Positions 1 to 64,000 of a stretch of DNA of 64,000 nt are shown in pieces. The stretch is from NCBI RefSeq assembly GCF_000332135.1, contig NZ_KB235896.1, positions 2,181,403 to 2,245,402 of the forward strand, in the 5' to 3' direction. Every line of letters begins with the position of its first letter. The first letter of the stretch is position 1. A program made the position numbers and the translations under genes. Below the pieces are notes generated by a model that saw only the letters and a program-made list of their open reading frames with translations, made no database searches and was not told the origin of the DNA. This DNA comes from Anabaena sp. PCC 7108 (GTDB lineage Bacteria > Cyanobacteriota > Cyanobacteriia > Cyanobacteriales > Nostocaceae).

Positions 1-28
1 GAGGGGATAAAGTAAGCTATAATCAATA

Positions 29-188
29 CCTTGTCCATTTTCTGTAGGTTGGGTTAAGCGACAGCGCAACCCAAGGCATTTGTTGGGTTTCATGCTGATT
101 GCTCCGCGTTCACGCAGTGTCCCGCAGGGATACGTTTACGTTCGACAACCCAACCTACAAATCAAGGCTTTTTCCAATTTGGACAAGG
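29..188. repeat. MITE-like inverted-repeat element, copy 1
   Basis: The ends are perfect 9-nt inverted repeats (CCTTGTCCA / TGGACAAGG). Inside them lies a second pair, GTAGGTTGGGTT at 43-54 and its complement at 147-158. The core (TTGCTCCGCGTTCACGC, then GTCCCGCAGGGATACGTT) recurs at 16.3 kb, and a short internally deleted relative lies at 32.7 kb. No protein is encoded, so it would need to be moved in trans. It abuts the 5' end of the ATPase fragment that follows. Confidence 0.7.
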
Positions 189-189
189 A

Positions 190-1080
190 AAGTCTATTGA
201 AACTACATTAGGAAATATTGAACTTGATGCAGAAGATGTAAATGATATTATTGCTTCTTTAAAAACCATCAAATTTCAAAAATATATTGTATTAGAAGAT
301 TTCCATTATCTTGATACAGATACTCAAAAGGATTTTGCAGTTGCATTAAAAGCATTTCATGAAGCGTCTGAATTTTGCTTTATAATTATAGGCGTTTGGT
401 TAGAAGAGAATAGATTGATTGTATACAATGGGGATTTGGCTGGACGCGTCATTGCAATAGATGCTGACCGTTGGATTCCTAAAGATTTGACAGAAGTAAT
501 TAAGAAGGGTGCTAAATTATTAAATATTGATTTTACAGAACACTTTATAAAAACTCTTATTAAAGAATCTTTTGATAGTGTTTATATAGTTCAAGAAGTT
601 TGTGCTGAAGCTTGCCGTCAAGAAGAAGTAAAAGAAACACAAAATACACATCGTGTCATTGGTACTAAATTGTTTGTACATGAACTAATCAAATCTGTTG
701 TTAATCGAGAAAATGGGCGATATACATCTTTTCTCCACAACTTTTCTGAAGGTTTTCAAGGTACACAACTTGAAATGCATAAATGGCTTCTTTACGCCGT
801 ACTTACAGTAGAATTAACTGAATTAGAGAAGGGACTTCGTTATGCACAAATACGGGAGATACTCCAATTGCATCATCCCCAAAAAACAGGACTTAATCCT
901 GGAAATTTAACTCAATCTTTAAAATCAACAGCTTCGCTTCAAGTTAAGAAATATCTTAAACTAATAATTCTTGATTATGACGAGACAAACAAACGCTTAA
1001 ATGTGGTTGATAGAGGTTTTTTAATCTGGCTTGCTAATCAAAATAAACGAGAACTATTAACTTCAATTGAATTGGTTTAG
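190..1080 (+). pseudogene. 5'-truncated AAA/STAND-type ATPase fragment
   Basis: The frame is open from about position 58 through the inverted-repeat element to the stop at 1080, but there is no ATG or GTG start. Gene-like sequence begins just right of the element with GQGKS, which looks like the tail of a Walker A loop. It is followed by a Walker B-like segment (YIVLEDFHYLD, coded near 283-315) and then a helical C-terminal region. The part preceding the P-loop is absent from the window. A TTG at 415 could in principle start a 221-aa product lacking both Walker motifs. I infer an ATPase gene that lost its 5' end at the repeat element. The exact family is not recognised, and the rest of the gene may lie left of the window. 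Confidence 0.55.
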
Positions 1081-1140
1081 TTAAGTAGGGTGTATTAACA
1101 CAACGTAAGAGCTAGAATTAATTTACAACAAGCTTTAACT

Positions 1141-1974
1141 CTATCCCCCCACGTTCATCGCTGCTAAAAAAGCCTTTTGACTCACATCTTTATAAACTAC
1201 TTGCAAATATTTCATCACCAAATCACCAGCAGGTGAATTAGTTTTATTTTCTTCATCTTTTGCTAAAGGAATTGTACCTAATACAGTTAATACTGTCTCA
1301 CTAACAGCAGGTGAAATTACTACTAAAGACGATTCTAACGGCTCATTATATTGCCAAAAATCATCTATTTTAATAGCATATTCAGGTTGAGAAAGTTTTT
1401 GTTGAATTGCTGATTTTTCCTGAATTTTTTCTACATTTTTAGTATTACGTAAATGGCGTAAATCACTGATAATTTGCTCTTTGGTACGTCCCCGTAATTG
1501 AAATAAAACAAATGGGTCTTCACTGAATCTGTCACCTAACTGATAATAAACAGCACCTACGTGTTTGCAAGGATTGACTTTATCAGGACAAGAACATTTA
1601 CTGTGAACGTCACCTAAAGTAAAAGGAAATAAAGAAAGACCATTACTTGTAAAAACTTCTTCTATATTTTGTGGCATTTCTCCCGCTAGTAACTTAGCAG
1701 CATAGATTGCCTTTTTGGACATAGTTTCAATTACATAACCCCATTCTTCATCACTAAAAGGGTCAAGAGAAAGAGAAACTTTATAAGGTTCGGCTTCACT
1801 ACCTTGAACTCTGGCTAATACTTTTGCTCCTTTAAATTCAATACTCAAAACATTTCCTTGTCTAGAATAGGTTCTAGCCCTTTCTAACCGTTTTTTAAAC
1901 CGATAGGCATCTAGTAAATCCAGCCACTGTTGTGACCACCATTCTCGACTTGCTTGCAAGGTATCATTAGTCAT
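1141..1974 (-). CDS. SWIM zinc-finger domain protein
   Basis: This 277-aa protein carries the SWIM signature CSCPDKVNPCKHVGAVYYQL at about residues 126-145 (CxC-x6-CxH). SWIM is a small zinc-binding module found in bacterial proteins encoded next to SNF2 helicases. The rest is helical with no other domain I recognise. It lies 74 nt downstream of the SNF2 helicase gene on the same strand, so the two are probably one transcript and the proteins probably act together on DNA. That is inferred from the recurrent pairing in bacteria. The ATG start is the only sensible one. Confidence 0.85.
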   Translation of the reverse strand: MTNDTLQASREWWSQQWLDLLDAYRFKKRLERARTYSRQGNVLSIEFKGAKVLARVQGSEAEPYKVSLSLDPFSDEEWGYVIETMSKKAIYAAKLLAGEMPQNIEEVFTSNGLSLFPFTLGDVHSKCSCPDKVNPCKHVGAVYYQLGDRFSEDPFVLFQLRGRTKEQIISDLRHLRNTKNVEKIQEKSAIQQKLSQPEYAIKIDDFWQYNEPLESSLVVISPAVSETVLTVLGTIPLAKDEENKTNSPAGDLVMKYLQVVYKDVSQKAFLAAMNVGG

Positions 1975-2048
1975 AAGTCAAAGTTTGTTAAAGATAATTA
2001 TTGACATTAATCTACTTGTATTTTTTGGACAATGTTTTTAACATAATT

Positions 2049-5000
2049 CTATTCTTCATCCTCATCAATTATTGCATTTCGGTCAAGTAATAGTAAATTG
2101 CGGAGTTGGTTTGTGTCCATTTCGGTTAGCCATTCTTCACCTGCACCAACAACTTGTTCTGCTAATTGTTTTTTACTTTCAATCATGTCATTAATTTTTT
2201 CTTCCAAAGTCCCAGTACACACAAATTTATGCACTTGAACATTCCGGGTTTGTCCAATTCTAAATACTCGGTCTGTAGCTTGGTTTTCTACTGCTGGATT
2301 CCACCATCTATCAAAGTGAAAAACATGATTTGCTCTAGTTAAATTCAAACCGACACCACCAGCTTTCAATGATAAAATCATAATTGGTGGACTTTCGGGA
2401 TCATGCTGAAAACGGTCAATCATTTCTTCACGTTGCTTTTTAGTGGTACTACCATATAAAAATAATATTTCTCGATTTAGCTTTTTTTCTAAATGAGGCT
2501 TGAGTAATTTACCCCATTCTGCAAATTGGGTAAAAATCAAAGCCCGGTCATTTTCTGCTAAGACTTCTTCTAACATTTCCTCCAATCGTTGCAGTTTAGC
2601 TGAATTATGTTTTTCTAAATTTCCTAATTTTAAATATTGCGCTGGGTGATTACAGATTTGTTTTAGCTTAATTAATAATGCTAAAATCATGCCCCTACGC
2701 TGCAAACCTTCTGCTGATTCAATTTCAACTAAAGATTGATCTACTAATTTTTGATATAGTTGCCCTTGTTCGGAACTAAGTCCGCAAAATACAGTCATTT
2801 CTTGCTTTTCTGGCAAGTCTTGAATAATATCTTTGTCAGTTTTTAAACGTCGGAGAATAAAAGGCTGAACTAAAGAACGTAATTGAGTTAAAGAAGCTGT
2901 ATCACCATACTTTTCAATGGGCATGGCAAATCGGCGTTGAAAAAATTGTTTATTACCTAAATAACCTGGATTTAGGTAATCTAAAATAGACCATAATTCT
3001 TGCAATCTATTTTCTACAGGTGTTCCCGTTAAAGCAATGCGAAAACTAGTTTTTATTTGCCGAATAGCTTGAGATTGCTTTGCGTCTGAATTTTTGACAT
3101 TCTGCGCTTCATCTAAAACGATTATTTGCCAATTAATAGTTTGTAATAACTTCAAATCACGGGGGATTAGCGCATAACTAGTAATTACTAAATCATGCTT
3201 TTGTACTATTTCCGTAAATGCCTTACCCTTAGGGCGTTTATCACCATGATATTCTAAAACTTTGAGTGTTGGTGCAAATTTCTTCACTTCCTTTTCCCAA
3301 TTTCCCATCACAGAAGTGGGACAAACTAACAAAGTTGGGTTTTCTAGTGCATTTTCTTCTTTGAGGTGGAGTAGAAAAGCAATAAATTGAATTGTTTTTC
3401 CCAATCCCATATCGTCTGCTAGACAAGCACCTAAACCCCAACGTTCTAGGAAAGCTAACCAAGCTGCACCTCTTTCTTGATAAGGACGTAATTGTCCCCG
3501 GAAACTTGCAGGTGTGGGTAAAGGTGCTATTGCTTGATTATTAGTTAATGCCCCAATCAATTCTTGTAATGTACCTGAAGCTTCAAAACTAACAACTGGT
3601 AATTTTTCAATTACTTGAGTATCTCCTGTACTAATACGTAAAGCATCTTCTAATGATAAAGACATCTGTTCTTTACGAGATGCAAAAAAGTTTTGCGCTG
3701 TTTTAATATCTTGGGGACGCAATTCTACCCATTCGTCATTAATCTTGACTAATGGACTATTTAAAGCTACTAATTTATCAAATTCAGTTTTAGAAATTGT
3801 TTGTCCACCAATTGCTAATTGCCACTGAAAGTTGAGCAGACTTTGTAAATCCAATCGTCCCTTTTTTTTCTGAGGTGTTTCAACATTAATTTTTAAACCT
3901 AAGCGGTTAGCCCATCCTTCACGGTTGGCTAAACTTGGTGGTAAAATTACTCCTAAACCGCTATCTTCTAATCTCCAAGCTACAGACTTGATAAATTCAT
4001 AAGCTTGCATGGGTGTAAGATGACAAAATTGAGGAGATTCAGTTTCTAAACTGGGGGTTATCACTGGATACAATCGAGAAGCTAAACCCAAACCTCGCAA
4101 AAATATCTCTTGTGGTTGTTCAACGGTAAGATTTTGATAAATTAATTGTTCTGTAGGGTTAGCCCAAATAGTGGCTGCATTAACTAAAAATTCAGAATTA
4201 TCTACTGCTTGCAGAAAATAGGCCAATACCCAATTTTTTTCTCCAGTTTCTGGAGGAAGTAGTTGAAAAGATGTATGAAATGAAGCTTTTCCTGTTAATT
4301 GATATTGTAATGGCAGAGTCCAAGCTTTTAGTGCGGCTTCTAGTCTTTCCAATCCCATTGCATCTGCATTAATTGTGTTAGATACACCAGTTAAGGCTTG
4401 TAACCAATGCTGTACTGCAGATGGTAAAGACATCATTTCTCTAGTTTCAATAGAAGATTGAGAACTAACCATATCGCGCAGTTGGGCATCTATGATAGTG
4501 TTGAGAAAACCCAAAATTAATTCTTGTGGTTTTATAGGTAAATCAACTGCTAAGTTACTTTTAATATCTTCTTGATTTTGCTGATATGTACGACAAGCTA
4601 AAGGCATTTTAGCTGCAAATTTTTCTAGCCGAGTAACATCTACAGCGCTATCTAAAATTACTTGCCATTGAGCAAATAAAGAACCAGCTAAGTCTTTTTG
4701 AATAGTTGGTAAAAATTTACAGCGGGAGATTAAATCTAAACTCCAACGCGCTACTTGTACCCAAAAACGTAAATCTCCTCCTAAAAAGGCATCTTTGCCA
4801 TCAGTTGAACTTAAGGGTAAGAAAGTGAGAAATTTAATCGCTGCGCTGGGTTGGAGACAAAAACCTTCTACTCTCCAAGGTTGTAGGTATTTTGGCGAGT
4901 TGAGATCAATATCTAAACTAGCTGAATGTACTGGACAAAGTAAGGCATCTTTTTCTAGAAACTTGGTTGTTAAAGCAATGATTTGGGATTGTGTTGGTAA

Positions 5001-5264
5001 AGTTTTTTCTACATGATTTGTACTTTTACTTTTTTTTATGTTACTTACAGTAGATGACGTTATTTGAATATAATTATAAATATTTAAATTACGTGATTCC
5101 AACCAATTACTTAACTCAGTTGGTGTCATAGACAAGGGATGTGATGGAACTTCTCCTGATTTAATAAATTCCAGATTAACCTGTGAATTTCGCCAAGTTT
5201 CTCCCCAAATAAATAAAGAACTATTTTGATTTTCGAGTACCCAACTACCGTGTAGAATTGCCAT
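2049..5264 (-). CDS. SNF2-family DEAD/DEAH-box helicase
   Basis: A 1071-aa Swi2/Snf2-type ATPase, probably a DNA translocase. The N-terminal ~550 residues match the bacterial SNF2-associated region. The motor follows: Walker A DDMGLGKT near residue 616, DEAQ box (VLDEAQNVKN) near 719, motif III TGTPVENRL, and C-terminal helicase motifs ending in RWWNPAVENQATDRVFRIGQ near 985. Motifs I to VI are all present, so it should be active. It is the upstream gene of a pair with the SWIM-finger protein. Role inferred from family: chromosome-associated remodelling, transcription or repair. In some bacteria the same architecture is recruited to phage defence, but nothing here ties this copy to defence. 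Confidence 0.93.
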   Translation of the reverse strand: MAILHGSWVLENQNSSLFIWGETWRNSQVNLEFIKSGEVPSHPLSMTPTELSNWLESRNLNIYNYIQITSSTVSNIKKSKSTNHVEKTLPTQSQIIALTTKFLEKDALLCPVHSASLDIDLNSPKYLQPWRVEGFCLQPSAAIKFLTFLPLSSTDGKDAFLGGDLRFWVQVARWSLDLISRCKFLPTIQKDLAGSLFAQWQVILDSAVDVTRLEKFAAKMPLACRTYQQNQEDIKSNLAVDLPIKPQELILGFLNTIIDAQLRDMVSSQSSIETREMMSLPSAVQHWLQALTGVSNTINADAMGLERLEAALKAWTLPLQYQLTGKASFHTSFQLLPPETGEKNWVLAYFLQAVDNSEFLVNAATIWANPTEQLIYQNLTVEQPQEIFLRGLGLASRLYPVITPSLETESPQFCHLTPMQAYEFIKSVAWRLEDSGLGVILPPSLANREGWANRLGLKINVETPQKKKGRLDLQSLLNFQWQLAIGGQTISKTEFDKLVALNSPLVKINDEWVELRPQDIKTAQNFFASRKEQMSLSLEDALRISTGDTQVIEKLPVVSFEASGTLQELIGALTNNQAIAPLPTPASFRGQLRPYQERGAAWLAFLERWGLGACLADDMGLGKTIQFIAFLLHLKEENALENPTLLVCPTSVMGNWEKEVKKFAPTLKVLEYHGDKRPKGKAFTEIVQKHDLVITSYALIPRDLKLLQTINWQIIVLDEAQNVKNSDAKQSQAIRQIKTSFRIALTGTPVENRLQELWSILDYLNPGYLGNKQFFQRRFAMPIEKYGDTASLTQLRSLVQPFILRRLKTDKDIIQDLPEKQEMTVFCGLSSEQGQLYQKLVDQSLVEIESAEGLQRRGMILALLIKLKQICNHPAQYLKLGNLEKHNSAKLQRLEEMLEEVLAENDRALIFTQFAEWGKLLKPHLEKKLNREILFLYGSTTKKQREEMIDRFQHDPESPPIMILSLKAGGVGLNLTRANHVFHFDRWWNPAVENQATDRVFRIGQTRNVQVHKFVCTGTLEEKINDMIESKKQLAEQVVGAGEEWLTEMDTNQLRNLLLLDRNAIIDEDEE

Positions 5265-5619
5265 ATTTTTAGTTTAAAAGTGATTGGTTCGATTAAAATA
5301 AGACACAATCAGCTTATTTATTTCAGCAAGCTAATTAGTTTTAATAAGCAATAGATTGATAATTCTAGCAAATGTAGAACTCATACTTTCGATTTTGAGG
5401 CATTCTAGTAACTATAATCAAAAATTAATCTCCCTATGCCTACTGCCCACCCCCTATCCTCAATAGGATGGGGTAAATGCGCTGATCGTGTATCAGGCTT
5501 GACGTTGACTTAGAGGTTAATCTTGTTGATCTTTGTTTTTAACAGAAGCCGTCCATAGTGCATAAATGTTAGGATTGCCACAGAGAGAGAATAGCGTGCA
5601 TAGAAGGAAAAAAAACTGA
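5265..5619. other. Intergenic region between helicase and pnp, with hairpin
   Basis: This 355-bp spacer separates the divergent helicase and pnp genes and should hold both promoters. A GC-rich imperfect hairpin at 5451-5473 (CCCCTATCCT, loop, AGGATGGGG) lies in the pnp leader side. A GAAGG ribosome-binding site is centred near 5605, before the pnp ATG. In some bacteria a 5' stem controls pnp autoregulation; whether this hairpin is transcribed is unknown. I see no gene here. Confidence 0.4.
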
Positions 5620-7776
5620 ATGGCAGAAGTTGATAAGTCAATATCCTTTGATGGACGGGATATTCGGCTGAAGGTTGGATTGTTAGCCCCCCAAGCGGGT
5701 GGGTCGGTGTTGATACAATCGGGGGATACAGCTGTTTTGGTGACAGCTACGCGATCGCAAGCCAGAGAAGGCATTGATTTTCTTCCCCTCACGGTAGATT
5801 ATGAAGAAAGATTGTATGCAGCGGGCAGAATCCCTGGTGGTATTATGCGCCGAGAAGGTCGTCCACCAGAAAGAGCGATTCTTACTAGTCGTTTGATAGA
5901 CCGTCCTCTCCGTCCTCTATTTCCTTCATGGTTACGGGATGATTTACAAGTAATTGCTTTCACCATGTCAATGGATGAGCAAGTACCGCCAGATGTGTTG
6001 GCTGTAACTGGTGCTTCTATTGCGACCCTAATTGCCCAAATTCCTTTTAATGGACCAATGGCAGCAGTGCGGGTAGGTTTAGTGGGTGATGATTTTATTA
6101 TTAACCCCACTTATGCAGAAATTGAAGCGGGAGACTTGGATCTGATTGTCGCCGGTTCACCAGATGGTGTGATCATGGTGGAAGCAGGAGCGAATCAGTT
6201 GCCAGAGCGCGATATTATCGAAGCAATTGATTTTGGTTATGAAGCAGTACGGGATTTAATTCAAGCACAGCTGGATTTAGTCGAAGAACTAGGTCTAAAA
6301 ATAGTGCGAGAAGCACCACCGGAAGTAGACCAAACACTAGAAAACTATATCCGCGATCGCGCAAACAGTGAGATTAAAAAAATCCTGGCGCAATTTGAAT
6401 TAACCAAAACCGAGCGTGATGCAGCATTAGATGTTGTTAAAGACGCTATAAAAGAAGAAATTCAAGCTCTTCCAGAAGAAGATCCCATTCGAGTTGCTGC
6501 TACTGCAAATAGTAAAGCCCTTGGTAATACCTTTAAGGACATTACCAAATACTTTATGCGCCGTCAAATCATCGAAGACAATGTCCGCGTTGATGGTCGC
6601 AAACTAGATGAAGTCCGCCCTGTTTCTTGTCAAGTTGACGTTCTACCCAAACGGGTTCATGGTAGCGGTTTATTTAACCGGGGACTAACCCAGGTTCTAA
6701 GCTGCTGCACACTGGGTACTCCAGGAGATGCCCAAAACCTCAACGATGATTTACAAGTAGACCAACACAAGCGTTACTTGCATCATTACAATTTTCCCCC
6801 CTTCTCCGTTGGGGAAACCAAACCCATGCGTGCGCCAGGAAGACGGGAAATTGGACACGGGGCTTTAGCAGAAAGAGCCATTTTACCTGTACTACCACCA
6901 AAAGAAAAATTCCCCTACGTAATCCGAGTAGTTTCGGAAGTGCTTTCTTCCAACGGTTCCACCTCGATGGGTTCAGTCTGCGGTTCTACCCTCGCCCTCA
7001 TGGATGCTGGTGTACCCATTCTCAAACCTGTTAGCGGTGCGGCAATGGGCTTGATTAAGGAAGGTGACGAAGTGCGCGTTCTCACCGATATTCAAGGCAT
7101 CGAAGACTTTTTGGGTGATATGGACTTCAAAGTGGCGGGAACAGATACTGGTATCACCGCTTTGCAAATGGATATGAAAATATCCGGTTTGTCTTTGGAT
7201 GTAATCAAACAAGCTATCAACCAAGCTAAAGATGCCCGGTTGCACATTCTGGACAAGATGCTCCAGACTATCGACACTCCACGCATAGAAACGTCAGCTT
7301 ATGCTCCACGTTTGTTGACGATCAAGATTGATCCCGACATGATTGGTTTAGTCATTGGACCTGGCGGTAAGACGATTAAAGGCATCACTGAAGAAACTGG
7401 TGCAAAAATTGACATCGAGGACGATGGCACAGTTACCATTTCCGCAGTTGATGAAAGCAGGGCGAAGAGAGCTAAGAACATTGTTCAAGGCATGACTCGC
7501 AAGTTACATGAGGGAGATGTTTACGTAGGACGTGTAACACGGATTATACCTATTGGTGCGTTTGTGGAATTCTTGCCAGGAAAAGAGGGCATGATTCACA
7601 TTTCTCAACTCGCTGACTATCGTGTTGGTAAAGTTGAAGATGAAGTAGCGGTGGGTGATGAAGTGATTGTCAAAGTGCGCGAAATTGACAATAAAGGTAG
7701 AATTAACCTGACACGCTTGGGTATCCACCCAGATCAAGCAGCTGCGGCGCGGGAAGCTGCGGCTACAAATCGTTAA
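5620..7776 (+). CDS. pnp: Polyribonucleotide nucleotidyltransferase (PNPase)
   Basis: 718 aa. PNPase is a phosphate-dependent 3'-5' exoribonuclease that also adds heteropolymeric tails in cyanobacteria, and it works as a ring-shaped trimer in RNA decay. The order is standard: first RNase PH domain (about residues 10-145), helical linker, second RNase PH domain (about 315-540, with [14 protein letters not shown]), KH domain with [20 protein letters not shown] near 572-591, then S1 domain (about 625-692, [19 protein letters not shown]). All domains are intact and the length is normal for the family. Start ATG has a purine-rich site (AGAAGG) about 12 nt upstream. It is monocistronic, ending in a strong terminator. 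Confidence 0.97.
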
Positions 7777-7830
7777 ATCGATTAAGGATTTTAGATTTTG
7801 GATTAGGGATGAATCGCAAATCTAAAATCC

Positions 7831-7868
7831 GCGATGCCTTTTACAGCAGGCATCGCTGTATGATTTTT
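7831..7868 (+). terminator. Rho-independent terminator of pnp
   Basis: Perfect 8-bp stem GCGATGCC / GGCATCGC (7831-7838 and 7849-7856), 10-nt loop, then a T-rich run ending in TTTTTT at 7863-7868. It lies 55 nt after the pnp stop. Confidence 0.75.
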
Positions 7869-7996
7869 TAATTATTTTTGAATAGTCGAATGATAAGAAG
7901 CCGAACAACTGAAGTCGCGGCTACACTAGTACATAAGTTAGTGTTATTACGAGTGCCATCAAGTACCCACAACTTTTCAGTGAGAATTTATAAGAT

Positions 7997-10489
7997 ATGC
8001 AAAATGAGGCAATACTGAAACTAAAGCCGCGTCCTCTCCGCTTAGTTTATTTAGTGAATACAACAACAGACCTGAAAAATGCCGTCACTCTTTACACGCA
8101 TTTATGGGGTGGCTTCTCAAATGCTATCTTTCCAGTACCTGATGATACTGATAAACTTATCCTCTTGCAGTACGCCTTACAGTCAATTAATCCTGATTAT
8201 ATTTTCTTGCCAGAGCAAAACCTTCCAGAAAATGTCATTGAAATTTTAGACCAGTTTCCAAGTCGTTGCTTAAAACTTTCATCCGACCGAATTGAAGACA
8301 TAGCTAATCTTAATTATCATCGTCATGTTCTTCGATTGCGGACAATGAATGGTTATCAAATTGGAGAATTTCCACATATTATTCGTGTCTTAAATTCTAT
8401 ATACAGAAATCCCTTATCGGACAGTAATATTTGCTTGATTTCAGATAATTCTATATTTGAACATGAGATAGTTCTGCAATTTGGCAAACCATCAAATCAA
8501 TATCAAGAATACCTACGAAATCATCTAAATGCTAGGTTAATTTCCATTAATTCTATTGAAGCTTTGCTCAAGGCAAGCTTACTAATAGCAATAGGAATAT
8601 TAACAAACTCACTCTCTATGACGAAAATGGAGATTGTACATACACAATCTTCAGGTGGCTGGTCAGTTCGAGATCATGAAAAAGTTTGTAATTTATTCCT
8701 TTATGAATCTAATGATATTAATATTGCAGCTATTTTTTGGAACTACCGCCGTTTAGATATAGGTTATAGTAATAAATTTCTTTTTCCAAAAAAAGACTTC
8801 CTTGAAAAATTAGAAGAATGTATTTCAATTTTGGATAATTTTTTTCTTTCGATGCAAGAATTGAGAATTTATGTGAACTTATCACATGAGGAAGCGATAG
8901 ATTTAGCCAACCAGATTAATACTATTTTTAACAAATTTGAACGAGATATTTTTGTAAGAGTATTTTATCAAAATTCCGGTTTTGACTTTAAGCCAGGAAG
9001 CGTTTACTCTAGCAAATCTATTGTTACAACACGAGAAATTTCATCATTAGATAAATCCATACGGTTTAGCCCTATCGTACCTTCTGGTCACGAAAATTCT
9101 GATTATCTTTTTGGGTATGATGCAGAAATTGAGTTTGCCTCTGGTGAATCGTTTTCTGCACCTTTTACACAAACTTCTGCTGTACTTCTATCTAATCACA
9201 TACAACAAATTAAATATTCAGAAAATTCTCAAGACCCTCTATTCAAAGATTGGCAACAGCGGAAAACACAACCTATACGACCTGCTGAAAAGGGTGTTAC
9301 GGGGTTAGTTTACTCTAATGCAGAATGCCGTATATATTTACCTGAAAGCGAAGAAATTATTGCCAGATGGTTAAAAAGTAAAGGTTTCATTTTTAAATTA
9401 AATGATCATACTCGTTATGCTAAAGGTTTTATTAAACGTTTTGGAGGTTTTGATAAAACTAGAGATTTAATTATGTCAGGTGGAGCGAAAATATTTAGGG
9501 CTTTTGGTACTAGTGAATCCTCGGAAATCAATAAATTAGATGGAAATAAATTCAAGCATTCACATAAATCTGAACAAAGTGGATTAAAATTTTCAGAAAT
9601 AAAAGGATATTTAGAACGAGAATTAAATCTGACCCGGAAAGATTCAAAAAATACGAAAGATGCCAAGAATATAGTAGAGCAAAATCTTCCGGCATTATTG
9701 GAAGCAGGGTTATTATACCGAGGATATGCCCTAAAATGCCCACATTGTGGATTAAAAGACTGGTACAAGCTGGAAAAAATTAACGAATTTGTTGAATGCA
9801 ATGGTTGTGCAGAAAATTTCCAGTTAGGTTGTAAAGAAAATTCTCATTTTGACAATTTGGATAAGTTAGAATTTGCATATAAACCTAATGAATTAGCAGC
9901 CCGTTTTCTCAAAACTGGTGGACAATCTGTACTATCAACAGCAGTTTTTTTATCCTGGCTTGCTTCTTCTGGACATATTCAATTAGGAGGAGACCTTCAC
10001 AAAATAGGGGTAGAAAATAAATTCACTGACATTGATCTATTCATAATTGTGAAAAATGTTTTCATACTTATTGAATGTAAGTCTTGGCAAATCATCAATG
10101 AAGAAAACGTAAAAGAAATAATAGAACATCTTCAAAAAGTAATTGAAACAGCAGTCCTTGTAAGCGCCAAAGTAGTAGTTTTAGGTGTTGTGACTACATC
10201 AATTACCTGTGACTTACATTCCCTTGTGAGTGATGTGGCACAAAAGGCAACCGAAAAAGGAATTGGTGTACATCTATTGCTCAATGATACGTTTTATCTA
10301 TGGGGTCAAAAAGAGAACGAAATCAAAGAACAATGGCAATTGAATGTGATGGATCTTTTAGTTCTAGAAAAGGACTTGCCACAGAATCCAAATGTATCTG
10401 TGGGAGAACCTGTGAGATTATATAGTTGGAACGAGGGAGATAAACTGGTAAATAAAGACGTACTGGAAAGGTGGAAGCAAGAATTTTAA
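7997..10489 (+). CDS. Unknown 830-aa protein with zinc ribbon and PD-(D/E)XK-like nuclease motif
   Basis: I do not recognise the whole protein. Three parts can be seen. The N-terminus (about residues 14-75) is an alpha/beta segment with LWGGFSNAIFPV, a motif I associate only loosely with uncharacterised defence-type proteins. Near residues 580-615 is a four-cysteine zinc ribbon (CPHC...CNGC). Near residues 675-700 is FTDIDLFIIVKNVFILIECK, where D plus ExK fit the PD-(D/E)XK nuclease core as in NERD/Mrr-like enzymes. No signal peptide or membrane span. It stands alone between the pnp terminator and DUF3146 and is more AT-rich than pnp. Inference: a cytoplasmic DNA- or RNA-cleaving enzyme, possibly of a defence system. 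Start ATG at 7997; the ribosome site is weak. Confidence 0.7.
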   Translation: MQNEAILKLKPRPLRLVYLVNTTTDLKNAVTLYTHLWGGFSNAIFPVPDDTDKLILLQYALQSINPDYIFLPEQNLPENVIEILDQFPSRCLKLSSDRIEDIANLNYHRHVLRLRTMNGYQIGEFPHIIRVLNSIYRNPLSDSNICLISDNSIFEHEIVLQFGKPSNQYQEYLRNHLNARLISINSIEALLKASLLIAIGILTNSLSMTKMEIVHTQSSGGWSVRDHEKVCNLFLYESNDINIAAIFWNYRRLDIGYSNKFLFPKKDFLEKLEECISILDNFFLSMQELRIYVNLSHEEAIDLANQINTIFNKFERDIFVRVFYQNSGFDFKPGSVYSSKSIVTTREISSLDKSIRFSPIVPSGHENSDYLFGYDAEIEFASGESFSAPFTQTSAVLLSNHIQQIKYSENSQDPLFKDWQQRKTQPIRPAEKGVTGLVYSNAECRIYLPESEEIIARWLKSKGFIFKLNDHTRYAKGFIKRFGGFDKTRDLIMSGGAKIFRAFGTSESSEINKLDGNKFKHSHKSEQSGLKFSEIKGYLERELNLTRKDSKNTKDAKNIVEQNLPALLEAGLLYRGYALKCPHCGLKDWYKLEKINEFVECNGCAENFQLGCKENSHFDNLDKLEFAYKPNELAARFLKTGGQSVLSTAVFLSWLASSGHIQLGGDLHKIGVENKFTDIDLFIIVKNVFILIECKSWQIINEENVKEIIEHLQKVIETAVLVSAKVVVLGVVTTSITCDLHSLVSDVAQKATEKGIGVHLLLNDTFYLWGQKENEIKEQWQLNVMDLLVLEKDLPQNPNVSVGEPVRLYSWNEGDKLVNKDVLERWKQEF

Positions 10490-10630
10490 AGGTTTATATG
10501 TTCGTATAGCTGCTACAATTTCACTCATCCGGCTCCCCTTTGCCAATTTGTCAATTTCAGGGATTTTTGGTACATAAAGATTAAGTAACCTACATGGTTT
10601 ACTTTTATCCCATACTTGACACAAAGCATA

Positions 10631-10894
10631 GTGAGTGCTAAACGTCTACCAGAAACAACCGCCAACGTCAGAATCACCCGTCAATCTTGGCAACATGGCT
10701 TTCTTGAAGGTGAAGTCAGCGCCGGCGATTTTGAGTGGCATTTTCAGTGGCATTTCCGTCGGGGAGAACTTTCTGTGAAGCCTTCCCAAGGTCGGGCTTT
10801 AATAAAAGAACCTCTCGGCCGCTTTCTGGAAACACAAGATTACCAGTTAGAACCAGGAGGCGATTATGCTTTTACTATTCGGGCTGAGTTGTAG
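10631..10894 (+). CDS. DUF3146 family protein
   Basis: A small conserved cyanobacterial protein of unknown function. The sequence WQHGFLEGEVSAGDFEWHFQ and the C-terminal LEPGGDYAFTIRAEL are typical of DUF3146 as I remember the family. It is a compact, likely beta-rich domain without signal peptide or membrane span. I chose the GTG at 10631 (87 aa, beginning SAKRLPE) because homologues begin near there. A TTG at 10616 would add five residues, and neither start has a clear ribosome site. It converges with the YqgF-type nuclease gene, only 21 nt between stops. Confidence 0.78.
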   Translation: MSAKRLPETTANVRITRQSWQHGFLEGEVSAGDFEWHFQWHFRRGELSVKPSQGRALIKEPLGRFLETQDYQLEPGGDYAFTIRAEL

Positions 10895-10915
10895 GTGATC
10901 CCGCCCCTACAGTCA

Positions 10916-11359
10916 TCAGTTGTGATTCGCATTAGAAATACTAGCAGTCAGACGATTTAAGTATCTTTCAATTAAGAGGATGGCCACAATGTCATCTATT
11001 GGTCGTGGAGGTTGACGCATTCCCTTTGGTAAGAGTTTGGTGAGTCCTCTGGGTGGAAACATCTGCCAATAGCGATCGCGTGCTTCTAAGGTGCTATATC
11101 GCTCATCTATTAAAATAATATTCAGTGAATCTGTTAATTCCTGATTTAATTGTTGTTTCCACTTTTTGGCAGTTGTTTGGTCGCCCATCACAATTAAGGA
11201 AATGGGAAATTTTTGTCGTAGTGTTTCAATATGAGCGATCGCATCGGCAGCAGGTACAACATGATGATAATACAGTTGCCGATCCAGTCCCATCACGGCT
11301 ACACCACATTTATCTCGACCGGGATCAAAGCCTAAAATTGCTGGTTGTGTATTAGTCAT
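10916..11359 (-). CDS. YqgF/RuvX-type RNase H-fold nuclease (pre-16S rRNA processing family)
   Basis: 147 aa. The RNase H-like fold is visible: the first catalytic Asp lies in ILGFDPGRDKCGVAVMG (residues 8-24), the second strand ends in LIVMGDQTT, the Glu region is IILIDERYSTLEAR, and a late Asp lies in RPIDDIVAILLIERYL. Family members trim the 16S rRNA precursor or resemble Holliday-junction resolvases. The cyanobacterial version is a divergent subgroup, so the substrate is inferred. The start codon is embedded in a heptanucleotide tandem repeat (see 11355-11427), leaving no room for a standard ribosome-binding site. Confidence 0.8.
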   Translation of the reverse strand: MTNTQPAILGFDPGRDKCGVAVMGLDRQLYYHHVVPAADAIAHIETLRQKFPISLIVMGDQTTAKKWKQQLNQELTDSLNIILIDERYSTLEARDRYWQMFPPRGLTKLLPKGMRQPPRPIDDIVAILLIERYLNRLTASISNANHN

Positions 11360-11427
11360 TGGTGATTGGTGATTGGTGATTGGTGATTGGTGATTGGTGA
11401 TTGGTCATTGGTGATTGGTCATTGGTA
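11355..11427. repeat. Heptanucleotide tandem repeat (TTGGTGA units, STRR type)
   Basis: About ten consecutive 7-nt units, mostly TTGGTGA with some TTGGTCA, running directly into the yqgF-type start codon (complement of CAT at 11357-11359). Short tandemly repeated repetitive sequences of 7 nt are characteristic of filamentous cyanobacteria. Copy number is expected to vary between strains. Confidence 0.9.
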
Positions 11428-11440
11428 ATAATTATTCTCT

Positions 11441-11608
11441 CCCCCGTGTCCTCATCTCCCCATCTCCTCATCTCCCCATTTCCCCGCGTCCCCGTGTCCC
11501 CATCTCCCCATCTCCCCCGTGTCCTCATCTCCCCATCTCCTCATCTCCCCATTTCCTCATCTCCTCATCTCCCCGCGTCCCCGTGTCCCCATCTCCCCGC
11601 GTCTCTCC
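11441..11608. repeat. C-rich minisatellite with 73-bp higher-order period
   Basis: A pyrimidine-rich tract built from degenerate 8-9-nt units (CCCCATCT, CCTCATCT, CCCCGTGT). A stretch of about 43 nt starting CCCCCGTGTCCTCATC at 11441 repeats exactly from 11514, giving a 73-bp second-order period. Open frames through it are only low-complexity Ser/Pro/His strings and are not genes. It sits between the 3' end of the DUF3084 gene and the 5' end of the YqgF-type gene. Confidence 0.85.
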
Positions 11609-11629
11609 ATCGGTCACCTGTCACCTAAT

Positions 11630-13078
11630 TTACGTGCTAAAAATAACTTGCCCATTATAAATTGCTACTAGTTTGACTCTCAGCGGACCCGCTGTATAAG
11701 TATCAGCTGCGGCTATGGCTTTAATTTCCACAGGTTGCTCAAACTGCTGTAATTGGTTAAAAAAGCGTAAAAAAGTCCCATCTATTTGCACAGTTTCGAC
11801 TATTCCCGCATTTCGGGCGCGAAATTGAGAAGCGGAAATCAGTAAATCAATTCGTTGCCGCAGTTGATAAGATGTCATAGTTTTCATATCGGCAGAGGTT
11901 GTCGCCAATACCTGGTCTGTGGAAAATACCAACAGATTCCGCGATGCATCAGCAAAAAATTCTATCTGCTTTTCTCCTCTAACATAATTCCCCGCAGAGA
12001 AAATCCGCACCACATATTCTCGACCATCATCAATCTGCTTGATCAGTTGCTCAACCTTGTCTTGGGTTAAACGCAATAGTTCTGTATTTCCAGTAGTTGT
12101 CCCTGGTTCAGCTAATTGAATATTAGCAGTGCGGTTAGCTTCCTGTAGAATTTGGATAACTACCTGACGAGCCGCAGCCGGTTGAGTGACGCGAACTACA
12201 CCAGATGCTATGACTTGTCCGCGAACTAAAGCCAGCTTACCTAAACGGAGGTCACGGTAGGACTGATAATATTTTTCTAGCCTTGCTACTTCCTGTTCTA
12301 AATATTCTTGCTGTTTTTCCAATTCTTGGAGACGAGATTCTCTTGTAGCAATTACTTGCTCTCGTTTTTTAATTTCTAGATTACGATTTTGAATAAGTTG
12401 GTCTAACTGGGCAATTTTCTGATCGCGTTTTTCAATAGCTGTCTTGGCTTCATCAATAGCTTTTTTTGCTTCTGTATATAGTCGCTGACGTTCTGTCTTT
12501 AATTGTTCAACAGCTGCTTGCAATATCTCTCTTTGATTATAAAGACTCTGTAGTTCAGCTATGGATTTTTGGTACTGAACAACTACTTCACCCAGTCGGC
12601 TTTGAGTTCCTTGGAGTTGAGCTTGAGTTTTAGCTTGTTGGCTAATGGTGCGGTTGAGTTGGGCTTGTGTGATTCGTTGTTTGGCATTGACCGCTTGCAA
12701 TGACTTATTGATTTCCTGTAAATCTTGCTGTGCTTGAGCTTGGTCTTTTCTAGCTTGGTTTAGCTGATTTTCTACTTGGCTTTTTTGGATTTCTGCCGTT
12801 TTTAGTTGTTCCCGCTTGTTTCTGAGGTCTTTTTGAATATCCTCTAATTCAAAAACCCCTTTTCTCAATCCTTCATCAGCAGCAAATAAAATCGCTAGAG
12901 TTGAGGCAGAAATTAAACCACCCGTAAAAATAGTGACTAGTACCGCCGTTTTTTTGGGACGAAGGTTGAAGAGTGAGAGACGTGCTTTGCCAACTCGTGT
13001 GCCGATGCGATCGCCCACGGTGGCAATTACGCCTCCCAAAATTAAAATTGCTGCGATGAGGATGTACCCAGTGGTCAT
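11630..13078 (-). CDS. DUF3084 membrane-anchored coiled-coil protein
   Basis: 482 aa, a conserved cyanobacterial family of unknown function. Two N-terminal membrane spans (about residues 5-24 and 48-68) flank a short basic loop (RIGTRVGKARLSLFNLRPKK). A long coiled coil (about 75-270), very rich in Gln, Glu, Lys and Ala, follows; then comes a globular C-terminal domain with YVVRIFSAGNYVRGEKQIEF. The architecture suggests an inner-membrane structural or scaffold protein, which is inference. ATG start. The upstream intergenic stretch to ntcA is 188 nt, and ntcA reads in the same direction from further upstream. Confidence 0.85.
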   Translation of the reverse strand: MTTGYILIAAILILGGVIATVGDRIGTRVGKARLSLFNLRPKKTAVLVTIFTGGLISASTLAILFAADEGLRKGVFELEDIQKDLRNKREQLKTAEIQKSQVENQLNQARKDQAQAQQDLQEINKSLQAVNAKQRITQAQLNRTISQQAKTQAQLQGTQSRLGEVVVQYQKSIAELQSLYNQREILQAAVEQLKTERQRLYTEAKKAIDEAKTAIEKRDQKIAQLDQLIQNRNLEIKKREQVIATRESRLQELEKQQEYLEQEVARLEKYYQSYRDLRLGKLALVRGQVIASGVVRVTQPAAARQVVIQILQEANRTANIQLAEPGTTTGNTELLRLTQDKVEQLIKQIDDGREYVVRIFSAGNYVRGEKQIEFFADASRNLLVFSTDQVLATTSADMKTMTSYQLRQRIDLLISASQFRARNAGIVETVQIDGTFLRFFNQLQQFEQPVEIKAIAAADTYTAGPLRVKLVAIYNGQVIFST

Positions 13079-13266
13079 CTTCAGCTACCGCTCACGTATT
13101 GGACGGTCGTTATAACACTTCCAGATACAGCCTACTACTTTCAACCATAGTCTGGTGGGGGATAGAGATTGGCAAGGCCAGAAATTACTCAATTTTTAGA
13201 TTTACCTCCGATTGTGGTGTCCTTTCTGAAAACAAAACCTGTTCCAACTCATTCCCCCAGTAGCTT

Positions 13267-13938
13267 TTAAGTAAATTGTCTACTCAAGGTGACAGGCTTA
13301 TGCACAGTAATTTTTTTCTTGTGAATCGAAATCATTTTTTTCTCACGTAAATCTCCGAGTAACCTGGTGACGGTGACACGAGTAGAACCAATTGCTTCAG
13401 CGATCGCTTGATGAGATAACTTCAGATCAATAGTGATACCATCGGCACAAGGAACACCAAAATCTCGACAAAGAATTAACAGAAAACTTATCAACCTAGA
13501 ACCCATATCTCGGTGAGCGAGGGTTTCAATCATCATCTCTGTCTGGAGAATCCGTGAAGACAGACCCCGCAACATCAACATGGATAATTCGGGATTTTCC
13601 TTAAGAGCTTGCTCCACTTGTTCAATTGGTGCTGAAAGTAATTCTACAGCCGTAAAAGCGACTGCATGGTAAAACCTATCAGACTTGTTACCCGTTAGCA
13701 GTGACAACACACCAAACACACTATTTTCCCGCAGCAGCGCTACCGTTATTTCTTCTCCTGCCTCGTACACCCTGGAAAGTTTTACAGCACCCTTGAGAAG
13801 AAAATAAACTCGTTCGGCAGGATCGCCGGGAAAAAAGATAGTTTTGTTGCGTTCAAACGTTTCCACAACCGGAGGAAACGCCCCGGTCGCCATCTGACGA
13901 AAAACATTTGCTAGGGCTTTATCTTGTGTCACGATCAT
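13267..13938 (-). CDS. ntcA: Global nitrogen regulator NtcA
   Basis: CRP/FNR-family transcription factor that senses 2-oxoglutarate and controls nitrogen assimilation (and differentiation in heterocyst formers). The sequence is essentially the canonical Nostoc/Anabaena NtcA: effector-binding beta-roll (about 25-110), dimer helix (about 113-140) and C-terminal helix-turn-helix [20 protein letters not shown] at residues 174-193. I chose the ATG at 13938, which gives the family-standard 223 aa and has a strong GGGGAAGGGAG site immediately upstream. An in-frame TTG 18 nt upstream is less likely. A long 5' region contains a candidate NtcA box, fitting the known autoregulation of ntcA. Confidence 0.97.
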
Positions 13939-14730
13939 CTCCCTTCCCCTACCCAATGCCGGAAAAACAAAAACTGATTACCTAAGAATACACCTGAAAA
14001 ATCAAGAAAGCACCGTCAACCTTTCTGTTTTTTCCTATACTCAAATTTGTGTCTTCATAGTTATTTGTTTACCATGATACATAATTATTGTTATTTTAAG
14101 CCAGCCGTTATTGATAAGTGGTTTCCTAAACTCAACTGAAGAGGTTTTTTCTCGAAAAGTTTTTGATATCTTCACAACTTCTTAAACAATCAGCAGCAAT
14201 TTTGTTGCATTCAACACCTTGACTGCAAATAAGGCAACGGACAACCATATAGACGCAACAAGTTGAAAGAACTAAGATTTTTTAATGTATTTTGGTGATG
14301 TTGTTCAAGATAGCTGATAACTCTTGGTGAAATTAAAACTTAAAAAGTAAAACTGATAAAAGCTTATTTATCAGGCTTTTCAGCGATTTTAAATAGTAGG
14401 TTCCTTGCCGCCAACCTGCACTCCCTAATTAGAATTATCAAAAATCCTGTAGCCAACAAAATCACAGGAATTTAGAATACAGTAATGGGTCTTAGCCATT
14501 AACAATCACTAATATCATCAATTACTTGACCCCTACAACATAAAATTCGAGCCAAAAAATTATTTTTGACACATTTTGTGCAATGGAGCAGTATCTGAAA
14601 ATTACTATCAGCTAATGGCATCATAAATATTTGCTTTCCACCTACAACCCCTTACACCTGAACTACTTCTTCGTCAAAATAGGCTCAGATTCTAGTATGC
14701 TCCTATTGGTTGATCAAATTAACAACTTCT
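13939..14730. other. Long regulatory intergenic region between ntcA and fabI
   Basis: About 790 bp between divergent genes, with no convincing coding sequence. The ntcA-proximal part holds the candidate NtcA box at 14067-14080 and a TATAGG-like -10 on the minus strand (complement near 14035-14040). The rest is AT-rich. ntcA is known in related strains to have several promoters, so the length is not surprising. Confidence 0.5.
14067..14080 (-). promoter_or_regulatory. Candidate NtcA-binding box upstream of ntcA
   Basis: Read on the minus strand the site is GTA-N8-AAC, one mismatch from the consensus GTA-N8-TAC. It lies 129 nt upstream of the ntcA ATG. A TATAGG hexamer follows about 27 nt downstream, slightly further than the usual ~22 nt for an activated promoter, so this is a candidate only. 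Confidence 0.4.
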
Positions 14731-15507
14731 ATGCTGAATCTGTCTGGAAAAAACGCCTTAGTAACAGGTATTGCCAATAACCGCTCAATCGCCTGGGGTA
14801 TTGCCCAACAACTCCACAAAGCAGGTGCTAACTTAGGTATTACCTACTTGCCAGATGAAAAAGGTAAGATGGAGCGAAAAGTAGCGGAATTGGTAGAACC
14901 CCTTAACCCCAGCTTATTCCTCCCCTGCAATGTGGAAAATGATGAGCAAATTAAATCGACCTTTGAGACGATCAAGCAGCAATGGGGGAAAATAGACATC
15001 CTCATTCATTGCCTAGCTTTTGCCAACAAAGATGATTTAAGTGGAGATTTTAGCCAAACATCCCGTCCTGGTTTCAATAAAGCTTTGGAAGTTAGCACTT
15101 ATTCGCTAGTGCAGTTAAGTGGTGCTGCTAAACCTTTGATGACAGAAGGAGGTAGTATAGTTACTTTGACATATTTGGGAGCAATTCGCGCCATTCCTAA
15201 CTATAACATCATGGGAGTAGCCAAAGCTGGATTAGAGGCAAGTGTACGTTACTTAGCTGCTGAACTAGGTCAACAAAACATTCGGGTCAATGGTATATCT
15301 GCCGGGCCTATCCGTACTTTGGCATCTTCTGCGGTGGGTGGGATTCTAGATATGATTCATCATGTTGAACAAGTAGCCCCCCTACGTCGTACGGTCACTC
15401 AGTTAGAAGTTGGCAATACAGCAGCTTTCTTGTGTAGTGATTTAGCCAGCGGTATTACCGGGCAAATCCTGTATGTAGATGCAGGATATGAAATCATGGG
15501 AATGTGA
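14731..15507 (+). CDS. fabI: Enoyl-[acyl-carrier-protein] reductase (NADH), FabI
   Basis: Catalyses the last reductive step of each fatty-acid elongation cycle. 258 aa, the usual length. The SDR-type nucleotide-binding turn is VTGIANNRSIAWGIA at residues 11-25. The FabI catalytic pattern is present with Tyr148 (LTYLG), and Tyr158 and Lys165 in NYNIMGVAKAG (Y-x6-K). The C-terminal ITGQILYVDAGYEIMGM is also typical. I used the ATG at 14731 rather than an upstream TTG at 14710, because FabI proteins begin MLNLSGKNALVTG. hisB follows 72 nt downstream on the same strand and may be cotranscribed. Confidence 0.96.
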   Translation: MLNLSGKNALVTGIANNRSIAWGIAQQLHKAGANLGITYLPDEKGKMERKVAELVEPLNPSLFLPCNVENDEQIKSTFETIKQQWGKIDILIHCLAFANKDDLSGDFSQTSRPGFNKALEVSTYSLVQLSGAAKPLMTEGGSIVTLTYLGAIRAIPNYNIMGVAKAGLEASVRYLAAELGQQNIRVNGISAGPIRTLASSAVGGILDMIHHVEQVAPLRRTVTQLEVGNTAAFLCSDLASGITGQILYVDAGYEIMGM

Positions 15508-15542
15508 TATTTAGCAGGGAACAGGCAACTTCTTGCCATTTT

Positions 15543-15588
15543 TCATGACTAATGACAACTGACTAGTGACAACTGACCAATGACTAAT
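15543..15588. repeat. Degenerate TGAC-rich tandem repeat leading into hisB
   Basis: Overlapping short units (TGACTAATGACAAC, TGACTAGTGACAAC, TGACCAATGACTAA) run directly into the hisB start, whose ATG is part of a unit. The yqgF-type gene at 11359 begins with the same ATGACTAAT core following a similar repeat. Confidence 0.65.
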
Positions 15589-16176
15589 CCCCGCATTGCT
15601 ACAGTTCACCGTTCTACGGGTGAAACTGATGTCCATGTCACCATCAACCTTGATGGTACGGGCATCTGTCAAGCCTCAACAGGTATTCCGTTTTTGGATC
15701 ATATGTTGCATCAAATTTCCTCTCACGGGTTATTTGACTTGGAAATTCAAGCCAAAGGTGATTGGGAAATTGATGATCACCATACCAATGAAGATGTTGG
15801 TATTACCTTGGGGCAAGCCTTATATCAAGCAGTGGGTAATAAAAAAGGTATTGTCCGTTTTGGTAATTTTCTTGCACCTTTAGATGAAGCTCTCATTCAA
15901 GTCGCATTGGACTTTTCTGGACGGCCTCACCTCAGTTATGGCTTACAAATTCCTACTCAACGGGTGGGAACCTATGACACTCAATTGGTACGTGAATTTT
16001 TTGTAGCTGTTGTCAATCATAGCCACATGACGCTTCACATTCGCCAATTGGATGGCATTAATTCCCATCATCTTATTGAAGCAACTTTTAAAGCCTTTGC
16101 TAGAGCCATGCGAATGGCAGTAGAAATTGATCCACGCCGTGGGGAGACTATTCCTAGTTCTAAAGGTGTGCTATAA
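15580..16176 (+). CDS. hisB: Imidazoleglycerol-phosphate dehydratase
   Basis: Sixth step of histidine biosynthesis: imidazole glycerol phosphate to imidazole acetol phosphate. 198 aa, the monofunctional length. Mn-binding signatures are visible: [17 protein letters not shown] near residues 38-54, [10 protein letters not shown] near 67-76, and the second-half repeat [18 protein letters not shown] near 168-185. The start ATG is inside a short tandem repeat and lacks an obvious ribosome site. The [16 protein letters not shown]-terminus matches the family, so the start is right. It sits 72 nt after fabI with no terminator between. Confidence 0.96.
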
Positions 16177-16220
16177 GTTACTACTTGAGGTTTCAAACGG
16201 CTACTTGGTTGACGATAACA

Positions 16221-16426
16221 ATACTTTCACCATTTTTTGTAGGTTGGGTTGATTTGTTAGGTTATGGCTGCTCTTAGAGACGCTCCACCAACGCCACACT
16301 GAGTCAACACGAAGTGTAGAGGAATATGTGACGATTGCTCCGCGTTCACGCTGTGTCCCGCAGGGATACGTTCACATTCCACAACCCAACCTATGAATCA
16401 AGGCTTTTGAAAATTTGGCGAAGGTA
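16221..16426. repeat. MITE-like inverted-repeat element, copy 2
   Basis: A longer relative of the element at 29-188. It has outer ends ATACTTTCACCA / TTTGGCGAAGGTA, the same inner pair (GTAGGTTGGGTT at left, its complement with one change at right), and the same core TTGCTCCGCGTTCACGC plus GTCCCGCAGGGATACGTT. It also has an extra ~50 nt (TAGAGACGCTCCACCAACGC region). It fills most of the 343-bp hisB to ABC-transporter spacer. No coding sequence. Confidence 0.7.
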
Positions 16427-16519
16427 ATGCGATAATTGACACCTTAAATAAGGACAGTTATTATCGTCCTACCCGGTAACTTGTAGTTAATCACACTGAG
16501 AATTAGTCATTTAACCGCA

Positions 16520-17506
16520 ATGAATTCTGTTGCAGACAACCCTAGACCTCAACTGAATCCTGTAGAACAACCACCAGTAGTCCTCACTTCTGAGTTACGA
16601 AAAGTCTATCGCACTGGATTCTGGCTGAATCAGACAGTTGTATCTCTCAAAAGCTGTTCTTTACAAGTTTACCCAGGGCAAACCTTTGGGTTACTAGGCC
16701 CTAATGGGGCGGGAAAAACAACGCTATTAAAACTGTTACTAGGAATTATCCGTCCTTCTTCTGGCAGGGGTTTATTATTAGGTAAGCCATTAGGCGATCG
16801 CTCTGTGAAGCAGCGTATTGGCTATTTACCAGAGAATCCCTACTTGTATGACTATCTAACTGGCTGGGAATTTTTAGAATTAGCGGCTGGGTTATTCCAA
16901 ATTTCCCCACAGGTACAACGTCAACGTATTCCCCAACTACTAGAACTAGTCGGTTTATCCCAAACTGATGCTCGTAAAAAGCAGATGCGTCGTTATTCTA
17001 AGGGTATGCTTCAGCGTGTTGGCATGGCTCAAGCCTTGATTAATGATCCTAATTTAGTATTTCTAGATGAACCAATGTCTGGGCTTGATCCTCTGGGACG
17101 CTACCAAATGCGCGAGATTATCCTTTCCCTCAAATCTGCTGGGAAAACCATATTTTTCAATAGTCATGTTTTGAGTGAAGTAGAACAAATTTGCGATCGC
17201 GTAGCTATCCTTGATCGAGGACAATTAATTTGCTCTGGTTCGCTTAATGAACTTTTGGGTACAGAAACCACATATCATATCAAAGGTCAAGGTGGCGACG
17301 GAGAAATTCTCAAAACCAGGATATCCGATCTACAATTTGAGCCTGACGGTTCTTGGCAAGGCATATTACAAGACGATTACTATGATTTTCTGTCTAGTCT
17401 CCGGTTAATGGGCGGAGAAATCATCGCCATGAATCTATGCCATCAATCCCTAGAAGAGTTTTTTATCCAACAGATTCAAAAACAAAATCATTCACTTCAG
17501 GAGTAG
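16520..17506 (+). CDS. ABC transporter ATP-binding protein
   Basis: 328 aa. All ATPase motifs are present: Walker A GLLGPNGAGKTTLLKLLLGI (about residues 57-76), Q-loop YLPENPYLYD, signature YSKGMLQRVGMAQAL, Walker B LVFLDEPMSGLDP, and H-loop NSHVLSEVE. The C-terminal ~100 residues form the accessory domain seen in ABC-2-type (CcmA/NatA-like) exporter ATPases. No permease gene is adjacent in this window, so the substrate is unknown and the membrane partner must be encoded elsewhere. ATG start. Presumed to energise export across the inner membrane. Confidence 0.9.
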   Translation: MNSVADNPRPQLNPVEQPPVVLTSELRKVYRTGFWLNQTVVSLKSCSLQVYPGQTFGLLGPNGAGKTTLLKLLLGIIRPSSGRGLLLGKPLGDRSVKQRIGYLPENPYLYDYLTGWEFLELAAGLFQISPQVQRQRIPQLLELVGLSQTDARKKQMRRYSKGMLQRVGMAQALINDPNLVFLDEPMSGLDPLGRYQMREIILSLKSAGKTIFFNSHVLSEVEQICDRVAILDRGQLICSGSLNELLGTETTYHIKGQGGDGEILKTRISDLQFEPDGSWQGILQDDYYDFLSSLRLMGGEIIAMNLCHQSLEEFFIQQIQKQNHSLQE

Positions 17507-18004
17507 AGGCTGAGATAAGCAATGAAATAGTAAAATTTTTTTCTCAGTACTATAATCACAATTACCAATACCATTGGAAATTTTAGATTGTGACATACTT
17601 ACTAAAGTAGCTTTTGAGTATTCTATTTACTCGCTATTATTGTCAATATTGGTATCAAAATATGAGGACATAGCTGCGATTTATAATTGCTGTATTAAAG
17701 TGTGAAATTAGATTGATAAAACATCTTTGTAAAGTTAACAATAAATTTTCTAGAAATTTTGATTCTTAAACATTGACTATTTCGACAATACTTGGTCTAA
17801 TCATTGACAATCCATGCCTTTATAAAGCATTGAGCTTTAAATTAACTTTACTAAAAATTCAAAATCAATCCCTAATTTATATCCGGAAAATCCAGGATAT
17901 TTCAGAAAATAACAGTGTCGGGGAACTTGAATATTTCAGTATAGTCAACGTTAAAATGTCTAGACAGTACTTCACAGATAGTAGTTTCATAATCTCAGGT
18001 AAAT
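17507..18004. other. AT-rich intergenic region, no supported gene
   Basis: About 500 bp before the polysaccharide export gene. A 79-codon frame at 17773-18012 overlaps the next start and has no ribosome site, no recognisable domain and unusual composition, so I do not call it. I see no terminator hairpin or repeat family. It probably holds the promoter and leader of the downstream gene. Confidence 0.4.
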
Positions 18005-19420
18005 ATGCTTAATATAAATTTGTGGAAATTTTTTACTCATTCAACTACATCTGTAGTTTTGTTAACGACTCTCAATATTGCTCTACCATCTGTCAGCCTA
18101 GCTCAAAAACAATCAGTATCATCAAGCTCAAACATATCTACAGATTACTTATTAGGCGGCGGAGATGTGATCCGCGTCAATGTTTTTGAAGTACCAGAAT
18201 ATACAGGAGAATACCAAGTTCCTCCTGGTGGATCAATTAACCTACCTTTAATAGGCAGTGTATCCGTTCTCAGATTAACAACGGAACAGGCTGCGGACGA
18301 ATTAGCCAGAAGATATGCTCGCTTTCTGAAACGTCCATTGATTTCTGTCAATTTATTGTCACCTCGTCCCATCAATGTTTTTGTGACTGGAGAAGTGACA
18401 CGACCAGGGGCTTACACTCTCAACTTACAAGGAGGCGGTGGAAATACCCCAGGAGTACAATACCCAACTTTATTAGCCGCATTGACCACAGCCCAAGGGG
18501 TAACACTATCAGCCGATGTGACTAAAGTAGAATTACGGCGTAAGGTAGGACGTTCTGGTGAACAACGCGTCAGCTTTAACTTAAAGGAACTTACTCAAAC
18601 AGGTGAGATACCCCAGGATATTACCTTACGGGATGGAGACACCATAGTTGTTCCCACCGCTAAAGAATTCAATGTAGCCGAAGCGCGAAATTTATTTTCT
18701 GCTAACTTTGCGGCCAGTCAAACGGCACCTCGCACAGTCGCAATTACTGGTCAAGTTTACCGTCCTGGTTCTTATCTTGTTACCGCAGGTGGTACAGAAG
18801 GAGCCGGAACAGGTTTACCAACAGTAATGCGGGCGCTGCAACTAGCCGGAGGAATTACATCACAAGCAGATGTTCGTGCTATCAGGTTACGGCGACCTAC
18901 ACGCACTGGCACAGAACAAACCATTGATCTCAATCTCTGGGAATTATTGCAGACTGGTGATCTTAATCAAGATGCGGTTGTGCAAGATGGAGATACAATT
19001 GTTGTGCCAACAGCAACGGCGATTAGCACAGCAGAAGCAACTGAATTAGCTACCACTACCTTGTCACCAAGCAAAATTCAAGTTGGTGTGGTAGGAGAAG
19101 TTAAAAAACCTGGATTAACAGATTTACAGCCAAATAGCTCTTTAAATCAGGCATTACTTGCCGCTGGTGGATTTAATGATGCTAGAGCTAGTAGTGCTGC
19201 TGTAGATTTAATTCGTCTCAATCCTAACGGTACTGTCACTAAGCGGATAGTCAAGATAGATTTCTCAAAAGGCATTAATGACGACACCAATCCTATACTT
19301 CGCAATAATGATGTTGTCGTAGTTGGCCGTTCTGGTCTGGCTAAGACTGGTGATACATTGGGTGTTGTCGCTGGTCCTTTAGGTATTATCTTTAATTTCC
19401 TCAGGTTTTTTGGACTTTAA
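18005..19420 (+). CDS. Polysaccharide biosynthesis/export protein (Wza-like, SLBB domains)
   Basis: 471 aa. An N-terminal signal peptide (about residues 1-33, ending ALPSVSLAQ) is followed by the poly-export domain (YLLGGGDVIRVNVFEVPEYT onward, about 48-125). Then come three SLBB (soluble-ligand-binding beta-grasp) domains (roughly 126-215, 240-335 and 350-440), each opening with a V(T/G)GEVxxPG-type strand: FVTGEVTRPGAYTL, ITGQVYRPGSYLV, VVGEVKKPGLTDL. Family members form the outer-membrane channel of capsule and exopolysaccharide exporters. A C-terminal hydrophobic helix (GVVAGPLGIIFNFLRFF) could anchor in the outer membrane. No other polysaccharide export gene is directly adjacent. Confidence 0.92.
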   Translation: MLNINLWKFFTHSTTSVVLLTTLNIALPSVSLAQKQSVSSSSNISTDYLLGGGDVIRVNVFEVPEYTGEYQVPPGGSINLPLIGSVSVLRLTTEQAADELARRYARFLKRPLISVNLLSPRPINVFVTGEVTRPGAYTLNLQGGGGNTPGVQYPTLLAALTTAQGVTLSADVTKVELRRKVGRSGEQRVSFNLKELTQTGEIPQDITLRDGDTIVVPTAKEFNVAEARNLFSANFAASQTAPRTVAITGQVYRPGSYLVTAGGTEGAGTGLPTVMRALQLAGGITSQADVRAIRLRRPTRTGTEQTIDLNLWELLQTGDLNQDAVVQDGDTIVVPTATAISTAEATELATTTLSPSKIQVGVVGEVKKPGLTDLQPNSSLNQALLAAGGFNDARASSAAVDLIRLNPNGTVTKRIVKIDFSKGINDDTNPILRNNDVVVVGRSGLAKTGDTLGVVAGPLGIIFNFLRFFGL

Positions 19421-19836
19421 GTTCATTTAAGTCCGTAAAGAGGGGTGCTGATTCACCCCCCTGCATTATTATTGGATAACAAATATATAAGAGTCTGAAA
19501 GAATTTTTTTGACAATAAAAGTAATCATGCTCCCAATTCATAAATTTTATGGTTATTGCCAGCTGGTGAGTAAAGTGCTTTAATAGCGATCGCTTATAGT
19601 ACTGCCTTGCCAATAGAAGAATACTGGTTAAATGTAGACGCAAAGAGGCTTGTCGCCGAGTACCGCCAAGATGAAAGGGAAGAGAATCAATAATCTTACA
19701 CTGGGAAAGGAGTAAGACTGTTTGCTGATATTACTTGTTAAAAAAATACACTTTCAAACTATTTTACTCACAGTTAATATACGCTGTTAGCATAAACCCA
19801 ACAATTAATTTTGCCCAACCTTCAATAGGAGCATAT
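19421..19836. other. Intergenic region with hairpin after the export gene
   Basis: About 415 bp without a gene. A GGGGTG/CACCCC hairpin at 19442-19460 lies 21 nt after the stop and may terminate transcription, although only a weak T-rich tail follows. Further on there is a HIP1 octamer and a degenerate TAGACGCAAAGAGGCTTG motif, which resembles common cyanobacterial interspersed repeats. The TTG frame that would extend the SPFH gene upstream to 19735 is not favoured. Confidence 0.4.
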
Positions 19837-20685
19837 ATGGAGCCAATTATTGCCATAGTTTTAGCGCTGATAGGCTATGCCTTAGGATCTGCAAAGATGA
19901 TTAATGAAGGGAATCAAGCCCTTGTTGAACGCTTGGGGCGGTATCATCGAAAACTTGAACCCGGACTCAATTTTATTGTTCCCTTCCTTGATCAGATTGT
20001 CATGGAAGATACAACACGCGAGCAGGTTTTAGACATTAAGCCTCAGAATGTGATTACTAAAGATGGTATTTACCTGGAGGTAGATGCTGTTGTGTATTGG
20101 CGAATCATGGATATTAAAAGAAGCTTTTATGAAATTGATGATCTTCAGCAAGCACTCTCAAACTTAACTACAACTACTCTACGGGAAATTATTGCTCAGA
20201 ACACCTTAGATACAACTAATATGTCCAGAGCCGACATGGACAAAACCATTTTAGACCAGTTAAATCCAATTACAAATGATTGGGGAGTGCAAATTATTCG
20301 CTTAGATATTCAGAGGATTACACCACCTGAAAGTGTCAGAAACTCAATGCAAGAGCAACAAGCGGCAGAAATTAAAAAACTGGCGTTGATTTCCGCAGCT
20401 GAAGGGGAAAGACAAGCAGCGATTAAAAAAGCTGAAGGAACCAAGACTTCTATGGAGATTATTGGTGAAGTCTTGCGTTCTCATCCTGAAACCAAGGAAA
20501 TTCTTCGGTATCTTGTCGCTCAAGATTACGTACAAGCCAGTCAAAAGCTGGGTGCTAGTAATAATGCCAAAATTGTGTTTGTAGACCCAGCTAACTCTAC
20601 AGATATGTTTCAAGAGTTGATTGCTGAGTCAGTAACTCACGAAGAACATGGCAAAACTTCTGGGAACGGCAATGGTGCTAATTAA
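19837..20685 (+). CDS. SPFH/Band 7 (stomatin-like) membrane protein
   Basis: 282 aa from the ATG at 19837, which has a TAGGAG ribosome site. One N-terminal membrane span (IIAIVLALIGYALGSA) is followed by the band 7 domain (LVERLGRYHRKLEPGLNFIVPF onward, about 27-200). A helical region with the typical EGERQAAIKKAEG segment and an oligomerisation tail come last. Stomatin-type proteins form membrane-associated rings and scaffold microdomains, often with proteases. The usual NfeD partner is not beside it. An in-frame TTG at 19735 would add 34 residues that do not fit the family. Confidence 0.9.
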   Translation: MEPIIAIVLALIGYALGSAKMINEGNQALVERLGRYHRKLEPGLNFIVPFLDQIVMEDTTREQVLDIKPQNVITKDGIYLEVDAVVYWRIMDIKRSFYEIDDLQQALSNLTTTTLREIIAQNTLDTTNMSRADMDKTILDQLNPITNDWGVQIIRLDIQRITPPESVRNSMQEQQAAEIKKLALISAAEGERQAAIKKAEGTKTSMEIIGEVLRSHPETKEILRYLVAQDYVQASQKLGASNNAKIVFVDPANSTDMFQELIAESVTHEEHGKTSGNGNGAN

Positions 20686-21542
20686 TAGTTAGGTGATGCT
20701 TGGTGACGATAAATAGCATCAGCAACTAGGGCAACTTCACGCATTTCCAAAACATCATGAACTCGGAGGATATCAGCACCATTAAAAATGGCCGCAGAAC
20801 AAGCTGCTGCTGTTCCCCAAATTCTGGCTTTTGGATCTGTTTGGTTTAAAATCTGACCGATAAAACTTTTACGGGAAGCTCCTACTAATATTGGACAGTT
20901 CAGCACTTTTAATGTTTGTAAACGGCGAAAAATTTCTAAATTTTGTTCATAGTTTTTAGCAAAACCAATGCCAGGATCAATAATGATTTTTTCATGTTTA
21001 ATCCCCGCAGCAAATGCGGCTGTTATTTGCTGAGATAAAAAGCTATAAATATCCCCCATTAAATCTTGATAATTAGTTTGTTGTTGCATTGTCTGAGGGT
21101 TTCCCCGGATGTGCATTAATATAATTGGCACATCTAAATTAGATACGGTTGATAACATTTCCAGGTCAAATGTACCGCCAGAAATATCATTGACTAGATC
21201 GGCTCCAGATAATATCGCAGCTTTAGCTACGGTTGCCCTAGTTGTATCTACTGAAATAGGAATTCTAATCTCTGGTCGAATTACTTGTAAAACTGACAGA
21301 ACTCGATCAAGTTCTTCGCTCAGAGTGATTTGTTCTGCACCTGGTCGAGTTGATTGACCACCGATATCAATAATGTCAGCACCAGCATTTACCATTGCTT
21401 GGGCTTGGATTAAAGCGGCTGAAGCTGTGTTAAATTGACCACCATCACTAAAGCTGTCAGGAGTGACATTTAAAATGCCCATGAGGTAAGTCCGCTGTCC
21501 CCAAATAAAACAGCGTTCTCGAATCATTAATTGGTTTGACAT
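20682..21542 (-). CDS. folP: Dihydropteroate synthase
   Basis: Folate pathway enzyme condensing p-aminobenzoate with hydroxymethyl-dihydropterin pyrophosphate; it is the sulfonamide target. 286 aa. The pterin-binding signatures are visible: YLMGILNVTPDSFSDGG near residues 19-35, DIIDIGGQSTRPGA near 56-69, NDISGG near 115, IIDPGIGFAKN near 194, GASRKSFIG near 221, and the C-terminal RVHDV. The last codons overlap the end of the convergent SPFH gene by 4 nt. It lies downstream of tpiA on the same strand, separated by a short palindromic repeat. Confidence 0.96.
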   Translation of the reverse strand: MSNQLMIRERCFIWGQRTYLMGILNVTPDSFSDGGQFNTASAALIQAQAMVNAGADIIDIGGQSTRPGAEQITLSEELDRVLSVLQVIRPEIRIPISVDTTRATVAKAAILSGADLVNDISGGTFDLEMLSTVSNLDVPIILMHIRGNPQTMQQQTNYQDLMGDIYSFLSQQITAAFAAGIKHEKIIIDPGIGFAKNYEQNLEIFRRLQTLKVLNCPILVGASRKSFIGQILNQTDPKARIWGTAAACSAAIFNGADILRVHDVLEMREVALVADAIYRHQASPNY

Positions 21543-21626
21543 AAGTTACATCCAGCCTCAAAATTGACTTCGAGGCTAATAGCCACAGTCTGTTAAAAAT
21601 GATAGTTTTCACTATTCTTAATAACC

Positions 21627-21694
21627 GTAGGGTGGGCATTGCCCACAATCTAAAAATAAGGGTTTGAGCAAACGGTGGGCATTGCCCACCCTAC
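21627..21694. repeat. Palindromic repeat with two GTGGGCATTGCCCAC cores
   Basis: Two copies of the palindrome GTGGGCATTGCCCAC are separated by ~30 nt. The outer flanks GTAGG and CCTAC are complementary, so the whole element can fold as one long stem. It lies between tpiA and folP. This GGGTGGGCATTGCCCACC type is common in cyanobacterial genomes as I recall. It may attenuate or stabilise the tpiA-folP transcript. Confidence 0.8.
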
Positions 21695-21747
21695 TGTAAC
21701 AGGGAGGGAACTGGCAACAAAGAATATTAAACGTTGTTAATTGCCTG

Positions 21748-22488
21748 TTACTGATAATTGACAATTCTGGCAAAACTATCAGCTTCTAGACTTGCACCTC
21801 CTACGAGAGCGCCGTCAATTTCTGGTTGAGCCATGATTTCATCAATATTATTAGGCTTGACTGAACCACCATATTGAATAGATACGTTAGGATTAGTCAA
21901 TTGAGAACGAATTAAGCCAATTACCCGATTCGCTTCTTTGGTTTCACAGGTGTCACCTGTTCCTATCGCCCAAATTGGTTCGTAAGCGATCACCAAATTA
22001 TTTTGATCGATATCCACTAAGTCTTTTTCTAGCTGAGTGGTAATAACTGCTTCGGTTTCCCCTAGATCCCGTTGTTGTTTGGTTTCACCAACACAGAGAA
22101 TAGGGATGAGACCGTGCTTTTGGGCTGCTTTGAGGCGCAGATTAACGGTTGCGTCTGTTTCACCAAAATATTGCCGTCTTTCGCTATGACCAACGATGAC
22201 ATAGCGCACACCAATTTCTGTCAGCATGGGAGCAGCAATTTCACCTGTATAGGCTCCATTTTCTTCCCAGTGGACATTTTGTGCGCCCAATTGGATCAGG
22301 CTACCGTGCAAATATTTAGACATGACGCTTAGGTCAGTGAAAGGAGGACACAATACGACTTCTCGTCTTGACGGTGTTTCCTCCAAGTGGGGCAGAAATC
22401 CGCGTAAAAATTCTTCGGACTCTGACCGGGTTTTGAACATTTTCCAGTTGCCGGCTATAACTATTTTTCGCACAGGTAATTTTGTCAA
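21748..22488 (-). CDS. tpiA: Triose-phosphate isomerase
   Basis: Interconverts dihydroxyacetone phosphate and glyceraldehyde 3-phosphate in glycolysis and the Calvin cycle. 246 aa, normal length. Active-site elements are present: NWKMFKT (Lys) near residues 14-20, [14 protein letters not shown] (His) near 97-110, [11 protein letters not shown] (Glu) near 168-178, and the phosphate loop YGGSVKPNN. The N-terminus is five residues longer than the common [12 protein letters not shown] form; an internal alternative is not obvious. comEC diverges 173 nt away. Confidence 0.97.
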
Positions 22489-22661
22489 GATACTAACGCT
22501 ACTAGATGCATTTTTCAGTCTAGAACTTTTCTGGACACAACAAGCTCCTTAAATAGAAGTTTGACTGTGATGCGATCGCCAAAATTAAAATTTTGGAAAA
22601 CTTCCCCATAGGAAAGTTGATGCTGTATTTTCTATACTGGGTGCTTTGGCAATAAATTTTT

Positions 22662-25019
22662 ATGATGCAGACGAGTGGAATAATTATTTGTCTTAGTTAT
22701 ATTTTGGGTTTGCTGTCTACCGCAATTCCTGGGGGTGGTGTATGGCTTTTAGTTTTGGGTACAGTCGGAGCAATTCTATTTCGTAGAATATACCCTAATT
22801 CCCCTAAATTTACTCGTAAACAAGAAAATACTGCTACTAAAAGCAAGTCAGTAACTAAAGGTTGGACAAATGCTCCTCATCCTACCGTATGGCTAATAGC
22901 TGGCTTGGTGGGAATTTTGGCAACTGTATATTTCCAATTGCGGATACCACAACCAGGAATCAAGGATATCAGTCAATTTGTTTCTGCGGAAAATAATAGT
23001 AATCAAGAACAATTGGTAATTGTCCGTGGCAAAGTTGCTACTAATCCTCGTTTGACTCGTAGCCAGCGGGGACAGTTTTGGCTAGAAGTGACACAAATGG
23101 ATGAAGTAAAAAATGGTACAAAAACAGCAGGTAGTCCAAAAGGGGTAAAAGGTAAATTATATGTAACAGTACCTATACTCCAGATTACTGGTTTATACCC
23201 TGAGCAACAAGTTGCGGTGACTGGGATGTTATATAAACCAAAAGCAGCATTAAACCCCGGTGCTTTTGATTTTCAGAAATATTTAAGACAGGAAGGTACT
23301 TTTGCGGGTTTGATTGGTAAACAGATAAATTTCATTGATGAAGAGCATAAATGGGGATGGTGGCTCTTAAGAGAAAAAATTGTGCGATCGCAAGTGCGTT
23401 GGTTAGGTATTCCCGAAGGACCACTTGTCAGTGCTATGGTTTTGGGCAGCAAAGCCGTTGATTTACCCTACGATATCCGGGACTTATTTGTGAAGGTGGG
23501 ATTAGCTCATGCTTTAGCAGCTTCTGGGTTCCAAACTTCCTTAATTTTAGGTGTAATTTTACAACTCACAAGGCGAGCAAAAAAGAGAACACAGATTATT
23601 TTCGGCTCATTGGGTTTAATTATTTTCCTGTGTTTAGTAGGTTTTCAGGCTGCGGTACTAAGAGCCGTAATTATGGGTTTTGCTGTCTTGATTGGTTTGG
23701 CCTTAGATAGGAAAGTTCAGCAACTGGGGTCATTGCTACTAGCAGCTACACTATTATTGTTATTTAATCCTCTCTGGATTTGGGATTTAGGCTTTCAACT
23801 CAGTTTTTTGGCAACACTGGGATTAATTGTCACAGCATCATCAATCATTAAACGATTGGATTGGTTACCACCTGCGATCGCATCGTTAATTTCTGTTCCT
23901 TTAGCCGCTACAATTTGGACTTTACCGCTACTGTTACAGGTTTTTAGTGTGGTAGGAGTTTACAGTGTGCCATTAAATATCATCACTACCCCATTAATTT
24001 CTGTGATTAGTATTGGTGGTATGATCAGCGGTTTAGCAAGTTTAATCTTTCCAGATTTAGGTAGTACTTTAGCAGGTTTTTTATATTACCCAACCCATTG
24101 GTTAATTCAACTATCAGAATTTTTTGCCAATCTGCCTGGAAGCTCAATTGCGGTTGGGAGTATATCTATTTGGCAGATGCTAATAGTTTACGGATTAATT
24201 ATCTCTACCTGGTTGGTGCGTTGGTGGCAGCGAAGATGGTGGTTTGCTGGTTTTATTGCTGTTGCTTTAGTACTCATTCCTATTTGGCATTCTGCTAGTA
24301 ATTTACTGCGAATCACATTATTAGCAACTGACACAGAACCAGTTTTAATTATTCAAGACCGAGGCCAAGTCACTATGATTAATAGTGGAGATGAAGGTAC
24401 AGGAAGATTCACAATCTTACCATTTCTACAGCAACAAGGTATTAATCGTATAGATTGGGCGCTTGCTAGTAAATTTTTACCTAATGAAAGTGATGCTTGG
24501 TTAGAAGTTTTACAGAGCTTACCAATTCAGAACTTTTACACATATTCCTCTTTGATAGAAAATAATCTTCAATCTCAAGCAATTCAACAAAAATTACAAA
24601 AACGTCAAGGATTTTATCAAGCTTTAACATTAGGGCAAACCGTGAATGCTGGTTCAATTCTTGCTCAATTTGTCAATGATCAATTACCTATTTTACGATT
24701 GCAGATTTTTGGACAGAATTGGTTATTAGTCGGCAGTGTTAAGTCTCAACAAATAGCAGAGTTAGTCAAAACAGGGCGGTTATCTCGTCCGCAAGTGCTT
24801 TGGTGTCCATCTGAATCTTTAAAGGATTTAGTTCTAGCGCTAAAACCACAAGTTGCGATCGCAACTTCTAATAACCTGGACAGCACAACTATGTCTGCAT
24901 TGAATACAGGAACAACAAAACTGTTCTTTACAGGTAAAGATGGAGCTATTCAATGGACACCCAATGGTGACTTTGAAGGGTTTGTTCAAGTACCAGAAAA
25001 CAAATCTTCAGGTTTATAA
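22662..25019 (+). CDS. comEC: ComEC/Rec2-family DNA uptake channel protein
   Basis: 785 aa. Inner-membrane channel that imports single-stranded DNA in natural transformation. N-terminal membrane spans are followed by the OB-fold-like DUF4131 region (about 100-230). The Competence domain comes next with many spans and the signature LAHALAASGFQTSLILGVIL near residues 282-301. The C-terminal metallo-beta-lactamase-like domain (about 550-770) is present, but where active members have HxHxDH it reads ALASKFLPNESDAW (about 604-617), without histidines. That nuclease domain therefore looks catalytically dead. Other com and pil genes are not in this window. Confidence 0.9.
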   Translation: MMQTSGIIICLSYILGLLSTAIPGGGVWLLVLGTVGAILFRRIYPNSPKFTRKQENTATKSKSVTKGWTNAPHPTVWLIAGLVGILATVYFQLRIPQPGIKDISQFVSAENNSNQEQLVIVRGKVATNPRLTRSQRGQFWLEVTQMDEVKNGTKTAGSPKGVKGKLYVTVPILQITGLYPEQQVAVTGMLYKPKAALNPGAFDFQKYLRQEGTFAGLIGKQINFIDEEHKWGWWLLREKIVRSQVRWLGIPEGPLVSAMVLGSKAVDLPYDIRDLFVKVGLAHALAASGFQTSLILGVILQLTRRAKKRTQIIFGSLGLIIFLCLVGFQAAVLRAVIMGFAVLIGLALDRKVQQLGSLLLAATLLLLFNPLWIWDLGFQLSFLATLGLIVTASSIIKRLDWLPPAIASLISVPLAATIWTLPLLLQVFSVVGVYSVPLNIITTPLISVISIGGMISGLASLIFPDLGSTLAGFLYYPTHWLIQLSEFFANLPGSSIAVGSISIWQMLIVYGLIISTWLVRWWQRRWWFAGFIAVALVLIPIWHSASNLLRITLLATDTEPVLIIQDRGQVTMINSGDEGTGRFTILPFLQQQGINRIDWALASKFLPNESDAWLEVLQSLPIQNFYTYSSLIENNLQSQAIQQKLQKRQGFYQALTLGQTVNAGSILAQFVNDQLPILRLQIFGQNWLLVGSVKSQQIAELVKTGRLSRPQVLWCPSESLKDLVLALKPQVAIATSNNLDSTTMSALNTGTTKLFFTGKDGAIQWTPNGDFEGFVQVPENKSSGL

Positions 25020-25257
25020 CAAGTTTGGAGAGACATTGCATAATTGCGGGATGATTTGAGAATCTGCATCAATATATAATCACCGCGTCTGGAGTGTCCC
25101 CGCGTTCCCCCGTCAGCCTCAATCATCTCCTTATTCAGCAACGCCGTTTGGGGATAGTGGCGTAGCTATAATATGCAGCAATTCAAATGCTATTATGGTA
25201 TAATCAGGTAAAATGGTATTTACCTTGTTCACTAAAATATTTGGTGAATAAAAAATT

Positions 25258-25342
25258 GGAGAGGTGTCCGAGTGGTTGATGGTGACGCACTCGAAATGCG
25301 TTTTGGGGTGACTCAACGGGGGTTCGAATCCCCCCCTCTCCG
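25258..25342 (+). tRNA. tRNA-Ser (anticodon CGA)
   Basis: An 85-nt cloverleaf with a long variable arm, as expected for serine. Acceptor stem GGAGAGG pairs with CCTCTCC. The anticodon stem ACGCA/TGCGT encloses the loop CTCGAAA with anticodon CGA, reading UCG. The T arm is GGGGG-TTCGAAT-CCCCC. The discriminator base is G, and the CCA end is not encoded. Confidence 0.95.
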
Positions 25343-25601
25343 TTGATTATCAAATGTTGCTGACCCAGTTTCTCAGAAATTGGGTGGCATCATGCTAATA
25401 ACATCTTCTATCTCTTCTGGGGAAACCCGTTGAGAGACTTGCAAATAAAAAAGTCGTTTTGATTTCACAAATTGGCTCATCTTTTTTGTGGAGTTATCTG
25501 AGTCTAAATTTTGAATAACCCACCAACAAATCAGGACTAATAACTCAGCACTACTGAATAAATTTTAGGTTAAACTAATCTCAGTGTGTGAGAAGTGAAA
25601 A

Positions 25602-26756
25602 ATGCCAAATCGCAACCAGACGCAATTATTTGCTTTGAGTTTTCTGAGTGTCTGTTTTTGTCTGGGTATTAGTTTAGGAGTGACAATTAAGTTTGGAAAA
25701 ATACAGCAATCAGATGCTGCGGCAACAGAGATTCCTGCATTCTCCCCCGAATTCACTCCAGGTTTAAGTGAAGAGGGACAAACACTGACCATTAAAGCCG
25801 TTGGAGATATTATTCCCGGTACAAATTTTCCTGATAATAGATTACCCAGCGATAGAAATCAATTATTACCACAGTCCGTCAAAACTCAATTACAAGGAGC
25901 GGATATTTTATTTGGTAACTTTGAAAGTAGCTTAACTAACTACCCTTACAGTTCTAAAGATATCAGTCGTGGCCAAACTTTTGCCTTTCGTTCACCACCC
26001 GATTATGCACAATTATTTGCCGAATCTGGTTTTAACGTCTTTAATATAGCGAACAACCACACAATGGATTTTGGTGTAGTTGGACAACAAGATACAATCA
26101 AAAATTTAGAAACTGCGGGTATAAAAACATTAGGTCAGAAAAACCAAATCCTTTACTTAGAAGCCAATCAAATACCAATTGCAATGATTGGCTTTACAAC
26201 TTATGAATTATATAATTCTGTTCATAACTTAGAAACAGCCAAAGCCCTGGTAGAAGAAGCCAAAAATAACGCCAAAATCGTCATTGTTTCCATGCAAGTA
26301 GGAGCAGAAGGAACCAGTGCTTTACACGTAAAAGATAAAACAGAATTTTTCTATGGTGAAAACCGAGGTAATTCCTTAAAATTTGCCCGGACAATGATTG
26401 ATACAGGAGCAGATTTGGTGTTAGGACATGGACCTCACGTTCCCAGAGCCATGGAAATTTACAAAGGCAAAATCATTGCTTACTCTTTGGGCAACTTTTT
26501 AGGATACAGAACTTTAGCTACAAATGCCCAAACAGGTTACTCAATGATTTTAGAAGTCAAACTCAATTCAGAGGGAAAATTAGTATCCAGTAAAATTATC
26601 CCCGTTCATTTAAATCGGCAAGGTATTCCGCAAATTGATCAATATTTCCGAACCGTGGGACTGCTGCGTTATTTAAATGATCATGATTTTCCCGATAATA
26701 CGATAGAAATTAATAAAAAGGGAGAAATTGTTGTGTTTAATCAAAAACAAAATTAA
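25602..26756 (+). CDS. CapA family (PGA_cap) metallophosphatase-like protein
   Basis: 384 aa. An N-terminal membrane anchor or uncleaved signal (residues 9-28, LFALSFLSVCFCLGISLGVT) is followed by a CapA-type calcineurin-like domain (about 62-330). Motifs: IKAVGDIIPG, ILFGNFESSLT, FNIANNHTMDFG and LVLGHGPHVPRAMEIYKGK. The family was named for poly-gamma-glutamate capsule synthesis, but most members have no proven substrate, and no capB/capC genes are nearby. It is likely periplasmic and membrane-tethered. Start ATG has GTGTGAGAAGTG upstream, a weak site. It begins about 260 nt after tRNA-Ser. Confidence 0.88.
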   Translation: MPNRNQTQLFALSFLSVCFCLGISLGVTIKFGKIQQSDAAATEIPAFSPEFTPGLSEEGQTLTIKAVGDIIPGTNFPDNRLPSDRNQLLPQSVKTQLQGADILFGNFESSLTNYPYSSKDISRGQTFAFRSPPDYAQLFAESGFNVFNIANNHTMDFGVVGQQDTIKNLETAGIKTLGQKNQILYLEANQIPIAMIGFTTYELYNSVHNLETAKALVEEAKNNAKIVIVSMQVGAEGTSALHVKDKTEFFYGENRGNSLKFARTMIDTGADLVLGHGPHVPRAMEIYKGKIIAYSLGNFLGYRTLATNAQTGYSMILEVKLNSEGKLVSSKIIPVHLNRQGIPQIDQYFRTVGLLRYLNDHDFPDNTIEINKKGEIVVFNQKQN

Positions 26757-27008
26757 GCTGATTTTGCCAACGAGCTAAGTAGGTGGGCGTTAAAAATTGT
26801 CGTTGGGGTAAGGCAGGGAGCAGGGGGCTTTCTAGCAGGGGGAAAGAGGTTTCCAGCCCTATTTACTTTTCTTCACATACCTTTAAATTTTTCTGTTTAC
26901 CTGACTTGAAAATAGATTTTCATCCCTCCTGGTGTACGCAGTTCATGATGGCTACTTAGACTTTTTTAAAAGTTGATTATCAGCAACCAAACTTAACACA
27001 AGCAATTC

Positions 27009-28676
27009 TTAATTCCCCGCAGGAATTGAATTTGTTTCTTGAGTTGGAACTACCACAGCAGAAGAATCAGAACCCTGAGATTCTTTTGGTGTTTCAGGTA
27101 TAACTACAGAATTTTTAGGTTGTGGTGCTAGTGGTACGACAACAGAATTATCTGGTTTTGCAGGTTTGGGTGAGTTGTTTTGGGGAATAGGAACTGCAGG
27201 GATATTTTCTGAAGCTTTTTTGGGAGCAACTTCAGGAGATGACTTAGCTTCCCTGAGTATTTCACTTAGAGATGGTGTGGGGGTAACAACAGGTGTAGGT
27301 GTAGGTGTCCGTTGCTTAGTTTTACGAGGTGAGTATTCTGAAGAATTCTGTTGAGGTTTTTGAGATGATGATTCTGAAGAGTTCTGTTGAGGTTCTGGAG
27401 ATGATGATTCTGAAGTAGCGCTACTATGATCAGGAGTTGGTTCTGGAGAAACACGACGATTGCGCTTGCGTCGTTCATAACTAGAAAAAGATGCAGATTC
27501 ACGTGGAGGAACGGTTTGATTATTTTGACTTTCAGATAACTGTGTACTTTCAACTAGAGATTTTGGTTGAGCAGATTTAGATTCTGGAGTAGGTTGTTCA
27601 GAAAGAGGTTTAGGAACTAACTGGGACTCAGATTGAGGTAGCATTTTCGTGACACTAAATGCTGCTGTTCCAGTAATTAAAAATACTCCAACCCCGATAA
27701 ATACCTTAGATAGTCCTACTTTTTTTGGTATTCTAGTGACTTCTCTATTTAGTGATGGTGTAGAAAGAATGGTAGGTGCAGCTTTATTGAGCAAATTTTC
27801 TGACTGTTGGGTAGATAAATCTATAGTCGGTGCTGGCTGAGTAAGTAATTGCTGTGTGATGTCTAACCCACTTCTAGGTAGTATTTGCAGCCACTCGGCG
27901 ACTGTGGGAGGACGAAAACGGGACTCAACCGCCATTCCACGCATGACAGCTTGATTAACAGCTGCACTCAAGTGAGGTTGTAGTTCACGAGGAGAAGGCA
28001 TTGGTTCGCGATCGCGCAATAATGATGGTAAAGGAACTTGTCCTGTTAACAGTGCATACAAAGTTGCCGCCAAACCATAAACATCTGTCGCTGGTGTACG
28101 AGGTGCTTGGGTTAAATACTGTTCAATAGGTGCATAACCTTCACTAACTAAGCCTGTATGAGTTTGTTTAACACCGCTATTAAATTCCCTAGCAATGCCA
28201 AAATCAATCAGTACTACTTCCTGAGTTCCTTGGCGGAGAATGATATTATCAGGTTTAATATCTCGGTGCAGCAAACCATTTTTATGTACTATTTCTAATG
28301 CTGCTCCAATTTGGCGGATATAATGAATTGCTATTTCTTCTGACAGGGTTATTCCTGGTAAAACAAACGCTTCACCTAAATTTTCCCCAGGAATATATTC
28401 CATCACCATGTACGGTAGCCCACCCTCAACAAAAAAGTCACTAACCCGAACAATATTGGGATGGACGCAGGAGGCTAATCTTTTGGCTTCGTCTTGGAAT
28501 TGTAGCTCAAATTTGGGAAAATCAGAGTGTTGTCGTAAACGTTCATTAATAGTCTTCATCACTACCTCTTGACCCAAGTAGTGATGCATAGCTTTAAAAG
28601 TAATCCCAAATCCCCCTTTGCCTATTTCCTGGATAATGGTATACTTTCCACCTTGCAAAATTGTACCTGTTAACAT
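27009..28676 (-). CDS. Hanks-type serine/threonine protein kinase, membrane-anchored
   Basis: 555 aa. The kinase domain covers about residues 10-270: glycine loop [10 protein letters not shown], catalytic Lys in VVMKTI, HRD loop [13 protein letters not shown] loop [10 protein letters not shown] and APIEQ in the activation segment. All are intact, so it should be active. A single membrane span ([20 protein letters not shown]) lies near residues 327-346. The remaining ~200 residues are a Ser/Pro/Gln/Lys-rich low-complexity tail on the periplasmic side. An IS200/IS605 element begins just upstream with tnpA on the same strand (61 nt between tnpA stop and this start), so the native promoter may have been displaced. 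Confidence 0.93.
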
Positions 28677-28737
28677 AGGGAATCTTGAGTCCTAAGTGAG
28701 CAGTTGACCGAAAACATGGGATACAAGCCCCGTCGTT

Positions 28738-29136
28738 CTAGGACGGCTTTTCTTGATTCTTAATATACTCTTTTAATATTTCTAGTGGCGCACCCCCGAC
28801 TGAAATGGCAAAATAGCTGGGACTCCATAGAGATTCTTCATGGGGTTTTTTATATCCGGCTTGTCCATATCTGCGGCTGGATACCCCTTTTAGAGCATTT
28901 ACTATTTGAGAAACGGATAATTTAGGAGGATATTCAATCAGTGCATGGACGTGATTTCCTTCACCGTTAAACTCAAGCACTTTAAAATTCATTTTTTCAG
29001 CCACCTCACGAAATGTTTTTTCAATTAAATAAATACTTTCACCAGTGAACACAGAGCGACAATACTTTGTAACGCAGACCAACTGAATTTTTAAGTCCGT
29101 AAGGCTGTTTCTTTCTCTTCTGAGGGCGGTTGCCAT
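28738..29136 (-). CDS. tnpA: IS200/IS605 transposase TnpA (Y1 HUH)
   Basis: 132 aa. Single-strand transposase with HUH motif HVHALIEYP (His62 and His64) and catalytic tyrosine Tyr124 in LKEYIKNQ. Both are present, so the protein looks functional. Length is normal for the family. It is divergent from tnpB across 51 nt that should contain both promoters. Its 3' end overlaps the left-end hairpin of the element. Confidence 0.92.
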   Translation of the reverse strand: MATALRRERNSLTDLKIQLVCVTKYCRSVFTGESIYLIEKTFREVAEKMNFKVLEFNGEGNHVHALIEYPPKLSVSQIVNALKGVSSRRYGQAGYKKPHEESLWSPSYFAISVGGAPLEILKEYIKNQEKPS

Positions 29137-29187
29137 TTTGTGCAGACCAATATATAATTAATTTACAGTCCAATTATAACATTAAGG

Positions 29188-30354
29188 ATGAAAGCCAGAT
29201 ATCAATTTCGTTTCTACCCAACAGACCAACAGCAAAAGCTTTTAGCTCAGTTGTTTGGTTGTGTTCGCGTAGTTTGGAACGATGCACTGGCTATCTGCAA
29301 ACAAGCAGAAAAATTACCAAGTAACAACGACTTGCAAAAGTTGGTTATTACTCAAGCGAAAAAAACTGTTGAGCGGCAATGGTTGTCTGAGGTTTCTAAT
29401 ATTCCTTTGCAACAATCAGTTGCAGATTTGGGAGTTGCCTATAAAAACTTTTTTGATTCTCTAAAAGGGAAGCGCAAAGGTAAAAAATTAGGTCGCCCTA
29501 AGTTCAAAAAGAAGACTAATCAGCAGTCAGCACGATTTAGAATTGGTGGATTTTCAATCAAAGGGGATGAGGTTTATCTAGCCAAAATTGGTAACGTTAG
29601 CCCGATTTGGTCAAGAGAATTACCCTGCTTCCCTAGCTCTTGTACTGTCGTAAAGGATTGTGCTAACCGCTATTTTCTAAGTTTTGTAGTAGAAGTTGAA
29701 CCCGTTAATATTGATGCTAAAAACCAAAGTATCGGTATTGATTTGGGAATAAAAACTTTTGCTGTCATGAGCGATGGAGAAAAATCCCAAAGCCCCGATT
29801 ACTCAAAATTAGACAGGAAGATTCGCCAACTTCAGAAAAAACTAGCTCGGCAACCCAAAGACTCACGACGAAGAAACAAAACCCGAATTCAAATTTCAAA
29901 ACTACATAACGAAATAGCTGATACCCGGAAAGACTTTTTGCACAAACTATCCACCAAAATAGTTAGCGAAAATGAAGTTATCGTTTTGGAAGATTTGAAT
30001 GTATCGGGTATGGTTAAAAATCGCAAACTTGCTAGGGCGATTAGTCTTCAGGGATGGAGAGAGTTTCGGACGTTATGTGCAGCTAAATCACAGAAATTTG
30101 GTAGGACATTTCACGTTATTAGTAGATGGGAACCAACTAGCCAAATTTGTTCTGAATGTGGCTACAAATGGGGTAAGCTTGATTTAAAAATTCGGTCGGT
30201 TCGATGCTTGAATTGTGGGACTGAACACGACCGAGATGAGAACGCCGCAAAAAATCTAAATAAAGCTTGCACTGAGCCAAGCCGAAGTGTCGGGATAGGG
30301 CATTGCCACGACTCTAAACGGGCGCAGAGACAGAGTAAGACTAGCAACAGTTAG
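29188..30354 (+). CDS. tnpB: TnpB RNA-guided endonuclease of IS605 element
   Basis: 388 aa. The RuvC-type catalytic triad is intact: Asp185 in GIDLGIKTFAV, Glu268 in VLEDLNVSGM and Asp350 in HDRDENAAKN. The zinc ribbon has Cys321/Cys324 and Cys340/Cys343. The N-terminal helix-turn-helix region is MKARYQFRFYPTDQQQ. TnpB cuts DNA next to a TAM using a guide RNA from the element's right end, favouring element retention. Near the C-terminus the residues ACTEPSRS come from a short palindromic insertion in the gene (see 30264-30290), located after the last catalytic residue. ATG start with AAGG upstream. Confidence 0.93.
   Translation: MKARYQFRFYPTDQQQKLLAQLFGCVRVVWNDALAICKQAEKLPSNNDLQKLVITQAKKTVERQWLSEVSNIPLQQSVADLGVAYKNFFDSLKGKRKGKKLGRPKFKKKTNQQSARFRIGGFSIKGDEVYLAKIGNVSPIWSRELPCFPSSCTVVKDCANRYFLSFVVEVEPVNIDAKNQSIGIDLGIKTFAVMSDGEKSQSPDYSKLDRKIRQLQKKLARQPKDSRRRNKTRIQISKLHNEIADTRKDFLHKLSTKIVSENEVIVLEDLNVSGMVKNRKLARAISLQGWREFRTLCAAKSQKFGRTFHVISRWEPTSQICSECGYKWGKLDLKIRSVRCLNCGTEHDRDENAAKNLNKACTEPSRSVGIGHCHDSKRAQRQSKTSNS
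30264..30290 (+). repeat. Short palindromic insertion in frame within tnpB
   Basis: CACTGAGCCAAGCCGAAGTG has complementary ends (CACT.../...AGTG) and belongs to a repeat type common in cyanobacteria as I recall. It adds about eight codons (ACTEPSRS) between NAAKNLNK and VGIGHCHDSK, which are normally contiguous in TnpB proteins. It may also alter the 5' part of the overlapping guide RNA. Confidence 0.6.
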
Positions 30355-30497
30355 CGTCAGTCGGTGAAGCGTCAAGAATCACCGTGCCTTTAGGTCGGTG
30401 AGTATGTCAAACTCCCCTAAACGGTTTTGTCTTTCTCATCATACATTCAAGAAGATTGAGGAGAAGGGAAGAATTATCTGTTCCCTGTTGGGAGTTA

Positions 30498-32486
30498 TTA
30501 AAACCTTTGACCTAAGCCAATATGTACTCGGCTATCTCCTTGGTCATTAATTCCATAATCAGCCCGAATTAAGCCCAAAGGTGAGTCAACCCGCACTCCA
30601 GCACCATAACCAAAACCATTTCCTGGCTTACCACGCACACCCGCCGGATCTCCTAAAACTGTATCACCAGAACCTAAGTCGGAAGCAAAATCAGCAAATA
30701 GTACACCCCCAGCAATAGGGAAAATGGGAAACCGATATTCAGCAGAAGCTAACACATAACTACGACCACTACCGACCTTTCCAGAATCATAGCCGCGGAC
30801 TGAATTAGAACCACCTAAGTTGAAGGTTTCATAAGGTGGTAAATCCCCAACCACAGTACCAGCTTGGAGATTTAACGCAAATACTTGTGGCTGTTTGCTG
30901 TTAAATAATTTAACGGGCATATACTGACTATAGTTGCCTCGGAGACGATTCATGCTAATTTGACCATTACCAACAGGTATAGATTGTTCAGTGCTGAAAG
31001 TTAAAATAGAACCTTGGGTAGGTTTAGCAGGGTTATCGCGTTCGTCTTTAGTAGCTGAGAAAGATACAGTAGTCAGGTCATCAATTCCCGTTCCACTGAA
31101 TGATAAGGAGTTTTTGTTGGCATCATTTGGGGTAATATTACCTTGGCGATCGCTGATAGTAGTACGAGTGTAGTTAAGTCCTACAGAAGCATCCCAACCA
31201 TCTGTTTTTTGTTGAAGACTGACACTACCGCCAATTCTTCCTTCACGGACTTTATCGTCATTTTCTAGCCTAATATCATCATCAAAAGTATCCGAAAGTT
31301 CTCGTCTTCGGAAGGTCTTGATGTTGTAACCAAGGCGATTAGGGTTAGTTGCCCGGTAGGGACTGGTAAAATTAGTATTAAAAAGTATATCTTGTCTATT
31401 TACTTCAACATTTGCGGCCAAAGTATCATTAACACCGCCTACATTTTGATCTCTATAACTTAAGATGACTGACAGCCCATCATCAGCATTGTAACCGCCG
31501 CCCAAGTTAACTGAACGCGCCCCAATTTCCTTGAGTTCATATATCAAATCTAATTTTGTTGCATCTCCTTCAAAAGCGATATTGACGGTTTGAAATAAAC
31601 CCAATTTATATAAAGTTTGGACATCTTGCTGGGCTAAATTGTTTTGAAAGACTTTACCTGGTTGTAACTTCAGTTGCTGTTTCAGAAAATCCTCTTTAGT
31701 ACGTCCCTTGACTGGTTTCCCATTGCTATCAAGGTTTTGTCCCTCGTCATTAACAAAGCGAAATTTAATCTCACTTACTAAACCTTCAGCTACATTGACA
31801 GTGAGGACACCTTGGCGGTTGGGTTGAATCGATAGTACCCTAGCTAGGGTATAACCATTATCGGTATACCACTGGTTAATTTGTTTGACTGTTTGTTGTA
31901 GCCTGACTGGACTAATATCTTTACCAATCTGAGATTGAAAATTTTCTAAGGCTACTTTATGGGTGAGAACCTTCGCACCAGAGAGTTGCAGGGCTTGGAC
32001 TACTATTGGTTTTACTTGATATACTACATTTAAGCCCGTGGGCGTAAAGCTGCTGTTGACGGTAGCACTAGCAAATAAGCCAGTATCTAAAATTGCGGTT
32101 ACATCTGTTTGGAGTTGGTTTTGACTGGTATCCCCACCTACTTGGGTTTTAATAGCTTTGCTGATAATCTGCTCTAATTCGGGGTTAGCGCCAATTATCT
32201 GGATATTGGTAGCGGTAACTACTAAGTTTCTGTCGGTTGGAGTATTATTATTTACACTTGTTGACACAACCACTCGCTCTGGGGCAAATTCCATAGCAAA
32301 TGTAGTTTCTGGAGATGTTAGGGTTTCTAGCTGTGTGGGCTGGATCTCTACAAATGGTACTACTACAACATCTGTGGCTGTATTGGTTTGTTCCTCTTGA
32401 TTTGTAGTTGCAGCAGTTGCTTGCTGAGTGACATTACTAGCTGCTACAGTAGCTAATGTAAAAATTGCCGCAGAAGAAAGTCGCAT
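30498..32486 (-). CDS. Omp85/BamA-family outer-membrane protein
   Basis: 662 aa. A signal peptide (about 1-25, ending QQATA) and a Thr-rich linker precede three POTRA-like periplasmic domains (about 100-330, e.g. VVQALQLSGAKVL and LNQWYTDNGYTLA-type strands). A 16-strand surface-antigen barrel fills about 335-662. The barrel contains the Omp85 lid-loop motif SVRGYDSG and ends in GLGQRF, the C-terminal aromatic signature of outer-membrane barrels. Omp85 proteins insert or translocate outer-membrane proteins. Cyanobacteria keep several paralogues, and at this length it is likely one of the smaller ones rather than the main BamA/Toc75 homologue. ATG start. Confidence 0.9.
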   Translation of the reverse strand: MRLSSAAIFTLATVAASNVTQQATAATTNQEEQTNTATDVVVVPFVEIQPTQLETLTSPETTFAMEFAPERVVVSTSVNNNTPTDRNLVVTATNIQIIGANPELEQIISKAIKTQVGGDTSQNQLQTDVTAILDTGLFASATVNSSFTPTGLNVVYQVKPIVVQALQLSGAKVLTHKVALENFQSQIGKDISPVRLQQTVKQINQWYTDNGYTLARVLSIQPNRQGVLTVNVAEGLVSEIKFRFVNDEGQNLDSNGKPVKGRTKEDFLKQQLKLQPGKVFQNNLAQQDVQTLYKLGLFQTVNIAFEGDATKLDLIYELKEIGARSVNLGGGYNADDGLSVILSYRDQNVGGVNDTLAANVEVNRQDILFNTNFTSPYRATNPNRLGYNIKTFRRRELSDTFDDDIRLENDDKVREGRIGGSVSLQQKTDGWDASVGLNYTRTTISDRQGNITPNDANKNSLSFSGTGIDDLTTVSFSATKDERDNPAKPTQGSILTFSTEQSIPVGNGQISMNRLRGNYSQYMPVKLFNSKQPQVFALNLQAGTVVGDLPPYETFNLGGSNSVRGYDSGKVGSGRSYVLASAEYRFPIFPIAGGVLFADFASDLGSGDTVLGDPAGVRGKPGNGFGYGAGVRVDSPLGLIRADYGINDQGDSRVHIGLGQRF

Positions 32487-32917
32487 AATTAGTATTGATT
32501 AACTTAATTAACTCAGTCAGCAGTCAAGTCAACTACTAGGGATAATATGTAGTTCCCGTACCTGTAGATAAACAGACTATCAATTGTAATTTTTTGTTTC
32601 TTGTCAATTTTTATTGCTGACCTGCAAGATACTTGATGAGTATTTATATCTAGAAAATTTTTACTAGATTAAATTTGGGCTTACCTGGTAATTTACAATA
32701 CTTACAATATCTATGCTATTTTCTGTAACCTGGGTTTCCCTTCAACCGCACCTAAAAACCAAGGCTTTTTAAAATTTGGCGAAGGTATTGGAACCACCAG
32801 AGCTTATTTTATTATCCCAGATTTTTGCCAAGCTTACCTCTCTTAGTGCTATTCATAATGCTTCTACAGCCGTTTAACCCTCGTAATTTGGATATATTAT
32901 TCTTAAATACTTAAAAA
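32487..32917. other. Intergenic region with reduced MITE copy
   Basis: 431 bp between the Omp85 promoter side and the 3' end of the TPR gene. A third, internally deleted copy of the 29-188 element lies at about 32714-32789. It has a left part ATTTTCTGTAACCTGGGTT and a right end ACCAAGGC...AATTTGGCGAAGGTATTG. No gene is supported. Confidence 0.5.
32714..32789. repeat. MITE-like element, short copy 3
   Basis: About 76 bp. It shares the left TTTTCTGTA..TGGGTT and the right CAAGGCTTTTTAAAATTTGGCGAAGG with the copies at 29-188 and 16221-16426 but lacks their central core. Confidence 0.6.
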
Positions 32918-34300
32918 CTACTCTAAACCAAATACTAGCTTAATTGCAGCTTGCATTGCCATCCTACCATTCATACTGCGCCAAGGTGGAATTATCATCA
33001 GTCCTTTTATTGCTAACAATATTCCCCAGGCTTTGTACCAAATTTTATCACGTCTCCAATAATTATTAGCTGTGGCCATTGTCACTAGTCCTTTATCTTC
33101 TAAAGAATTTGATTTTGTGGCAAGTGACTGAGCGATATTCAGATATAAAAGTGATTCCTGGTGATTTTGTAAGTAACTATAGCAAACTGATATATTCACA
33201 GCACTTATAACCAGATAGCCTTCAACATTCAATTGCTGCATTATCTCTAATGCTTTTTGAAAATATGGCAAAGCCTGTTGATATCGTTTCAATTTATAAC
33301 AATAAAGTACACCCAAGCCATTTAATGTTCTTATTTTACTATATTTATCACCCATTTCATCTGTAACTATTAATGCTTCTTGTATATACAAACTAGCCTG
33401 ATCAGGTTGTTTTAACATCACATAGCATTGTCCCAAAATTTCTAATGCTGAATATTTACCACGTATATCATTGCTGTTTTTACAAATCTCTAATTGTCGA
33501 AGAAGATATATTAATGCTTGATCATATTGACCACGATTCAAATATATTTGACTGATATTATTAAGACAAATACTTTCTATTTCCTGGTTGTCCAATTTAC
33601 AAGCTATCTCTAGTGCTTGTTTTAGATAATTTAATCCTTTTTGTTGATAATTTTTTTTACCTTGATTTAATTCTAATATATGTAAAGCATACCCTAAAAA
33701 ACTAAGAGCATAACTTTCTTGTTGCCTATCCCCAATTTCACGAGCAATATCTAATTGTTGCTGGTAAAAAAAGATCTCTTCAGACATATTATTTTTAATA
33801 TGTTCTATATCTCCAAAACCACCTAAAGCGAGTGCTTCTGCTTGGCGATTATTTATTAAACGAGCAAATTTTAGTAATTCTTGATAGTAATTAAGAGACT
33901 GAGTATAATCACTAAGATTATAGCAAGCTCTACCTAATCCATTTAAACAAATAATATCATAATCAGAATTTACCTTTCCTAAAAGTGCTTGATATAGTTC
34001 AATTTGTTCTCGATAGTAACCCCAAATTCGTAATTGTTCATGAAGTGGTTTAGATGTATAACAAAAAGATAAAACATAAGCGGCTTTTTGCCATTCTGAA
34101 ACTTCACAAAGATTACGGAAAACGCGCAAATAACGGTCTATTTTTTTGATATTTTTAGCGTTGTCTGGTTCTTCATCTTCCAGTGTTAGGAAATATTTAA
34201 TAGCAACATATACATCAAGATCGTTTAATGGAATCAGAGTCAAATTAATATCTATGTCTAATTCCTGATATAATTTTTGTCCTATAGTTAAATTTGACAT
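32918..34300 (-). CDS. Tetratricopeptide repeat protein, partner of NB-ARC ATPase
   Basis: 460 aa. From about residue 105 to 400 it is a run of TPR helical pairs with an A-L/Y-x-L/F-G spacing (e.g. LNGLGRACYNLSDYTQSLNY, LEILGQCYVMLKQPDQASLY, LNGLGVLYCYKLKRYQQALP), about 8 repeats. The first 100 residues are helical and the last 50 carry an amphipathic segment (WGILLAIKGLMIIPPW). No enzymatic domain is seen. It lies 31 nt downstream of the NB-ARC gene on the same strand. In many STAND proteins ATPase and TPR sensor are one chain, so I infer a split two-subunit system. Confidence 0.82.
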   Translation of the reverse strand: MSNLTIGQKLYQELDIDINLTLIPLNDLDVYVAIKYFLTLEDEEPDNAKNIKKIDRYLRVFRNLCEVSEWQKAAYVLSFCYTSKPLHEQLRIWGYYREQIELYQALLGKVNSDYDIICLNGLGRACYNLSDYTQSLNYYQELLKFARLINNRQAEALALGGFGDIEHIKNNMSEEIFFYQQQLDIAREIGDRQQESYALSFLGYALHILELNQGKKNYQQKGLNYLKQALEIACKLDNQEIESICLNNISQIYLNRGQYDQALIYLLRQLEICKNSNDIRGKYSALEILGQCYVMLKQPDQASLYIQEALIVTDEMGDKYSKIRTLNGLGVLYCYKLKRYQQALPYFQKALEIMQQLNVEGYLVISAVNISVCYSYLQNHQESLLYLNIAQSLATKSNSLEDKGLVTMATANNYWRRDKIWYKAWGILLAIKGLMIIPPWRSMNGRMAMQAAIKLVFGLE

Positions 34301-34331
34301 AATTTTGACATAATAATTAAATGTAATTAAA

Positions 34332-35768
34332 CTATGTAAATAAAGGCTGGGTAAATAAACTCTGACGATGTTCTAAAGCTACACTGCGAATTAAATTATG
34401 TAGTCCTAAAACACGATTATGTTCATGATTAATGGAAGTTTCTACTAAAAATCTAGCAAATAAATCATCTAATATCTTTTGTTTTTGTTCTTGACTATAA
34501 ACCTCGTTTTTCAAACGTTGAATATAAATATCTAGCTGTAAAAACCAACCGCTATCTTGCACAGGACGAGGATATTTAGCAGCTACACAAATCAAAAAAT
34601 AAGCATCAAGATTTTGATTTTTTAATCGTTTAAAAACTGCATCTAATCTCCGCCGATAAACTTCAGCCCTAATTTTTCTGGTTAATTTATGCAGTTTCCA
34701 ATCATCATTTTCACCTTCTGATTTTAAACCAGATTCTGCTTCTGCTAAATGCTGTTCTACCAACTCAATTTCATTACCAACATTTTGCCAAAAAGCATAA
34801 GCATTATTACCAAAAGATTCCACAATTTCACCACTGACTACACGCAAAGTTAATGGATGTCCTTTATATATCTTGGCAATTCGCAATAGAATTAATTTAT
34901 CTTCTGATTCTAAATCAACATCTAAACCTGCTTTTTCAAATAAAGAAATTTGTTCATCTTCTAGTAAACCATCTAAAATTTCACGATGATAGGAATTAGG
35001 GTAACGAGAAGCTAAAGTTTCAATTTTACTCGGTAAATCTTGAGAAGTTACAATTAATCTACTTTCAGAAGATTCTATTGTCAAAAAATCTTCAAAAAAC
35101 TTTGCCCACCATTCATCCTCAAAATCTCCCCAACCATCTTCACTTTCTGTTAATAATGCTTCTGAAGAATCAATTAAAATTAAAATACGTTCCTCACGTA
35201 AATGGTTCACTAATCCTTTTAGAATCGTTCCTGTTTGCCTGTCTTCAATCAATAAACCTAATTCTTCTAACCACCTTCCTGCAATATTAACAAAGTTTCT
35301 GGGACTATCATCACTATCAAAATTTACTCTTAAAATCTTGGTAAATCGGGTTTGAATATCATCAGCAATCCTTTCAGCAAGGGCTGTTTTACCAATTCCC
35401 GTAATTCCTAACAATAGCAATAACCGACAATTTTCACGCAGCTTTTTTGTTAATGAGCTAACCAGTTTTTTGCGCCCTACCCAACCATCATCATAGACAG
35501 GCCAATCTGTGATTTTTTCAGGTACAAGTTCAACAATATTATCCCAACTTTCGCGCCAATTGGGAATTTCCAAGGCATCACAATAGGTTTCAGCCGTGTC
35601 TCTAATTACACCATCACCATCGTGAAATTTTGTAAAGGTTTGACGATGAATGCATCTTTTATTTGCTTCACAGAATCCATATATCGATTCATAGTCTTTC
35701 AATCCTTCTTTGACTAATCCATGCCCTATCTTTGTTAGCCTATAAAGTTTTGGTTTATTTCTGGCCAT
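34332..35768 (-). CDS. NB-ARC (STAND) ATPase
   Basis: 478 aa from the ATG at 35768, chosen because AAGGGGTGAG precedes it; an ATG at 35798 has no such site. The N-terminal ~85 residues are a small helical domain of the kind cyanobacteria fuse to NB-ARC (YRLTKIGHGLVKEGLKDYES). Next come the ATPase Walker A LLLLGITGIGKTALAERI (about 123-140), Walker B RILILIDSSEALL, and sensor-like SRLIVTSQDLP. A winged-helix tail includes LHNLIRSVALEHR. The TPR gene follows immediately. The upstream side holds promoter block A of the divergent zinc-ribbon gene. Inference: a signal-sensing ATPase switch, of conflict or regulatory type. Confidence 0.85.
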   Translation of the reverse strand: MARNKPKLYRLTKIGHGLVKEGLKDYESIYGFCEANKRCIHRQTFTKFHDGDGVIRDTAETYCDALEIPNWRESWDNIVELVPEKITDWPVYDDGWVGRKKLVSSLTKKLRENCRLLLLLGITGIGKTALAERIADDIQTRFTKILRVNFDSDDSPRNFVNIAGRWLEELGLLIEDRQTGTILKGLVNHLREERILILIDSSEALLTESEDGWGDFEDEWWAKFFEDFLTIESSESRLIVTSQDLPSKIETLASRYPNSYHREILDGLLEDEQISLFEKAGLDVDLESEDKLILLRIAKIYKGHPLTLRVVSGEIVESFGNNAYAFWQNVGNEIELVEQHLAEAESGLKSEGENDDWKLHKLTRKIRAEVYRRRLDAVFKRLKNQNLDAYFLICVAAKYPRPVQDSGWFLQLDIYIQRLKNEVYSQEQKQKILDDLFARFLVETSINHEHNRVLGLHNLIRSVALEHRQSLFTQPLFT

Positions 35769-35814
35769 CTCACGCTCACCCCTTGTTACTGAGAGCATGA
35801 TACATGATTAGTCA

Positions 35815-35905
35815 GCGATCGCACAAGCAAACGTACAAATAAAGCACAATTAACTAGTGACTTAGGTAGATGGCAGATTTTATACTCTTGATTATACAGT
35901 TTAAT
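35815..35905 (+). promoter_or_regulatory. Shared promoter block, copy A
   Basis: Starts GCGATCGCACAAGCAAACGT and continues with near-identity to copies at 36969 and 39347. It contains -35 GTGACT at 35857-35862, an 18-nt spacer and -10 TATACT at 35881-35886. The zinc-ribbon gene starts 116 nt after the block begins. The conserved part upstream of -35 (CACAAGCAAACGTACAAATA) is a candidate activator site. Confidence 0.75.
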
Positions 35906-35930
35906 TTGACTACTAAGAGTTATAAAAACT

Positions 35931-36146
35931 ATGACTAAATATAATTCTTGTCCGGGTTGTGGATATAACAAAAAGAGTGGTTTATTAACAGGGGCGTATT
36001 TTAATATTTATAAGTGTAAAGAGTGTAAACATAAGTTCTGCTCGAACTGTGGACGCGTTAATGTAGGTTTAATTGGTAGCACTGGATTTTGTCCTAAATG
36101 TGGTTCAGAGGGATATAAAGATGGTGAATGTTATTTAATAAGATAA
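35931..36146 (+). CDS. Small zinc-ribbon protein
   Basis: 71 aa with eight cysteines in four CxxC pairs: CPGC (7-10), CKEC (29-32), CSNC (37-40) and CPKC (54-57), the last followed by GSEG. This implies two zinc sites. There is no other domain and no membrane span. It could be a nucleic-acid or protein-binding adaptor; I do not recognise a named family. It is driven by promoter block A and is followed by a secreted-protein gene 97 nt downstream, possibly in the same transcript. Confidence 0.75.
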   Translation: MTKYNSCPGCGYNKKSGLLTGAYFNIYKCKECKHKFCSNCGRVNVGLIGSTGFCPKCGSEGYKDGECYLIR

Positions 36147-36243
36147 CAAGGATATTTTGAATAAAAACAGCAATTTTATGAGTTATTTCAGATAAACCGT
36201 AAATGAAGCTGTTTATGGAATCAAATAGAAAGGAGAGTTTATT

Positions 36244-36915
36244 ATGTTTATTTTCCCACACATCAAAAAACTACGAACATTTATATTACTGGCTGTTATA
36301 TCTTTCCTAGTAATGATTTTTTGTACTTCCGTGTTAGCGAAAGATGTAGAAAAACATGGAAATTTAATAGTTAGAAATGATAATTCTGGAAAAAAATATA
36401 GTTCAATAAATACCTTAACGACAGCAGGTGAATATTCAATCAGTTACCCTTCTTCTTGGGAAAATGTATATTTAAGTTTGTGGCACTACTTTTCTTCTTT
36501 CTCTAAAACAGATATGAGGTTCACCACTTGGGAAAGAATAAGTTCTTCTTGCAATCGTTGTGCGAGAATTGAGTTACGAATTTTTACCAATGATGAACTG
36601 ACGTTTAAGTTATTTGATAGCAATTCACAAAAATTACAAGTAATATCTTTCGGTGATGCAGTTAAATCATTTGTAAAGATGAGAGAAAGTACCATACCAG
36701 GGCATAAAATTATTTCCCAGCAAAAGTTAAATATACATGGAAGACAGGCAGTAAGATTATATTCAAAAAAGGCAATTGAGGTCTTAATTGATATGGGAAA
36801 TAATACAACTACAGTTATAGTAGGTTATCTATTGCCTAATGAAGAATCAAGAGAATGGAGTTCAATTCAGGAAGAAATAAAATTTATACAAGAGTCATTT
36901 AGACCCCCAAAATAA
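36244..36915 (+). CDS. Exported protein of unknown function
   Basis: 223 aa. The N-terminal signal peptide or anchor FILLAVISFLVMIFCTSVLA (13-32) is preceded by basic residues, with a likely cleavage after VLA. The mature part is an alpha/beta domain (SISYPSSWENVYLSLWHYFS, then RIELRIFTNDEL, and a C-terminal IQEEIKFIQESFRPP). It resembles the small PsbP/Mog1-like fold seen in many cyanobacterial exported proteins, but that is only a shape-based guess. A strong AAAGGAGAG site precedes the ATG. Confidence 0.72.
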   Translation: MFIFPHIKKLRTFILLAVISFLVMIFCTSVLAKDVEKHGNLIVRNDNSGKKYSSINTLTTAGEYSISYPSSWENVYLSLWHYFSSFSKTDMRFTTWERISSSCNRCARIELRIFTNDELTFKLFDSNSQKLQVISFGDAVKSFVKMRESTIPGHKIISQQKLNIHGRQAVRLYSKKAIEVLIDMGNNTTTVIVGYLLPNEESREWSSIQEEIKFIQESFRPPK

Positions 36916-36968
36916 AATATGATAAGCTGAAATAATTCTCAATAGGGGCGATAAATAGGATAATTGAG

Positions 36969-37060
36969 GCGATCGCACAAGCAAACGTACAAACAACGCA
37001 CAATTGGCTGGTGACTTGAGCGATCGTCTGATTTTATACTCTTGATTATAAAGCTTGATC
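36969..37060 (+). promoter_or_regulatory. Shared promoter block, copy B
   Basis: Same block as at 35815: GCGATCGCACAAGCAAACGT start, -35 GTGACT at 37011-37016, 18-nt spacer, -10 TATACT at 37035-37040 and the conserved CTTGATTATA after it. It begins 111 nt before the ATG of the DUF4177-like gene. Confidence 0.75.
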
Positions 37061-37079
37061 ATTGAGGGTAGTAAATTTT

Positions 37080-37244
37080 ATGTACAAACAATATTCAGTA
37101 AGTATTGTTGTCACCGAAGAAATTCAAAAAGAATGTAATAGTTATGCAGGAGAGGGTTGGCAACTGGTAACAGCATATATGACTGCTCGTGTAGACTGTT
37201 GTAATAACCGTAAAGAATCAGCAGTTTTGATTTTTGGAAAGTAA
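37080..37244 (+). CDS. DUF4177-like small protein
   Basis: 54 aa. The pattern YKQYSVSIVV...NSYAGEGWQLVTAYM...SAVLIFGK fits DUF4177, a short beta-alpha-beta domain of unknown function with a conserved E/NGW. ATG at 37080 has GAGGGTAG at a good distance; an in-frame start at 37062 lies inside the leader. The stop overlaps the next start (TAATG), so it is translationally coupled to the membrane protein that follows. Confidence 0.7.
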   Translation: MYKQYSVSIVVTEEIQKECNSYAGEGWQLVTAYMTARVDCCNNRKESAVLIFGK

Positions 37245-37924
37245 TGATGTGGATACATAGGAAACCAGAACCAGTCACTTTATTAGGTATTGGTTCACTA
37301 AGTAATGGTACAAGCAATAAGAAGGTTATCAAATTTTTATCAGAATTGCAAAGAATACCCTATTTTGCTCATCATCCATCATGCAAGTATTACCATAACC
37401 ATTTAATTTGGCTTGGTAAAGTACCTTTATGTATGGGATGTACAATGATGTCTTTAGGTGTAATTATCGGTTCACTACTAATACCTACTTTCAAGTTATC
37501 TCAACTACCCTTTGAATATGTATTAATTATTGGAGTATTGCTTTATATACCCGCAGTAATTCAAACTAAAGTGCAAATTAGGTCTTACAAATTGCTATCC
37601 AGAACCTTACTAGGGATATCTGTTGTTTTTCTGATTTATGCGGGACTATGGTTAACCCCTTGGTCACTTATTGGCGTTATTTTGCGAATTGGTTTTGTGG
37701 GTATTTTTTTAGCTGTGTGGCAGATCACCTTACGTTTAAGGGTGCAGCGTGCAAAATCTCCTTGTGATAGATGTCCTCAAGGTCGTTTTCCTATTTGTGG
37801 CTATACAAGTGGTCGTATTCACAAATTATCTGAAAAATATTTGCAAACTTCTGATCATGATAATCATGAAATGGATGAAATTATCAAAGCCTTTCAAAGT
37901 CTTGCTAATTACTATACCTTGTAG
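37244..37924 (+). CDS. DUF2085-like integral membrane protein
   Basis: 226 aa. The segment HHPSCKYYHNHLIWLGKVPL followed by CMGCTMMSLGVIIG matches the DUF2085 pattern (Cys/His-rich turn then CxxCTG-like motif entering a membrane helix). About four membrane spans follow (near 65-85, 90-108, 120-140 and 145-165). A cytoplasmic tail has a second Cys set (SPCDRCPQGRFPICGY). The family has no firm function; the cysteines could bind metal. It overlaps the previous gene by one base, so the pair is an operon under promoter block B. Confidence 0.75.
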   Translation: MMWIHRKPEPVTLLGIGSLSNGTSNKKVIKFLSELQRIPYFAHHPSCKYYHNHLIWLGKVPLCMGCTMMSLGVIIGSLLIPTFKLSQLPFEYVLIIGVLLYIPAVIQTKVQIRSYKLLSRTLLGISVVFLIYAGLWLTPWSLIGVILRIGFVGIFLAVWQITLRLRVQRAKSPCDRCPQGRFPICGYTSGRIHKLSEKYLQTSDHDNHEMDEIIKAFQSLANYYTL

Positions 37925-38030
37925 GTTTTAGCTAGGTTTATTAAGTAATATTTAATAAATAAAACCTTGATAAGTTACATAAATTTGAACAGCAAATGGT
38001 TAATTGTTCTAAATGTGGAGATTGCTAAAT

Positions 38031-38645
38031 ATGGAAATGATGTTGTTATCTATAATTTACCTTATTGCCGGTCTTTGTTTCCTATTTTTTTCTTTAGGTC
38101 TTGCTTTTATTGTTTTGTCGCCAGTATTATTACCAATTTTATCTATTTTTTCATTTATTTTTGATAAATTTAAGGAAGTTCATCGAGAAAATCGGCAAAA
38201 AGAAGAAAATCAAAAACGTAATGCAGAGAATTCTCGCGTTGCTCTCCTATATAATGCAAGAGTCTTAGAACTTGAAAACTTTGTTGGGAATAATTATGGT
38301 TCAGATGGTTTTTTCAGAAACTTTAGTATGAGTGAATCAGAGAAAATATTTTCCAAACCATTCCTTGAAAGTGGTGCCAAATGGCTAGATTATGATGGAC
38401 ATGAATGGGGATTTTCTTCTAAGAGTTATGATAAATTAGGAATTTATATAAGTAGAGATAAATATAGAAAAACTTATTTTACTGGCGAGAAAAAATCAGA
38501 AGTTTTGCACAGCCATTATATAACAGATAGTAGTCCTCGTATATATTTAAACAAACAAACTGATGGAAGTTGGTGTTTCACAATTAAATTTTCTGAATGG
38601 CTACCAGAAGATTTATCATATCGGTCGTATTGCAAGTCCTATTAG
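38031..38645 (+). CDS. Membrane-anchored N-terminal part of a probably frameshifted GUN4-like protein
   Basis: 204 aa from the ATG at 38031 (GGAGA site 9 nt upstream). Residues ~5-45 are one or two membrane spans (IIYLIAGLCFLFFSLGLAFI). A charged coiled stretch comes next (KFKEVHRENRQKEENQKRNA), then a soluble domain. The natural-looking text WLPEDLSYR is followed by a short tail and stop. In the +1 frame the sequence continues smoothly (YHIGRIASPIRWKRAIDEIL) into a GUN4-like domain. A single-base shift near 38605-38625 would join the two into one ~385-aa protein. It could be a sequencing error, a pseudogene or true overlapping genes. Confidence 0.55.
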   Translation: MEMMLLSIIYLIAGLCFLFFSLGLAFIVLSPVLLPILSIFSFIFDKFKEVHRENRQKEENQKRNAENSRVALLYNARVLELENFVGNNYGSDGFFRNFSMSESEKIFSKPFLESGAKWLDYDGHEWGFSSKSYDKLGIYISRDKYRKTYFTGEKKSEVLHSHYITDSSPRIYLNKQTDGSWCFTIKFSEWLPEDLSYRSYCKSY

Positions 38646-39195
38646 ATGGAAAAGAGCAATTGATGAAATTTTAAGACCATTAGGGTTAAGTTTTATAATT
38701 TCTAATTTAACTTTGTATGTTGGTTGTGAGACATTAGAACCACAGGAGATAAATCGGTTTCCTTGTGATATTTTAAATAAAATTGATCAACTTTGGACAA
38801 CATATAGTAATGGTCATTTTGGTTTTAGTGTTCAAATGAGTATATATGAAGAGATTAAGCAAAAAAATAACTTGCCGTTACCTTCTGGCTTAGATGTAAG
38901 TGCTAGTAATGAGTTTATTCCTATTACATCTGTAACCTCTTCGCTAGGTTTCAATACAGATAGTATTCTTTCGTTAATTGAAAAATTAGAATGGTCTGAT
39001 TATCGCCCTAATGTTTATCGTGAGACTTATTGGAGAAATGCCAAACACTTTAAATATAATATTAATGCTCCAAAAGGACACCTACCATTTTTATTTAATT
39101 ATGAAGAGGAATTAGACTCATTTGAAGATTGGCATATGTTAAGTATAGAGGATATGACAAGTCTATGGAATCGCCTGAAAAGTTGTAAATATTAA
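38563..39195 (+). CDS. GUN4-like domain protein (C-terminal part, frame-shifted from previous)
   Basis: The frame is open for 210 codons but meaningful similarity starts near 38610. The GUN4 core is clear: FPCDILNKIDQLW, TYSNGHFGFSVQMSIYEEI and KYNINAPKGHLPF. GUN4 domains bind porphyrins and stimulate Mg-chelatase, but cyanobacteria also carry many stand-alone or kinase-fused GUN4 domains of unknown role. The AD-ET-rich first half of the domain is poorly conserved here (CETLEPQEIN). The overlap of 83 nt with the previous frame and the lack of a ribosome site argue for one broken gene. Confidence 0.6.
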   Translation: MEVGVSQLNFLNGYQKIYHIGRIASPIRWKRAIDEILRPLGLSFIISNLTLYVGCETLEPQEINRFPCDILNKIDQLWTTYSNGHFGFSVQMSIYEEIKQKNNLPLPSGLDVSASNEFIPITSVTSSLGFNTDSILSLIEKLEWSDYRPNVYRETYWRNAKHFKYNINAPKGHLPFLFNYEEELDSFEDWHMLSIEDMTSLWNRLKSCKY

Positions 39196-39271
39196 AAGGT
39201 TTTTGAATAATCATCAATCTGGCAGATTTTTGGTATCTATTGGAAACTAAATATAGGATATCTGTAATCTT

Positions 39272-39301
39272 TGTAGAGACGTTCCATGGAACGTCTCTAC
39301 A
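39272..39301. repeat. Perfect 30-nt palindrome after the GUN4-like gene
   Basis: TGTAGAGACGTTCCA followed directly by its exact complement, then TTTTCTC. It can fold as a terminator-like stem for the gene ending at 39195. It is also a known-looking interspersed palindrome of cyanobacteria. Confidence 0.75.
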
Positions 39302-39346
39302 TTTTCTCTAGGAGATATCTAATGAGTCGTACTGACGATAATCACA

Positions 39347-39432
39347 GCGATCGCACAAGCAAACGCACAAATAAAGCACAATAGGCTAATGACTTAGCTA
39401 GATGGCATATTTTATGATTTTCTCAATACAGC
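39347..39432 (+). promoter_or_regulatory. Shared promoter block, copy C
   Basis: Same block as at 35815 and 36969: GCGATCGCACAAGCAAACGC, then AAATAAAGCACAAT, -35 ATGACT at 39389-39394, 18-nt spacer and -10 TATGAT at 39413-39418. It starts 138 nt before the ATG of the PEP-CTERM gene and is the most diverged copy downstream of -10. Confidence 0.72.
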
Positions 39433-39484
39433 TTAATATTTGAAATTTTCTCCCATCATCGTTTCCAAAATTGAGGTAGTAAAC

Positions 39485-40366
39485 ATGAAGACTTTAATCA
39501 AATTAACAACAGCGACTCTTACCTTAGTAGCAATACTAGGAATTACCAAAGATGCCCAAGCATCAACTTTACAAAATGGTTGGAACTACACAATCGACTC
39601 TTTCACAGACTCTACATATCGTACATATCCTGGTAGTCCGACTAGCGTTGGTGGAGGGACATTTGAAATTTATGGTCTAGCAATGAAGGATGATATTGAG
39701 AATAATAAACTTACTTTTGCTCTTAATACAAATTTAGCAAGAGATGGTGCAGTAGTTCCTGTTGCTAATGGATATAGTCATATCGGTTGGGGTGATTTAT
39801 TTATTCAAACTGCTTCGGGATTATTAGGCATTAATTTTACTGATGCTAATGATTCTGCTGCTAGTTTAGGAGTATATCAAGTCGCCGCTACAAAAAGTGT
39901 TGCTGCTGCTAACGACGGTTGGTCTACTAATAGTTCATACACTAATTTTGTAGCTAGTAAAGGTGGAAATCCGACTTTGGGAGATTTAGCTCAAAATCAA
40001 TCACCTTTTGGTAATACTACTAATAGTGTAATTGCTGCTGGTCAGTCGATTGGTAATCTTCTTTCTGCTGATTTAACTGGTCTAAATTTTGGAAATTTTG
40101 GTGCTTTTGGCTCTCAAACGTTTGGATTTAGTATTGATCGTTCTTTAGTATCTCCAGGAGCTATCACAGCTTGGATATTTGAAGAGTGTTTTAACGATGG
40201 AATAGCAATGGCAGCAAATATTTCTGAACTACCTCCCGAACCCCCTAAAGAGCCTCAAAATGTTCCTGAACCTTCTACTTTAATAGGCATGATTGCATTA
40301 GCTGCAATGGGTGTATTTTCTGCTAAAAATAGAAAGAATGATCAGCAGGTTGCAGTTAATACTTGA
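39485..40366 (+). CDS. PEP-CTERM exosortase-dependent surface protein (XDD3-like)
   Basis: 293 aa. Signal peptide LIKLTTATLTLVAILGITKDAQA is at residues ~4-26. The mature domain starts GWNYTIDSFTDS, with FEIYGLAMKDD, as in the cyanobacterial XDD3-type exosortase substrates (family name from memory). The C-terminal sorting tail is VPEPSTLIGMIALAAMGVFS plus a basic stretch. Exosortase is expected to cleave at PEP and transfer the protein to the envelope or matrix. The exosortase gene is not in this window. ATG at 39485 with GAGGTAG site; an in-frame upstream ATG at 39440 would bury the signal peptide. It is expressed from promoter block C and ends in a strong terminator. Confidence 0.88.
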   Translation: MKTLIKLTTATLTLVAILGITKDAQASTLQNGWNYTIDSFTDSTYRTYPGSPTSVGGGTFEIYGLAMKDDIENNKLTFALNTNLARDGAVVPVANGYSHIGWGDLFIQTASGLLGINFTDANDSAASLGVYQVAATKSVAAANDGWSTNSSYTNFVASKGGNPTLGDLAQNQSPFGNTTNSVIAAGQSIGNLLSADLTGLNFGNFGAFGSQTFGFSIDRSLVSPGAITAWIFEECFNDGIAMAANISELPPEPPKEPQNVPEPSTLIGMIALAAMGVFSAKNRKNDQQVAVNT

Positions 40367-40393
40367 TTAAAGTTTTTCAATTTTCTTACATTT

Positions 40394-40440
40394 AGCGATC
40401 GCTGCTCTAGCCATGTTGACTTTGCGATCGCTTTTTTTTT
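40394..40440 (+). terminator. Terminator of the PEP-CTERM gene, built from HIP1 octamers
   Basis: AGCGATCGC at 40394-40402 pairs with GCGATCGCT at 40424-40432, then a run of eight T at 40433-40440. The stem uses two HIP1 octamers in opposite arms. Confidence 0.8.
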
Positions 40441-40502
40441 AAAGATTAATAAATTCAACATAAATTCGATAAATAAAATAAATTTATATTGCTATCAGTC
40501 TT

Positions 40503-40833
40503 ATGTATAAATATCAAGATTTTACTATTCATAATTGGCAAAAAAATGATCACTCATCTGTTATATATATCATTCAATCTATTAGATTAAAATATGGTGT
40601 TATAGTTCCAGAATATTATGATCAAGATACCCAAAATATCATAGACATAGAAAAATGTTATTTAGAAACTGGAGGATTATTTTGGGTAGTAGAAAAACAA
40701 AATAAAATATTTGGATGTGTGGCATTTTATCCATACAAAGGAGTAGTAAAAGGGGCAGAAATTAAAAAAATATATCTATTACCACAAGCAAGAGGTATAG
40801 GTTTAGGAAAGTTCTTATTACAACAATTAGAAC
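40503..40833 (+). pseudogene. GNAT acetyltransferase, 5' part (disrupted by IS4-type element)
   Basis: The first ~110 codons of a GNAT-family N-acetyltransferase. Acetyl-CoA-binding motif A is complete (IKKIYLLPQARGIGLGKFLLQQLE). The frame then runs into the insertion sequence and stops. The missing 3' part is at 42105-42289. Removing the element and one copy of the 9-bp duplication restores one continuous ~170-aa frame. Confidence 0.85.
40825..40833. repeat. Target-site duplication (left) of IS4-type element copy 1
   Basis: AATTAGAAC, repeated exactly at 42105-42113 on the other side of the element. A 9-bp duplication fits IS4-type transposition. Confidence 0.9.
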
Positions 40834-42104
40834 CTGAAGGGGGGACAAAATCAACTAAAAGACTGACTGTATAAGGTTCATAGCTCTTAGACCTTGTTGA
40901 TAATACTTGCGCTTATTAGGATTAAGTCTCATTAATTGGGCTACTAAAGGTTGACAATTATCCATAAAACTGATCCAAGTATAACCATATAGACCAATAT
41001 AAAAACTGCTATGTCGTCTGGTACTACGGCTGTTTTCTTTAACTCTTCCGACATATTCTTGTACTCCCTTGCGTTTAATTTGTTGTCCCTGAATTGTGGC
41101 TGATGTGTAGGCAATAGCTATTAATAAAATTAGTGAAATCAACCGTTCTCCCGTGACTTTCGTATCTTCTAAATTATAACCTCCTGTTTTAAAATCTCTA
41201 AACATTTCCTCAATATCAAAGCGTTGTTTATAAGCTGTAATAGCTGCTCCTAACTCTGGTAAATCTGTGAGAATAAACCATCCTTCTTTTGGTGCTATAC
41301 CCTGGAGTTTCCTTTTCCATTTACAGGCTAAATTAAAATATCCAAAACCTCTAAGTTTCGTAACTTTAACTCCCGGCAAAAATAACGATAATCCCGGTGC
41401 TAATCCCAAATCTTTCAACTCTAACCAAATATCTGATTCTTTTTTGACAAATTCATTCTTTCTTAACCTTAAACAAAAGCTTAAACCTTGCTGCTTCAAC
41501 CAGTTCGCTAATTTGACAGAACAGAATTCTCTATCTCCTAATACACATATTTTATATTTTTTTACTATCGCTAAAATCTCGGTTAACGCTTCTGTTTGTT
41601 GTTTGAGATTGCTATTTCCTTTTTGCTTCAATAATTCAAAATATATCGGTATTGCTCGTTTCTCCCACACCATGCTGATCATTAATAAATTTATACATGA
41701 CCATTTAGTCCGGTCTATTACTAGATATATTGTTTCTTTCTCTTGAAGGTATGTCTCTAACCAGACTTCAATTATGGGTAACCATATCTTCTTTATTGTT
41801 AATTTTGGCAATGATAAAAATCTTTGTATTTTTCTGCGTCTACTTTCAAATTTTATGGGTATTGGTAAGGCATTCGCTAAACTTTCTAGACTTACCTGTT
41901 TAATTGACTGTAAAATCTGAAGCAGGATTTTTAACAATAGGTATTCTGCTAGACTTAATTGACTTCTGAGATGGTTTTGATAGAATGTTGGTATCATTTT
42001 CATTAGATAGGTCTTATTGACAATACTTGACCTATCTTTTTTTACCATAAATCGTCACATTCTTTACATTGCCTTACTTTCAGCCTTGTTTGTCTCCCCT
42101 TCAG
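40834..42104 (-). mobile_element. IS4-family insertion sequence, copy 1 (intact, 1271 bp)
   Basis: Ends are inverted repeats: CTGAAGGGGGGACAAA at left and the complement of CTGAAGGGGAGACAAAC at right. It is flanked by a 9-bp direct repeat AATTAGAAC and carries one transposase gene. A nearly identical copy lies at 57940-59210: I find two base differences (40944 and near 41584). It inserted into the GNAT gene. Confidence 0.92.
40855..42048 (-). CDS. IS4-family transposase
   Basis: 397 aa DDE transposase. First Asp lies in IYLVIDRTKW, second in ICVLGDREFCSV. The IS4 signature YKQRFDIEEMFRDFK has Y-x2-R-x3-E-x6-K, containing the catalytic Glu. A beta-strand insertion domain lies between the second Asp and the Glu. 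It is full length with no internal stop, so probably active. It fills nearly the whole element, 21 nt from the left end. Confidence 0.93.
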   Translation of the reverse strand: MVKKDRSSIVNKTYLMKMIPTFYQNHLRSQLSLAEYLLLKILLQILQSIKQVSLESLANALPIPIKFESRRRKIQRFLSLPKLTIKKIWLPIIEVWLETYLQEKETIYLVIDRTKWSCINLLMISMVWEKRAIPIYFELLKQKGNSNLKQQTEALTEILAIVKKYKICVLGDREFCSVKLANWLKQQGLSFCLRLRKNEFVKKESDIWLELKDLGLAPGLSLFLPGVKVTKLRGFGYFNLACKWKRKLQGIAPKEGWFILTDLPELGAAITAYKQRFDIEEMFRDFKTGGYNLEDTKVTGERLISLILLIAIAYTSATIQGQQIKRKGVQEYVGRVKENSRSTRRHSSFYIGLYGYTWISFMDNCQPLVAQLMRLNPNKRKYYQQGLRAMNLIQSVF

Positions 42105-42289
42105 AATTAGAACTAGAAATTACAGCTAGAGGATTTCAAACTATTTGGATTAAAACTGTTAGCCTTTTCACTGAAGCTATTTTATTATATGAAAATAGTG
42201 GATATATGAAATTTTTAGATTTAGAAACTCCTAAAATTGGATATATTTACTATAAAAATATTTCTGAATCAATGTCCTCAAAAATTTAA
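42105..42289 (+). pseudogene. GNAT acetyltransferase, 3' part
   Basis: Continues the reading frame interrupted at 40833: ELEITARGFQTIWIKTVSLF and FTEAILLYENSGYMKFLDLE, the usual C-terminal GNAT helix and strand (ALxLYExxGF-like motif). The first 9 nt are the duplicated target site. It has no start of its own. Confidence 0.82.
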
Positions 42290-42802
42290 TATCCTCAATC
42301 AAAAACATCAATCACAAAATCTTATAAATCCCTAAATCTTATAAATCCTGTTTGCGGAGCATGGCATACAGCACTTCCCGGTGTTATGAAGTACAAGAAC
42401 CCCACCCCCAACCCCCGCAAGCGATGAGGGGGCTAAGATGTACCTCATAAGAGCGGAAACCGCTGCAAGCCATTTCTGACAAAAAAGCTATAATACAATA
42501 TATTTTGTAACCATAAAGATATTTGGGTTCGTATTGATAATCAACCAAATCTGGCGGCATTTTGCTGGAGTTGCGGTTTAAGGCTGCTAGATATTCATTG
42601 ACGAATCGCTCTCTTAGATGTGCGACTATGTTACGGTGGCAGCAATTTCCTCATCCGTCCATACCTGTCTATTAAGATCAATATTTAACAAGATATTGGT
42701 GTGCATTTAATAGAATACTTGCGTGCTTAATTTTATAAGCCGATGCTTTGCCGAAAGTCTACAATTTAAATCTAAAATCTAAAATTTAAAATTTAAAATC
42801 TT
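42290..42802. other. Intergenic region with palindromic repeat
   Basis: About 510 bp between the GNAT remnant and the LpxB-related gene. It holds the palindromic repeat at 42389-42450 and, close to the next gene, an AT-rich run of TTAAATCTAAAATCTAAAA-type units that precedes the ATG. No gene is supported. Confidence 0.45.
42389..42450. repeat. Interspersed palindromic repeat, copy a
   Basis: Ends ATGAAGTACAAG and GATGTACCTCAT are inverted repeats; inside is CCCCCGCAAGCGATGAGGGG. A shorter version recurs at 51698-51737. Confidence 0.7.
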
Positions 42803-44161
42803 ATGCGTGATTTATCCCAATTAAAGCGGGTTGCATCGGCAGCGACTAAGTCTCCTTTGCAGTTACTAGTTTTAAGTAATGGTCATGGAGAAGATATCAT
42901 TGCTGTCCGTATTTTGCAGGAACTGCAACAACTTTCTTCTCCACCAGAGATATTTGCTTTACCTATAGTGGGTGAAGGACGTGCTTACCAAAATTTAAAT
43001 ATTCCCTGTATTGGTTCGATACAGACTATGCCATCTGGTGGCTTTATTTATATGGATAGTCGCCAGTTAATGCGAGATGTCCGTGGCGGTTTGGTGCAAC
43101 TGACTTGGAAGCAAATTCAAGCTGTTCGCGGTTGGGTGAGTGATCAAAAAAAATTGGGTAATAAAAAAGCTATTTTAGCGGTGGGAGATATTGTACCGTT
43201 GTTGTTTGCGGCGATGAGTGGTGCTAATTATGCTTTTATTGGCACGGCCAAATCTGAATATTATGTTAGGGATGAGGTGGGTTTGTTACCCAGAAAGTCA
43301 AAATCGGCCAGTTGGGAAAACTTTTCTGGTTCCATTTACCATCCTTGGGAAAGATGGTTAATGAGTCGTCGTCTTTGTCGTGCGGTGTTTCCTAGAGATG
43401 CCCTGACTACGGAAATTTTAAAAAAATGGCCAATTCCGGCTTTTGATTTAGGTAATCCCATGATGGATGGTTTGGAGCCGACGGTGAGAACCAAAAAATT
43501 TTATCATGGTCATGCTGAAGAGGAAGAACTAGTTCGTCCTTTGATTGTGACTCTACTTCCCGGTTCTCGTGAGCCAGAGGCTTATAGTAACTGGGAAATC
43601 ATGATGGTTGCTGTGTCTGGGTTGATGGCTAGTTTTCGGGAACGAGATTCGATTTTACCATCGGCTGGGACTGTGATTTTTTTAGGTGCGATCGCTCCTG
43701 GTTTAGATTGCCAGATATTAGCTCAAACTTTGCAAATCCAGGGTTGGTGTTCCTGCGCCGAATCTCCTATCCCACTTGCTGATGCTAATATTTTGACTTT
43801 TAAGCAAAGAAATGGCTACTTAGTTCTCAGTCAACAAGCTTATAATGACTGCTTGCATTTAGGAGATTTAGCGATCGCTATGGCAGGGACAGCAACAGAA
43901 CAATTTATTGGTTTAGGCAAACCAGCGATCGCTATTCCAGGCCATGGTCCACAATATAACCCTGCTTTTGCTGAGGCTCAAAGTCGTCTTTTAGGACCAT
44001 CTCTGATTTTAGTAGACCAACCCACACAAGTTGCCCAAGCAGTAAAATCCCTACTCAAAAATCCCGATAGGTTACAAATAATTGCTGAAAACGGTGTCCA
44101 GCGAATGGGGAGGTCAGGTGCAGCAAGACGTATTGCTGAATGTTTGCAAGATCGATTTTGA
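42803..44161 (+). CDS. Lipid-A-disaccharide synthase-related protein (TIGR03492 type)
   Basis: 452 aa. A glycosyltransferase-like protein conserved in cyanobacteria and plastids. It is related to LpxB but distinct from the LpxB of the lipid A pathway. Visible motifs: LLVLSNGHGEDIIAVRIL at the N-terminus, AILAVGDIVPLLFAAMSGAN near 135-155, FIGTAKSEYYVRDE, and VTLLPGSREPEAYSN, the GT-B-like second domain opening. Near the end, ATEQFIGLGKPAIAIPGHGP looks like the nucleotide-sugar site. The substrate is unknown. ATG at 42803; it converges with the regulator gene, 10 nt between stops. Confidence 0.88.
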   Translation: MRDLSQLKRVASAATKSPLQLLVLSNGHGEDIIAVRILQELQQLSSPPEIFALPIVGEGRAYQNLNIPCIGSIQTMPSGGFIYMDSRQLMRDVRGGLVQLTWKQIQAVRGWVSDQKKLGNKKAILAVGDIVPLLFAAMSGANYAFIGTAKSEYYVRDEVGLLPRKSKSASWENFSGSIYHPWERWLMSRRLCRAVFPRDALTTEILKKWPIPAFDLGNPMMDGLEPTVRTKKFYHGHAEEEELVRPLIVTLLPGSREPEAYSNWEIMMVAVSGLMASFRERDSILPSAGTVIFLGAIAPGLDCQILAQTLQIQGWCSCAESPIPLADANILTFKQRNGYLVLSQQAYNDCLHLGDLAIAMAGTATEQFIGLGKPAIAIPGHGPQYNPAFAEAQSRLLGPSLILVDQPTQVAQAVKSLLKNPDRLQIIAENGVQRMGRSGAARRIAECLQDRF

Positions 44162-44171
44162 GAAAATAATC

Positions 44172-44894
44172 TTAACCCACTAAACCAGAACGCAAAGCTC
44201 TAACAGCAGCTTGTGTCCGGTCATCTGCACAGAGTTTATTCAAAATATTCCGAACGTGAGTTTTGACTGTACCTACTGTGATATAGAGTTTTTCCGCAAT
44301 TTGACCATTACTACAACCAGCAACAATCAACTCTAAAATTTCCAATTCTCGCTGAGTCAAAGGGTAGGTTTCCAAAACTTGCTCGTATTCTGTAGCCAAA
44401 GCCTCAATTTTTACAGTTTTTGGTTTGTCTGATGTTTGGATATCTCCTGGTATGCCCTGACGCATCTTCCGTAAGACTACATTGGCAATAGCCGGATCGA
44501 TCCAAGAGTTACCACCATGAGTCGCTTGTATGGCCTCAGTTAATTTACTGATGCTTGTCTCCTTCATATAATAAGAATCTGCTCCGGCCGCAAAAGCTGC
44601 CAATACAGCGTCTTCTGTGTGATCCATTGTCAAAATGAGAATTTTTGTGTTTGATTGTCCAGTTTCTGTCTGGTAGCGCTTAAACTTGCGTGTAAGTTCA
44701 ATGCCATCCATATCTGGCAAGCCAATATCTACTACAGCCACATCTGGCTTAGTAGTTTCTAAAAGTTTTAATCCCTGAGTGGCATTTGCCGCTTCACCAA
44801 TAACTCTTAAACCGCTGTGTGACTGCAATGCAGCCCTTAATCCCATGCGGGTTAAATCATGATCTTCAATTAAAACAATGCTAATTTCGCTCAT
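44172..44894 (-). CDS. NarL/FixJ-type response regulator (REC + LuxR HTH)
   Basis: 240 aa from the ATG at 44894; an upstream ATG at 45005 would add 37 residues unlike any receiver. Receiver domain ISIVLIEDHDLTRMGLRAAL onward (4-120), with phospho-acceptor Asp in VAVVDIGLPDMDG, Thr in ILILTMD and Lys in YYMKE. The LuxR-type HTH (about 170-235) reads LTQRELEILELIVAGCSNGQ, then TVGTVKTHVRNILNKL. All phosphorylation residues are kept, so it should be a normal DNA-binding regulator. No kinase is directly adjacent on the same strand, but two hybrid kinases lie 1.4 kb away in opposite orientation. Confidence 0.9.
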   Translation of the reverse strand: MSEISIVLIEDHDLTRMGLRAALQSHSGLRVIGEAANATQGLKLLETTKPDVAVVDIGLPDMDGIELTRKFKRYQTETGQSNTKILILTMDHTEDAVLAAFAAGADSYYMKETSISKLTEAIQATHGGNSWIDPAIANVVLRKMRQGIPGDIQTSDKPKTVKIEALATEYEQVLETYPLTQRELEILELIVAGCSNGQIAEKLYITVGTVKTHVRNILNKLCADDRTQAAVRALRSGLVG

Positions 44895-46289
44895 TTTTGC
44901 ACTCAACTCTTTAGCTGACGACTTTTCCAAAGTTAAGACTTTAGTGTAAGTGTTGGCTCTAATTTCCCCAAACCAAAGGTAGATGATATTTTTACTGTCC
45001 TGCATCCATCGATAGAAATAATAAATTTTCTTTTTTTATGTAAGGTGAAAGTAAAAATCTAACTACGGGTATATGGCTATTCAGGAAAAAAAAGTGAAAT
45101 ATTGATGAGAATAATGCTGAAATATATTAGCCATTTATTCTGACTCAGGGTTTCTCAACCAAATTTCTTCCCTAATTTTACTTGTCAGCCTTGGGCGAAG
45201 CTGCTAAAAATCTCTAAATTAGCACAACCACAAGCTACCTAAAAAAAGGATGAATTCTCAACAGCGCCCTTGACCCAAACTGATCAGCTAATAAAATTAA
45301 TGGAGCTATCTGTCATTTTCATAAACCGCAATTTTTCTCACTTCTTACTCTTTAATTATAGGTGTGTATTCCTAAAATTAGTTATTGACAGAACAAGTTT
45401 AGATTTATGATTGCCCAAAAAAGACTACATCAATTTTGCAGTTTTTCATCTATCATGATCATGTTTAAATTCAAGGGAATGATAACAGCATGACTGTGTT
45501 TTACTTTAAGGGCTTGCATAAATTCTTAAAAATCAATGAGTACTGCCGCTTTAACTGGAAAAAGCAAAATTATGAATAGTTTATTCTTTTTATAATCAGG
45601 GAACTAATACTCATCACTTAGAATCTACCTAAATTCTTTTGAATAAAACTTCTCAAGCTCTTGATCAGCAATGTTTGTATGCAACTCTCACTAATGACTG
45701 AGGACAAAGAATCGCTGACTCATTTACAATTATATTAACATAAGTAAAGTACCTAACTTTACTAGATATGGGTTCTGCTTATCTTAGTAGATAATCGATT
45801 TTATGTGCATAATTACTAGTTGCTCACCAGTGATTGGTAATTAAATAAAAGCAACAGTTCTTTAACCACAACGGTAATAAGTAGATTCAAATAAACGAAT
45901 TTACAAGAAAATATAAAATATTCTCTTTAAATACTAGTAAAGAACAGTAAAATTGGTTAATATATAATAAGTAAAGGATGAAAAAATAATGTGCTAAATC
46001 TGGATCATATATTGGGTAAGATTCCCGAATAAATTACCATATCGTATAGCTAATACCACCCAAGCTAGAGCCGAATTTACCTGCTCCCTAACCTTGAACA
46101 ACTCAGCTAATTTGTTAGTTAATATCCTGGATGAGTCACTATAGCTATACCAACTAACAGTAGTTTAAAATGGTTTGTTTTAATTATTAAATGCTGAAAT
46201 TAATCAACAAGGGTAAATGTTGTATTTGGATAGCTTAAGAACATAAATCCTGTACATCAACCTGTATCGGACAGCGAAAGTAAAAACCA
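44895..46289. other. Long gene-free region between regulator and hybrid kinase
   Basis: About 1.4 kb, AT-rich, between divergent regulatory genes. I find no convincing ORF: short frames such as 29 codons at about 45490 have no support. There is no tRNA and no clear repeat family. It must contain both promoters and could host small RNAs or decayed genes. Confidence 0.4.
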
Positions 46290-47612
46290 ATGGAAGAGAC
46301 GCTGAAAATCTTGGTTGTAAACAATGATGAAGTAGATCGCATGGCAGTAATTGTAGCTCTAACTCAAGCGGATTCTTATATAGAACTGCATGAAGTTAGT
46401 GAGATTAATAAGGCACTTATTGCACTCAGAAGTAGTAAGTTTGACTGCATTCTTATTAATAATTGTTTAACAGATCAAGATGGATTAAACTCGATTCACA
46501 AGCTACATTCTTCAGAAATCAAAGTTCCTTTAGTCATTATCTCTGATCAAGGAAATGAACAAATAGCTGTCGAGCTAATAAAAGCAGGTGCTACAGACTA
46601 TATTCCTAAATCTAAACTATCCTCAGAAACTTTAGTACAGACTCTGAGGAGTGCAATTCGTTTATACCGAGCTGAAACTGAGGCAGCTTCAGCAAATCAA
46701 AAGCTGAAAGAAAGTTATGAACAACTGCTTCATCAGAACCAAGAATTGGAGAAACAACGGCAACAAATACAGCTACAAAATTTGAAGTTATTGGAAGCAT
46801 CACGACTAAAATCACAATTTTTAGCAACTATATCTCATGAGTTAAGAACACCAATGAATGCAATTATTGGTTTTTCACAAATACTATTACGTCCTAAATT
46901 TGCTCAACTTACTAATCAGCAAACAGATATGGTAGAGCGGATTCTCAATAATGGTAAACATTTGTTAATGTTGCTCAATGAAGTACTGGATTTTTCTAAA
47001 CTAGAGTCTGGCAACTTAGAGATAAAGCCAGAAATATTTGACTTATCTACAATAGTTAATAAGACGGTAGAAGAAATACGTTCTTTAGCTGAAGCCAAAA
47101 AGTTATCTCTGGAATTAAAAATAGATTTGCAGAATAAGTTGATTTTTAATGATCCAGTCAGAGTACATCAGATTCTCATTAACCTACTCTCCAATGCAGT
47201 CAAGTTTACAGAGAATGGAGGTATTTGTGTAAAAGTGAAAGAAACTCCTGGTAATCAAGTAACTATTAGTATCGAGGATACAGGAATTGGCATTTCTCCT
47301 GGAGATTTTGAACATATTTTTGAAGCATTTCGCCAAGTAGATCAAGGTATCAGCCGGAAATATCCGGGAACTGGTTTGGGATTAGCAATTATTGATTCAT
47401 TAGTAAAAACAATGGGAGGAAAAATATTTCTAGAAAGTCAATTAGACGTAGGTTCAATATTTACAATTGAATTACCACGAAAAGTAATATTATCACCTAA
47501 TTCTAGTTTTAATTTTGGTGGTGATGGGTTGTACTATTCTACTAATAATCATCTTCCATCTACATCTATATTTAGTAAATATTTTATGGAATATCCTAAT
47601 CTTAAACCATAA
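46290..47612 (+). CDS. Hybrid sensor kinase with pseudo-receiver domain
   Basis: 440 aa, predicted soluble. The N-terminal receiver-like domain (4-125) has lost key residues: the acidic pair reads NN (Asn11, Asn12, in ILVVNNDEVDR) and the phospho-acceptor position is Asn57 (FDCILINNCL). The Lys in DYIPKSKL remains. A coiled coil (135-175) leads to an intact kinase: H box FLATISHELRTPMNAIIG, N box NLLSNAVKFT, G1 EDTGIGI, F box FEAFRQVDQG, G2 GTGLGLAI. So it can probably autophosphorylate but the receiver cannot take phosphate the usual way. It lies 112 nt before a second hybrid kinase on the same strand. Confidence 0.9.
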   Translation: MEETLKILVVNNDEVDRMAVIVALTQADSYIELHEVSEINKALIALRSSKFDCILINNCLTDQDGLNSIHKLHSSEIKVPLVIISDQGNEQIAVELIKAGATDYIPKSKLSSETLVQTLRSAIRLYRAETEAASANQKLKESYEQLLHQNQELEKQRQQIQLQNLKLLEASRLKSQFLATISHELRTPMNAIIGFSQILLRPKFAQLTNQQTDMVERILNNGKHLLMLLNEVLDFSKLESGNLEIKPEIFDLSTIVNKTVEEIRSLAEAKKLSLELKIDLQNKLIFNDPVRVHQILINLLSNAVKFTENGGICVKVKETPGNQVTISIEDTGIGISPGDFEHIFEAFRQVDQGISRKYPGTGLGLAIIDSLVKTMGGKIFLESQLDVGSIFTIELPRKVILSPNSSFNFGGDGLYYSTNNHLPSTSIFSKYFMEYPNLKP

Positions 47613-47724
47613 TTACAGCGGATTTCATTAGTCAAAAATTACAAATACTTAATATTTGATAGCGCAGTGCAAGCCCTATTCTCATGTTCAGCTTTCACCT
47701 GATTAATACAGAAGTTAAGTAACC

Positions 47725-48849
47725 ATGTCTGTTGTCAAAAACGATAAAATTAGCCGAATTCTTGCCGTTGATGATTCTAGAGACAATCTAGTTTTAGTCC
47801 GAACAATTTTAGAGAGTGAAAATTATGAAATTGATTTAGTCACAGATGGTGCAACTGCTTTACAAAAAATTGCAGAATCACCACCACATTTAATTCTCTT
47901 AGATGTAATGATGCCAGGAATGGATGGTTATGAAGTTACGCGTAGAATTCGTAATAATCCTGATCTTAGCTATATTCCAATTTTGTTAATCACAGCATTT
48001 CACGAAGCCAGTGCTGTCGAAGGATTAGATATTGGGGCTGATGATTTTATTCGTAAACCCTTTGATACAGATGAATTACTAGCTAGAGTGCGATCGCTGC
48101 TTCGTCTCAAGCATAGTATAGACGAACAACAAAAAATGACCCGTCAGCGAGAAGACTTCGTTTCTCGTCTCACTCATGATTTGCGAACACCACTGGTAGC
48201 AGCTGATCGAATGCTGAGTTTATTTCAACAGGAGACTTTCTGCAATATTTCTCCAGAAATGAAACAAGCAATTGCTGTGATGATTCGCAGTAACAAAAAT
48301 TTAATGGAAATGGTTAATACTTTACTAGAAGTTTATCGCTTTGAGGCGGGTAAAAAAACATTAAATCTACAAAACTGCAACTTAAAAGAAATAGCTCAAG
48401 AAGTAGTAAGTGAACTCAATACCCTTGCTAATGAGAAAGATTTAACTCTGAAATTAGATACTTATCAGTTAGATCAACAAGGTGATAATGCTGGTTTGAT
48501 TATTGGGGATAAACTGGAACTAAGACGAGTTTTAAACAACTTAATTGGTAATGCTATCAAGTTTACAGATAAAGGCAGCATAGAAATTCGCATTTATGAA
48601 AATTTACCTACCAATACCAATAAAGCTGAAATCATCATTGCAGTTACTGATACAGGTTACGGAATTGCACCTGAAGACCAAATAAGCATTTTTGAAAGGT
48701 TTCGTCAAGGGAGAAATAAAAGATCAGGTAGCGGTTTAGGACTATATTTATCACGTTGTATCATAGAAGCACACGGGGGAAAAATCGAACTTTTTTCAGA
48801 ATTAGGTAAAGGTAGTGTATTTACAATTCGATTACCAAAATCAACTTAA
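47725..48849 (+). CDS. Hybrid response regulator/histidine kinase
   Basis: 374 aa, soluble. A canonical receiver (about 10-130) has the acidic pair in ILAVDDSRDN, acceptor Asp in LILLDVMMPGMDG and Lys in DFIRKPFD. The HisKA segment follows with H box FVSRLTHDLRTPLVAADRML. The ATPase has N box NLIGNAIKFTDKG, G1 VTDTGYGIAPED, F box FERFRQG and G2 GSGLGLYL. All are intact. The order receiver-then-kinase is typical of cyanobacterial hybrid enzymes. It probably sits in one operon with the preceding pseudo-receiver kinase, suggesting a phosphorelay or heteromeric pair. Confidence 0.92.
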   Translation: MSVVKNDKISRILAVDDSRDNLVLVRTILESENYEIDLVTDGATALQKIAESPPHLILLDVMMPGMDGYEVTRRIRNNPDLSYIPILLITAFHEASAVEGLDIGADDFIRKPFDTDELLARVRSLLRLKHSIDEQQKMTRQREDFVSRLTHDLRTPLVAADRMLSLFQQETFCNISPEMKQAIAVMIRSNKNLMEMVNTLLEVYRFEAGKKTLNLQNCNLKEIAQEVVSELNTLANEKDLTLKLDTYQLDQQGDNAGLIIGDKLELRRVLNNLIGNAIKFTDKGSIEIRIYENLPTNTNKAEIIIAVTDTGYGIAPEDQISIFERFRQGRNKRSGSGLGLYLSRCIIEAHGGKIELFSELGKGSVFTIRLPKST

Positions 48850-48906
48850 TTGATGTAATCTAATTTAACAATTGTAGAATTGATAATTACAATTAAGTCT
48901 TAATAG

Positions 48907-49362
48907 TTATTCTTGACATACTTCAAAAGCTGAACATGGCGCTATTTTTCCCTGTAGCAAACGATAAATAATCACCTCTAAATCCTGAAGCATATAGGGC
49001 TTACTAATATAATCATTAAAACCCGCTCTCAGGAAACGTTCTTCCTGATCTCTACCAGCTAAAGCAGTAACTGCAACTACTGGAATATGCCAAGTTAGAG
49101 GTTCACACTTTAAAGATCGCATCACATCGAGACCACTAAGCCCAGGTAACAAAATATCTAATAAAATTAAGTCCGGCTGATAATTTTTGGCTACCAGTAG
49201 CGTGTTGGAACTATCAGTTTGACAAATAAATTTGCACCCAAGTGAGTCAAGGGCATAACTAAGTAGCAGTAGATTGTCATCATGATCTTCTACAACTAAA
49301 ATTAAAGGCTTCTGAGAGGCTTGCTTTTTTTCATCACTCATGAATGAATTTGCCAGATACAT
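48907..49362 (-). CDS. Single-domain response regulator
   Basis: 151 aa, CheY-like only. Acidic residues in ILVVEDHDDN, acceptor Asp in LILLDILLPGLSG, Thr in VVAVTALAG and Lys in DYISKPY are all present. There is no output domain, so it acts by protein contact or as a phosphate carrier. It converges with the second hybrid kinase gene, 57 nt between stops, and is a plausible partner of that pair. The start could be ATG 49362 or the internal ATG at 49341; I kept the longer form, which has GGATAAGAA before it. Confidence 0.88.
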   Translation of the reverse strand: MYLANSFMSDEKKQASQKPLILVVEDHDDNLLLLSYALDSLGCKFICQTDSSNTLLVAKNYQPDLILLDILLPGLSGLDVMRSLKCEPLTWHIPVVAVTALAGRDQEERFLRAGFNDYISKPYMLQDLEVIIYRLLQGKIAPCSAFEVCQE

Positions 49363-49987
49363 TTCTTATCCAGAAGATTATATGGGGATACATTGTTTTT
49401 CTCATATAAACAAACGACATACCCCGTTGGACATCAGATAAAGCTCAATCTGGTTGATCTCGTGTGTAGTTTAGGTGAAGTTGAGAATCTTCACCAATCT
49501 CAAAAAACACAAAAATCTCAAACTAAATAAATTTAGTATACACCTCTTGATTATATGCAAAATTACAGAATATTTTCTTCATAACTTCATAATAAATTTA
49601 CATATAAAAATCCAGCTTTATTTCGGTATATTCCCAGGAATTATTGTAATAATTAGAGGGTTGATAAATATTGCTTTGATATCCTGAGAATTTGTTAATA
49701 ACTTAGCTGATACTTAGTTAAATATAACTATTTTGAAGAAAATACTTGACATAGACTCTTTTGTGTATTACAGTGTAGTACGCAAGCTAATGCTAATTAA
49801 TGCCATAAAATTGTAGTGAATTTCACTACTTGCGTAACTTGGTGTAATACTGATCAGCACACTTTCCGGCAAATAATAAACTCTGGCTGTGGCAACTTGC
49901 ACTCAGGTAGTTTATAGTACGAGAAAAGTTTTAGATCATCTCCTGCGTTAGCAGAAAATAGTTTGACTTTCCCGAATCACAGAAAAT
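49363..49987. other. Intergenic region with promoter and long leader of the AAA+ gene
   Basis: 625 bp between divergent genes. The right half contains the promoter and inverted repeat described at 49746-49850, giving a ~200-nt leader to the AAA+ gene. A 70-codon AT-rich frame at 49475-49687 (Ile/Lys/Asn-rich) lacks a ribosome site and is not called. Confidence 0.5.
49746..49850 (+). promoter_or_regulatory. Strong promoter with large inverted repeat upstream of the AAA+ ATPase gene
   Basis: -35 TTGACA at 49746-49751, 17-nt spacer, -10 TACAGT at 49769-49774. Arms 49765-49786 and 49829-49850 are imperfect inverted repeats (TACGCAAG pairs with CTTGCGTA; GTATTAC with GTAATAC). Inside lies the perfect palindrome GTAGTGAATTTCACTAC (49813-49829). 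The -10 and presumed transcription start sit in the first arm, so this may be a repressor operator or a structured 5' leader. Confidence 0.65.
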
Positions 49988-51190
49988 ATGGATTTTGATT
50001 ATTTTGGCAACAACGATGGTAATTCTAGCAATAATAACCGCCAAAACCTACTTTCTAGTGGTTGGCGACCATTTCACCGTGACTTTGATTGGAACTATCT
50101 CTGGCAAGTAATATTTCATGATACGCAGGAGTTAACCCAAAAAAGTATTAACCTAGCTAGTTATTATGCCGATGCTTTAGCTAGAAAAGATTATGCTTGG
50201 TGGGCAAATATATTAAATCTAGCTTCTGACTATACTCGTGGTGAATTACAAAAATATTGGAATTTTATCACACCAGAACCACTGACACCAGATTATCGCT
50301 ATAAAGATGTTTTAAGTACAGAAACGCCCATAGTTCAATTTGTTAGTCGTAACAGTATTCCCATTGATTACGTACTCAATTTATTACAAGAAATTACTGT
50401 TTTACGAGTTCTACGTTTATTAGAACGTCCTGATATTATTACCCAATATTATTCAGAGAGAGATTTTTATTTTCCAGTTGATAAGTTTGTTAGCTGGGAA
50501 CGTTTAGATGTATTCAATACTGTTTATGCTTATTGGGCTAAATATGATATTTGGCTGCAAATTGATCCCTATGATCGTGGGCGAAGACAATATACTTTAA
50601 TGTCGCAAAATCTGGCATCTTTAATTAATAAAGCTACCCATGATTTAGCGGTGATGTTGAGTGGATATCAAAGTCGTGTAGGTAAAGTTCACAGTCAATT
50701 CCCTATTCGGACATTTCCCAAAAATATTCAAGATTTCAGTGATTCAGTCCAGCAAGCGATTCTCAATCAAAACCAATTAGCAGTTGTAGTACATGGAGAA
50801 CCAGGAACAGGTAAAACAGCATGGACACAATCAGTAGCCAAAGAAATTCTTGTACCTTTAGGGTATGTAATTTTTATTTTGGATCATGATGCTATCACCA
50901 ACTTTGTGCCGCCAACTTACTTAGAAAAAATTTGTATTATTATCAATGAAGCTGATAACTTAGCCCAAGATCGAGCTTCAGAAGTAGCACAATACAATAA
51001 CAAAACTGAACATATTTTGGCGTTGCTAGATGGGACTTTGTACCAGAGTGTTATTGACGAATCTGGAGTGCAGATCAAACAGCGGTTGGTGGTATTGATG
51101 ACTTGTAACACCACGGAAAGATTAGATCCAGCTATGTTACGTAAAGGCAGAGTAGATTTGATGTGTGAGTTTACTGAGCGTTTTGTTTAA
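49988..51190 (+). CDS. AAA+ ATPase of unknown role
   Basis: 400 aa. The N-terminal ~240 residues are helical and specific to this protein (SSGWRPFHRDFDWNYLWQVI, then ...YYADALARKDYAWWANI...). The AAA domain follows: Walker A VVHGEPGTGKTAWTQS near 266-281, Walker B-like ICIIINEADN near 318 (Asn before Glu instead of the usual Asp), sensor 1 MTCNTTERLDP and arginine-finger-like MLRKGRVDL. It resembles BCS1/FtsH-type AAA cores without their other domains. The cellular job is unknown. It begins about 207 nt after a strong promoter with an inverted repeat and is followed by a small membrane protein gene. Confidence 0.82.
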   Translation: MDFDYFGNNDGNSSNNNRQNLLSSGWRPFHRDFDWNYLWQVIFHDTQELTQKSINLASYYADALARKDYAWWANILNLASDYTRGELQKYWNFITPEPLTPDYRYKDVLSTETPIVQFVSRNSIPIDYVLNLLQEITVLRVLRLLERPDIITQYYSERDFYFPVDKFVSWERLDVFNTVYAYWAKYDIWLQIDPYDRGRRQYTLMSQNLASLINKATHDLAVMLSGYQSRVGKVHSQFPIRTFPKNIQDFSDSVQQAILNQNQLAVVVHGEPGTGKTAWTQSVAKEILVPLGYVIFILDHDAITNFVPPTYLEKICIIINEADNLAQDRASEVAQYNNKTEHILALLDGTLYQSVIDESGVQIKQRLVVLMTCNTTERLDPAMLRKGRVDLMCEFTERFV

Positions 51191-51281
51191 AAAATCAGTT
51201 ATCAGTAATTGTGATGATTTACACTCGCATTAGCCTGAATAGGAAAATAAATTTTCTCAATTTAATCTAAATTGAAATATT

Positions 51282-51692
51282 ATGAATCCACAATCTCCCT
51301 TGCAGTTGACTAAAGGAGCAATTCTGCGTTTAAGCCTGTTATTTTTGGCAATGCTTGGGTTTGTTTTGTGGTTAAATCAGTCTGGTTCACTGGAAAATGC
51401 CCAACTTTTGGAAACCCTTTACCGTCAAGGAAATTATATTGAGGCAGTATTATGGGGTTTATTTGCCTTGGGATTTATAGTATATAGCTACAAACGAGAT
51501 TGCCTCATTGCTAAACGCAAAAATAAAATTACTGCGGTGATTTTTCTGTTGTTCGGGTTATCTGATATTGTCGAAGTTCAAACTGGAGGATGGTGGAAAC
51601 CTTGGTGGTTGTTCCTCTGGAAAGCAAGTTGTGTGTTAGGCTTTATGGTTTGCTTTTGGGATTATTTGAAAACTCATCGTTCGCAAAGATGA
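51282..51692 (+). CDS. Small integral membrane protein, unknown
   Basis: 136 aa with three predicted membrane helices: LRLSLLFLAMLGFVLWL (16-32), AVLWGLFALGFIVYSY (55-70) and WWLFLWKASCVLGFMVCFW (108-126). A shorter hydrophobic stretch, ITAVIFLLFGLSDIV, lies between. No family recognised. It lies 91 nt downstream of the AAA+ gene on the same strand and may be cotranscribed. ATG start. Confidence 0.7.
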   Translation: MNPQSPLQLTKGAILRLSLLFLAMLGFVLWLNQSGSLENAQLLETLYRQGNYIEAVLWGLFALGFIVYSYKRDCLIAKRKNKITAVIFLLFGLSDIVEVQTGGWWKPWWLFLWKASCVLGFMVCFWDYLKTHRSQR

Positions 51693-51697
51693 TTATA

Positions 51698-51737
51698 ACC
51701 CCACCCCCGCAAGCGATGAGGGGGCTATGATGTGCCT
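51698..51737. repeat. Interspersed palindromic repeat, copy b
   Basis: AACCCCACCCCC, GCAAGCGATGAGGGGGCTA and GATGTGCCT match the repeat at 42389-42450, minus an internal CCCCAAC block. It begins 6 nt after the small membrane protein stop and can fold as a stem (CCCCC/GGGGG). Confidence 0.7.
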
Positions 51738-51802
51738 GATGTGATTAGGAAACGCCATATATAGCAATTACCATTCAAATGAGGTACAAGCTGTAATAAT
51801 TA

Positions 51803-51832
51803 AACGCAGATGGACGCAGATAAACGCAGATG
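51803..51832. repeat. Short tandem repeat of ACGCAGAT
   Basis: Three units of ACGCAGAT spaced by 2-3 nt, a repeat type common in filamentous cyanobacteria. It lies in the kptA leader. Confidence 0.65.
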
Positions 51833-51898
51833 ATTTTGTACTTCACCAGACTAGAAAACGCTATATCAACTTCAAGTATTAGTTAATAATTATGGAAA

Positions 51899-52453
51899 AT
51901 GAGTAATTCACGGTTAGTGAAAATCAGCAAATTTCTGAGTAAATATTTACGTCATCAACCTGAAGAAATAGGAATTAAATTAGTTACTGGTGGTTGGGTT
52001 TCTGTAGATGAATTGCTAACTGCTTGTGCTAAAAACAAATTTCCCATTACCCGGCAAGAATTACAGGAGGTAGTGGCCACAAATGATAAAAAACGCTTTT
52101 CCTTTGATTCTACCCATACTTTCATTCGTGCTAATCAAGGACACAGTATAGAAATTGATTTACAGTTAGAACCTGCTGTTCCCCCAGATGTGCTTTATCA
52201 CGGTACAGGAAACAAATCTGTAGATGGAATTATGCAAACGGGAATTGGCAAAATGTCACGCCATCATGTGCATTTATCATCAGATATCTCTACAGCTAAA
52301 ATAGTGGGTGCAAGGCATGGTAGACCCGTGATTTTTGCTGTAGATGCTGGTAAGATGTATGCAGCAGGTTACATTTTTTATTGTTCAGATAATGCTGTTT
52401 GGTTAGTGGATCATGTACCACTTGAATATTTACAGCTATTTTTAGGTAAATGA
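51899..52453 (+). CDS. kptA: RNA 2'-phosphotransferase (Tpt1/KptA family)
   Basis: 184 aa. Removes an internal 2'-phosphate from RNA by transfer to NAD+, forming ADP-ribose 1'',2''-cyclic phosphate. The N-terminal winged-helix part reads LVKISKFLSKYLRHQPEEIG with the conserved Arg-His. The ART-like NAD-binding part has LYHGTGNKSVDGIMQTGI, RHHVHLS and HGRPVIFAVDAGKMYAAG. Family catalytic Arg/His positions look conserved. In eukaryotes it ends tRNA splicing; in bacteria the natural substrate is unsettled. No RNA ligase gene is beside it. ATG 51899; weak ribosome site. Confidence 0.9.
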   Translation: MSNSRLVKISKFLSKYLRHQPEEIGIKLVTGGWVSVDELLTACAKNKFPITRQELQEVVATNDKKRFSFDSTHTFIRANQGHSIEIDLQLEPAVPPDVLYHGTGNKSVDGIMQTGIGKMSRHHVHLSSDISTAKIVGARHGRPVIFAVDAGKMYAAGYIFYCSDNAVWLVDHVPLEYLQLFLGK

Positions 52454-52584
52454 ATCACATAGCAGAAATTAAAACAAACCCTCTCCTTAAGAAGAAGAGG
52501 GATTTGATTTAGGACGTTCTTGAGATTTTATGTAATGTCCACAATCGCCCTAGAGTGTCACAATTTATCCAGAAAAATCACAAC

Positions 52585-53352
52585 TTAAGCAATCATCTTG
52601 GCTTTTGACCAAACACCATTCTCATCTTCATCAAATTGTTCACGAACAGCACTCCAGGCCGATTGTTCAGCTGTAAGCTCGTCATTTGTTTCATTAAGTA
52701 CGACGTTATAGCGCTCAATAAATACTCCTTGGGCTTCTCTGGAAAGATGAGTGCGAACTTCAGGCGCTAAATCCTCTGGGCTGTTACATCGGCCAGGACA
52801 AGGATGATCCAGGGCTTGATCAATTGTGTGAATTTCTTCACCGCGAGCGCTTTCAAATAGTAATTGAAATTCGCCTGTGCGATCGCTCGGAATTTCCGCC
52901 ATCAATAAGAATTCCCCAGCTTCTAAGCGGGTTTGATAAACAGTAGCTTTATCTTCAGGCATCCCCAAAGTAGTGAGAACTGATACCAAACCAGCACCAG
53001 CACTACCTGCGATCGCACCACTAGCAGCCCCCAACAACACTGCACCAATTGGTCCTGCTGCTACAACCGGTCCCACAAAGGGAATAAACAAGACACCGAC
53101 ACCCGTTAACAAGCTCAGGAAAGAACCAAACAAAGAACCAAAAATTGCTCCTGTTTTCAAACCTCCCAGAATCACATCTTTCTTAGTCAGAAAACCAGAA
53201 ATTCTTGTTTCTGACTGGAAATTTCTGCCCATCACCGAAATATAATCCTTGGGGATACCTCTATCTAGTAAACGGCGAATGACATCATCAACTTGCTTTT
53301 GTTCTTTAAATACAGCTGAGATAGTACGTTCTGCTTGATATTCTTCTGGCAT
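52585..53352 (-). CDS. Stress-type glycine-zipper membrane protein with C-terminal ChaB domain
   Basis: 255 aa. Residues ~8-65 match the general-stress-protein N-terminal module ([20 protein letters not shown]). The Gly/Ala-rich region 60-130 holds a hydrophobic hairpin ([40 protein letters not shown]). The C-terminal 60 residues are a ChaB domain ([20 protein letters not shown], ending [20 protein letters not shown]). ChaB is named for cation-transport regulation, but its true role is unclear. It lies 90 nt downstream of dps on the same strand and is probably co-regulated in stress. Confidence 0.82.
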
Positions 53353-53442
53353 TTATATACTCCTTAATCTTTTGGTATTTATAACTTTCAACTAAGTGAA
53401 TAATCAAAAAATTGTAGAGAGGTCTAAAGACCTTTCTTTTAC

Positions 53443-53982
53443 TTACACACCCACTGGAGTTTTAGTTTCTGTTGCTTGCTGTTTACCATCGGGTTGCAGT
53501 GCTTCTCCTTCAATAAATGAGCGTAACATCCAAGCCATTTGCTCATGTTTTTCCATTAAATTAGTTAAAAAATCAGCAGTTCCCTGATCATGAAATTCTT
53601 CGCTACACTGATCCACATGATCTCTAACATTGCGAATAATCTGCTCATGATCTTTGACTAATCGAGCTACCATTCCTGTCGCTAAGGGAATTTTACCCGC
53701 GTGTTCTTTAAGAGTAGCAACCTTAAGAAATCCCTCCATTGTTCCCAGGGGATAACAACCTAAAGCCCGAATTCTTTCAGCCAATTCATCAATATTTACA
53801 GTCAGTGCATTATAGTGTTCTTCCCAAAGTTGATGGAGAGTGCGGAACTGAGGACCAACAACATCCCAATGGTACTTTTTAGTTTTTACTAGAAGTACAT
53901 AAGAATCTGCTAAATCTTGATTCAGCAAATTTATGACACCGTGACGCTGTTCCTCTGTTAAACCGATATTTATTTTATTCAT
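53443..53982 (-). CDS. dps: Dps-family DNA-protection ferritin
   Basis: 179 aa from the ATG at 53982, which has GGGAAGGAAG upstream; an ATG 69 nt upstream lacks a site. Four-helix ferritin-like fold. The Dps ferroxidase pattern is visible: His in KKYHWDVVGPQF, then FRTLHQLWEEHY and NIDELAERIRALG. Dps forms 12-mers that oxidise and store iron and shield DNA in starvation, oxidative or cold stress. From memory, a Dps-like protein belongs to a low-temperature-induced cluster (lti46) in Anabaena, which fits the neighbours here, but I cannot verify it. Confidence 0.92.
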   Translation of the reverse strand: MNKINIGLTEEQRHGVINLLNQDLADSYVLLVKTKKYHWDVVGPQFRTLHQLWEEHYNALTVNIDELAERIRALGCYPLGTMEGFLKVATLKEHAGKIPLATGMVARLVKDHEQIIRNVRDHVDQCSEEFHDQGTADFLTNLMEKHEQMAWMLRSFIEGEALQPDGKQQATETKTPVGV

Positions 53983-54348
53983 TGGTCTTCCTTCCCTAGC
54001 TTTACTTACTGATATATATATTATTAAGTTCACAATATAGATATAATCCACATCACTCTAAAGGAATAAAATAAAAATTAACTATTCATCCTTGCTTGAT
54101 AATTTTTGAATTTTTTAATTAATGACTATCAATTATCTATAAATTTATTTAAAACTAGATATAGCAACAGACAAGGCGGTTAGGACATCTACCAATGCTA
54201 AAACTTAGACACCAAAAGAGTTTTAGCACTGTCACCTGTCACCTGTTAAGAGTCACCTGCCATAACACAAAATAGAGGATCAATTTATAATACCTACATT
54301 ACTCATTGATCCTGCACAAAATGTATGAATTATTATGAATAATTGTCA

Positions 54349-54711
54349 CTAATCCTTGCCTGTAACTTTTTCCAAAAAGCCTTTTACTTCCTGTTCTACT
54401 GAAGTTGCATTCTGGGAATTTGCGGGAGTCTTCATTTTATCAATATCAGCATCTCCCTGAACTTCGTTAAGTCCTCTTTTTGTTTTTTCTTGCGTTTCTT
54501 TCAGTCCTATTGGTGGAGCTTTAGCCGCTTCATCAGTTTGGCGTTGAGTTTCCAGTAATTGTGTCGTACCTTCTGTTGGCTCACTTTGATAACTACTGAT
54601 AGCGAAAGCCGGAAAAGTAGTAAATAAAAATATGAAGGCACAGGCAAAAGCCACAATTAAAAATCTAGAAGCTGAATCAAATCTAGATATAGCAAAATCA
54701 AGAATCTTCAT
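54349..54711 (-). CDS. Small exported protein, stress-cluster type
   Basis: 120 aa. An N-terminal signal RFLIVAFACAFIFLFTTFPA with likely cleavage after FAISS is followed by a hydrophilic, probably disordered or helical mature part (TTQLLETQRQTDEAAKAPPI, then GLKETQEKTKRGLNEVQGDA). No cysteine lipobox. It resembles small cyanobacterial proteins found with dps-like and ChaB genes. Function unknown. It is upstream of dps on the same strand but 366 nt away, so it likely has its own promoter. ATG start is well placed. Confidence 0.72.
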   Translation of the reverse strand: MKILDFAISRFDSASRFLIVAFACAFIFLFTTFPAFAISSYQSEPTEGTTQLLETQRQTDEAAKAPPIGLKETQEKTKRGLNEVQGDADIDKMKTPANSQNATSVEQEVKGFLEKVTGKD

Positions 54712-54962
54712 TTGATATTTTTCACTCTATTCTGTCATTCAATGATAGTGAGGTTCAACATTGATTAAATCAATCTTCAGAGAGAATTTGCTCTAATTTT
54801 GAATTAAATAAAATTATATAAAATCACTCTTTAGATATAAAAAAAGACTGATAGCTCACATTTTGCACCATGCTCCTCGCTGCAAAATCATGGTTTATAA
54901 CTGTGATTATTTCCTTTTAAATGGCATTGCCTAGACAATATGTCGGTTATTAGTGCATACCT

Positions 54963-56165
54963 CTATATCTTGTTGACAGCATCACGAAAACTACAATGAT
55001 AAAAGCTGTAATAAATATCCCCTGAGATAGATTGCAAATTTAAGAACTCTACCCAATTTTCTAACAATTCTTCAATTTCATATTCATCTGTATCCAGTAT
55101 TTCCGCGATAGCAGCAACAGAAATAGGTTGTGTTTGCTGTGCTAAAACTTTCAACACCGCTAGGGGGAAATCTTCACCTGTAGAGGGTAGCATTTTTTGT
55201 AAATGCTGTTGGTAATAAGATTCTAACCCAGGTGCTAGAGAGGTTTCTAACTGCGAAAGTCCGGTATAGAAACCATCAGCAATAGCAACTAAAACTTGAC
55301 TCACGTACATAAAATTATTTTCGCTGCGGTTGGTTAAATTAGAAATAAATTCTGCTTCATTTATTTGGTGAGTATTTAACCAAGATTTGATTGACCTCTC
55401 CCCCAACCCCTCTCCTAAAAGGAAAGGGGAGTTAGATAATTCTTGTAATTCTTGTTCCCCCATTCCCTGGTAGGGAAGGGGGGTGAGGGGGGTTAGGTTT
55501 CTCTGAATATAATTTTGAATATCTTGTTTATTTTCCTGTGGATAATCTGCTAAATGCAAACTTTGCACCGGTGCTTCAATTAATAAACCAGAATTACTCA
55601 ATAAAAACGGACGACGGGAAAGGAGAAAATACACCCCTTGGGGAACGTAACGAGGAAGATAAAAAATATTTGTTCCTGGTGGTTGTAAATTGCGGTTGAT
55701 GCAGTTTAACCCGTCAATGGCAATAATTAATTTTTGATTTGCTTGTAATAAACTTTCGCTAATTTGTTGCAGCAACAACGATAAAAACCAACTTCCTTCT
55801 GTAGCATTATCCGGTAAATTTGGCAGTGATAAATTTTGAAACTTGGCGATAATTTGACAACATATATATATTAAAAATTCTTCAGCGTGATTTTTCCCCT
55901 CTAATTCCGCGTTGTAATAAATTACCTGGCAATTTTCTGGAGGATTATCTTTCACATATTTAGCAATTATAGCACTTTTACCGCTACCCGGTGCGCCGAT
56001 AATAGTGAAATAACCCCGGTTATAGCGGTTAAGAAAATTATTAATAGCAGTGACAACAAAATCACGACCGATAAAATTCGCGCTTTTGGTATTAATAACT
56101 GCCGTGAATTGTTGCTGAGTATCCAGGTAATTATTAACCGTTGGTGGTCTGGGTGTGGAGTTCAT
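54963..56165 (-). CDS. NACHT-type STAND ATPase (no sensor repeats)
   Basis: 400 aa from the ATG at 56165 (GGGAGAGTGAATTT before it); an ATG 18 nt upstream overlaps the previous gene. N-terminal linker, then FIGRDFVVTAINNFL and Walker A FTIIGAPGSGKSAIIAKYV (about 46-64). Walker B is KLIIAIDGLNCI, and sensor-like VYFLLSRRPF follows. The helical region ends at YYSFYHCSFRDAVNKI, where related proteins continue into WD40 repeats. It is a paralogue of the NACHT gene at 56850-57939. About 25 extra residues near 220-260 are encoded by an inserted palindromic repeat. It may be a working short form or a truncated relic. Confidence 0.75.
   Translation of the reverse strand: MNSTPRPPTVNNYLDTQQQFTAVINTKSANFIGRDFVVTAINNFLNRYNRGYFTIIGAPGSGKSAIIAKYVKDNPPENCQVIYYNAELEGKNHAEEFLIYICCQIIAKFQNLSLPNLPDNATEGSWFLSLLLQQISESLLQANQKLIIAIDGLNCINRNLQPPGTNIFYLPRYVPQGVYFLLSRRPFLLSNSGLLIEAPVQSLHLADYPQENKQDIQNYIQRNLTPLTPLPYQGMGEQELQELSNSPFLLGEGLGERSIKSWLNTHQINEAEFISNLTNRSENNFMYVSQVLVAIADGFYTGLSQLETSLAPGLESYYQQHLQKMLPSTGEDFPLAVLKVLAQQTQPISVAAIAEILDTDEYEIEELLENWVEFLNLQSISGDIYYSFYHCSFRDAVNKI
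55393..55497. repeat. Palindromic repeat inserted in frame in the NACHT gene
   Basis: Two GC-rich stems (CCCCTCTCCTAAAAGGAAAG type and CCCCATTCCCTGGTAGGGAA type) with outer CCTCTCCCCC / GGGGGGTTAGG. Read in the gene it encodes LTPLTPLPYQGMGEQ and SPFLLGEGLGE, a pattern well known as a repeat-derived peptide. The paralogue at 57 kb lacks about 25 of these residues. Confidence 0.75.
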
Positions 56166-56169
56166 AAAT

Positions 56170-56853
56170 TCACTCTCCCGCATTTTCCAACTTTAAAAAA
56201 TGCAACCTACCTGACCTGTCACCCGCGACAATTGTTAAATCATTTGGTGTAACCCCACAGGAATGAAAGTCAGCGTCGCCTATAAAAGTAGCTATTTCCT
56301 CCCCTGTCTCTAAATTCCGCACCTTGACAGTTTTGTCTCTTGAACCAGAAATCAACCGTTTAGAGTCTGCTGTCACTGCGACTGCGTTTACCCAATCACT
56401 ATGACCTGAGAGGGTGCGGAGTAACCTTCCTCCTGCTTGGGTGAGACTGGGGGTGAGGGGACGCAACCAAGGGCGAGTTTGAGTTTGTGATATTTGTTGT
56501 AATAGTTGTTGAATTTCTGGGGTGTGGATAGCTTGTAACCTTCCCCATAATTGACTGGGTAATTGTTGTTTATGCTGGGTGACGATGTGTGCAGACAGTC
56601 GCAAAGCACTTTGAATATATTTTAATGTTTTGGTTTGGGTATCACCTAATAAATCATAATCTTCTATTAATGCTTGGATGCCAAAGTCAGGATGATTGAT
56701 TTTGGCGGATATGAATTGATAATCTGTGAGGATTTGGTAATATTTGGTTAAGTTGCCAGAGTTTACCAAGTTATAAGGATATCTACCCAGATAAGCTTTT
56801 TGGGAATAGGATTTTTTTGAGGATGATTTTTTATTAAATTGCTGCATCTTCAT
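56170..56853 (-). CDS. Collapsed WD40 protein, C-terminal half of a split NACHT-WD40 gene
   Basis: 227 aa from the ATG at 56853, whose bases overlap the TGA of the upstream NACHT frame (ATGA). Residues ~20-130 are the helical linker normal in cyanobacterial NACHT-WD40 proteins (LVNSGNLTKYYQILTDYQFI, ALIEDYDLLGDT, QLWGRLQAIHTPEIQQLLQQ). It is followed by only two WD40 blades: LRTLSGHSDWVNAVAVTADS, looking like a first blade, and the last-blade-like SGRLHFLKLENAGE. A normal propeller needs about seven or more. The middle blades are apparently deleted. Function as a sensor is doubtful. Confidence 0.72.
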   Translation of the reverse strand: MKMQQFNKKSSSKKSYSQKAYLGRYPYNLVNSGNLTKYYQILTDYQFISAKINHPDFGIQALIEDYDLLGDTQTKTLKYIQSALRLSAHIVTQHKQQLPSQLWGRLQAIHTPEIQQLLQQISQTQTRPWLRPLTPSLTQAGGRLLRTLSGHSDWVNAVAVTADSKRLISGSRDKTVKVRNLETGEEIATFIGDADFHSCGVTPNDLTIVAGDRSGRLHFLKLENAGE

Positions 56854-57939
56854 CCCTGCTCCCGTTGCCAATAATCAACAATACGCTGATTTACTTCTGT
56901 AAATAACTTGCGGGTTGCTTTGAGTTCTCTTTTGGTTTTTAAGAAATCCAAGAAACTAGCATGATAGATACTATAACAAATATCTCCATCTATATTTGAT
57001 TTTCTTAAATATTCAATCCATTCATCTAAAACATTCTGCACATCACATTCATCTTGATTGAGAATATCAAAAATCATCTCACAGGGAATTGGTGTAGCAA
57101 TTTCCAATAAAGTAAACAGAATCATTACCTTCATTTCTTTAGATGAATCATTCATTTTCATCCTACCCCAATGGGTTTGATAATAGTTCTGTAACCCTTG
57201 TGGTAATTGGGTTAAATTCAAATCATTATATTTACCTTCTGCTATTGTTGGTAAGACATAGCGAAGATACATAAAATTATTTTCGCTCTTGTCTGCTAAT
57301 TCTTTGATAAAAGCATCATGTTTAATATTTTTGCTGGTAATCCAATTTTGTAAACCGTTTTTATGTTCTGGGTAATTTTCTAAATAAAAGCGAATATATT
57401 CTTGAATGTCTTTTGCATTTTCTGAATTATACTTTTTATCAGTTAAATCTAAATATTCTTTTTTCAATCCTTCAGTATAGAGTCGTTCTTTAGTTGGTTC
57501 ATAGCGTCGTCGTGTCAGCAAAAAGTAAACATTATCTGGTAGGGTTTTGGGTAAATATAAAATATTTTCTGCTCCTGGTTCTTGGTTGACTTCATCCAGT
57601 GCATCAACAACAATAATTAATTTTTCATTATTGCTGAGTTTTCCCGTAACTTTTACCAGTAATGTTGATAAATCAGCATTTTCAATATTTGTGATTTGAT
57701 AGCGGTTAATTAGTTGTTTACGAATGCTTTCCAGGAATAATTCGGGACGGTTACGACCATCTACTAAGACGTTAAAATAACAAATTGCGTTATTTTCAGA
57801 AACGTATTTTGCAGCGATGGTACTTTTACCCATTCCCGCATCACCGATAATTGTAAAATAGCCTTTTTTATTGGTGTTGGAGAAGTTTTGAAATGCTGCA
57901 AATACAAATCCGCGACCGCAGAAGTATTGTATTTTTTCG
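56850..57939 (-). pseudogene. NACHT ATPase gene truncated at its 5' end by an IS4-type element
   Basis: The open frame continues to the edge of the insertion sequence at 57940, reading EKIQYFCGRGFVFAAFQNF before the Walker A FTIIGDAGMGKSTIAAKYV. The N-terminal start is gone. An ATG inside the P-loop at 57833 would give a 327-aa protein lacking the first half of Walker A. Walker B is KLIIVVDALDEVN and sensor-like VYFLLTRRRYEP. The end YWQREQG stops at a TGA that overlaps the ATG of the WD40 part. In related proteins these are one chain, so this is a remnant of a NACHT-WD40 STAND protein. Confidence 0.75.
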
Positions 57940-59210
57940 CTGAAGGGGGGACAAAATCAACTAAAAGACTGACTGTATAAGGTTCATAGCTCTTAGACCT
58001 TGTTGATAATACTTGCGCTTATTAGGATTAAGTCTCATTAATTGGGCTAGTAAAGGTTGACAATTATCCATAAAACTGATCCAAGTATAACCATATAGAC
58101 CAATATAAAAACTGCTATGTCGTCTGGTACTACGGCTGTTTTCTTTAACTCTTCCGACATATTCTTGTACTCCCTTGCGTTTAATTTGTTGTCCCTGAAT
58201 TGTGGCTGATGTGTAGGCAATAGCTATTAATAAAATTAGTGAAATCAACCGTTCTCCCGTGACTTTCGTATCTTCTAAATTATAACCTCCTGTTTTAAAA
58301 TCTCTAAACATTTCCTCAATATCAAAGCGTTGTTTATAAGCTGTAATAGCTGCTCCTAACTCTGGTAAATCTGTGAGAATAAACCATCCTTCTTTTGGTG
58401 CTATACCCTGGAGTTTCCTTTTCCATTTACAGGCTAAATTAAAATATCCAAAACCTCTAAGTTTCGTAACTTTAACTCCCGGCAAAAATAACGATAATCC
58501 CGGTGCTAATCCCAAATCTTTCAACTCTAACCAAATATCTGATTCTTTTTTGACAAATTCATTCTTTCTTAACCTTAAACAAAAGCTTAAACCTTGCTGC
58601 TTCAACCAGTTCGCTAATTTGACAGAACAGAATTCTCTATCTCCTAATACACATATTTTATATTTTTTTACTATCGCTAAAATCTCGGTCAACGCTTCTG
58701 TTTGTTGTTTGAGATTGCTATTTCCTTTTTGCTTCAATAATTCAAAATATATCGGTATTGCTCGTTTCTCCCACACCATGCTGATCATTAATAAATTTAT
58801 ACATGACCATTTAGTCCGGTCTATTACTAGATATATTGTTTCTTTCTCTTGAAGGTATGTCTCTAACCAGACTTCAATTATGGGTAACCATATCTTCTTT
58901 ATTGTTAATTTTGGCAATGATAAAAATCTTTGTATTTTTCTGCGTCTACTTTCAAATTTTATGGGTATTGGTAAGGCATTCGCTAAACTTTCTAGACTTA
59001 CCTGTTTAATTGACTGTAAAATCTGAAGCAGGATTTTTAACAATAGGTATTCTGCTAGACTTAATTGACTTCTGAGATGGTTTTGATAGAATGTTGGTAT
59101 CATTTTCATTAGATAGGTCTTATTGACAATACTTGACCTATCTTTTTTTACCATAAATCGTCACATTCTTTACATTGCCTTACTTTCAGCCTTGTTTGTC
59201 TCCCCTTCAG
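57940..59210 (-). mobile_element. IS4-family insertion sequence, copy 2 (1271 bp, no target duplication)
   Basis: Same length, ends and orientation as the copy at 40834-42104, with only two base differences that I can find. The flanks do not match: the left 9 nt are ATTTTTTCG and the right 9 nt ATCAAGACC. Left flank is a NACHT gene and right flank is the middle of another transposase gene, so the surroundings were rearranged after or during insertion. Confidence 0.9.
57961..59154 (-). CDS. IS4-family transposase, copy 2
   Basis: 397 aa, identical to the transposase at 40855-42048 except one Val to Leu change (QPLVAQ to QPLLAQ). DDE residues and the Y-x2-R-x3-E-x6-K signature are intact. The near identity shows a recent duplication within this genome. 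Confidence 0.93.
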   Translation of the reverse strand: MVKKDRSSIVNKTYLMKMIPTFYQNHLRSQLSLAEYLLLKILLQILQSIKQVSLESLANALPIPIKFESRRRKIQRFLSLPKLTIKKIWLPIIEVWLETYLQEKETIYLVIDRTKWSCINLLMISMVWEKRAIPIYFELLKQKGNSNLKQQTEALTEILAIVKKYKICVLGDREFCSVKLANWLKQQGLSFCLRLRKNEFVKKESDIWLELKDLGLAPGLSLFLPGVKVTKLRGFGYFNLACKWKRKLQGIAPKEGWFILTDLPELGAAITAYKQRFDIEEMFRDFKTGGYNLEDTKVTGERLISLILLIAIAYTSATIQGQQIKRKGVQEYVGRVKENSRSTRRHSSFYIGLYGYTWISFMDNCQPLLAQLMRLNPNKRKYYQQGLRAMNLIQSVF

Positions 59211-60700
59211 ATCAAGACCACTATATTTATTTCCAGATTTCTTTAAAGATAAAGCTGTAGAACATCTAATAGGAGATGGGATAAAAGCAGAAGATTTAAA
59301 CGACGATAAAATAGGTAGAGTCATGGATAAACTCTATAAATATGGATTAACTAAACTATTCTTAATCATTGCCTTAGAAGTAGTAAAGAAATATGGAATA
59401 GACACAAAATATTCCCATTTAGACTCAAGCTCATTACATTTACACGGGGAATATAAGAATTGCCTAAATAATCTAGAGAAAGAACTAGGAATAAATAGAG
59501 AACATCCAATTATAATCACACAAGGATATTCGCGTGACCATCGTCCAGACTTAAAACAATGTATATTAGATTTAATAGTAAGTAGTGATGGGGATATACC
59601 ATTATTTTTTAGAGGAGCATCAGGAAACGAATCAGATAAAGCAGTATTCGCTCACATCTTAGTAGAATATTCTAAACAAATAGATTTTGAAAGTATCATG
59701 GTGGCGGACAGTGCATTATATAGCGAAAGTAATTTAACATTAATGTCAAACATGAAATGGATAAGTCGAGTACCATTATCCATTAAAAAAGCAAGAAATT
59801 TAGTGAAAGCCTCCATCAATAATGACATGAAAGCCTGTAAAATACAGGGTTATAGTTATCTGGAAGAGAAAGTATCTTATGGAGGAATAGAGCAAAGATG
59901 GTTATTAGTAGAAAGTGTAGAGAGAAAAAAAGCAGACTTAAATAAACTAGACAAAAAAATCCAAGAAGAGTTATTAAAAGCTAACAAACTAGTAGATAAA
60001 TTAGAACAGGAAGAATTTGCTGATAAATCTTTAGCCGAATTGAAAATCAAAGAAATAACAACCAAATTAAAATATCATCAAATATGCGAGCGGGAAATTA
60101 CTGAAACCAATAAAGGGAAAACAACAGTTTATAGAGTGAAATGTAAATTAAGAGAAAATCAGGAGTTAATTACACAACAACAAAACTCGTGTGGCAGATT
60201 TATTTTAGCCACCAATATTCTGGATACTATTGAGTTAGAGTCAGAAGAAATCCTCAAAATATATAAAGAACAACAATCTACAGAAAGAGGATTTAGATTT
60301 ATCAAAGACCCGTTATTTTTCGCGGATAGTCTGTTTGTCAAAAATCCTGAAAGAGTAGAGACAATGATGATGTTAATGGCATTATGTCTTTTGGTTTATA
60401 ATTTAGGACAAAAACAATTAAGAATGTCATTGAAGGCACAAAAAGCCACAGTGAAAAATCAACTGAATAAACCCACAGAATCTCCCACATTAAGATGGAT
60501 ATTTCAATGTTTTCAAGGGATTCATCTTTTGATGATACAAGGATTTCAACGAATTCTTAACTTAACAGAGTCGCATCATCATATCTTGCAATTCCTACCT
60601 ACTGCTTGTCAAAAATATTATTTATTATCTTAGTTTTTCTCTGGTTTTACGATTTCATTGGTTATCTTTTTGATAACTGATTGCACACCTTAAATTAAAT
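59211..60700 (+). mobile_element. Remnant of an IS1634-type insertion sequence, left end missing
   Basis: Begins abruptly at the border of IS4 copy 2, inside the transposase reading frame. The right limit is uncertain: I place it shortly after the transposase stop, since no terminal repeat can be identified without its partner end. Confidence 0.65.
59212..60633 (+). pseudogene. IS1634-type transposase, 5'-truncated
   Basis: The frame is open from the junction with IS4 copy 2: SRPLYLFPDFFKDKAVEHLI, then LNDDKIGRVMDKLYKYG, as in the N-terminal third of IS1634/IS4-like transposases. About 50-60 N-terminal residues are absent. The DDE core follows: KYSHLDSSSLHLHGEY (first Asp), IMVADSALYSESN (second Asp), and a long charged helical insertion (KKADLNKLDKKIQEELLKAN). 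The catalytic Glu region is YKEQQSTERGFRFIKDPLFF. An ATG at 59323 could start a 436-aa product, but it would lack the N-terminal domain. Confidence 0.8.
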
Positions 60701-60825
60701 ATTATTGTTGAAATAGCTTTTAAACACCTTCTAAAGCTCAACTTTGTGTGTTCATAATTTTATTTTACATTGATACGTAATTGTTCAAACCATAAGTTTT
60801 AATTGACCGTCAATGTAGTTAAATT

Positions 60826-61146
60826 ATGCTACTTTTTGAAGTGCGGAATGTGGGTTTTAACTTCTTCAACAACCACAATAATGATGATCTAGTCAAAATC
60901 AAAGTAGAAGCGCAGCAAGTAATAATCGACCGGTATAAATTAGCCTCTTACATTGCTGCTGGTGTAGTTGCTGCTTCTACCATGATGGCTTTAGGCGGTG
61001 TTGGTTTGCTATACTTTGGTAAAATTTCAGAAGCAACTTTAACAACAGGTGTGGGTGCTTTAGCTACCATGACTAGCTTTCAATATGCTAAACAAACAAA
61101 AGATGAATTGCTGGATATGCTGAAAGAAGCAGAGAAGGGTAATTAA
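60826..61146 (+). CDS. Small membrane protein resembling TRADD-N-associated 2-TM domain
   Basis: 106 aa. A hydrophilic N-terminus with VKIKVEAQQVIIDRYKLASY precedes two membrane spans, IAAGVVAASTMMALGGVGLL (about 44-63) and TLTTGVGALATMTSFQYAKQ (about 71-90), and a short charged tail. The layout (helix, two spans, F-x-Q/K end) fits the cyanobacterial TRADD-N-associated membrane domain, as I recall it. That module is found in conflict (STAND-linked) systems, and NACHT genes lie 3-6 kb away. Family assignment is tentative. ATG start without a strong ribosome site. Confidence 0.6.
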   Translation: MLLFEVRNVGFNFFNNHNNDDLVKIKVEAQQVIIDRYKLASYIAAGVVAASTMMALGGVGLLYFGKISEATLTTGVGALATMTSFQYAKQTKDELLDMLKEAEKGN

Positions 61147-61205
61147 TCAATATTGGTCATCCTGTTTCAAATTATTTAGTCATCTTTAGATGACTTCAGC
61201 TATGA

Positions 61206-61227
61206 GACTGGGAATTAATTCCCAGTC
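61206..61227. repeat. Perfect 22-nt palindrome
   Basis: GACTGGGAATT followed directly by its exact complement. It lies 60 nt after the small membrane protein stop; it may act as a terminator stem or be an interspersed repeat. Confidence 0.7.
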
Positions 61228-61337
61228 GGAACTACCCCAAATTTAGATTTTCTGTTAATACTGTAAAAGCTCAAATTCCCATCCTGTGAAATATATCTAT
61301 AGAAGTCATATTTGATTTTTGAAAAAAATTAGGTATT

Positions 61338-61401
61338 GTAGGGTGCGTCAGACTCCATAAATTCTATTAATAAACAGATTTGTAATATCTGACGCACCTA
61401 C
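61338..61401. repeat. Small MITE-like inverted repeat
   Basis: GTAGGGTGCGTCAGA at the left pairs with TCTGACGCACCTAC at the right around a ~35-nt AT-rich centre. It precedes the deacetylase pair. Confidence 0.7.
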
Positions 61402-61450
61402 GTATCTTTTCATAAATCAAATATTATTCCTATATCGTAGATGAAACATT

Positions 61451-62296
61451 ATGTCTCACAATTCCAATTCCACAAACAACCACAACCAAACAATAAAAAT
61501 AATTGCTGTCACAACAATAGTATTATCTCTAACAGCTTGTACCAACAACCAAAATACAACACAATTAAAAACAAATAGCGAAGCCGTGGGAGTTTCCATT
61601 CCTGAAAATCAAACTAATCCGAAATCACAATCAACAGCTAAAACCGAAAACTTGAATTTTACCGTTCCCCCTCAATTCCAAGGAAAGACAGTTTATAAAG
61701 TTGAACCCAAAAACAACGAGAAAGTTATTGCTTTAACTATTGATGATGGTCCCTGGCCAAAAACCACGGTAGAAATGTTAGATATCCTCAAACAAAATGA
61801 CATTAAAGCCACATTTTTCTGGGTAGGAACTTCCTTAAAAAATCATCCCGAAATAGCTAAACAAGTTGTAGCAGAAGGACACGCTATTGGTAATCATACA
61901 TGGAATCATCTATATAAACGCATGGATGCAGCCACAGCTAAAAGTGAAATTGAAAAAACAAATGAATTAATCTATCAAACAACAGGTGTAAAAACATCTT
62001 TTTTCCGTCCGCCAGGAGGCTATTTAAACAACGGATTAGCCGCTTATGCTAAAAGTCAAAAAAACTCTGTTGTCATGTGGTCAGTGACCTCAGCAGACAC
62101 CGATCCTCGTGCAAAATATCAAGTATTCGTTAAAAATATTCTCAGAGATGCTAAACCCGGCGCAATTGTGTTAATGCACGATGGTGGTGGAAATCGTGAA
62201 AGAACTGTCAAAGCCTTGCCAGAAATTATCAATGGACTCAAACAGCAAGGTTATAGATTTGTCACAATTCCTGAGTTATTAGAAATGGAAAAATAA
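61451..62296 (+). CDS. Polysaccharide deacetylase (NodB domain) lipoprotein
   Basis: 281 aa. Signal peptide with lipobox LTAC (Cys about residue 30), so probably a lipoprotein. NodB/CE4 domain from about 88: motif 1 TIDDGPWPKTT (metal Asp), motif 2 HTWNH (metal His residues), motif 3 RPPGGYLNN, motif 4 MWSVTSADTD, motif 5 LMHDGGG. All catalytic positions look intact. CE4 enzymes remove acetyl groups from peptidoglycan or exopolysaccharide. A paralogue follows 15 nt downstream. Confidence 0.9.
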   Translation: MSHNSNSTNNHNQTIKIIAVTTIVLSLTACTNNQNTTQLKTNSEAVGVSIPENQTNPKSQSTAKTENLNFTVPPQFQGKTVYKVEPKNNEKVIALTIDDGPWPKTTVEMLDILKQNDIKATFFWVGTSLKNHPEIAKQVVAEGHAIGNHTWNHLYKRMDAATAKSEIEKTNELIYQTTGVKTSFFRPPGGYLNNGLAAYAKSQKNSVVMWSVTSADTDPRAKYQVFVKNILRDAKPGAIVLMHDGGGNRERTVKALPEIINGLKQQGYRFVTIPELLEMEK

Positions 62297-62311
62297 ATAA
62301 CACAAAATTTT

Positions 62312-63166
62312 ATGCCCAAAAATTATCATTTTTCGCGCACAAATAACCTCAAAAAAATACAAAATGTTATTGCTGCTGTCGTCATCATTCTTTTGATTAT
62401 CTCTGGAATAATCATATTACCTAAAATACCAGAAATCTCTCTCACTAATCTCAACGCAATTCCAGTAACTCCCCCACCATGTGAACTGAGTGATCAATTA
62501 CAGCCACCAGCTAACACCGCAAATCTGACTTTTAACATCCCAGATAAATCTCAATCTCAAATTTTTCGTCGAGTAAAACCTAAGAATAATGAAAAAGTTA
62601 TTGCTTTAACTATTGATGATGGTCCGTGGAAAAAAACAACTTTAGAAATTTTGGATATTTTCAAACAAAATCATGTGCAAGCCACATTTTTTTGGGTAGG
62701 AACTTCCTTAAAAAATAATCCTGAAATTGCCAAACAAGTTGTAGCCCAAGGACACGCAATTGGTAATCATACCTGGAGTCATTCTACTCAACCCATGAAT
62801 CCCATCACAGCCAAAAACGAAATTGAATGTACCGCTCAACTTATTTACACAACTACAGGAGTGAAAACAGCCTTATTTCGTCCTGGTGGTGGTAGGTTAA
62901 ATAACGGATTATCGGCTTACGCCAAAACTCAAAACTATGCCATTTTTAAATGGTCAGTAAATTCAGGTGATTCTAATTCATCTGACTCACAATTTATTGT
63001 TAATAATGTGATCAAAGGTGCAAAAACAGGCGCAATTGTATTATTGCATGATGGTCGGGGCGATCGCACCAAGACAGTCAAAGCCTTGCCAGAAATCATC
63101 AACAGACTTAAACAGCAAGGCTACCGATTTGTCACACTTCCTGAATTGTTAGAAATGCAACAATAA
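62312..63166 (+). CDS. Polysaccharide deacetylase, tandem paralogue
   Basis: 284 aa. N-terminal membrane anchor (NVIAAVVIILLIISGIIILP, about 18-37) without lipobox. The NodB domain is close to the preceding gene: TIDDGPWKKTT, HTWSH, RPGGGRLNN (where the partner has RPPGG), KWSVNSGDSN, LLHDGRG. The 15-nt gap and high similarity indicate tandem duplication and cotranscription. The changed motif 3 and motif 4 may shift substrate choice or activity. Confidence 0.88.
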   Translation: MPKNYHFSRTNNLKKIQNVIAAVVIILLIISGIIILPKIPEISLTNLNAIPVTPPPCELSDQLQPPANTANLTFNIPDKSQSQIFRRVKPKNNEKVIALTIDDGPWKKTTLEILDIFKQNHVQATFFWVGTSLKNNPEIAKQVVAQGHAIGNHTWSHSTQPMNPITAKNEIECTAQLIYTTTGVKTALFRPGGGRLNNGLSAYAKTQNYAIFKWSVNSGDSNSSDSQFIVNNVIKGAKTGAIVLLHDGRGDRTKTVKALPEIINRLKQQGYRFVTLPELLEMQQ

Positions 63167-63174
63167 TGGTTTAA

Positions 63175-63570
63175 TCAACATTCAGCACTTTTAACCGCAT
63201 CACAAAGTTGAGACTCATACCAAAGTTTATACAAAAAGAACTCAGTCTGATAGCTCATCATAGTTACAAATACACCAACAGCATCCTCAGAACCATCTGA
63301 TAACCAAGAACCTTGAAGCGTCACTTCCAGATAGTCAGCATCACAGGTACACAATGCAATAATTTCACCATCGTGTCTTTGTACCTCAGTCTTCAACCTT
63401 TCTACTCCCGGTAAATCAACAGGAAGTAAAAAGGAAGCCGTACTAGGTTCAAAATGTAGAGGTTGACCAACCCGTAGTGCCAAAATCACTCTTTGCGCCA
63501 CCCATTCCTCTATTGACGGAGTGAGACACTCTAAATAAAAGCTCCCTTCAGTGTAAGTTAATTTCAGCAT
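63175..63570 (-). CDS. Conserved hypothetical cyanobacterial protein
   Basis: 131 aa, soluble, alpha/beta, with two Cys (LCTC) in the centre and YQTEFFLYKLWYESQLCDAV at the end. No family name recognised. It lies 16 nt downstream of the HNH endonuclease gene, on the same strand, so the two are probably an operon and the function may be linked. It converges with the deacetylase pair, 8 nt between stops. Confidence 0.7.
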   Translation of the reverse strand: MLKLTYTEGSFYLECLTPSIEEWVAQRVILALRVGQPLHFEPSTASFLLPVDLPGVERLKTEVQRHDGEIIALCTCDADYLEVTLQGSWLSDGSEDAVGVFVTMMSYQTEFFLYKLWYESQLCDAVKSAEC

Positions 63571-63586
63571 TTCCTATGCTCTCCTG

Positions 63587-64000
63587 TTATTCCAGGTTTG
63601 CTTGTAAATCAACCCAAAACTTTTCCGCAAAAGAAACAGCTGGGTGAATTGGTGGTTTTGGTTTGGTACGCAGTTGCATCCCAATTTCAGCCAGACTTTT
63701 ATCGCCTTTACGAGAGTTGCATCTAGAGCAAGCTGTGACTACGTTATCCCAGGTATGCATTCCCCCTTGAGAACGGGGAATCACATGATCCAGTGTTAGG
63801 TTTTTTTTAATACCACAATATTGACAACTGTGATGATCTCGCCGCAACACTTCCCGTCGATTGACTGGGGGAACTTTCCACATCCGTTCAGCAGCAGCAA
63901 TTTTTAGACGAATGTGCTTTGGTACAGAAATTACCAAGCTAGGTGAGTGAATTAACCAGCCTTCTTCTGTAGAAAAATCTACTGGTTCTGCCTTATTTGT
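63587..64000 (-). CDS. HNH endonuclease, 5' end outside window
   Basis: The frame is open to the window edge (138 codons visible), so the start is not seen; a TTG at 63937 is only an internal possibility. HNH core: CQYCGIKKNLTLDHVIPRSQ, then GGMHTWDNVVTACSRCNSRK. The two CxxC pairs bind structural zinc, and the DH plus N supply the catalytic metal site. This is the stand-alone type common in cyanobacteria (family members about 165 aa), with REVLRRDHHSCQYC before the core. The natural role is unknown. Confidence 0.85.
   Translation of the reverse strand, partial: TNKAEPVDFSTEEGWLIHSPSLVISVPKHIRLKIAAAERMWKVPPVNRREVLRRDHHSCQYCGIKKNLTLDHVIPRSQGGMHTWDNVVTACSRCNSRKGDKSLAEIGMQLRTKPKPPIHPAVSFAEKFWVDLQANLE

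Follow-up and report, generated by a model that had tools for sequence, protein, structure and literature searches.

A 93-nt block occurs three times within a 64,000-nt stretch of the Anabaena sp. PCC 7108 genome (the window), each copy lying before a gene start, and a candidate regulator, a STAND ATPase with a TPR protein, is encoded next to the first of them. We read the block as a conserved promoter joined to an upstream operator that would consist of three helically phased direct repeats, and hold with moderate confidence that this array is the operator of the STAND-TPR regulator encoded beside it, duplicated together with new genes and most likely serving activation.

Three copies of a block in the window

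A direct-repeat search of the window recovered the 93-nt family at 35813-35905, 36967-37059 and 39345-39437, the latter two copies being 80% and 84% identical to the first; this and a BLAST search confirm the three alike blocks that an earlier note on this DNA had placed at 35815, 36969 and 39347 (Table 1). With copy 1 as query against its own genome (5,886,741 bases in 3 contigs), the three copies were found at E 1.5e-42, 2.2e-22 and 8.4e-20, and the next of the 40 matches only at E 0.48. A sequence-only model built from the three blocks gave 93-98 bits on those three and at most 17.4 bits elsewhere in 5 genomes of the genus among the matches listed, with nothing above 16.2 bits in the 4 of these that are not the window's own. 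When up to 2 mismatches were allowed, the genome had one further site for the three-repeat motif, the same number as for a reversed-pattern control. Hence, with only three genome copies and a motif excess no greater than the control, a dedicated local regulator appears indicated.

Table 1. Features of the locus (window coordinates)
Feature	Position	Strand	Remarks
TPR protein, candidate sensor half	32918..34300	-	TPR_12 E 1.8e-27; directly downstream of STAND gene
STAND/NB-ARC ATPase, candidate regulator	34332..35768	-	NB-ARC match, alignment, predicted Cro/C1-like HTH N-terminus
Possible weak STAND promoter (inferred)	35797..35826	-	-35 TTGTGC, 18 nt, -10 TATCAT
Block 1	35815..35905	+	STAND / zinc-ribbon intergenic region
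Block 1 repeats	35821-35826, 35833-35838, 35844-35849	+	GCACAA, GTACAA, GCACAA
Block 1 core	35857-35862, 35881-35886	+	-35 GTGACT, 18 nt, -10 TATACT
Small zinc-ribbon-like protein, 71 aa	35931..36146	+	Sub-threshold Pfam matches only
223-aa protein without family match	36244..36915	+	Hydrophobic N-terminus judged by eye
Block 2	36969..37059	+	Upstream of DUF4177-like/DUF2085-like pair
Block 2 repeats	36975, 36987, 36998	+	
Block 2 core	37011-37016, 37035-37040	+	-35 GTGACT, -10 TATACT
DUF4177-like and DUF2085-like gene pair	37080..37924	+	Both Pfam matches sub-threshold
Block 3	39347..39437	+	Upstream of XDD3/PEP-CTERM gene
Block 3 repeats	39353, 39365, 39376	+	All GCACAA
Block 3 core	39389-39394, 39413-39418	+	-35 ATGACT, -10 TATGAT
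XDD3-family exosortase-dependent surface protein with PEP-CTERM	39485..40366	+	NCBIfam NF041930

Each block comprises three direct repeats of the ACAA type, set 12 and then 11 nt apart from start to start, followed by (T)GTGACTT, 18 nt and the -10 element; the hexamers and the exact 18-nt spacing are as the note had given them, and its picture of a duplicated regulatory site with a core promoter fits blocks that are co-directional with, and just upstream of, start codons. Among the upstream motifs described as shared, GCGATCGCACAAGCAAACG is identical across all three blocks and AAATAAAGCACAAT is found unchanged in copies 1 and 3, with AAACAACGCACAAT in its place in copy 2. The octamer GCGATCGC, which we take to be HIP1, had been counted as part of the site; it is abundant across the window (27 sites against 0.21 expected), and lies outside the conserved core, since just one of nine arrays inspected in relatives, that beside the ATPase gene of G758, is flanked by it. 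The supposed strong conservation across -35 to -10 also failed, the spacer being the least conserved part (0 of 12 columns invariant in seven blocks). A consensus promoter scan of the region showed no excess (37 found against 29.1 +/- 7.1 in shuffles). It missed the possible STAND-side promoter, which has a weak consensus and a -35 that is the complement of repeat 1 of block 1; this layout recurs with TTGTAT and TATTAT in G107, G094 and G120. An RNA element was considered and set aside, no Rfam family being found in 32000-43000.

As to the genes behind the blocks, the PEP-CTERM label stands (NCBIfam assigns the protein to the XDD3 family with 137.6 bits, the cut-off being 80), while the zinc-ribbon, DUF4177 and DUF2085 labels fall below the Pfam cut-offs. 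The zinc-ribbon-like protein has a 93% identical homolog in G107 only (2 of 145 genomes, counting the window's own), and the DUF4177-like/DUF2085-like pair is also found, without the block, in G081. The PEP-CTERM protein ZepA is reported to be under Zur, which was the ground for considering Zur control here. An IS4-family transposase is also encoded in the locus. In the notion of a locally built regulon, the claim that regulators are linked is weak, as the zinc-ribbon and DUF4177-like proteins are not known regulators.

Blocks and arrays in related genomes

Searches of the whole genome and of relatives, as the earlier note had proposed, yielded no further copies in the former and, in all, 11 full blocks and a twelfth array that consists of the repeats alone. 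They are spread over 7 genomes of cyanobacteria (4 genera in 2 families, the window's genome included). The genes for a STAND/NB-ARC ATPase and a TPR protein recur as a pair in each of the 7, and the ATPase start is preceded by an array at a distance of about 50-100 nt; in the 6 relatives this array is on the same side of the STAND gene as block 1. Given this position, the STAND protein would probably control its own gene too. STAND proteins at this locus with the TPR gene are 67-81% identical across the block-carrying genomes; among 217 genomes of the family, orthologs of at least 78% identity are found in exactly the four that carry blocks, the next best STAND being 51% identical.

Four genomes have a single block, which is located between the ATPase gene and a divergent gene for an XDD3 exosortase-dependent surface protein, and a block precedes the XDD3 gene in G107, G094, G120, G582 and G665; one array between these two genes is probably the ancestral layout. 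G107 also has an ortholog of block 1. Extra copies before other genes are present in the window, in G107 and in G758, those of G758 preceding genes for a pilin-like and a small secreted protein. We read this as duplication of the operator-promoter unit, which in the window and part of its relatives would now serve other genes. The -10 of the G758 pilin block is ambiguous, at 16 or 18 nt with a 4/6 match either way (partly counted by eye). The G758 array beside the STAND gene (start ATG 1244) persists without a -35, in the register GCAA, ACAA, ACAA at 11-nt steps.

Of 15 family genomes with model matches at E <=0.01, 11 had weak ones (E 4.6e-4 to 0.0076), and the two inspected (G163, G109) have no block; the printed sequences of G444 and G456 hold no three-repeat array. 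Partial BLAST matches in G006, G007, G014 and G055 are short exact stretches put down to chance, as the array is absent. Viral contigs had no exact match to a conserved 24-mer, and plasmids none to 35700-36150. In sum, the earlier interpretation is partly supported; it omitted the divergent STAND gene, the phased array and the single-block relatives.

A STAND ATPase and a TPR protein as candidate regulator

We placed the STAND start at MARN, which the relatives share; the reading frame itself stays open to 35798. The NTPase module of the protein matches NB-ARC (PF00931; E 1.5e-8; 34.7 bits, cut-off 23.5), and its N-terminus is predicted to be a Cro/C1-like helix-turn-helix: the structure model (pLDDT 75.0) matches HipB, DdrO, SinR and other Cro/C1-type proteins with modest scores, and such proteins make up most of the match list. 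The N-terminus of a homolog matches HTH_26 (E 0.0061), and related STANDs in G001 and G028 have a LuxR-type HTH there. Pfam found no LuxR/GerE domain in the window protein, and among the matches listed for it neither an OmpR-like DNA-binding domain nor BTA, the SARP hallmark; a sequence search of solved structures returned none. A match of the N-terminal profile to cytochrome c nitrite reductase (E 0.005) was taken as chance. The TPR gene, 32 nt downstream of the STAND gene, adjoins it in all 6 array-carrying relatives, and is likewise separate in G107, G094, G120, G582 and G665. PADLOC matched a generic TPR model to the TPR protein (E 2.6e-64) and PD-T4-6 to a GUN4 piece (E 4.6e-17); no complete system was found, and a defence-system reading was rejected.

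In view of these features, the repeats are probably bound by the STAND protein, through its HTH-like domain and jointly with the TPR protein; the bound pair, most likely an activator, would recruit RNA polymerase to the adjoining promoter. In the distant genomes G582 and G665 all three repeats are exactly 10 nt further from the -35, about one helical turn, with internal spacing unchanged, as expected if the face of the helix matters.

Alternative explanations

It is somewhat unlikely that the array is instead the operator of a regulator encoded elsewhere, for instance of the OmpR/PhoB type, with the STAND-TPR pair a mere neighbour or target. Direct repeats about 11 nt apart upstream of a -35 also suit winged-helix response regulators, and an array upstream of the STAND gene could make that gene a target; however, if such a regulator had a broader role, more sites would be expected than three copies and one near-match equal to the control, and the block tracks the STAND ortholog across two families.

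We consider it unlikely that the pair acts on the array as a repressor, for example silencing the surface and small genes until a signal arrives. The resemblance of the predicted domain to the Cro/C1-type repressors HipB, DdrO and SinR would favour this, and an array beside the STAND gene's own start would suit autorepression. Against it, though indecisively, the repeats are upstream of the -35 rather than over the -35 to -10 interval or the start, and the -35 (GTGACT) fits the consensus poorly, a feature of activated promoters. Equally indecisive, the 10-nt displacement in G582 and G665 preserves the helical phase towards polymerase.

It seems improbable that the block is a promoter without regulation which spread through duplication within the locus and whose copies are alike because recent or homogenised by gene conversion. 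Such homogenisation is indicated by GCGATCGCACAAGCAAACG, common to the three window copies and absent in relatives, and block 2 is closer to the zinc-ribbon block of G107 (87%) than to block 1 (80%). Yet repeats 2-3 and the -35 of block 1 are 87% identical in comparisons with both G107 and G094, where four-fold sites of the STAND gene are only 61% and 58% identical respectively and the spacer is not kept, and the repeat spacing is preserved even in the shifted arrays. Finally, a small dispersed or mobile repeat without promoter role, for which repeated DNA and the transposase in the locus might speak, is largely refuted: the 5.89-Mb genome has no copies elsewhere, nor any away from gene starts, the pattern the earlier note had thought adverse, all 11 full blocks point the same way as the gene that follows, whose start codon lies 25-192 nt beyond the -10, and blocks occupy matching places in relatives.

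Resemblance to known systems

The favoured reading, activation by the local pair, has several partial parallels. MalT and LuxR-type STAND activators combine a STAND ATPase, an HTH and superhelical sensor repeats, and activate from direct repeats, much as proposed for the window pair; MalT, however, is one chain with a C-terminal HTH, and LuxR-type activators differ in their LuxR/GerE domain. The structural matches of the STAND N-terminus include 3u3w and 5w4n, PlcR/Rgg-type XRE-TPR activators, which likewise join a Cro/C1-type HTH (predicted in the window) to TPR sensing; we know of no ATPase in these, and the window TPR is a separate protein.

Among the STAND-type ATPase activators of Streptomyces, AfsR and the SARP-LAL regulators, PimR for one, share with the window pair an ATPase module, TPRs and a DNA-binding domain, and direct-repeat operators about 11 bp apart adjoining or upstream of the -35 (PMC10936776, PMC5930380). 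The AfsR operator has two 11-bp repeats (PMC10936776), and that of PimR three heptamers with 4-nt spacers, clear of the -35 as here (PMC5930380). Unlike in these systems, the HTH-ATPase and the TPR protein of the window are encoded separately, the DNA-binding domain is predicted to be Cro/C1-like rather than SARP, the repeats are of the ACAA type and the putative targets are surface and small proteins. Since the TPR is on a separate chain, the pair would work like, not as, a NOD-TPR activator. In the proteobacterial PrsK/PrsR/PrsT system, a common site upstream of PEP-CTERM genes has a distribution matching that of its regulators, a TPR protein among them, which resembles the situation here (PMC1569441). 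There, however, the promoter is of the sigma-54 type and the regulator of the NtrC type (PMC1569441). The window core looks like a -35/-10 promoter with a candidate STAND ATPase regulator, only one PEP-CTERM gene is involved in the window locus, and no response regulator was found among the neighbouring genes scanned.

Implications

Switch-like DNA copied before neighbouring genes implies that their expression probably follows a common local signal. As a tentative extension, a two-gene STAND system, a Cro/C1-type HTH-ATPase with a separate TPR sensor, might run a private and growing regulon whose operator-promoter unit is copied with incoming genes, so that further genes at a cyanobacterial surface-protein locus come under a single ATP-gated switch, which might serve to sense other cells or phage. 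To our knowledge, the targets of cyanobacterial STAND ATPases are mostly unknown, and a first look gave 7 to 44 candidates per genome among the genomes listed. With a defined operator, a candidate regulator and natural variants at hand (single, copied, 10-nt-shifted and decayed arrays), one binding assay could assign a STAND protein its target sequence. If true, the proposal would supply an exosortase-dependent protein of cyanobacteria with a candidate regulator and would show a surface-protein locus recruiting new genes through the copying of a switch.

The putative promoter block and its surroundings

The earlier note had placed three copies of a promoter block ahead of zinc-ribbon, DUF4177/DUF2085-like and PEP-CTERM surface-protein genes, and both a repeat search and BLAST against the genome recovered them at these positions, far above chance. 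The direct-repeat search of the window returned one repeat family with three copies of 93 nt; measured against the first, the other two show 80% and 84% identity. A whole-genome search gave E values of 1.5e-42, 2.2e-22 and 8.4e-20 for these copies, the only ones in the genome, and 0.48 for the following match. A model search of four other genomes of the genus did not detect the block.

In register, the window blocks read GCACAA, at a 12-nt step G(T/C)ACAA, at an 11-nt step GCACAA and then (T)(A/G)(A/G)TGACTT, i.e. an array of three ACAA-type direct repeats followed by a -35-like hexamer, from which TATACT or TATGAT is separated by 18 nt. When each window block was separately subjected to single-base shuffling, triples of 6-mers at 11/12-nt steps with equal column-sharing arose in 17, 6 and 0 of 5000 shuffles, figures that serve only as a guide since the copies are not independent. 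The octamer GCGATCGC ahead of the array is frequent across the window (27 sites versus 0.21 expected). A consensus promoter scan found 37 matches versus 29.1 +/- 7.1 in shuffles, and the block promoter is unremarkable as a bare consensus match; hence, the case for a promoter rests on conservation.

Block 1 sits between divergent genes, with an NB-ARC/STAND ATPase (hereinafter STAND) and a TPR protein on one side, and the zinc-ribbon-like gene followed by two further units on the other. The surface protein of the window is a member of the exosortase-dependent XDD3 family. Immediately upstream of block 3 lies a perfect palindrome (GTAGAGACGTTCCATGGAACGTCTCTAC) with a T-rich tail, which is single-copy in the window and scored as terminator-like. 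The GNAT acetyltransferase gene is split by an IS4-family transposase in the window and unbroken in the related genomes G107, G094 and G120; the GUN4-domain protein gene occupies two overlapping frames in the window and a single open frame of 260 aa in G107.

Features of the window and of loci from related genomes
Feature	Sequence	Coordinates	Strand	Remark
TPR protein	window	32918-34300	-	left of block 1
STAND	window	34332-35768	-	left of block 1
GUN4-domain protein, first frame	window	38013-38645
GUN4-domain protein, second frame	window	38563-39195
Palindrome and T-rich tail	window	39272-39301
GNAT acetyltransferase	window	40503-42289
IS4-family transposase	window	40855-42048
STAND	G758	start at 1244		67% identical
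STAND and XDD3-like PEP-CTERM genes	L150 (G150)	4700-8700		divergent; STAND 38-40%
Gene adjoining STAND-TPR pair	L035	5102-5947
Gene adjoining STAND-TPR pair	L097	4779-5645
Gene adjoining STAND-TPR pair	L147	4136-4897

Phyletic distribution

A model built from five blocks matched 15 of 217 genomes of the family at E <= 0.01. In four of these the E value was 1e-14 or lower: the window's genome with three blocks, G107 with two, and G120 and G094 with one each. Exactly these four of the 217 possess STAND orthologs of at least 78% identity (next best 51%), and the same four possess XDD3 proteins of at least 70% identity, the remainder being at 45% or less. In G094 and G120 the single block has STAND on one side and, on the other, a divergent XDD3 gene with GNAT behind it. 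Besides the window, the zinc-ribbon protein occurs in G107 alone (one other among 145 genomes), whose locus is collinear with that of the window and runs TPR, STAND, block, zinc ribbon, two small ORFs, GUN4, GNAT, two opposite-strand ORFs, block and XDD3 protein. Seven identical weak matches (model positions 23-81) scattered through a single genome, G018, are probably a separate repeat family of that genome.

An order-level search of 388 genomes added just two matches at E <= 0.001, in G444 and G456, both lacking the array. A class-level search, also of 388 genomes, uncovered the block in three genomes of another family. Two of these, G582 and G665, again show the single-block layout, with STAND (73%) on one flank and a divergent XDD3 gene on the other; the G582 product scores 183.6 bits for XDD3. 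Relative to the -35 hexamer, their repeats lie at -44, -32 and -21 rather than at -34, -22 and -11; the entire array is 10 nt more distant with its internal spacing unchanged, and the -35/-10 gap is still 18 nt. The third, G758, has two full blocks about 6-8 kb from STAND: one precedes a gene for a type IV pilin-like protein (Pilin_GH, E 6.2e-7), the other a gene whose small product is apparently secreted. A third array in G758 lacks a -35 and is located about 60 nt ahead of where STAND starts.

In total, 11 full blocks and one repeats-only array were found in seven genomes of four genera and two families. Each of the seven loci encodes both STAND and TPR and has an array some 50-100 nt ahead of the start of STAND. 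Across the 12 arrays repeat 2 is always ACAA, repeat 3 is ACAA in 11 and ACAG in that of G665, and repeat 1 is ACAA in six, GCAA in four, ACCA in one and missing in one. The -35/-10 distance is 18 nt in nine of the 11 full blocks, 17 in one and either 16 or 18 in the other. Two cases run counter to this association: a Pseudanabaena MAG contig, whose STAND (72% identical) is split into two ORFs, has no array in 8.2 kb, and neither does G150, in which about 2 kb separate a 40% identical STAND from an XDD3-like gene.

Conservation and history of the block

At its four-fold degenerate sites, STAND of the window shares 61% identity with that of G107 and 58% with that of G094. Over the 31 nt of repeats 2-3 plus the -35, block 1 is 87% identical to its counterparts in both genomes, and block 3 is 84% identical to the XDD3 block of G107 and 74% to that of G094; the TAGTGACTT segment is 89-100% identical in these block pairs. 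Among seven blocks, every one of 12 spacer columns varies. Thus, the repeats and hexamers are conserved while the intervening DNA drifts. The blocks are very likely cis-regulatory promoter elements.

The single block between STAND and XDD3 is seen in four genomes of two families. In the simplest order of events, this arrangement would have come first, with the block being copied as other genes arrived. The DUF4177/DUF2085 pair is present in G081 without any block, which fits the pair having come in as a unit and settled behind a duplicate of the switch. Sequence has been exchanged among the window copies: a 19-nt start is common to all three and absent from every relative, yet the spacer of block 2 (GAGCGATCGTC) matches the zinc-ribbon block of G107 rather than block 1.

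The candidate regulator

The STAND of the window has a predicted Cro/C1-like HTH at its N-terminus. Its relatives (L104-L127) share the STAND core and vary in their N-termini, which are Cro/C1-like or LuxR-type HTH, or resemble TIR and nucleosidase domains on visual inspection, a pattern that looks like an exchange of effector domains. In several genomes the STAND-TPR pair is adjoined by a gene for what we take to be a predicted Uma2-like protein.

In the open-licence literature searched, no published account of the array or of the STAND-TPR gene pair was seen. The NOD-TPR activator AfsR recognises a pair of 11-bp direct repeats that overlap the -35 (PMC10936776), and the site of PimR consists of three heptamers spaced 4 nt apart and clear of the -35 (PMC5930380). 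The block layout is near that of the PimR operator. The window system differs in having two separate genes, a predicted Cro/C1-like domain and other targets. For Proteobacteria, a sigma-54 site common to the regions ahead of PEP-CTERM genes was paired with its regulators via matching distributions (PMC1569441); our pairing of the array with STAND-TPR follows the same reasoning on a smaller scale. That the pair acts on the array specifically as a repressor, a reading that overlaps with the broader one, appears rather unlikely. We lean towards the broader reading, repression included as a sub-case, in which the blocks would carry the operator of the neighbouring STAND-TPR pair.
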